From IMG/VR virus record IMGVR_UViG_3300010391_000145, positions 1 through 20,682 of that record: 20,682 nucleotides of DNA; one strand, given 5' to 3'. A program made the translations under genes and the position numbers. The notes beneath the pieces were generated by a model that made no database searches, had not been told where the DNA came from, and was given only the letters and a program-made list of their open reading frames with translations. Source of the stretch: a virus. This document shows, piece by piece, positions 1 through 20,682 of this stretch (position 1 is its first letter; the number at the start of each line of letters is the position of its first letter).

Positions 1-1680
1 ATGGATACCGCCGATATTGATATTGGAAAACAACAGTTAACCCTGTTGCCTGAAGAAGTTGTTCACATTAAATACCCAAATCCCTTTTCTTCGCACGTCG
101 GACTTTCGATGATTATTGCTCTTTCGCTTCCAGTTCTTATAGATAAATACGGACGTGAATATATTGTAGGTTTTTTCCTACGTGGTGGAAATACTTCGGG
201 AATAATTGAAACCGATACTACTAATGCCGATCAATTACTTAGGTTTGCCAAGACATTAATGCAAGCCTTTGGCGGTCGTCGCAATATGCACGCCGACAAA
301 ATCCTACCAAAAGGAACCAAATGGGTAGGACAAGGCAACACATTTGAACAAATTAAATTAACCGAAATGCTTAAGGAAAACTACGGACTATTTCGCGCGG
401 CCACGGGTTGCACTAATACCGTTCTTGGACAGGTTGAAAATGTAAACAGGGCAACGGCATTTGCCGAGATGCAACAATTTTGGAAGATGACAATCCTTCC
501 AATCCAGGGAATTTATTGCAAGGGAATAATGCATTCGCCGCTATGGGAACGTTTCGGACTGGATGAAACTAATGAGCTTTGTTTCGACAATTCAAATATA
601 GAATGGCTTAACGAGTTTGATGTTATTTTGGATCAAGACTTAAAATTAGTTCAAACACATTCTATTAATGAGCGCAGAATTAAACTTGGAGCAAAGCCAA
701 TAGAAAGATTTGGGGATAAACTTTATATTGAATTAGAATCAACTACAAAACAATCTCCACTAATGTTTTCTTTTCCTCAAAATCAAGACGTTAAATCGCT
801 TCCTGAATCAACGGTTGTTCCGGTGATAGACGTAGTTTCAGAATGGAAATCCCTGGAAAAGAAACTGCAAGAACCGACATCTCAAATTGAAAAGGAATTT
901 ACAAAAGAATTTGGAGCGTGGGAAGGCGTGGTTCTTTCGCATATAAATAATAAAGATGCTGCCGAGGGCATGATCAAATCAAGATCTGAAAGTTTTGCGT
1001 CTGGTTTCTCGGAATTAATTATTCCTACAGTAATGCTTGCTTATGAAAATCAACTTAAAAGAATAAAAACAAAAAGTTTTAGGGCCATTCAGCACAAAGA
1101 AAGTCCCACTGATCCCGAAAGTGATCGAAGGGCTAGGCTTGATCTGCTTAAAGATCGTGCGAAGGCCCTAATCCAAAAAAAGATATTGGCGGGACAAAAA
1201 GAATCGTTTCTTGGTTATAGTAAAACGGCAATGGACCGAGTTTATAAATTAATTGACGACGAACTGGCCGCCGGAAAAAGCATCGATGACGTGGCTTATT
1301 CGGTTCGACAGAAATTCAGCGAATTTTATGAGGGTCAAGCCAGAACAATTGTAGGCACTGAATATAGTTCGGCAATTGCCATTGGTCAGCAACAGTTTGC
1401 CGAGGATCTCGGTACGGTCGCAAAAAAAATATCTAAAGAATGGATTACGATGGACGATAAGTGGGTTCGTGAAGATCATCAGGCATTATCTGGAAGAAAA
1501 GTTTACGGAGAATCTGAAAAAGTTAATGAGGCTCTTTTCTCGACCGAAGGTGATGTTGATGTTGATTCTGGAGAAGACGGAAATTATTTAAAATATCCAA
1601 AAGAAACTGGTGGCGATGCAAGCATGGTTGTGAATTGTCGTTGCACTATAATTCACGACGTTATCGAATGGAAGGAATAA
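1..1680 (+). CDS. Phage portal protein fused to Mu gpF-like head morphogenesis domain (5' partial)
   Basis: The N-terminal part reads as an HK97-type portal protein, the dodecameric ring through which DNA enters the head. Visible cues are EEVVHIKYPNP (residues 18-28), GNTFEQIKLTEML (112-124) and the region 130-165 with FRAATGCTNTVLG followed by ATAFAEMQQFW. The C-terminal part (about 440-559) has the Mu gpF/SPP1 gp7-like pattern: ARTIVGTEYSSA, REDHQALSGR with His493, and the closing VNCRC (544-548). A portal and a minor head protein are therefore one polypeptide. The frame is open to base 1, and the first residues correspond to the middle of a typical portal, so the ATG at base 1 is probably internal and the true N-terminus lies upstream. 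TAA at 1678-1680 is one base from the next ATG, consistent with translational coupling. Portal and gpF calls are firm; true length is unknown. Confidence 0.9.
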   Translation: MDTADIDIGKQQLTLLPEEVVHIKYPNPFSSHVGLSMIIALSLPVLIDKYGREYIVGFFLRGGNTSGIIETDTTNADQLLRFAKTLMQAFGGRRNMHADKILPKGTKWVGQGNTFEQIKLTEMLKENYGLFRAATGCTNTVLGQVENVNRATAFAEMQQFWKMTILPIQGIYCKGIMHSPLWERFGLDETNELCFDNSNIEWLNEFDVILDQDLKLVQTHSINERRIKLGAKPIERFGDKLYIELESTTKQSPLMFSFPQNQDVKSLPESTVVPVIDVVSEWKSLEKKLQEPTSQIEKEFTKEFGAWEGVVLSHINNKDAAEGMIKSRSESFASGFSELIIPTVMLAYENQLKRIKTKSFRAIQHKESPTDPESDRRARLDLLKDRAKALIQKKILAGQKESFLGYSKTAMDRVYKLIDDELAAGKSIDDVAYSVRQKFSEFYEGQARTIVGTEYSSAIAIGQQQFAEDLGTVAKKISKEWITMDDKWVREDHQALSGRKVYGESEKVNEALFSTEGDVDVDSGEDGNYLKYPKETGGDASMVVNCRCTIIHDVIEWKE

Positions 1681-1681
1681 A

Positions 1682-2515
1682 ATGATTTATAAAAGCAATG
1701 AATCTTCTCCAAAAAATATTCATGGAATATTTGAACTTGCCAAAACAAAAAAGCGTTATATTCACGTGAGGAATTTTGATATAAAAGCAGCTAGCATTGA
1801 AGACGACGATAGCGAAGATCTTATTATAGAGGGTATGGCTAATCTTGCGGCAGAAGATCGCATAGACGAGGTTATAGATTCAAAAGCTTGGGATATTAAA
1901 AATTATCTAAAAAATCCCGTAATACTTTACGAACATAACCACATGTGCCCGGTTGGCGTTTCCATGCAGGTCGAACCGCGTGATGACGGGTTATATTACA
2001 AGGGAATTATAGGCAGTCCTAAAAAAGCAGAATTGACGGACGAGCAAAAAAAGGTAAGATCATTATTAAGACAAGGAATTTTAAAAGCTAACTCAGTCGG
2101 CTTTATTCCGATAGTTATGGAATACGATGAAGAAAAAGAAACTCTTCGCTACATGAAAGTTGAACTTTTAGAAATATCTATTGTGTCAATCCCGATGCAG
2201 CAAGATTCATTAATAACGTCAGTTAAAAATTTAGAGAAAGGAAAAGCTATGCCAGAAGAAAAATTAAATGAGGTTCATAAAATGTGTTCGGAAATGGGGC
2301 CGAAATTAAATGAAGTTCATAAAATGTGTTCTGATCTAAAGCCAAAAGTTGATGAAGAAGCTGGAAAGAAAATTGCAGCAGAACTTGTTGACGTGAAAGC
2401 AAAGCTTGATGTTTCGGAAAAACAAGTTATTGAACTTAAAGCAAAACTGGAAACGACAGAAAAAGGCGCGAGCGATCTTTTGGAAACTTTAAAGAAAACC
2501 GGAACAATAAAATAA
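1682..2515 (+). CDS. HK97-family prohead maturation protease with C-terminal scaffold-like tail
   Basis: Serine protease that cleaves scaffold and capsid N-termini during head maturation. The order of motifs fits the U35/S78 family: IIEGMANLA (48-56), LYEHNH giving the likely catalytic His85, ANSVGF giving Ser138, and ELLEISIVSIP giving a likely acidic member of the triad around Glu164. After residue 190 the protein becomes Lys/Glu rich and coiled-coil-like, as in proteases that carry their own scaffolding (delta) domain. This tail holds two tandem 14-residue repeats (194-207 and 208-221). The gene sits in the usual place between portal and major capsid, one base after the portal stop. No separate scaffold gene follows, so the tail, or an internal start at 2249, probably supplies that role. 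Confidence 0.9.
   Translation: MIYKSNESSPKNIHGIFELAKTKKRYIHVRNFDIKAASIEDDDSEDLIIEGMANLAAEDRIDEVIDSKAWDIKNYLKNPVILYEHNHMCPVGVSMQVEPRDDGLYYKGIIGSPKKAELTDEQKKVRSLLRQGILKANSVGFIPIVMEYDEEKETLRYMKVELLEISIVSIPMQQDSLITSVKNLEKGKAMPEEKLNEVHKMCSEMGPKLNEVHKMCSDLKPKVDEEAGKKIAAELVDVKAKLDVSEKQVIELKAKLETTEKGASDLLETLKKTGTIK
2249..2515 (+). CDS. Possible nested scaffolding protein from an internal start in the protease gene
   Basis: Met190 of the protease (ATG at 2249-2251) is preceded by AGAAAGGA with a spacing of about six bases, a good in-frame ribosome binding site. It falls exactly at the boundary between the protease domain and the charged helical tail. Initiation here would give an 88-residue Lys/Glu-rich protein containing both 14-residue repeats and no protease domain. 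Lambda uses the same logic (Nu3 inside C). The sequence shows the site; that it is used is inference. Confidence 0.35.
   Translation: MPEEKLNEVHKMCSEMGPKLNEVHKMCSDLKPKVDEEAGKKIAAELVDVKAKLDVSEKQVIELKAKLETTEKGASDLLETLKKTGTIK
2261..2344 (+). repeat. Two tandem 42-bp coding repeats in the protease tail
   Basis: Units 2261-2302 and 2303-2344 encode KLNEVHKMCSEMGP and KLNEVHKMCSDLKP. The first ten codons differ by a single synonymous base (gag/gaa); the last four codons diverge. This looks like a recent in-frame duplication within a helical segment, and it places two cysteines 14 residues apart. Confidence 0.8.
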
Positions 2516-2518
2516 CAT

Positions 2519-2541
2519 ATGACAGGGATTGTCTTTGTCAT
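2519..2541 (+). promoter_or_regulatory. Hairpin just upstream of the major capsid gene
   Basis: ATGACAGGGA pairs with TCTTTGTCAT across a TTG loop (ten pairs, two of them G-U). No T-run follows, so it does not look like an intrinsic terminator. It ends about 12 bases before the AAGGAGG of the capsid gene. An RNA processing or stability role is possible. Confidence 0.5.
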
Positions 2542-2562
2542 TAATATTCAAGGAGGATATTT

Positions 2563-3981
2563 ATGGAATTAACAGTGGCTGAACGCCTACAACAAGCAAA
2601 CGCAGCAGTCAGTGGTTCGGCTGCTGGTGATGCCGCAAATAGAACCAATCAAGTTGACGGAGCTTTAGGAAGAGGTGCCCCGGCAATTATTTCTAGTGCC
2701 GCAAAGCACATGGAATTGGTGCCTGGACTTTTTGGCAAGAAACACATTTCTGAAGTCATTGGAATTGGAGTGGAGACCAATGATGGTAGAGATTCAAATG
2801 GATCGGTTCATAAATCACTTAACTGCGGTGATATGAATAGCAATCGTCATGTTGCTCCGGAATTAAAACACATGATTTTGGATCTTAAAAAATCAATTCA
2901 CAATGCTCAATTAATGCAACAGATCGCTTCGTTTAAAAGTCGGCAGCCGGTAAACGTTTGTGATACGACGTATTTTAAAGCGGAAGTAGAACCAAAATTA
3001 AAAGCCTTTAGTCTTGCTGATTTCAGTTTCTGGATTCCGACGGCGAATGCAAGATTCTATTTTTCCGAATATGAGATCGAACCAGGACTAGCAAAATATT
3101 TTGAAGAATATCCGATGGACTCCAAGTCTGTTGACGTTCCTGGCGCAACAAACCGGCTGAAAGCTTATCTAGAATCAGATACGGCTACATTTACCGCACA
3201 ATATAATACTCAGGCCAGACACCAGATGTCGGCTCAAGGATGCGTCGCGAGTACCGATATTACGGAAGACCTCTTACAAGATCTTGTTCCAAACGCAGGA
3301 GCTTTTGAAAGACTTCGCAAGGAAGTTTTGTTCGGTGTTCAGCGGTCTGAAGAAGATGCGTTAATAAACGGCGACGATACCGGGACAGTCCAGGGTGATG
3401 GTCATATGGATAGTGACGTTGCTGGTGGATCGGCTTTATTATTTAATAAAGCTTTCAAGGGTCTTCGTAAAAGAGCGATTACAGCAAGTGCAACATACAG
3501 AAATGCAGGAAATGGCGTGGATCTAAGCACATTTACTGGTCTTATGGCTGCAATGGGCAAATTTGCAAATGATAAAGGCGATCTTTTGTGGATTCTTGGT
3601 CCAACCATTGATACCAAAATTGTTACTGGCGGAGTTGCAGAAATCCTTACGCTTCAAAACGTGGGCGGCATTGCAACTTTGTTAACTGGGAAGGTTCCCA
3701 GGATTTTTGGCGTTGAATCTTTTACGTCCGAATGGGTTCGCGAAGACGTTACGACAACCGGCGTGTATGCCGCTTTATCGGCATTAACAACCATTCTTTT
3801 GGTTAAGAAATCAAGATTCGTAATTGGGGTTCGCGCTCCAGTTCGCATCTGGGCCACACCGTCATTAGCATCGAGCGACAAGATGTTATTAACGGCGAAA
3901 AAGAGGGTAACTTTTTCAGGTGTAACTCAGTCTGCTACAGAAAAATCTGTTGTATGTGCAATTAACGTTGCGCTTACATAA
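2563..3981 (+). CDS. Major capsid protein (HK97 fold)
   Basis: 472 residues, preceded by a near-consensus CAAGGAGG ribosome binding site, as expected for the most abundant virion protein. The segment SEEDALINGDDTG (about 262-274) is the typical acidic E-loop/spine-helix landmark of HK97-fold capsids, and the C-terminal half contains the usual domain A pattern, for example FANDKGDLLWILGP and KSRFVIGVRAPVRIW. It follows the protease and precedes the connectors, the canonical order. The N-terminal 40 residues are Ala/Gly/Asn rich and may be a short pro-segment or flexible arm; no long cleaved scaffold is seen. The gene is bracketed by two RNA hairpins without T-runs (2519-2541 and 4003-4035). 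Confidence 0.92.
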   Translation: MELTVAERLQQANAAVSGSAAGDAANRTNQVDGALGRGAPAIISSAAKHMELVPGLFGKKHISEVIGIGVETNDGRDSNGSVHKSLNCGDMNSNRHVAPELKHMILDLKKSIHNAQLMQQIASFKSRQPVNVCDTTYFKAEVEPKLKAFSLADFSFWIPTANARFYFSEYEIEPGLAKYFEEYPMDSKSVDVPGATNRLKAYLESDTATFTAQYNTQARHQMSAQGCVASTDITEDLLQDLVPNAGAFERLRKEVLFGVQRSEEDALINGDDTGTVQGDGHMDSDVAGGSALLFNKAFKGLRKRAITASATYRNAGNGVDLSTFTGLMAAMGKFANDKGDLLWILGPTIDTKIVTGGVAEILTLQNVGGIATLLTGKVPRIFGVESFTSEWVREDVTTTGVYAALSALTTILLVKKSRFVIGVRAPVRIWATPSLASSDKMLLTAKKRVTFSGVTQSATEKSVVCAINVALT

Positions 3982-4002
3982 TTATTTCGGGTGAGGGATG
4001 GC

Positions 4003-4035
4003 GATTGACCCAGAATATGATGTTTTGGGTCAGTC
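4003..4035 (+). promoter_or_regulatory. Strong hairpin immediately after the major capsid gene
   Basis: The core arms TGACCCA (4006-4012) and TGGGTCA (4026-4032) are perfect. Pairing extends outward (GAT/GTC) and inward to a 5-nt loop, giving a stem of about 14 pairs with a few G-U. It starts 21 bases after the capsid stop codon and is followed by ACCTTAAACTAA rather than a T-run. It may be a partial terminator or a 3' stabiliser that lets capsid mRNA outnumber downstream messages. Confidence 0.65.
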
Positions 4036-4056
4036 ACCTTAAACTAAGAGGCATTT

Positions 4057-4353
4057 ATGATTTATAAAGTTGGATATTTGGCAAAACCAAAAATGATAAC
4101 TGAAATTAAACGTCCTGTTACTGGGTGTTTAGTTTTGAATAAAGATGAATATGTTGAACTTAGCGAACAAGAATATAATACGATTATCCAAAATGGTTTG
4201 GTTGAGCGTGATCTTTTAATATTAAAAGTTTTAGACGAACCGATTAAAGAAGATCTTGAACCAATTGCGGAAGAAGAAGAAAATTCAGAAACTGAAGATG
4301 TTGAAAACGAAGAAATTAAACCACGACGCAGAGGACGACCGAGGAAAAGTTAA
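4057..4353 (+). CDS. Small head-region protein with basic AT-hook-like C-terminus
   Basis: 98 residues, function not recognised. The middle is ordinary mixed sequence, residues 70-90 are strongly acidic (EEEENSETEDVENEE) and the last ten residues are PRRRGRPRKS, which contains the GRP core of an AT-hook DNA-binding motif. Small proteins with acidic stretches and such basic tails are common between capsid and connector genes in phages. Possible roles are head completion or contact with packaged DNA, but this is inference. The start follows AAGAGG at a suitable distance, and the stop overlaps the next start (TAATG), so the two genes are translationally coupled. Confidence 0.7.
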   Translation: MIYKVGYLAKPKMITEIKRPVTGCLVLNKDEYVELSEQEYNTIIQNGLVERDLLILKVLDEPIKEDLEPIAEEEENSETEDVENEEIKPRRRGRPRKS

Positions 4354-5000
4354 TGCCGGGTTTTACATTAGCATCACACTGCCTAGTTGATTCAGCAACG
4401 CTATCTAAATTTATTTATGGCGTTGACGATGGATCGGTTGGCCTGACAACTCAACAAAAATTTAACGTTGAACTTTGTATAGCAGCGGCTTCAAGACAAA
4501 TACTTAATTTTATAGATCTTGATATTAAGGCCGCTTCGTTTTCAGAGGTTTGGGACGGAGCCGATTCGGATGAATTAGTTACGAAACAATGGCCTATAAA
4601 TTCTATCGCATCAATTAAACTTTCCAGCAATGGCGTATTTACAAATTCCACGCCTCTTGATTCTTCTGGTTATTATACGGACGGCAATTCAATAATGTTC
4701 AGGGATGGCTTCCGGGTTCCTCGCGGGCGCGGATTACTGCAAGTAATTTATAATGCAGGTTACACGACTGTTCCAGAAGATTTGCAGTTAGGTTGTCTTA
4801 TGCAGTTTCAATATCTTTACCAGCAAAACGGTAAAAACCCACCTATGGCCGGACTTGAATCAGTTCGCAAAATGGATGAATCACAGACGAAGGATAAAAA
4901 TCTTTCTGAGCATGGATTGCGTTCAGAAGTTGAAGCTATCTGTAAAGAATATCAGAGGTTTGAAGCACCTCTTTCTATAATGTTTGCGAGGGTAAGTTAA
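4353..5000 (+). CDS. Head-tail connector protein (HK97 gp6 / SPP1 gp15-like)
   Basis: 215 residues. Adaptor proteins of this kind bind below the portal ring and form the neck. The recognisable pattern is an N-terminal helical segment (TQQKFNVELCIAAASRQILNF), a central beta region and the hallmark VIYNAGYTTVPEDLQLGCLM, which matches the family's YNAGY-x-x-VP-x-DL motif. It sits in the correct place after the capsid and before a gp10-like protein. It is joined by a TAATG overlap at both ends (4351-4355 and 4998-5002). The call rests on motif and position; the exact subfamily is not resolved. Confidence 0.82.
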   Translation: MPGFTLASHCLVDSATLSKFIYGVDDGSVGLTTQQKFNVELCIAAASRQILNFIDLDIKAASFSEVWDGADSDELVTKQWPINSIASIKLSSNGVFTNSTPLDSSGYYTDGNSIMFRDGFRVPRGRGLLQVIYNAGYTTVPEDLQLGCLMQFQYLYQQNGKNPPMAGLESVRKMDESQTKDKNLSEHGLRSEVEAICKEYQRFEAPLSIMFARVS

Positions 5001-5590
5001 TGTCTGAAACAACCATGAATCAATTTTTTAAATTGATGCGAGATGAGCAGGATGCTTTTAAGAGAAGAATCCTTCAAGTTGTTTTCGACATGAGTACTGC
5101 CGTTAAGCGAGAAGTTATAAATAATATAAAAGAAACGTTTGGAAGTGAATCAGGAAGATCGGCAGGAACGTCTGGTAAGGGCGGGAAATTAATGGGGTCT
5201 GTACAGAGAGAAATGCTTCACGAAGGAGCTGTACAAATTACCGCCGGAAATGAAGGAGTGCCGTATGCTGCAATTCATGAATTTGGTGGTACGATAAAGG
5301 CAAAAAAATCTTTTCTTACAATACCAGCCGAAGGATATGAAAAAAGGCGAGCAAGGGAATTTGATTTAAAATTTAGATTAGTCGGAAGAGATAAATATAA
5401 TAATCCAATGGGAATATTAACGGATGATGAAGACAGGATTGCCTTTTGGTTGTTTAAGATGGTACAAATTCCAGCGCGTCCATACATGCAACCAGCTGTA
5501 GAAGAAGTGGGAACAGACGAAGTGCTGATGGAAAGATTAAAAGAAGTAACGGGTAAAGCAGAAATTCCTTACGAGGTAACCAGGTTGTGA
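5000..5590 (+). CDS. HK97 gp10-like head-tail joining/tail completion protein
   Basis: 196 residues. The diagnostic stretch is PYAAIHEFGGTIKAKK followed by FLTIPA (about residues 88-110), with the later ARPYMQPAVEEV, both typical of the HK97 gp10 / minor tail Z-like family that completes the head-tail interface. The N-terminal 40 residues look helical and the Gly/Ser-rich loop after residue 50 is expected. Its stop overlaps the next gene's GTG start (GTGA at 5587-5590), so translation is coupled. Confidence 0.85.
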   Translation: MSETTMNQFFKLMRDEQDAFKRRILQVVFDMSTAVKREVINNIKETFGSESGRSAGTSGKGGKLMGSVQREMLHEGAVQITAGNEGVPYAAIHEFGGTIKAKKSFLTIPAEGYEKRRAREFDLKFRLVGRDKYNNPMGILTDDEDRIAFWLFKMVQIPARPYMQPAVEEVGTDEVLMERLKEVTGKAEIPYEVTRL

Positions 5591-6057
5591 GTGATTCAAA
5601 AGGATCATTAATATTAACTGCTCTCAAAACTCGCCTTGAGTCTATAACCTTGGCTCACGGTTACCGAGTTGATATTAAGGAAGTGAAACTTAACACGATT
5701 GATATAAATATGAATTATCCGTCGTCTGATCTTCCTAAAATTGCAATCCTAAATGATAAAGCAAGAAACGAACAAGCCGTCTCCGCGCAATACGTTAACA
5801 ACATGAACGTATGGCTTCAGTTGGTAGCAGAACCCGAATGGACTGATCTGCAAATGGAAGATTTTAAATCTGATATTCGCCAAGCTCTTTTCGGTGATAG
5901 TCCGTCTGCGTCGGGAAATACTGGAATAACTTTAGGCGGAAAAATTACGCGAATAGATATGGGAGAAGAAATTAATGATCTGCATATGCTGAAAGTAAAC
6001 CGAGTTTCAGCTATGCAATTTACTTTAGTGAGTCACAGAATTTCATATAGGGATTAA
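5587..6057 (+). CDS. Tail terminator / minor tail U-like protein
   Basis: 156 residues with a GTG start inside the preceding gene's stop. The layout fits phage tail terminators: an N-terminal helix (ILTALKTRLESI), a PKIAIL strand, then a C-terminal half ending in a strand-rich NRVSAMQFTLVSHRISYRD. These proteins cap the tail tube before head joining. Assignment depends mostly on position between gp10-like and tail tube genes and on overall size, so it is moderate. Its last 20 residues resemble residues 45-58 of the next protein (NRVSATQLSLVSKG). Confidence 0.65.
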   Translation: MSDSKGSLILTALKTRLESITLAHGYRVDIKEVKLNTIDINMNYPSSDLPKIAILNDKARNEQAVSAQYVNNMNVWLQLVAEPEWTDLQMEDFKSDIRQALFGDSPSASGNTGITLGGKITRIDMGEEINDLHMLKVNRVSAMQFTLVSHRISYRD

Positions 6058-6079
6058 CAACTTTTTTGGAGGAAAGAAC

Positions 6080-6859
6080 ATGAACTTTTTACGATCCCTG
6101 ATTTTAACAGCAATTTTTTTAGCGTCTTCGTTGTCGTTTGGATTGGTTTTGCAACCGTCCAACATTGATTCAGTAAAACTTAACAAGGGTCAGGTTTTTA
6201 ATATTAAAGGTAATAGGGTTAGCGCAACTCAGTTATCTTTAGTAAGTAAAGGCGGAACCCCTCTTTCGTCGATGAATTACGGTTATATCGATATTGGTGG
6301 AACTACAAGAAAAGTAAGTTCTCCCAAAACTCTTACATTAGCTTCTAATGCTTGCTCTGCAAAATGGGGAACAAGCGGAACTATCCTTCTTTATGTTTAT
6401 GCTGGCTCTACTTCTGGCGGTGTTGTTTATCTTTGCGCGAGTGACGTACCAAATCAAACCGTTGTTAGTGCGGCATCTGCTGGAGCAGCTGGTTATATGA
6501 ATTGTAGTACTGCTCTTACAGCCGCAGATTCTGTAAGAATGCTTGGATCTGTTTCTACAAATTGCACTGGCCCCGTTATTGCTAATTCATATTCTGAAGT
6601 AGCGGTTGGTTTAAATGGTCTTGGTTATGTTCCGGTTAAAAATTATGGAACTGTATCTAGCACAACATCTAGCACTACACTGGTTTTTACAGTTAATGGG
6701 ATTCAAATCGGTGACTATTGTTTGGCTCAACCAACTGCGCTTGGAACTGGCCCTAATTATATTAAAAGTGTAAGCACAGCCACCGCAAATCAACTTAATG
6801 TTGTGGTTGATACTACTCAGTCTGGTGGGACGACTACTATTAATTATATTTGCTACTAA
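6080..6859 (+). CDS. Signal-peptide-bearing surface/decoration-like protein in the tail operon
   Basis: 259 residues, starting after a strong GGAGG ribosome binding site. The N-terminus has a textbook Sec signal: MNFLRS, a hydrophobic core LILTAIFLASSLSF, and a likely cleavage around Gly21. The body is Ser/Thr/Gly/Val rich and probably all beta, with six Cys in the mature part. The last 75 residues (TLVFTVNGIQIGDYCLA to INYICY) resemble the beta domain found in phage head-fibre and decoration proteins, where a V-x-G-h-x-x-GD motif precedes a run of strands. An exported protein between tail terminator and tail tube is unusual, since virion parts assemble in the cytoplasm. It may be a captured cell-surface gene, or the hydrophobic segment may not act as a signal. 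Function not established. Confidence 0.6.
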   Translation: MNFLRSLILTAIFLASSLSFGLVLQPSNIDSVKLNKGQVFNIKGNRVSATQLSLVSKGGTPLSSMNYGYIDIGGTTRKVSSPKTLTLASNACSAKWGTSGTILLYVYAGSTSGGVVYLCASDVPNQTVVSAASAGAAGYMNCSTALTAADSVRMLGSVSTNCTGPVIANSYSEVAVGLNGLGYVPVKNYGTVSSTTSSTTLVFTVNGIQIGDYCLAQPTALGTGPNYIKSVSTATANQLNVVVDTTQSGGTTTINYICY

Positions 6860-6875
6860 ATTTAACAAACAGAAA

Positions 6876-6889
6876 GGAGGTTCGCCTCT
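6876..6889 (+). promoter_or_regulatory. Hairpin that sequesters the Shine-Dalgarno of the tail tube gene
   Basis: The ribosome binding site AAAGGAGG is followed directly by TTCGCCTCT and then ATG at 6890. GAGG (6877-6880) pairs with CCTC (6885-6888) across a TTCG tetraloop, with one more G-U pair outside. The hairpin buries the SD and abuts the start codon, so it could limit or gate translation of the tail tube protein. Confidence 0.5.
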
Positions 6890-8494
6890 ATGACAATAAA
6901 ATACCGTTCGTCTTTAAATTTTGCGGAAACTTATGCTAGCGAAAAGCAAGGGGTCGGGATCTCCATAGAAAACTTCGTACACATTAAGGAAGAAACTACC
7001 CCGGGCACCTTTGTTCCTCCAAGCATAGGAACCCAGGGAAGTTCTACTTCTGGTTCAAGCCCATCGACAGATATTTCAGGTGGTTCAAATACTAATCTTA
7101 AGGCCGCCGTTGACGGTTTTGCCGCCGTTAACGTAACGCTGGCTTTACCTAGCATGGACACAGGTCCGGAAATTGCTGCAGAACTTGAAACAAAAATTAA
7201 TGCCGCACTTGTCACGGCTGGTTATGACGCAAGGGTTTGGGCCGAATTTGCTTCGAGTGTTTATAAAATTTGGTCGCAAAAAGTCGGAACCGCTTCAACG
7301 GTAGTAATAACCGATGGCGCGACTCTTGATGTTGCTACGGCATTAAAATTGGGCGTTACTGGAAATGGCGGATCAGAAGCCGCTGGAACTTTTGGCGGGG
7401 ATTTCCTTTATATGACAAAATGCTCGTTAAAGGTTAGTCAGCCATTTAAACCGTCAATGCATAAGACAGGTCGTCAGCCTACGAATATTATCAAGGAAAA
7501 GATAAAGTCCGAGGGTGACCTGGAACTTTATTTTAATCTTGGATCGGGTGTAACACCCACCCTAGATACGCCTGTAGCGTTACTTCTCGAAGCAATAATG
7601 GGTAGGAAAACCACGACTGGAAGTTCCATAGTTTTTGATTCGTATTATTCCCAGGATAAATATTTCTCGATTGTTCAAAGTAATAATATGTTTTCCAGGT
7701 CATTTTCTGGAGGATATCCAAAAAGTCTTACAATTGCTTTACCGGGTGATGGCGAAGCTAAATTGACCATGCCTATTAAGGCAAGAAATGGTTTATACGC
7801 TTCAATAGCAAAACTTAGCGCGGCTGTTTCCGATACTGAAGTTGTTATTGTTGAAGCGGGAGAATCAAATAGGTTTGAAGTCGGCGCAAGGGTGATGGTT
7901 GTTGATGATGATGGCAGAACTATTGTTGGGGGCGCAACTGGCGCAATAACGGTCCTTTCAAGAACTGATGTTAGTAATATAGTGACGCTTTCCGAACATG
8001 TAACGGTTGATGACGACGGGTACTTGGTTTTTTGGGCACCTCACGTCCTGGACGTATCGGGAACAGACAATCCCACAACAACACTTACCGGAACCGTAAG
8101 TTTCGACGGCGGAACTACCCCGGTTGAAGAAATCCGAAACGTTGAAATTACTTTTGATCCAAAATTTGAAGACCAAGACGCTTATTATGGAGCTGATTCA
8201 AATCGAGGAAGGGTCGTTTCCGACAGATCGGATATAAAAGCAGCGATTGATCTGGTAATGAGCGCAAGCCAAATATCCAAGGTAATTAATGCAAAAGAAT
8301 TTGAATCGGTTAATATTAATGTAGTTCTTGGCGCTGCTGCAGGCAGACGTGTTGAGTTCGATTTACCAAAAATGTATATAGAAGTTCCTGACATGGAGTT
8401 GCCAGAAACGGGCACAGTTGTTGCGAAACTTTCCGGTTTTGCAATGCAATCTGCCGCTGGCATGATGGATGCATTAACTATTTCTTATTTGTAG
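6890..8494 (+). CDS. Phage tail tube protein with an inserted N-terminal domain
   Basis: 534 residues, larger than most tail tube proteins. The C-terminal section (about 440-534) is typical: VEFDLPKMYIEVPDMELP followed by KLSGFAMQS and a short strand at the end. The N-terminal start (ENFVHIKEETTPGTFVPP) also matches tail tube proteins. Between them, residues about 65-165 form what looks like an insertion (KAAVDGFAAVNVTLALPS, then IAAELETKINAAL, then VYKIWSQKVGTASTVVITDG), a pattern seen as a repeated beta domain in phage sheath and adhesin proteins. The protein would polymerise into the tube that carries DNA. It is the last gene of the virion operon: a terminator lies 47 bases downstream and no tape measure gene follows. 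Confidence 0.75.
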   Translation: MTIKYRSSLNFAETYASEKQGVGISIENFVHIKEETTPGTFVPPSIGTQGSSTSGSSPSTDISGGSNTNLKAAVDGFAAVNVTLALPSMDTGPEIAAELETKINAALVTAGYDARVWAEFASSVYKIWSQKVGTASTVVITDGATLDVATALKLGVTGNGGSEAAGTFGGDFLYMTKCSLKVSQPFKPSMHKTGRQPTNIIKEKIKSEGDLELYFNLGSGVTPTLDTPVALLLEAIMGRKTTTGSSIVFDSYYSQDKYFSIVQSNNMFSRSFSGGYPKSLTIALPGDGEAKLTMPIKARNGLYASIAKLSAAVSDTEVVIVEAGESNRFEVGARVMVVDDDGRTIVGGATGAITVLSRTDVSNIVTLSEHVTVDDDGYLVFWAPHVLDVSGTDNPTTTLTGTVSFDGGTTPVEEIRNVEITFDPKFEDQDAYYGADSNRGRVVSDRSDIKAAIDLVMSASQISKVINAKEFESVNINVVLGAAAGRRVEFDLPKMYIEVPDMELPETGTVVAKLSGFAMQSAAGMMDALTISYL

Positions 8495-8540
8495 AAAATT
8501 TGTTAACTTAGATTTATTCATTTTTAGATTCCTTTTAAGG

Positions 8541-8570
8541 CCCCGTATCACGGATGACGCGGGGTTTTTT
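8541..8570 (+). terminator. Intrinsic terminator ending the virion operon
   Basis: CCCCG (8541-8545) pairs with CGGGG (8560-8564), followed by six T and then CTTTC. It lies 47 bases after the tail tube stop and directly before operator copy 1, separating the virion operon from the accessory block. Confidence 0.85.
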
Positions 8571-8571
8571 C

Positions 8572-8599
8572 TTTCAAATATATTTGAAAAGTGCAATAT
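8572..8599 (+). promoter_or_regulatory. Operator/promoter copy 1, upstream of the Wzy-like gene
   Basis: Perfect 18-bp palindrome TTTCAAATATATTTGAAA at 8572-8589, then four bases, then CAATAT (8594-8599) as a -10 element. The same palindrome and the same 4-nt spacing recur at 10052 and 11437. Here the ATG begins only seven bases after the -10, with no ribosome binding site, so the transcript may be leaderless. Confidence 0.75.
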
Positions 8600-8606
8600 T
8601 GAACTT

Positions 8607-9758
8607 ATGCTTAAATCCATCCCTTATTTAATCCTCGGAGCGATAGTCCCCCTCATCGTTAAGGCTTATGTTTCCGACTTACCAATAGTATTAACCAAGG
8701 TTTTTGGAGGCCAGGTTTATATCGATTTGTTTAGTTGGTGGAGGGCTAAATTCATTCTCCTGGCCGCTTTTCTCGCTATCCTAATAGGAAAGATTGAGGC
8801 GCCAAAATGGGTTAAAATATATGCCGGCCTGACGTTAATGACGGGTTTTGTCACTATTGGCACTTCCGATATGCCTGGGATCGTCTTTTATGGCGGGCCT
8901 GAATATTATGACGGCATGATTACCGAATGGTGTTATTTGATCCTGATTCTTTACGCGCCAATGCTGTTGCGCGAGGTGAGAGCTCAAAAATTAGTTATAT
9001 GGGGATTAGTAGCGGGATTAGCGGGAATAGCACTTGCCGGGTTATTAAATCCTTGGGAATACCTTAGGCCGATTATTTTAACGAAGCAATTAATATCCGA
9101 GGGCGCACATTTTTCAATCGTTTCATTTCACTCAACATTAGCCAATTCTAATTATGTTGGGTTTTATTGTTCAATGATCGTACCGCTGGCTTTTGCAATG
9201 ACTTTAAAAAAAGCTCGAGTTTTTTTGTGGTTTTTAATTATTGCTGTCTATATTTTAATCGAATCTAAAAGCAGGTCAGGAATGACGGGCGCGGTAATAG
9301 GATGCCTGGCGGTTCTTTTAATTCAAAAAAGGGTCCTTTTGTGGATTGGTTGTGGATTAATTATCCCTGCAGGCGGGTTTCTTTTAACCTATACACGAAT
9401 CCTTAAAGATCTTACTTTAAGCAATCGGGTTGAAATTTGGCAAAATACCCTCGATTTAATAGGCTGGATAGGTGCTGGAGGGGGGGTTTTTAGTCTGTAT
9501 TACCCACAAAACGGAGGGTTAATCGTTGATAAGCCTCATAACTTATATTTACAGCGTGCATTTGAACAGGGTTGGTTTGGGATTATTATTTTTCTTTGCT
9601 TTATCGGTTATGTTATTTATCGCAACAAAAAACGACCGGAAATATTTGGGCCGATTATTGGATTTCTTGTGGCTGGACTTGCTAATGATAACCTTATTTT
9701 TACTGCTCCTATATTTTGGTGCATAGTTTGTTTAGGATTGACTACAAAAAAGGATTGA
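8607..9758 (+). CDS. O-antigen polymerase/ligase-like membrane protein (Wzy_C family)
   Basis: 383 residues with about ten hydrophobic segments. The pattern of the Wzy/WaaL family is visible: STLANSNYVGFY (176-187), ESKSRSGMTG (219-228) and the periplasmic-loop signature with NRVEIW (273-278), GAGGGVF (289-295), and PHNLYLQRAFEQGWFG (310-325) with His311 and Asn312. Family members join or polymerise O-antigen units on undecaprenyl carriers at the outer face of the inner membrane. A phage copy would most simply alter the host lipopolysaccharide, giving serotype conversion and blocking superinfection, as the wzy of Pseudomonas phage D3 does. It is monocistronic, with a terminator on each side and its own operator. 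There is no Shine-Dalgarno before the ATG. Family call firm; polymerase versus ligase not decided. Confidence 0.82.
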   Translation: MLKSIPYLILGAIVPLIVKAYVSDLPIVLTKVFGGQVYIDLFSWWRAKFILLAAFLAILIGKIEAPKWVKIYAGLTLMTGFVTIGTSDMPGIVFYGGPEYYDGMITEWCYLILILYAPMLLREVRAQKLVIWGLVAGLAGIALAGLLNPWEYLRPIILTKQLISEGAHFSIVSFHSTLANSNYVGFYCSMIVPLAFAMTLKKARVFLWFLIIAVYILIESKSRSGMTGAVIGCLAVLLIQKRVLLWIGCGLIIPAGGFLLTYTRILKDLTLSNRVEIWQNTLDLIGWIGAGGGVFSLYYPQNGGLIVDKPHNLYLQRAFEQGWFGIIIFLCFIGYVIYRNKKRPEIFGPIIGFLVAGLANDNLIFTAPIFWCIVCLGLTTKKD

Positions 9759-9805
9759 CCTATATTCTTTCGTGGAAGTACTCAATGATTGTTTTAGTGA
9801 AAATG

Positions 9806-9835
9806 GCCCGGGTTCAAATATCCGGGCTGTTTTTT
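9806..9835 (+). terminator. Intrinsic terminator after the Wzy-like gene
   Basis: GCCCGG (9806-9811) pairs with CCGGGC (9822-9827) across a ten-base loop, followed by TG and six T. It lies between two convergent genes and overlaps the last codons and stop of the minus-strand HTH gene. On the minus strand the hairpin is followed by only a short T-run, so it works best for the + transcript. Confidence 0.85.
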
Positions 9836-10017
9836 ATTATATCAATTCTGTGATCTAGCTTTTCAAGGCATTCCTGAAATACATCAAAGGGCCAATCTGT
9901 GTATCCGTTCCAGTAGTTATGGAGGGTTTGCGGGGAAATTCCTATAGTCCTGGCAAGCTCGGAAAGATTTATTTTCTGTCCTTCGGTAATCGTTTTTATT
10001 ATTTGGAATGCGGTCAT
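9814..10017 (-). CDS. Small Cro/C1-type HTH regulator, candidate repressor of the three-operator regulon
   Basis: 67 residues. Residues 16-38 form a clear helix-turn-helix: INLSELARTIGIS followed by PQTLHNYWNG, with the small residue in the turn and the typical N-x-W/N-G end of a Cro/Xre recognition helix. It has no extra domain, so it resembles Cro-like proteins or the C proteins that control restriction-modification genes. It is transcribed away from the ParB-methyltransferase gene, and the palindrome at 10052-10069 sits between their starts. Reading the minus strand, a TTTAAT element lies four bases after the palindrome, the same spacing as on the + strand. Autoregulation and control of all three operator copies is the natural inference. 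No DNA-binding evidence is possible from sequence alone. Confidence 0.8.
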   Translation of the reverse strand: MTAFQIIKTITEGQKINLSELARTIGISPQTLHNYWNGYTDWPFDVFQECLEKLDHRIDIIKNSPDI

Positions 10018-10051
10018 TCATTAAAAATACCATCGTTTTTAATTAAAGTCT

Positions 10052-10079
10052 TTTCAAATATATTTGAAACTCGTAATAT
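10052..10079 (+). promoter_or_regulatory. Operator/promoter copy 2, divergent between HTH and methyltransferase genes
   Basis: Palindrome TTTCAAATATATTTGAAA at 10052-10069 and -10 TAATAT at 10074-10079. A -35-like TTTTCA at 10051-10056 is 17 bases from the -10, so the palindrome covers the -35 and spacer, a position suited to repression. The mirror-image promoter for the minus-strand HTH gene has TTTAAT at the same distance. Confidence 0.8.
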
Positions 10080-10107
10080 TAGGGAATAATCAAACAAAGG
10101 CTATTAA

Positions 10108-11310
10108 ATGTCAAAAAAAGTAAATGTAGCAGTAAAGGAAATGGTGTTTTTGTCGATTGATGATTTAACTCCGTTTCAAGGCAAACTTAAAACTTTATCT
10201 GACGATAATTATGAAAAATTAAAGAACGAAATTATAGGCCATGATTTTTCCTTCGCAATTCATATATGGAAAAATGACAATAAACATTTGATACTCGACG
10301 GGCATCAACGCCTAGAAACATTAAAAAGAATGAAGGACGAAGGTTTTGAAATTCCAAAAATACCCGTCGCAATAGTGGAAGCAAAATCTTTAAAAGAAGC
10401 CAAACTCAAAGTCTTATCAGGAACCAGCCAATACGGGGAAATTACAAAAGATGGATTTATGGACTTTGTTCAAACAAATGATTTGGTATTCGATGATTTT
10501 GCAAACCTTAATTTTCCAGAAATTAATATCGATAATTTAAAGTTGGTTTTATTTCCAGACGAAGCAAAAGACGCAATCGAAGACGAAGTTCCAGAAGTTC
10601 CAAAAGAAACTTTTGTTAAACCCGGTGACATGTTTCAACTTGGGGAACACAGACTTCTTTGTGCCGATTGCACAGTTAAGGAAAATGTTGAAAGGTTAAT
10701 GGGAACAGAGAAAGCGGATATGGTTTTTACAGATCCTCCGTATGGGATAAATGTTTTAGGTTCAGACAATCAAATCGGAGCCGGGAAATGTCCAAAAAAA
10801 TATAGTCATATCGAAGGCGATTTAAAAGAATATAATCCATTATTTTGCATAAATTACGCGCCTCTTTCCTTTATATGGGGAGGAAATTATTTTGCACATT
10901 TACTTCCTAAGTCCACATCTTGGATTGTTTGGAATAAACATTCGGATATAAGCAAGGAAAGGGCAAATGATTTTAGTGATTGTGAACTAGCGTGGACAAA
11001 TTTTAATAAAACATCTGTTAGACTTTTTACTCATGCGTGGATTGGTTTTTTGAGACATGGTAATAAAAAAGATGAATGCGAAAAAAGACTTCATCCAACA
11101 CAAAAACCTGTTGGACTATTTGAAGAAATTTTCAAAGAATATGAATTTCCTAATAAAATTTTAGATTTATTCGGAGGTTCAGGCAGCACTTTAATTGCAT
11201 GTGAGAAGACAAACAGAAAATGTTTTATGAGTGAAATATCACCTGAGTATGTAGAAGTCATAATAAATCGTTGGGAAAAATATAGCGGAAAAAAGGCCGT
11301 AAAATTATGA
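10108..11310 (+). CDS. ParB-like domain fused to DNA adenine/N4-cytosine methyltransferase
   Basis: 400 residues. Residues 1-150 are ParB-like: LSIDDLTPFQGKLKTLSDDN, then LILDGHQRLETLKRM (61-75) around a GxxR box. Residues 170-400 are a beta-class amino methyltransferase: the catalytic TDPPYG (208-213), HPTQKPVGLFEEI (329-341) and the AdoMet-binding ILDLFGGSGSTLIA (351-364). It should transfer a methyl group from S-adenosylmethionine to an exocyclic amino group of A or C in a short target. No restriction enzyme accompanies it, so it is probably an orphan enzyme protecting phage DNA or altering host methylation. It begins with AAAGG upstream and is driven by operator copy 2. Its ATGA end overlaps a small zinc-finger ORF. 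A duplicate of its N-terminal half lies at 11493. Confidence 0.88.
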   Translation: MSKKVNVAVKEMVFLSIDDLTPFQGKLKTLSDDNYEKLKNEIIGHDFSFAIHIWKNDNKHLILDGHQRLETLKRMKDEGFEIPKIPVAIVEAKSLKEAKLKVLSGTSQYGEITKDGFMDFVQTNDLVFDDFANLNFPEINIDNLKLVLFPDEAKDAIEDEVPEVPKETFVKPGDMFQLGEHRLLCADCTVKENVERLMGTEKADMVFTDPPYGINVLGSDNQIGAGKCPKKYSHIEGDLKEYNPLFCINYAPLSFIWGGNYFAHLLPKSTSWIVWNKHSDISKERANDFSDCELAWTNFNKTSVRLFTHAWIGFLRHGNKKDECEKRLHPTQKPVGLFEEIFKEYEFPNKILDLFGGSGSTLIACEKTNRKCFMSEISPEYVEVIINRWEKYSGKKAVKL

Positions 11311-11474
11311 TACATATATGTGAAAATTGTAAAAAAGAATTTAATAGAAACAGAAAACTATCAAGATTTTGTACGCATAAATGCTGTTCAGAATATTTAA
11401 ACGGAAAAAATTTATCATTTTTCTGCAAGATTGTCTTTTCAAATAAATTTGAAACATTTAATATTAGGGGATAA
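11307..11474 (+). CDS. Small zinc-finger ORF, possibly a truncated HNH-type gene
   Basis: 55 residues. The ATG overlaps the methyltransferase stop (ATGA). Residues 1-30 contain ICENCKKEF and RFCTHKCCSEY, a treble-clef/zinc-ribbon pattern like that at the N-terminus of many HNH-type phage proteins. After about residue 37 the reading frame runs straight through operator copy 3 and its -10, and stops at TAA 11472-11474, so the C-terminus looks non-native. The simplest reading is a gene cut short when the promoter plus ParB-like gene was duplicated into its 3' end. A functional 55-residue peptide cannot be excluded. Confidence 0.45.
   Translation: MIHICENCKKEFNRNRKLSRFCTHKCCSEYLNGKNLSFFCKIVFSNKFETFNIRG
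11437..11464 (+). promoter_or_regulatory. Operator/promoter copy 3, upstream of the second ParB-like gene
   Basis: TTTCAAATAAATTTGAAA at 11437-11454 (8-bp arms, asymmetric AA centre), four bases, then TAATAT at 11459-11464. From 11433 to 11495 the sequence aligns without gaps to 10048-10110, with 54 of 63 bases identical by hand count, so this is a duplicate of copy 2 including the ribosome binding site and start codon. Confidence 0.78.
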
Positions 11475-11492
11475 CCAGATAAAGGATATTAA

Positions 11493-12037
11493 ATGATAGA
11501 AGATCAAAAAACTATATCTGTCCAATGTGAGGGAGCTCACCTTTTAGATATAGATGAAATTGAAATATTCCAAGGATCGTTGAAGTCACTTTCCGATCAG
11601 AATTACGAGAAACTTAAAAAATCAATTCTTGAGCTTGGTTTTTCCGCGCCGTTTTTTATTTGGGAAACGACAAACACAATTGGTTAATGGACGGTACTCA
11701 GAGAAAAGTTACCCTTCATAAAATGAGAGAAGAAGGATTAAAAATCCCTAAACTTCCTTGTGTCAAGATATTTGCAAAAAGCAAGAAAGAGGCGGCACAG
11801 AAACTTTTGGCCATAGTTTCTCAATTTGGAAAAGTTGGAAATGATGGCTTGCTACAATTTTCTAATACTTTTGATTTAAATCTTTTGGAAATTAGAAATA
11901 ATTTTGAACTTCCTGAAGTTAATTTTGATTATTTAATAATGCCAGAATCTGCAAATGGAAAGGAATTTACTGAAGATGTTGAATTTGAAGTTGTTTGGAA
12001 TGAATGCCCGAAATGTGGCAATAAATGGCCCAAGTAA
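11493..12037 (+). pseudogene. Second ParB-like protein, interrupted by a one-base frameshift
   Basis: The first segment (frame from ATG 11493, stopping near 11687) and the second (same strand, frame from about 11660 to 12037) together align with residues 10-150 of the ParB-methyltransferase. Matching pieces are FQGSLKSLSDQNYEKLKKSI, then LMDGTQRKVTLHKMREEG, then LPEVNFD. Joining after Trp57 (TGG, 11661-11663) with a -1 shift restores the paralog spacing exactly and gives about 181 residues. One G is probably missing from the GGG at 11662-11664. Unlike its paralog it has no methyltransferase domain and ends in a zinc knuckle, NECPKCGNKWPK. It overlaps the next gene, a C5 methyltransferase, by 13 bases. 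The break may be a real mutation, an assembly error or, less likely, recoding. In the GxxR box His is replaced by Thr. Confidence 0.75.
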
Positions 12038-13035
12038 TTTCTACATTTTCGGGTTGTGGGGGCTCTTCTCTTGGTTATCAACTAGCTGGTAATAAAGTTA
12101 TTCTTGCTGTCGAATGGGATAACAATGCAGTTGAAACTTATAAATTAAACTTTCCTAATACCCCTATTTATCATGGAGATATTGCAAAACTTTCAGTTGA
12201 AGAAATATTTAAGTTAACAGGAATAAAAGAAGGTGAACTTGATATTTTTGATGGTTCCCCGCCATGCCAAGGATTTTCAACAGCTGGCAAAAGAGTGATG
12301 AATGATCCTAGAAATTATTTATTTAAAGAATACGTTCGCTTGCTTCGCGGCCTTAAACCTAAAGTTTTTGTAATGGAAAATGTTTCTGGAATGGTTAAAG
12401 GCAAAATGAAACTTATTTTTGCTGATATATTAAAAGAACTAAAAGAATCTGGATACCAAGTAAAAGCAAGGCTTCTAAATGCAATGTATTTTAATGTTCC
12501 ACAGTCACGGCAAAGGATAATTTTTATTGGTGTACGAAATGATTTAGGATTAAATCCAAATCATCCAAAACCAATAAATAAACCCATTGGATGCGGAAAA
12601 ATAATAAAAAGCGTTACGCCAAAAACTTTTGCTCCAGAAAATGAAAAACAAAAAGAAGTTTTTAAATATATAAAACAAGGGAAATCAGCAATTCAGTGTT
12701 GCCCAAAAAATATATTATTAAAATATATTCCAAGAATGGTAAATAATAAAACATTTATATTTAACGCAATATGTAAAAGAATTGATCCAAATAAAGTTTG
12801 TAATACAATAACAAAAACATTTAAAGAATTTTCCGGGCCACAAATTCATCCTTATGAAGACAGATATTTAGCAATTGAAGAATTGCAAGCATTAGCAACG
12901 TTTCCAAATAGTTTTAAATTTGTAGGAAATTATAAAGAACAATATTCAAGAATTGGGAACACAGTACCTCCAAACTTTATGCGAGCAATTGCGGAACATA
13001 TTAATAAGGAAATTTTGGATAAAATTCATCTATAA
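12025..13035 (+). CDS. C5-cytosine DNA methyltransferase (Dcm family)
   Basis: 336 residues, complete by motif. Motif I is STFSGCGGSSLGY (6-18), which binds AdoMet. Motif IV is GSPPCQGFS, with the catalytic Cys81. Motif VI is MENVSG (117-122), motif VIII is QSRQRIIFIGVR (160-171) and motifs IX-X end in RIGNTVPPNFMRAIAEHI (309-326). Residues about 175-275 are the target recognition domain; it has an unusual Cys pair (225-226) and is Lys/Asn rich. The product is 5-methylcytosine in a short site that cannot be read from sequence. The start lies inside the end of the ParB-like gene (13-bp overlap), with GAATGCCCGAAATGTGG-type sequence upstream rather than a good ribosome binding site, so translation is probably coupled. 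No cognate nuclease is near. Confidence 0.93.
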   Translation: MAQVISTFSGCGGSSLGYQLAGNKVILAVEWDNNAVETYKLNFPNTPIYHGDIAKLSVEEIFKLTGIKEGELDIFDGSPPCQGFSTAGKRVMNDPRNYLFKEYVRLLRGLKPKVFVMENVSGMVKGKMKLIFADILKELKESGYQVKARLLNAMYFNVPQSRQRIIFIGVRNDLGLNPNHPKPINKPIGCGKIIKSVTPKTFAPENEKQKEVFKYIKQGKSAIQCCPKNILLKYIPRMVNNKTFIFNAICKRIDPNKVCNTITKTFKEFSGPQIHPYEDRYLAIEELQALATFPNSFKFVGNYKEQYSRIGNTVPPNFMRAIAEHINKEILDKIHL

Positions 13036-13048
13036 TATAATAGATATG

Positions 13049-13074
13049 ATCCTTAAAACTACCTGTTTGAGGAT
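13049..13074 (+). other. Hairpin after the C5 methyltransferase gene
   Basis: ATCCTTAAA pairs with TTTGAGGAT across an 8-nt loop (nine pairs, one G-U). It starts 13 bases after the stop codon. No T-run follows, so termination is uncertain. The rest of 13036-13257 (about 220 bases without a gene) holds a second hairpin at 13171-13195 and a promoter; I see nothing else in it. Confidence 0.4.
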
Positions 13075-13170
13075 TAGACACCGCTCAAAATTCTGACATC
13101 CTAAATTCCCCAATAATTTCATTGTTCAACAAAAAAGGCAGTCAAAACTATAGGCAAATCAATAAACCAC

Positions 13171-13195
13171 TAGACTTTTTCAACAAAGAAGTCTA
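13171..13195 (+). promoter_or_regulatory. Hairpin upstream of the accessory-gene promoter
   Basis: TAGACTTTTT pairs with AAAGAAGTCTA-type sequence (7 perfect outer pairs TAGACTT/AAGTCTA, then one T-G and two T-A) across CAACA. It ends five bases before the -35 element at 13200. It could be a terminator for the upstream operon without a proper T-run, or a binding site. Confidence 0.4.
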
Positions 13196-13199
13196 TAGG

Positions 13200-13228
13200 T
13201 TGCGGTGGCATATGCCTTGCATTATATA
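13200..13228 (+). promoter_or_regulatory. Promoter with a 10-bp palindrome in its spacer
   Basis: TTGCGG (13200-13205), a 17-base spacer and TATATA (13223-13228) form a plausible sigma-70-type promoter about 30 bases before the first accessory gene. The spacer contains the perfect palindrome GGCATATGCC (13207-13216), suited to a repressor. This palindrome is unrelated to the TTTCAAATATATTTGAAA operators. Confidence 0.45.
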
Positions 13229-13257
13229 AGGTATTAACAATGTGAAAGGAGTTTCAA

Positions 13258-13428
13258 ATGATACATAAAATAAAAATAGTAATTGAAAATCTTGGCGGAA
13301 CTTGTGATGAGCGAACTTTAGAAATAGAAGCAATATCTGAAAAAGCGGCAATAAAAAAAGCATGTGCAATTATTGGGAATAGATTAGGAAGAATTTTAAG
13401 AATAAACGGCAGGCCATTTATTTATTAA
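13258..13428 (+). CDS. Hypothetical small protein, first gene of the accessory operon
   Basis: 56 residues, not recognised. The start follows GAAAGGAG with a seven-base spacing, which is strong support for translation. The sequence is an alternating strand (IKIVIENLGG, then RTLEIEAIS) followed by a helix (EKAAIKKACAIIGNRL) and a short basic end. It could be a compact beta-beta-alpha domain. It is the first gene after the promoter at 13200. Confidence 0.6.
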   Translation: MIHKIKIVIENLGGTCDERTLEIEAISEKAAIKKACAIIGNRLGRILRINGRPFIY

Positions 13429-13455
13429 TAAACAACATACATATTAGGAGTCAAA

Positions 13456-13638
13456 ATGGACTACCATCACGAAACAACCAAGCCAGCGATTGATTACAGG
13501 ATTGAAGATCTGGAAGAACGTTTAGAATTTTTAATGAATAAATTTAATTCTACCGGAGAAGATCAAGACGAATGCGAAGAAATTAAACTTAAATTAAGTG
13601 AACTTTACTCGGAAAGAGCAATTCAACTTTATTCATGA
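13456..13638 (+). CDS. Hypothetical acidic coiled-coil protein
   Basis: 60 residues after TTAGGAGTC. The body from residue 15 is a heptad-like Glu/Leu helix (IEDLEERLEFLMNKF, then ECEEIKLKLSELYSERA), consistent with a small helical hairpin or coiled coil. It lies 27 bases after the previous gene and 13 bases before the next. Function unknown. Confidence 0.6.
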   Translation: MDYHHETTKPAIDYRIEDLEERLEFLMNKFNSTGEDQDECEEIKLKLSELYSERAIQLYS

Positions 13639-13651
13639 AAGGAGATTTAAA

Positions 13652-13927
13652 ATGCTAAGTAAAAACAAAATAGATGCGTTTGGTTATGAGCTTCAGGTAT
13701 TGCGCGATAGGCTTAAAAAACTTCATGAAGATGAAAAAACTTTAGCGGATCTTTTTAAGGCGGAAGGTCAAGGAACGTTTCAGGGTAATGATATAACTAT
13801 TACGGTTGATGAAGTAGAGCGCGAAAGTCTTGACATGCAAGCCTTACAGAAAAAAGTTAAGGATGAAATAATTGAATCATGCAAAAAAGTTAACAAATAT
13901 TTTCAAGTTAAAGTACATAAAAATTAA
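13652..13927 (+). CDS. Helical phage protein with a short beta insert
   Basis: 91 residues from ATG 13652, chosen because AAAGGAG lies seven bases upstream; a longer in-frame start at 13598 would overlap the previous gene and lacks such a site. A first helix (FGYELQVLRDRLKKLHEDEKTL) is followed by a beta hairpin (GTFQGNDITITVDEVERESLD) and a second helix (MQALQKKVKDEIIESCKKV). Small phage proteins with this helix, G-x-F-x-G strand, 'LD' and helix layout are common in early regions and usually uncharacterised. I cannot name a function. Confidence 0.65.
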   Translation: MLSKNKIDAFGYELQVLRDRLKKLHEDEKTLADLFKAEGQGTFQGNDITITVDEVERESLDMQALQKKVKDEIIESCKKVNKYFQVKVHKN

Positions 13928-13956
13928 TTGTATCAAAATAAAAGGGAGGGTTTAAA

Positions 13957-14601
13957 ATGAAACATTTTTTAATCTTAACGTCAATCGTGTTTTTAGGTTG
14001 CGGAACTGATGAAAAACAATCTGAACCAGCGACAAATCAAAACCCAGATTATGCAATGGTTGTTGAAGAAATTCCTGATTGCAATTTGGACAATAATAAG
14101 CAGTTGATTTATGTAAAACCTACCAAGGAACTTCAAAGCTGTGAATACGGAAAATGGATTTTGGTTGAAGTAAAAGGAGTAAAAGGAGAAAGGGGTGAAA
14201 AAGGCGATAATGGAATTGGGAAAGATGGTATAGATGGAAACGATGTAAATATTGATGTTACAGAAATTACCGTTAGCCCTTCTGGGCAAGATCCACATGT
14301 TTTTGTAAGAAATGGTTCTATGTATTTAGTGCCTGCAAAAATGTCTTTTGAAAACTCTAAATTTGCTTGTGAAATGAACGGATGGCGAATGACTAACATG
14401 GCAGAGGTTCGCGATGTTTTAGAAAATTCTACTTTTTATTTTTCTATGGGAGGCAATAGTTTTACTGAAACTTGGTTTGATAGTGAAAGCATTAATCCTC
14501 AATATCTTAAATATCAGTGTCATTATTGTGGTACATTATTACAGATTCTTGAAAGGGCAGATACAGAAATAAGGGCTTCTATTTGTATAAAAACATTATA
14601 A
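13957..14601 (+). CDS. Putative lipoprotein with collagen-like repeats and a lectin-like C-terminus
   Basis: 214 residues after AAAGGGAGG. The N-terminus MKHFLILTSIVFLGCG is a lipoprotein signal with Cys15 as the acylation site (Phe-Leu-Gly-Cys, slightly atypical at -3). Residues 74-94 carry Gly-X-Y repeats (GVKGERGEKGDNG, then a less regular GIDG), as in short collagen-like stalks. The C-terminal 85 residues, with SKFACEMNGWRMTNMAEVRDVL (shown here in part) and several Cys, resemble the DUF1566/C-type-lectin-like pattern A-x-x-x-C...GWR-hP...E. The likely product is a cell-surface lipoprotein on a stalk. In a phage early region it is best read as a lysogenic-conversion or superinfection-exclusion candidate, which is inference. 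Confidence 0.65.
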   Translation: MKHFLILTSIVFLGCGTDEKQSEPATNQNPDYAMVVEEIPDCNLDNNKQLIYVKPTKELQSCEYGKWILVEVKGVKGERGEKGDNGIGKDGIDGNDVNIDVTEITVSPSGQDPHVFVRNGSMYLVPAKMSFENSKFACEMNGWRMTNMAEVRDVLENSTFYFSMGGNSFTETWFDSESINPQYLKYQCHYCGTLLQILERADTEIRASICIKTL

Positions 14602-14615
14602 AATAAGAGGTAAAA

Positions 14616-14861
14616 ATGAAAAAAAGAAAAATGACAGAAGTTTATATAAGAAGATCAAATTATAAGTCAGATGATCCAGATGATAATATAATTGTTTGGA
14701 CTAAGGTTAATAATTTATTAGATTTAGAAAATTTCTTAACATTTTTTGGAATACTCGCTGATATAAAAGATATGGTTTCGACTTTAAAATATAGTCATTC
14801 TCATTTTTTTGTTGGAGAAGAAAACCCCTATTATTATAAGGAGTATATATCATGTGTATGA
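14616..14861 (+). CDS. Hypothetical protein
   Basis: 81 residues after AAGAGG. No family recognised. The N-terminus is basic (MKKRKMTEVYIRRSNYK) and the rest is rich in Asp, Phe and Tyr, with a helix-like stretch DLENFLTFFGILADIKDMV. Its last ten bases overlap the next gene's start. Confidence 0.5.
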   Translation: MKKRKMTEVYIRRSNYKSDDPDDNIIVWTKVNNLLDLENFLTFFGILADIKDMVSTLKYSHSHFFVGEENPYYYKEYISCV

Positions 14862-15214
14862 TGGCTGGTCCATTACCAACTTTTTATTTAAAAAGAAAAC
14901 ATTGGCATAAAGGTAAAGTACTTTGGTTTGATGATCTTTCTGGGGACGGTGTTGCGTTGATTCATGGACAAAGTGTTTATTTTCATTGGAGCTGTTTGTT
15001 TTCAAAAAAAGAAAGATCAAAAAAGGGTTTTTGTGATAGAAAAAATAGAAAAGAGCTTAAAATATTATCTGATATGCCAATTCTTTGTATTGTTTTTAAC
15101 AATGGGTATACATGGCAGATTGATGAAATGCGCGTTGATAAAAGAGCTTTAAAAGAAATGAATGAAATTTCAGAAACTTTGCTCCAATTAGAATGTCCTA
15201 AATATAGAAATTAA
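14852..15214 (+). CDS. Divergent cold-shock-domain-like protein
   Basis: 120 residues after TAAGGAG. Residues 20-50 read KGKVLWFDDLSGDGVALI then GQSVYFHWSCLF. This follows the cold-shock domain layout G-x-V-x-WF-...-G-x-G-...-V-F-x-H-x-S, though the RNP1 aromatic is missing (GDGVALI in place of GFGFI). A later FNNGYTWQIDEMRV may supply the last strand. Family members bind single-stranded nucleic acid. The similarity is by eye and could be superficial. The start could also be ATG 14858 or 14861. Confidence 0.45.
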   Translation: MCMMAGPLPTFYLKRKHWHKGKVLWFDDLSGDGVALIHGQSVYFHWSCLFSKKERSKKGFCDRKNRKELKILSDMPILCIVFNNGYTWQIDEMRVDKRALKEMNEISETLLQLECPKYRN

Positions 15215-15225
15215 GGAGATTTAAA

Positions 15226-15417
15226 ATGACCGATTATACAGAATCCACATCTTGCAAATGTCCACATTGCAAAACCACATTTACATCAGTTGACGGGCCA
15301 AATTGCGATTGTGACGACCATATTTTTAGATGCGAATCATGTGGGATCAAGATGTTAGATACATATTTAAAATGGCATGAAAATTTAAAATGTTGGGTTT
15401 GTCCGGAATGCGAATAA
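15226..15417 (+). CDS. Small protein with three CxxC zinc knuckles
   Basis: 63 residues after AAGGAG. Three CxxC pairs are visible: CPHC (12-15), CESC (36-39) and CPEC (59-62), plus Cys10, 27, 29 and 56. This is enough for two zinc sites of the ribbon or knuckle kind. Such proteins often bind nucleic acid or a partner protein. No specific function can be given. Confidence 0.65.
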   Translation: MTDYTESTSCKCPHCKTTFTSVDGPNCDCDDHIFRCESCGIKMLDTYLKWHENLKCWVCPECE

Positions 15418-15438
15418 CTTATAAAACAGGGGGTAAAA

Positions 15439-15597
15439 ATGAAAGTCTATCTGTCAATAAAAGAAATGGATTTGATATTAGAAGCGATTGAAATGTTGAA
15501 TCAGGATTATAAACACAATTTCCCAATGTCAAAAATATTAAATAAACTGGAAGAAAAGATTTTAACCAAACTATGCAAAAAAGGAGTCAAAAAATGA
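15439..15597 (+). CDS. Hypothetical small helical protein
   Basis: 52 residues after GGGGG. The sequence is mostly helical (EMDLILEAIEMLNQDYKHNF, then SKILNKLEEKILTKL) and ends in a basic tail. Its stop overlaps the next start (ATGA at 15594-15597), so the two are coupled. Not recognised. Confidence 0.55.
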   Translation: MKVYLSIKEMDLILEAIEMLNQDYKHNFPMSKILNKLEEKILTKLCKKGVKK

Positions 15598-15740
15598 AAC
15601 ATAAAAAGATTTACATTATTGCCATCCGTTTTAAATCAGGTCATGTAGAAATATTTCAATTCAAAACCGAAAAATCCAGGGAAGAATTTATCGAAACTTT
15701 AGGCGAAGGGGTGGAATATGCAACATCAGAAATCAATTAA
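15594..15740 (+). CDS. Hypothetical small protein
   Basis: 48 residues. The coding sequence begins in the ATGA stop of the previous gene, with AAAGGAG a few bases upstream. It looks like two strands (KKIYIIAIRFKSGHVEIFQF) followed by a short helix (SREEFIETLGEG). The next gene starts inside it. Function unknown. Confidence 0.5.
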   Translation: MKHKKIYIIAIRFKSGHVEIFQFKTEKSREEFIETLGEGVEYATSEIN

Positions 15741-15909
15741 AATCGGAAGGCCAAAAATAAGTAAAGAGGGTTCCTCAACAATCTCTTTTTCTGCCAGCCA
15801 GGAGCTTAAACGGGAAATATTTGAGGCCCAAAAAGTGTTCGGCGGGATATCAAAATTCATGGTTTTTTTGTACCGATTTTGGAGGCAGAGTTTGGGGTCG
15901 AAAAAGTAG
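15718..15909 (+). CDS. Small ribbon-helix-helix-like DNA-binding candidate
   Basis: 63 residues after GAAGGGGTGG, overlapping the previous gene by 23 bases. A basic arm with GRPK is followed by a strand (STISFSASQELKREIF) and two helices, an order compatible with a ribbon-helix-helix (CopG/Arc-like) fold. Its position at the end of the small-gene operon, just before the AT-rich spacer that leads into the recombination genes, would suit a local regulator. Assignment is tentative. Confidence 0.45.
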   Translation: MQHQKSIKIGRPKISKEGSSTISFSASQELKREIFEAQKVFGGISKFMVFLYRFWRQSLGSKK

Positions 15910-15952
15910 GGTTTTTTGATGTGAATAACCCTGTTGATAAGTCTTAACTGTA

Positions 15953-15980
15953 TATTATTTAAACAATTTATTAAATAATA
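15953..15980 (+). repeat. 10-bp inverted repeat in the AT-rich spacer before the recombination genes
   Basis: TATTATTTAA and TTAAATAATA flank an 8-base centre. A further TTAAATAA lies at 15991-15998, 20 bases from the matching bases of the right arm. The spacer 15910-16084 (175 bases) is very AT-rich and otherwise contains only a likely promoter. It may hold a regulator binding site or an easily melted element. Confidence 0.5.
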
Positions 15981-16013
15981 AAGAATAATATTAAATAAAC
16001 CTTTTTAAAGATT

Positions 16014-16041
16014 TTGGTTTACTTTTCCCTCCATTTAATAT
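16014..16041 (+). promoter_or_regulatory. Likely promoter for the recombination/replication operon
   Basis: TTGGTT (16014-16019), a 16-base spacer and TAATAT (16036-16041) lie 43 bases before the exonuclease start. The -35 is weak; the call depends on position and on the good -10. Confidence 0.35.
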
Positions 16042-16084
16042 ATAAAAAATAATTCAAAATTAATAACTTAAAAAGGAGTTAAAA

Positions 16085-16975
16085 ATGAACCCAATTTTAC
16101 CCCAAAAATTCGATGCCGAATTGTTACCAAAAATCATGGCCGGGGAATTCGTCGGGATGGTTGAAGGAATGTCGTTTGAAGATTATAAAAAGGTTCCTGC
16201 AATTAATCAATCTTCCCTTAAGGAGCTTTATTTTAAAAGCCCTAGACATTATGAGGCCAGCAAAAATGAGGAAGATGAAGAAGAATCAGATGCTTTAAAA
16301 ATTGGACGCGCTGTACATGCTGCTATTTTGGAACCTGATAGTTTTCGTGAAAAATATTGCATTAGTAGACCCGGCTTAAAATTAAATAGAAAAGCTGATA
16401 AGGATGAATATCTTGGAGTTATCGCCAACAATCCTGGCAAAGAAATAATCCGAGGAGAATTATTTGAGGCCATAAAATTAATGTCAATTGCATTGGCAAG
16501 AAAACCTATCATTTCACAATTATTACAAAATGGGATTGCTGAAGTGTCTTTATTTTGGATTGATTCGGCCACGACTTTACCCTGTAAAGGGAGGGTAGAT
16601 TATTACCTTCCTCAATTTTCAATCATGGTAGATTTAAAAACTTCGATTTCGGCGGGGGCAGAAGATTTCCAAAATTCTTTATTGCGATATCGCTATTACT
16701 GGCAGCCTTTCTGGTATATGTCTGGGTTCAAACATATTTTCAATATTGAGATAGAAAGTTTTGTTTTCCTGGTTATAGAGAAAAAAATACCCTTTGAAAA
16801 TTCTGCATTCAGGATAGATTTTGAAACGATTGAGATGGGAAAACAAGAATGTGGTGAAGCTATTAAAAAATATCTCGATTGTAAAATCAAAGGCGAATTT
16901 TCAGGTTATGTTGATGCCGTGCAGGATCTTCGACTTAAAGACTGGTATTTAAAAAGATTGAAATATGAAACATAA
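16085..16975 (+). CDS. RecE-type PD-(D/E)XK exonuclease
   Basis: 296 residues after AAAAAGGAG. The nuclease core reads ALKIGRAVHAAIL (70-82, His78), AEVSLFW (152-158, Glu153), CKGRVDYY (167-174, Asp172) and MVDLKTS (181-187, Asp183 and Lys185), followed by YYWQPFWYMSGF (204-215). This is the order of the RecB/RecE family (exonuclease VIII C-terminal domain). These enzymes resect one DNA strand for single-strand annealing. The next genes are an AlpA-like regulator and a putative annealing protein, giving the expected exonuclease/annealer pair. Length suits a stand-alone RecE catalytic domain. Confidence 0.85.
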   Translation: MNPILPQKFDAELLPKIMAGEFVGMVEGMSFEDYKKVPAINQSSLKELYFKSPRHYEASKNEEDEEESDALKIGRAVHAAILEPDSFREKYCISRPGLKLNRKADKDEYLGVIANNPGKEIIRGELFEAIKLMSIALARKPIISQLLQNGIAEVSLFWIDSATTLPCKGRVDYYLPQFSIMVDLKTSISAGAEDFQNSLLRYRYYWQPFWYMSGFKHIFNIEIESFVFLVIEKKIPFENSAFRIDFETIEMGKQECGEAIKKYLDCKIKGEFSGYVDAVQDLRLKDWYLKRLKYET

Positions 16976-16988
16976 AAGGAGGTTTTTA

Positions 16989-17186
16989 ATGAGTGATTTA
17001 GAAATTCTAAGATTACCCCAGGTATCTGAAAAAACAAAACTTAGTATCCCAACAATCCGTAAAAAGATTGATGATGGTACGTTCCCGCGCCCTGTAGAAT
17101 TGTCTAATAGAGCGATAGGATGGACTAATGAAACGATAGAAGCGTGGATTAATAATTTACCAATAAAGGAGTCAAAAAATGAGTAA
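16989..17186 (+). CDS. AlpA-like winged-HTH regulator/excisionase
   Basis: 65 residues from ATG 16989, chosen because AAAAGGAGG lies about seven bases upstream; an in-frame ATG at 16965 would overlap the exonuclease and lacks a site. The sequence LRLPQVSEKTKLSIPTIRKKIDDGTFPRP followed by GWTNETIEAWI (quoted in pieces; 7-55) is the AlpA/MerR-like excisionase pattern: an HTH, F-P-R/K-P, then W at the second helix. Family members regulate prophage genes or act in excision. Here it is embedded between two recombination genes and overlaps the next start by 8 bases. Confidence 0.85.
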   Translation: MSDLEILRLPQVSEKTKLSIPTIRKKIDDGTFPRPVELSNRAIGWTNETIEAWINNLPIKESKNE

Positions 17187-18042
17187 CGAATTAGTTAAAG
17201 AAGAAATGGGATTAGTAGAAAGTGTTCAAGGCCGCGAAGACCAGAGTTTAGAATCTGCGAAAGTAACTGCCCAGGTTCAGGCTGCTTTAGTAATTGCAAA
17301 GAAATTTCCGCGCAATGAATTAGCCGCCCACACTAGAATAATTGATGCTTGTAAACGTTATCCATTGGCCGAACAATCAATGTACGCTTATAACCGTGGA
17401 AGCCAGCAAATAACAGGCCCTTCAATACGTTTAGCGGAAACATTATGTAAGAATTATGGAAATATATCGACCTGGAGTGATGAGGTAGAACAGGGTGAAG
17501 ATTTTTCAAAAATTAATGTTGGTGCCTGGGATCTTGAAACAAACTATATTGATTCAAAAACCGTTCACGTTCCACATTACCGAGATACTCGCGAGGGTAA
17601 GAAAAGGTTGACCGATGGCCGCGACGTTTACGAACATGTCGCAAATATGGCATCCCGCAGAAAACGGGTTTGTATGATTAACGTTATTCCTAAGGACTTG
17701 GTTGATGCCGCGATAGATCAATGCGAAAAAACCTTTGCCGATGGCCCGGAAAAAAACAAACTTCCTTTAATCGACCGTATAAAAAATATGCTGGTTGGTT
17801 TTAAGGAGTTTGGAATTACCCAGGAAATGATTGAAACCCGGGTGGGTCATAAAGCGGATGCTATAGCGCAGGCCGAATTTGTTGCCTTATATAAGATTTA
17901 CCAGTCAATTAAGGATGGCGTTTCATCAAGGGAGCAATGGTTTGAAACGGGGGCCAAAAAATCTGAGGATTTAACCGAAAAACTCAAGAATTCAGGCAAA
18001 TCAGAAAAGAAGGAAAAGGTTAATGATCTTAATGGTATATAG
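17179..18042 (+). CDS. Conserved phage protein, probable single-strand annealing partner of the exonuclease
   Basis: 287 residues after AAAGGAG. The conserved N-terminal half has VTAQVQAALVIAKKFPRN (29-46), CKRYPLAEQSMYAYNRG (58-74) and ITGPSIRLAETLCKNYGN (78-95). Later come NMASRRKRVCMINVIP and LVDAAIDQCEKT. Proteins with this pattern recur in phages near RecE/lambda-type exonucleases, and the GPSIRLAE-x-L-x-x-x-x-GN motif resembles ERF-like annealing proteins. I infer a role in pairing complementary single strands next to the exonuclease at 16085. The C-terminal 40 residues are Lys/Glu rich and likely flexible. Biochemical function is not proven by sequence. Confidence 0.6.
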   Translation: MSNELVKEEMGLVESVQGREDQSLESAKVTAQVQAALVIAKKFPRNELAAHTRIIDACKRYPLAEQSMYAYNRGSQQITGPSIRLAETLCKNYGNISTWSDEVEQGEDFSKINVGAWDLETNYIDSKTVHVPHYRDTREGKKRLTDGRDVYEHVANMASRRKRVCMINVIPKDLVDAAIDQCEKTFADGPEKNKLPLIDRIKNMLVGFKEFGITQEMIETRVGHKADAIAQAEFVALYKIYQSIKDGVSSREQWFETGAKKSEDLTEKLKNSGKSEKKEKVNDLNGI

Positions 18043-18088
18043 TTTTTTCAACTTAAAGGTTTATTTTTCCGGAGAAATAAAATATATT

Positions 18089-18227
18089 GGATTAAATAAT
18101 CCGGTGCGAGGCCATTTAAATTGAAAATAAGTTAAAGATAGTTTATTTTGTAAAAAAGGCTTTTGCTGTCTTTTAAAGTTATGCCTCTTACCGGATTCAT
18201 AACCCATCGATTTGCAGAAGCCTTTTT
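18089..18227 (+). ncRNA. Candidate structured RNA with two interleaved long stems
   Basis: In the 207-base gene-free spacer 18043-18249, stem P1 pairs 18098-18112 with 18183-18197. It joins AATCCGGT to ACCGGATT, then one G-U, one mismatch, and GAGGC to GCCTC. Stem P2 pairs 18153-18166 with 18214-18227 (AAAAAGGCTTTTGC with GCAGAAGCCTTTTT, 14 positions, one G-U). The 5' arm of P2 lies in the loop of P1 and the 3' arm of P1 lies in the loop of P2, which defines a pseudoknot or two alternative folds. An inner hairpin pairs 18124-18130 with 18143-18149, and GGATTA/TAATCC at 18089-18102 competes with P1. P2 ends in a T-run about 15 bases before the initiator ribosome binding site, like a terminator or expression platform. 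No known class recognised. Confidence 0.5.
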
Positions 18228-18249
18228 CATTTAATAAACGGAGTTATTA

Positions 18250-19170
18250 ATGCCTAGAGTTAATGTTGAAGAAAAATGTTTTGATACGGATTTACCCATG
18301 ATTAGTGCTTTAACTGGATGGGATCAGCATTTTTGTTTGGGTTGTTTATGTTTCCTTTGGCACACATCTCAAAAATTTGATTGTGAAAAGGCCAATAAGG
18401 AAGAAATTAAAAAATGGACTAAATTATTTGATAATAAAAAGACAGATATTTTTATTAAATCTGGTTTGGAAAGTGGGTTTTTGGAACCCATTAATGATGA
18501 AATTTTCTACATTAAAGGAAATCGAGAGCAGCTTTCTTGGAAAAAATACCGTTCTAAGCAATGTTCAGAGGCTGGAAAAAAAGGCATGGAAAAACGGTGG
18601 GGTAAGTATAACGAACCCATAACGGACGATAACGGAGTTATAACGGGGATAACCTCAAGTACAAGTACAAGTACAAGTACAAGTACAAGAACAAATAATA
18701 AAGATATATCTTCTTGCAAAATTGATAACGAACTTATAACGGACGTTATGGTTCCTTCGGATAAACCGAAGGGAAGGGAAATTAAAAAACCTAAAAAAGA
18801 AATCATAATTTCTGACTCTGAAAAATTGCTTGCTCAGAAATGGTTTGAATACGCATTAAGTTTAACTCCAAATGGTAAGTTTAAAATCGATTCATTTCAA
18901 AGCGACATAGTAAAAGCAAAAAAAGAAATAAAATTAAATGACAAGGGAATGGATGAAATATTTGAGGTAATGAAGACCGATAATTTTTGGAAGGATAAAA
19001 TTAGAACTCCAAAAGCCCTTTTAAAAGAATGCTCGGATGGACTTAGAAAAATCGATCATCTTATCGACGTACTTAAAAGAACAAAATATAAAACCAGTCC
19101 AATTAACGACTGGGCAAAAAACAAAACTGAAGAGCTCGAAAGGGAGGGAATAACTTTTGACAAACCTTAA
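18250..19170 (+). CDS. Phage replication initiator-like protein
   Basis: 306 residues after AACGGAG. Residues 1-115 look like a winged-helix N-domain, ending in KKYRSKQCSEAGKKGMEKRWGKY, the SEAGKKG-x-x-x-RWG linker pattern (quoted in part) typical of phage O/DnaD-like replication proteins. A low-complexity linker (118-165) with a Ser-Thr repeat (136-146) follows, then a helical C-domain that should contact the helicase loader or helicase. The linker DNA carries phased ATAACGG repeats, as the lambda origin lies inside gene O. The next gene, starting with a TTG inside this gene's end, resembles a helicase loader. A structured RNA region lies upstream. Role as origin-binding initiator is inferred from organisation and layout. 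Confidence 0.7.
   Translation: MPRVNVEEKCFDTDLPMISALTGWDQHFCLGCLCFLWHTSQKFDCEKANKEEIKKWTKLFDNKKTDIFIKSGLESGFLEPINDEIFYIKGNREQLSWKKYRSKQCSEAGKKGMEKRWGKYNEPITDDNGVITGITSSTSTSTSTSTRTNNKDISSCKIDNELITDVMVPSDKPKGREIKKPKKEIIISDSEKLLAQKWFEYALSLTPNGKFKIDSFQSDIVKAKKEIKLNDKGMDEIFEVMKTDNFWKDKIRTPKALLKECSDGLRKIDHLIDVLKRTKYKTSPINDWAKNKTEELEREGITFDKP
18608..18749 (+). other. Iteron cluster inside the initiator gene, candidate replication origin
   Basis: Copies of ATAACG(G/A) begin at 18608, 18619, 18629, 18640, with a partial ATAACC at 18649, then at 18725 and 18736, and in inverted orientation (CGTTAT) at 18744-18749. Steps within each cluster are 9-11 bases, one helical turn. Copies at 18619, 18640 and 18736 are read as Ile-Thr; those at 18608, 18629 and 18725 are in another frame (Tyr/Asp-Asn). 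Conservation across two frames points to selection on DNA. The last pair forms ATAACGGACGTTAT, a perfect inverted repeat. The two clusters are separated by the AGTACA repeat and an AT-rich stretch (18691-18722). Confidence 0.6.
18658..18687 (+). repeat. Five tandem AGTACA hexamers encoding Ser-Thr repeats
   Basis: AGTACA occurs five times in perfect tandem, with a degenerate sixth unit (AGAACA) at 18688-18693. It encodes alternating Ser-Thr in the initiator linker. Six-base units keep the frame, so slippage would change only linker length and the spacing between the two ATAACGG clusters. Confidence 0.9.
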
Positions 19171-19732
19171 TCCAAAGATTTTTTCAAAATTCATAAAGGC
19201 ACTTTCCAAATCTATTCCAAAATGGTCGCCGGATTTTAATGATGAAGAAACAATGGATGCCTGGTATTTGCATTTTAAAAACATAACTGTTGAACAGTTG
19301 GAAGTTATTTTCAGAAAGGCACCAGTTACCTTCGATGAATTTCCTTCTCTTAGAATGCTTTTAAAATTGACAGGAGAACACTCATTCGACGGAGATTCAG
19401 ACCCTAGGGACGCAGCATCAAGGATTATCAGCGCCGTTTCAAAATACGGGTATAATAATGTCAACGAAGCAAAGGAATATATCGGCGAACTTGGTTGGGA
19501 AACGATGAAACGATATGCTGGATCTTGGAGTAATTTTTGTGATTTTTTAAATTCAGAAAATATATCCGCTATTCAAGCCCAACTAAGGGAACTTTGTAAA
19601 ACAGTGGGAAACAAATTGGAGCGCGGAGAAATATCACCACCAGGATTACCGTCACCTGAAAAATCATATGTTGGAAAAATACTTGCCGGTCTATGCAATT
19701 CGACAAAACAATTGATTGGAAAGAAGAAATAA
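19157..19732 (+). CDS. Helicase-loader-like replication protein
   Basis: 191 residues from a TTG start at 19157, supported by GGGAGGGA seven bases upstream; it overlaps the initiator's 3' end by 14 bases. Residues 20-72 (IPKWSPDFNDEETMDAWYLH, then EFPSLRMLLKLTG) match the layout of phage helicase loaders such as SPP1 G39P and lambda P-like proteins: an N-terminal helix bundle with a W near 36 and an FPS/P-x-x-x-L-L end. Residues 90-130 add a helix with GWETMKRYAGSWSNF, often seen after it. It would bring the host replicative helicase to the initiator at the origin. Similarity is by pattern and position. Confidence 0.55.
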   Translation: MTNLNPKIFSKFIKALSKSIPKWSPDFNDEETMDAWYLHFKNITVEQLEVIFRKAPVTFDEFPSLRMLLKLTGEHSFDGDSDPRDAASRIISAVSKYGYNNVNEAKEYIGELGWETMKRYAGSWSNFCDFLNSENISAIQAQLRELCKTVGNKLERGEISPPGLPSPEKSYVGKILAGLCNSTKQLIGKKK

Positions 19733-20152
19733 ATGTTCGCCTACGAAATTCCAGATTGGAAACAAAAAAAATTAAGAGATATTAATTGGCCTAAAGAAGC
19801 GCATTTATTTTTTATAGGTCACAATCCTGAAATGCTCGAAACTAAAATTGTAGGTTTTGAAAACAGAAGAATTGATTATGATGCAATTTATCGAAGTCTT
19901 TTATTTGAGGGCTGTTGGGAAGAATATAAAGAACCACAAAAAGAAGCCAAATATAGGCAAGCAATATTTTATTCTAAACTAAGTAATAAATATTATTGTC
20001 CATCAACATTATTCGAGGACGTTGGAGAAGTTACATGTTTTTTAAAAAAAGATTTATCTCCACTTGAAGATGGATCTCATTTTGTTAAATGGAAAACATC
20101 AACGGAAGAACTATTGCCAGAAATCACAAAGGAGTTTAAAAATGGAAAATGA
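19733..20152 (+). CDS. Hypothetical protein in the replication operon
   Basis: 139 residues. The ATG directly follows the loader's TAA, with AAGAAGAAA as a modest ribosome binding site. The sequence is rich in aromatic residues (LFFIGHNPEML, FYSKLSNKYYCPSTLF) and shows no recognised motif. Two Cys (92 and 102 region) are too far apart for a knuckle. Position suggests a DNA metabolism role, which the sequence does not show directly. Confidence 0.55.
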   Translation: MFAYEIPDWKQKKLRDINWPKEAHLFFIGHNPEMLETKIVGFENRRIDYDAIYRSLLFEGCWEEYKEPQKEAKYRQAIFYSKLSNKYYCPSTLFEDVGEVTCFLKKDLSPLEDGSHFVKWKTSTEELLPEITKEFKNGK

Positions 20153-20369
20153 ATTAACGGCAACTAAAGAACTTAAGGCATTCGTAAAACATTTTTATTA
20201 TCTGGCGGAAGACGCATATAAAACAGCCGGAATTATTCCACACCCAGATTTTTTAGTTAAACTTTCTTTGGAACTTTATACAACATTCATGGTTAAACAC
20301 ATGACTGAAACAAATAAAAAAGATACTCCAACGGGAATTGATATTTTTAACATTTTTAAAAAGGAATAA
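20142..20369 (+). CDS. Hypothetical small helical protein
   Basis: 75 residues from ATG 20142, chosen because AAAGGAG lies about seven bases upstream; an earlier in-frame ATG at 20064 lies deep within the preceding gene. The first 55 residues look helical (KELKAFVKHFYYLAEDAYK, then FLVKLSLELYTTFMVKHM). It overlaps the previous gene by 11 bases and ends three bases before the ATPase start. Not recognised. Confidence 0.55.
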   Translation: MENELTATKELKAFVKHFYYLAEDAYKTAGIIPHPDFLVKLSLELYTTFMVKHMTETNKKDTPTGIDIFNIFKKE

Positions 20370-20372
20370 AAA

Positions 20373-20682
20373 ATGAAAATCATTAAACTGGAAGCAAACA
20401 ACATCTTAAGACTTTCGGCGGTAGAAATTACACCGGACGGAAACACCATTATTATCGGCGGAAAGAACGGGGCAGGAAAAACCAGCGTCCTTAATTCCAT
20501 CGAGATGGCCCTGGGAGGAACAGGATCAGTGCCGCCTAAGCCAGTAAAAGATGGAGCAGAGAAAGGGAACATCGTAGTTGACCTTGGTGATATCATTGTG
20601 GAACGTAAATTTAATTCATCCGGAGAATCCAAACTTATCGTCAAGAATAAGGAAGGCGCAGTTTATCAATCGCCACAGGCAA
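20373..20682 (+). CDS. SMC/RecF-like ATPase (3' partial)
   Basis: The first 103 residues of a longer protein, open at the window edge. MKIIKLEANNILRLSAVEI is followed by NTIIIGGKNGAGKTSVLNSI, which contains the Walker A motif GKNGAGKT (30-37). This start is typical of AAA_23-type ATPases of the RecF/SbcC/SMC group ('I-x-x-L...N-x-x-x-L-x-x-h-x-h'). Phage versions near replication genes usually act in DNA repair or recombination, often next to a nuclease partner. The Walker B and signature motifs would lie beyond the window. Third-position GC appears higher than in the neighbours. Confidence 0.85.
   Translation, partial: MKIIKLEANNILRLSAVEITPDGNTIIIGGKNGAGKTSVLNSIEMALGGTGSVPPKPVKDGAEKGNIVVDLGDIIVERKFNSSGESKLIVKNKEGAVYQSPQA

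Follow-up and report, generated by a model that had tools for sequence, protein, structure and literature searches.

Described Regulatory Systems

In the bacterial Aca families analyzed, each core promoter contains an inverted repeat and is repressed by the cognate Aca protein (PMC9410906, PMC8434428). In the archaeal virus SIRV2, early counter-defence genes at scattered positions and the gene of a DNA-binding protein are preceded by one common regulatory sequence (PMC11065993). Most of the C (controller) proteins studied act through two operators, of which the distal one is activating, and have a nuclease alongside (PMC3115060, PMC4041747). As for the gene types considered here, a phage Wzy protein changes the serotype of the host in D3 and probably in epsilon15 (PMC4815439), and fusions of a ParB fold with an N6/N4 methylase are overrepresented in phages, where an anti-defence role is suspected (PMC12704722).

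The locus described below belongs to a viral contig that was analyzed as a whole (the window; 20,682 bases), a 20.7-kb genome fragment of an unclassified phage. An 18-bp palindrome, TTTCAAATATATTTGAAA, stands there before a wzy gene, between a DNA methylase gene and the divergent gene of a 67-aa helix-turn-helix (HTH) protein, and before a second methylation unit. By analogy with the systems above, Aca autorepressors are most likely the closest working model, and a better fit than C proteins. The likeness to Aca1, Aca2 and Aca10 consists in a small phage HTH protein, an inverted repeat in the core promoter that overlaps the -10 and -35 elements, and the autoregulation and early pulse of counter-defence genes that are proposed for this island. 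The differences are as follows. First, aca usually lies downstream in the acr operon, an arrangement that is not found at the HTH locus, where the HTH gene is divergent. Second, three transcription units are spread here over 3 kb, with no known acr. Third, the HTH protein has no demonstrated sequence membership of an Aca family. With SIRV2 and its putative Aca8 the locus shares one regulatory sequence placed before several scattered genes and the gene of a DNA-binding protein; however, the SIRV2 promoters are of the archaeal TATA/BRE type, many more genes are involved, and the sequence is not described as an 18-bp palindrome.

Genes of the Accessory Island

The first part of the window (1-8494) contains portal, protease, capsid and tail-tube-like genes ("tail-tube" is a working label). 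It is followed by an accessory island (8495-13035). The remainder holds small genes, genes labeled RecE-like and RecT-like (provisional names given on domain and context), and others. Outside the island, positions 13957-14601 encode a protein that resembles a lipoprotein and includes a short collagen-like GXY stretch; a similar protein is encoded in the related contig that holds L021 (L021:5642-6412).

The structural-gene operon ends at an intrinsic terminator (8537-8568, plus strand; hairpin of -16.4 kcal/mol with a T run, z -2.3), immediately upstream of the first operator copy. The next gene (8607-9758, plus strand) encodes a 383-aa membrane protein with hydrophobic segments and a Wzy_C domain (PF04932, E 6.4e-15; O-antigen ligase/polymerase superfamily). 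The O-antigen modification put forward in the preliminary description is a putative function, derived from this domain only. A strong terminator (9799-9834, no strand assigned; -21.9 kcal/mol and z -5.4 on the plus strand, weaker on the minus strand) separates wzy from the convergent HTH gene. As terminators flank it on both sides, wzy appears to be a self-contained cassette dependent on the promoter at 8572, and it has the attributes of a moron, namely a predicted promoter of its own, terminators, and absence from that place in relatives. The gene resembles those of D3 and epsilon15 in coding for a phage-borne Wzy-type polymerase, and the Wzy-beta of epsilon15 likewise has a Wzy_C domain (PMC4815439), but no other serotype-conversion gene was recognized beside wzy. 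No Shine-Dalgarno sequence precedes its ATG (8607), though most genes in the window have strong ones, and the predicted transcription start is at or next to this ATG; together, these features suggest that wzy may be translated from a leaderless or nearly leaderless message.

The HTH gene (9814-10017, minus strand) is convergent with wzy and divergent from the gene of a 400-aa ParB-domain N6/N4 DNA methylase (10108-11310, plus strand; PF01555; phrog_498, 8.9e-66). A short Cys-rich ORF (11307-11474, plus strand, from the ORF list), for which no Pfam match was found, begins at the methylase stop codon and extends into the third operator copy; it is probably a gene remnant at a duplication joint, cut by the duplication. 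Further downstream are a ParB-like gene paralogous to the methylase N-terminus (11493-12037, plus strand, from ORFs and comparison) and the gene of a 336-aa C5-cytosine DNA methylase (12025-13035, plus strand; PF00145, E 2.4e-68). The ParB-like gene is split in two frames by a break near 11660; in other viral contigs, its relatives are intact and lie ahead of C5 methylases. The break could be either a real mutation or a sequencing or assembly error. A programmed frameshift was rejected: inspected by eye, the heptamers near 11652-11665 do not fall in register with the reading frame, which makes a small indel or an error in sequencing the likelier cause.

Operator Palindrome and Promoter Structure

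The palindrome was located by sequence match, with no strand assigned. It is exact at 8572-8589 (copy 1) and 10052-10069 (copy 2), and has a single central mismatch, T to A at position 10, at 11437-11454 (copy 3); no fourth copy was found in the window with up to three mismatches allowed. In 100 dinucleotide shuffles the mean number of palindrome matches was 0.19, and three were never reached. Recurrence of the 16-bp core was seen in none of 400 shuffles, while a pair of palindromes no shorter than 18 bp appeared in 1.75% of shuffles. All three copies are intergenic, intergenic DNA making up 7.9% of the window, and their number is well beyond chance expectation.

Behind each copy, a 4-nt gap is followed by a -10-like hexamer: CAATAT for wzy (8594-8599, plus strand; from the sequence), TAATAT for the ParB-methylase (10074-10079, plus strand; from the sequence and the comparison of duplicates) and TAATAT for the ParB-like/C5-methylase unit (11459-11464, plus strand; from the comparison of duplicates). 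Copy 2 is common to two divergent promoters, as the HTH gene has its own hexamer, TTTAAT (10042-10047, minus strand; from the sequence), at equal spacing on the other side. The preliminary description is borne out in this anatomy, that is, in the three occurrences with one variant at a central base, the 4-nt gap and hexamer behind each, the intergenic promoter positions before the genes it had named, and the symmetrical -10 of the divergent HTH gene. On sequence evidence, the palindrome is a genuine private operator in three promoter regions. A role as a terminator or RNA structure was rejected, since the regions fold no better than shuffles and have no Rfam match.

All four hexamers are weak sigma-70 matches, and a promoter scan requiring 9 of 12 positions did not list them. 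If the hexamers are -10 elements, the operator is centered at about -25.5 and spans about -34 to -17, overlapping the -35 element and the spacer, i.e., the interval between the -35 and -10 positions. At four predicted promoters, the inverted repeat would lie inside the core promoter of the HTH gene and its targets. RNA polymerase is blocked by a dimer bound at about -34 to -17, and the overlap with the -35 element and the spacer speaks for a dimeric HTH protein acting as a repressor. A Bacteroidota-type promoter was also considered, as the palindrome contains TAnnTTTG; it was dropped because there is no TTTG at the expected -33 position and because a strong Shine-Dalgarno sequence precedes most genes of the window.

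HTH Protein

The 67-aa protein, the proposed autorepressor, is of the Cro/C1 type and matches HTH_3 and HTH_26 above the Pfam cut-offs. The structure predicted by AlphaFold2 from the single sequence (pLDDT 74) has four helices, with the helix-turn-helix at residues 18-37. These features agree with a small HTH protein on a mobile element, as is expected of an Aca protein. Foldseek matched the model to HipB, to the dimeric phage repressors P22 c2, P2 C and 434, and to Aca2, with a probability near 1, and also listed C.EcoT38I; no match had an E-value below 0.001. Aca2 is among the weak structural matches, and no Aca-named model was among the matches of the protein in NCBIfam, Pfam and PADLOC, libraries which may or may not include Aca models. 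The closest match is a 67-aa Cro-like protein of Paenibacillus phage Wanderer, the gene of which diverges from an XRE-family repressor gene. According to the Foldseek comparison, the predicted fold is consistent with a dimeric Cro/C1-type HTH. Since the divergent gene shares the middle operator and its product has this fold, the HTH protein is a plausible candidate for the protein that binds the operator. The Cro/CI immunity operators of 434, P22, P2 C and Wanderer resemble the present system in the fold of the regulator, in palindromes of 14-18 bp and in an operator between divergent promoters, but here the targets are accessory genes, and the operators are single rather than clustered in sets.

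Alternatively, the palindrome may belong to another regulator of the phage, e.g., the main lysogeny repressor encoded outside the fragment, and the HTH gene may be one of its targets. Phage repressors with dispersed operators are well established, the record is a 20.7-kb fragment, and the AlpA-type protein encoded at 16965 provides a candidate. Nevertheless, in this incomplete genome no copy precedes the genes at 13258-20682 or the recombination and replication genes, which would be the expected targets of an immunity repressor, and the divergence of the HTH gene from an operator is the usual layout of an autoregulator; we therefore regard this explanation as rather unlikely.

Distribution in Viral and Bacterial Genomes

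No relatives of the HTH protein were found in viral contigs or in 12 related contigs, the HTH gene was not seen near 80 viral C5-methylase loci, and phage genome records gave weak HTH matches only. Viral contigs contained no match to the operator at its -10 spacing, and no repeated palindrome was found in related phages or at the 80 C5-methylase loci. At the same time, 30 of these 80 loci match the ParB-like protein in its C-terminal half, and the relatives inspected lie directly upstream of the C5 methylase, most of them overlapping it, so that the ParB-like and C5-methylase genes look like a widespread two-gene unit. Judging from the collections searched, the methylation cassette would be common in phages and the regulator and operator private to this one, a restriction which supports the specificity of the operator. 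A ParB-like gene without a methylase domain before an overlapping C5 methylase is seen at 11493-13035 as well as in L042, L084, L047, L056 and L067, and several ParB-like relatives end in a CPxCGxxWxK zinc-ribbon-like motif.

In the relatives identified by the capsid gene (47-63% identity), the tail-tube gene is followed by different genes. No Wzy match was found at that place in L012, L014, L015 and L017, hence either this lineage acquired wzy or the others lost it. In phage records, wzy had no tblastn match, and no match was found for the capsid and tail-tube genes. One relative (G007) repeats canonical TTGACA promoters instead of palindromes. In a related phage contig (L018:122-5000), a repeated cassette of a canonical TTGACA promoter and a ACGAAAGGAAA ribosome site precedes several small genes, which is a quite different control of the equivalent genome region.

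Phages borrow host operators, and the palindrome could be used by a host transcription factor, the genes then following a host signal. However, the operator with its -10 spacing matched only one of 84,980 species genomes, a Mollicutes MAG; roughly estimated, chance would give about as many. While the search leaves room for weaker or differently spaced sites and for an uncollected host, a host factor seems quite improbable.

Comparison with Controller Proteins

The C proteins of restriction-modification systems are likewise small Cro/C1-type HTH proteins linked to DNA methylases, with TATA-centered palindromes, and under a controller logic the HTH protein would activate some genes and repress others. 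This agrees with the position of a Cro/C1-type HTH gene next to methylase genes, with the presence of C.EcoT38I among the Foldseek matches, and with the dyad lying in a central TATA as in the C.Esp1396I operators (PMC4041747). However, each promoter has one palindrome instead of paired C-boxes with an activating upstream site, and there is no GACT-type C-box. The operator overlaps the -35 element and the spacer, and so does not occupy the activator position upstream of -35; the regulator gene is divergent and not co-operonic. Finally, no restriction endonuclease or other nuclease was recognized among the island ORFs and their proteins (Pfam, PADLOC). We consider controller logic very unlikely, and the analogy to C proteins drawn in the preliminary description is weak. 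Its other component, a private regulon, fares better: the anatomy gives good support to one operator common to the surface-glycan, methylation and HTH genes, and no nuclease was recognized in the island beside the methylation genes, both N6/N4 and C5.

Duplication of the Promoter Unit

An 88-nt block comprising the operator, the -10 hexamer and the leader is present in duplicate, at 10023 and at 11408 (76% identity), and the paralogous ParB domains downstream of both blocks have about 42-45% identical residues. Because a single duplicated promoter/ParB unit accounts for the copies at 10052 and 11437, there are only two independent operator placements; the three copies reported earlier are real, but their independence was overstated. 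The duplication also provides a natural footprint. Between the two promoters, GTCT with the palindrome is identical at 21 of 22 positions and TAATATTAGGG at 11 of 11, while the 4-nt gap between the operator and the -10 hexamer agrees at one position of four. The leader after the -10 hexamer is also fairly well kept (18/23), whereas the DNA upstream of the operators is 45-54% identical, and the third codon positions of the duplicated coding sequence are 38-40% identical. Identity at 32 of 33 positions of the operator and -10, as against approximately 40% at third codon positions, argues for selection on the site and indicates that selection has likely kept these elements while their surroundings diverged. 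The flanks of the copy at 8572 are unrelated to those of the other copies except for the equal spacing to AATATT. It is hardly credible that the repeat simply arose when cassettes were duplicated or recombined and has no part in regulation: two copies do lie within one duplicated promoter unit, yet the copy at 8572, in spite of its unrelated flanks, has all 18 bp unchanged and an equal distance to the -10 hexamer, and the operator and -10 are conserved although the gap and the coding DNA diverged.

Proposed Regulation of the Island

The operators and their positions, the genes, the terminators, and the conservation of the operator and -10 between diverged duplicates form the observed basis of the model. 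From these we infer that the HTH protein is the binder and acts as a repressor, that the timing is early and that the purpose is counter-defence. With some reserve, we favor the reading in which the palindrome would be the operator of a self-regulated island, and the 67-aa HTH protein would repress the promoters of wzy, of its own gene, of the ParB-methylase and of the ParB-like/C5-methylase unit. A dimer of the protein would bind the palindrome at about -34 to -17 of the four promoters and block RNA polymerase there. As the repressor would be absent at DNA entry, the surface-glycan and methylation genes would fire immediately; the accumulating HTH protein would then shut both the island genes and its own gene, resulting in an early pulse. 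The weak -10 and -35 elements, the possible regulators outside the fragment and the AlpA-type candidate were counted against this reading, as were the single-sequence basis of the structural model with its weak Foldseek matches and the failure to find relatives of the HTH gene or of the operator with its -10 in the viral and related contigs and near the 80 C5-methylase loci. A more specific interpretation, held tentatively and with somewhat more doubt than belief, is that of a trans-acting, Aca-like counter-defence regulon, in which one divergent HTH autorepressor with a single private operator would govern several separate anti-restriction and surface-exclusion genes.

Biological Implications

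If this circuit is true, it suggests that wzy acts early, possibly in superinfection exclusion, and not as a late or lysogenic trait. One tiny autorepressor would then coordinate the self-modification of phage DNA with a change of the host surface, as Aca proteins do for anti-CRISPR genes, and the Aca principle would extend beyond anti-CRISPR operons. In archaeal viruses, counter-defence genes are already found by a method based on regulatory sequences (PMC11065993); in bacterial phages, operator sharing would likewise mark counter-defence genes of unknown function.

Follow-up and report, generated by a model that had tools for sequence, protein, structure and literature searches.

Where does a phage of this kind start to replicate its DNA, and which part of its initiator recognizes the site? 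This question is raised by a cluster of short repeats inside one gene of IMG/VR record IMGVR_UViG_3300010391_000145, of which positions 1 to 20,682 (20,682 nucleotides, denoted here as the window) were analysed. To our knowledge, replication origins are unknown for most phages. In lambda, the origin iterons sit inside gene O, and an initial annotation of the window placed an origin in the same manner, built of ATAACGG repeats and read by the N-terminal domain of the encoded protein. The helical phasing of the repeats and their place in the stretch that encodes the linker of a probable initiator, an architecture like that of lambda O, SPP1 gene 38, and pSK41 rep, were upheld; the N-domain as reader and ATAACGG as the word were not. 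From the patterns described below, the array is probably a binding-site cluster, and a likely origin, of the encoded protein; the peptide AGKKGMEKRW would read the repeats, and its sixth residue would set the word.

The ATAAC array and its gene

Within 142 bases (18608-18749), ATAAC or its inverted form GTTAT occurs nine times, in the two clusters given in Table 1. All seven direct elements reported before are present. They follow each other in steps of 11, 10, 11, 9, then 76, then 11 bases, in agreement with the two clusters of 9-11 base steps described initially. A single inverted copy had been noted; two are found, the first of which overlaps the next direct copy to form GTTATAAC. The first repeat begins seven bases 3' of the AGKKGMEKRW codons. 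The longer word ATAACGG is seen in four of the direct copies (18619, 18629, 18640, and 18736) and was rejected as the repeat unit: relatives have only ATAAC in common, mostly as ATAACA, and the GG is private to the window phage. Since the relatives conserve ATAAC and not GG, ATAAC is regarded as the core word.

Table 1. Positions of the initiator gene, its repeats, and its neighbours in the window
Feature	Position	Strand	Basis or details
Exonuclease VIII-like gene, before the gene at 17179..18042	16085-16975		
Upstream gene, function unknown	17179..18042	+	PHROG (phrog_3657 match)
Probable replication initiator gene, 306 aa	18250..19170	+	ORF; probable role from a module common to annotated replication initiation proteins
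AGKKGMEKRW, proposed iteron-reading element	18571..18600	+	Key residue M, codon 18586-18588
First iteron cluster	18608..18653	+	ATAAC at 18608, 18619, 18629, 18640, 18649; inverted GTTAT 18637-18641
6-base tandem tract	18656..18694	+	CAAGTA x 6.5, encodes STSTST; between the two iteron clusters
Second iteron cluster	18725..18749	+	ATAAC at 18725, 18736; inverted GTTAT 18745-18749 (ATAACGGACGTTAT)
Next gene, 191 aa, overlaps end of initiator gene	19157..19732	+	Weak PHROG match only (phrog_243, E 0.018)

Such repeats might be a by-product of a low-complexity linker (of the ITxDN type) without any role as DNA, and the linkers are indeed also repetitive as protein (e.g. STSTST, VNVNVN). However, permutation of synonymous codons within the gene yields a mean of 3.6 sites per 142 nt compared with the 9 observed (P 1.5e-4), and drawing them from the codon usage of the window yields 3.3 (P 1e-4). 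When all codons are permuted, the mean is 1.3, and none of 20,000 permutations (0/20,000) reaches nine; the densest spot elsewhere in the window holds 3 ATAAC/GTTAT per 142 nt. Chance and codon bias as the source of the repeats are ruled out by these controls (P ~1e-4). A lack of excess over codon-shuffled sequences had been set beforehand as refuting the origin; the excess persists, and one protein family even has its repeats outside the gene. The use of two reading frames, also stated initially, was confirmed; both frames open to the repeat are occupied, the third being closed because TAA would fall in frame. Moreover, the repeat classes introduced below encode different peptides (ITxDN, IAxDS, IAxDR), which likewise speaks against a linker artefact.

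The window protein consists of an N-domain, AGKKGMEKRW, a Ser/Thr-rich linker, and a C-terminal domain. It has no significant match in Pfam, NCBIfam, or PHROG, and no close homologues beyond the motif region in IMG/VR and phage records. Pfam gave no match to the Lin1244/Lin1753-like N-terminal domain (PF14297), to which the N-domain without the motif aligned at 0.1% in hhalign. The N-domain and C-domain together matched none of PF14297, PF19808 (DUF6291), and PF07120 (DUF1376), and the protein did not match the C-terminal DnaD domain (DnaD/DnaB_2, PF07261). The AlphaFold model is of too low confidence for use (pLDDT 35). To judge from their matches, the genes 5' of the initiator gene form a recombination/replication neighbourhood. 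In relatives, a helicase loader or a helicase is often encoded at the place of the gene at 19157..19732.

Between the clusters, A+T-rich DNA continues from the CAAGTA tract to about 18724, with 72% A+T in 18654-18724 versus 64% for the window. By composition and position, this stretch is a candidate unwinding element. A 6-base tandem tract also lies 3' of the array in most relatives (loci L408-L487, L065, L070, and L073); within genes it encodes SVSVSV, NVNVND, or ESKVKE, a noncoding version reads CTTCAC, and it may serve as an unwinding element there. GC skew is positive throughout the window without a switch and is uninformative with genes nearly all on one strand.

A motif residue and its repeat word

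A protein search of IMG/VR led to 18 loci whose similarity is centred on the motif. Despite different N- and C-terminal domains, all have the motif followed by ATAAC/GTTAT repeats; the motif was expected because KKGMEKRW was a search seed, the repeats were not, and the tblastn confirmation of this set may have favoured similar linkers. A peptide scan of IMG/VR for AGKKGxxxRW, with no iteron in the query and residue 6 left free, returned at least 119 stretches. Among the matches listed, sequences with M at residue 6 contain ATAAC 235 times (29 expected) and in 41 of 41 cases, the A class shows ATGGC and ATAGC, and the N class shows ATCGC. The window agrees with the pattern of the M group, with M as residue 6 and at least three ATAAC within 200 nt downstream.

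A second scan (AGRKGxxxRW) was added and redundant linkers were removed. The pairing of M with ATAAC, A with ATRGC, and N with ATCGC then holds for 62 of the 66 callable cases of both scans among the matches listed, and the best agreement in 100,000 label permutations of these was 43. The exceptions among the listed matches are three A-class sequences with ATCGC and one N with ATRGC, and about a quarter of the A class is without a callable array; part of both are short or spurious frames. Compared with synonymous redraws, the totals among the matches listed are 244 versus 127 (M), 203 versus 89 (A, both words), and 50 versus 18 (N), where the M total takes in loci from ATAAC-related searches that the set of 66 leaves out.

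The correspondence is also seen from the DNA side. A DNA-only scan for GATAAC-N3-GTTATAAC-N4-GATAAC returned at least 31 stretches; the array expectations for A and N were fixed before their DNA-only scans and after the M result. Where a motif lies within 900 bp of a nonredundant array, ATAAC goes with M in 26/26, ATRGC with A in 51/51, and ATCGC with N in 28/29 of the matches listed. These counts are inflated by related phages that enter several times, since merging required identity over about 110 nt. No recognisable motif was seen near 2 ATAAC arrays, 33/84 ATRGC arrays, and 44/73 ATCGC arrays (among the matches listed). Some of these arrays are close to the end of a contig or locus, and others probably reflect chance in G+C-rich DNA or other motif variants. 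Elsewhere in the same loci, the motif occurs 3 times in about 1.3 Mb. An AGKKGM scan of bacterial genomes found at least three ATAAC in 18 of the 29 matches listed, the remainder being mostly spurious frames, and a scan for GRKGGRP gave a weaker signal and different repeats.

Direct repeats of the M class are spaced 9-11 bp apart and inverted pairs 8-9 bp, in addition to the overlapping GTTATAAC, which fits protein units on one helix face. In the open-access literature, the motif and the one-residue correspondence were not found described, which is weak evidence of absence; the same literature held no relevant paper for AGKKG, nothing relevant for the KGG motif, and no paper on replication for DUF4373/DUF6291/Lin1244.

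Exchange between backbones and arrays outside genes

Members of the peptide-scan set match PF14297, PF19808, and PF07120 in Pfam. Clustered by N-terminal region, the set forms four large groups among the matches listed; three of them contain M, A, and N, all with matching iterons, and in the DUF1376-like group A and N match their iterons and the M members are without an array. One family was collected by its DUF6291 N-terminus and IYRSFAHLS C-terminus. It harbors five motif types with one word each: AGKxGM with ATAAC, AGKxGA with ATRGC, and, in further loci (L430, L454, and L484), AGKKSA with CGTTAACG, ENAxKRW with ACCGCA, and KGGRP with AACCCA. All 21 M members contain ATAAC at least twice, which no A member does; ATAGC is present in 28 of the 31 A members, and no M member has it. 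On a tree of the backbone without motif and linker, at least 11 cassette changes are required, the minimum for the types being 4, although recombination inside the backbone may distort this count. In a matched pair (L408 with M, L416 with A), the motif and every iteron differ and the rest is closely similar. Throughout, linkers diverge freely, iterons excepted. Motif and array together fit into about 150 bp, so that a single recombination event can swap specificity and putative origin. Lambdoid phages exchange the type specificity of the O protein along with ori. The AlphaFold model of the DUF6291 family, built without DNA and of moderate confidence, shows a long helix that carries the motif at its end and has no fold match in the PDB.

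In a DUF1376 family, AGKKGAxxRW forms the very C-terminus of the protein, with no linker after it. Twelve contigs of this family carry an ATRGC cluster (4-8 sites) in the region about 85-230 bp before the start codon; a C/T hexamer tract is present there in most of them, and these upstream regions have no commonly open frame. Pelagibacter phage Baldr encodes an AGKLGAKKRW protein and carries an ATRGC cluster between annotated genes (L696:288-337). The motif-iteron correspondence thus holds across backbones, within one family, and with noncoding arrays. Arrays in noncoding DNA mean that the repeats are DNA elements and not linker artefacts; the low-complexity linker was rejected on this ground and has only the slightest probability.

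Recognition might be exerted by the N-terminal domain in the style of lambda O, the motif being merely a passenger that recombines in one block with the array. The motif adjoins the array, and co-transfer by itself would link the two; furthermore, pSK41 Rep uses its N-terminal domain to bind its internal Rep boxes. Yet the same motif residue accompanies the same iteron despite unrelated N-domains, and on one backbone the N-domain stays nearly constant while motif and iterons switch together. The free divergence of the linkers around the iterons, and the persistence of the link where the array is upstream of the gene and the motif at the protein C-terminus, also count against it. The N-domain as reader, as proposed initially, is thus disfavoured: N-domains are wholly different among phages with the same ATAAC array, AGKKGMxxRW is constant, and residue 6 tracks the iteron. 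It is considered improbable.

A probable replication origin inside the initiator gene

Relatives with motif and array are annotated as replication initiation proteins, or contain DnaD-type domains, or have helicase-loader, helicase, or primase genes as neighbours, several of these neighbours coming from phages with other motif variants. The named phages EF62phi, LBR48, and JNU_P2 fit the motif-iteron correspondence, and their proteins are annotated as replication initiators, with a DnaD domain match in EF62phi, a phage of the A class. Few cultured DUF6291/DUF1376 phages test the M/A/N code because they mainly carry other motif variants.

The array could instead be an operator, at which the protein binds its own gene for transcription control and not for replication start. 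Binding by itself would account for the code, and in the DUF1376 family the array is situated just 5' of the gene, near promoter-like TTGACA sequences. In most families, however, it lies inside the gene and far from the start, which is unusual for an operator, whereas origins within initiator genes normally have such a position (lambda, SPP1, pSK41). The hexamer tract following the array and the neighbouring helicase loader, helicase, and primase genes also favour replication, and an operator seems unlikely. An origin in the window is a plausible reading.

For SPP1 gene 38 and pSK41 rep, it is established that the initiator gene carries the origin (PMC6316719, PMC5703833). Iteron origins of this kind are accordingly known already; the motif and the residue correspondence, a strong code, would be the new part. 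SPP1 gp38 is an origin-binding protein with direct repeats in its own gene, a placement also seen in the window, and acts together with the helicase loader gp39; a recognition code is not described there (PMC6316719). In pSK41 rep, the Rep boxes are central in the gene, and the linker that they encode can be dispensed with at the protein level (PMC5703833). These boxes are read by a RepA_N domain, for which the window protein has no Pfam match. Lambda shares with the window the iterons inside the initiator gene; it also has an A+T-rich unwinding region beside them and a helicase loader gene after the initiator gene, to which the candidate tract and the next gene of the window may correspond. 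Its iterons are four 19-bp units (PMC3985674), whereas the unit in the window has about 5-6 bp, a spacing of 9-11 bp, and a short motif beside it, one residue of which tracks the unit. No sequence similarity between lambda O and the window protein was detected, and searches of Pfam, NCBIfam, and PDB sequences gave no significant match to the lambda O family. Phage proteins with PF14297, PF19808, or PF07120, some with DnaD-type C-termini, have AG(K/R)xGxxxRW and a matching array in common with the window.

There is a fair likelihood that AG(K/R)xG-X-xxRW, ten residues long, is an undescribed, sequence-specific DNA-recognition element with a one-residue code, exchanged together with the origin as a cassette on many unrelated backbones, and that AGKKSA, ENAxKRW, and KGGRP act likewise with other words. 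That the protein binds the array, opens the DNA, and recruits the helicase, and that replication starts at this site, is inferred from sequence patterns; the steps might be as follows. The initiator would read the array via the short basic AGKKGMEKRW, situated where its N-terminal domain ends, residue 6 picking the site (M for ATAAC, A for AT(A/G)GC, N for ATCGC). With the sites spaced by one helical turn, the bound initiator copies would line up along one DNA face and melt the adjacent A+T-rich hexamer tract. The helicase would then be brought in through the initiator C-terminal domain and the product of the next gene.

If the code holds, the sequences of many uncharacterised phages and prophages would reveal origin and initiator specificity, also for gene families named only DUF1376, DUF4373/Lin1244, or DUF6291. 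The element would be an unusually small, decodable protein-DNA recognition unit, and natural specificity switches in the form of matched pairs would be usable for the study of initiator-origin co-evolution.

Further repeats and frames were observed in the window. The gap 5' of the initiator gene contains a 14-base inverted repeat (18153-18166 and 18214-18227; AAAAAGGCTTTTGC and, on the other strand, AAAAAGGCTTCTGC), whose two matches arose in 0/100 shuffles. A 42-base tandem repeat of 2.3 copies (2260-2357) lies within the gene at 1682-2515. Finally, the overlapping ORFs 11493-11687 and 11660-12037 resemble, by eye, one ParB-N-like domain broken by a frameshift, for which an intact paralogue within the methylase gene 10108-11310 serves as comparison.
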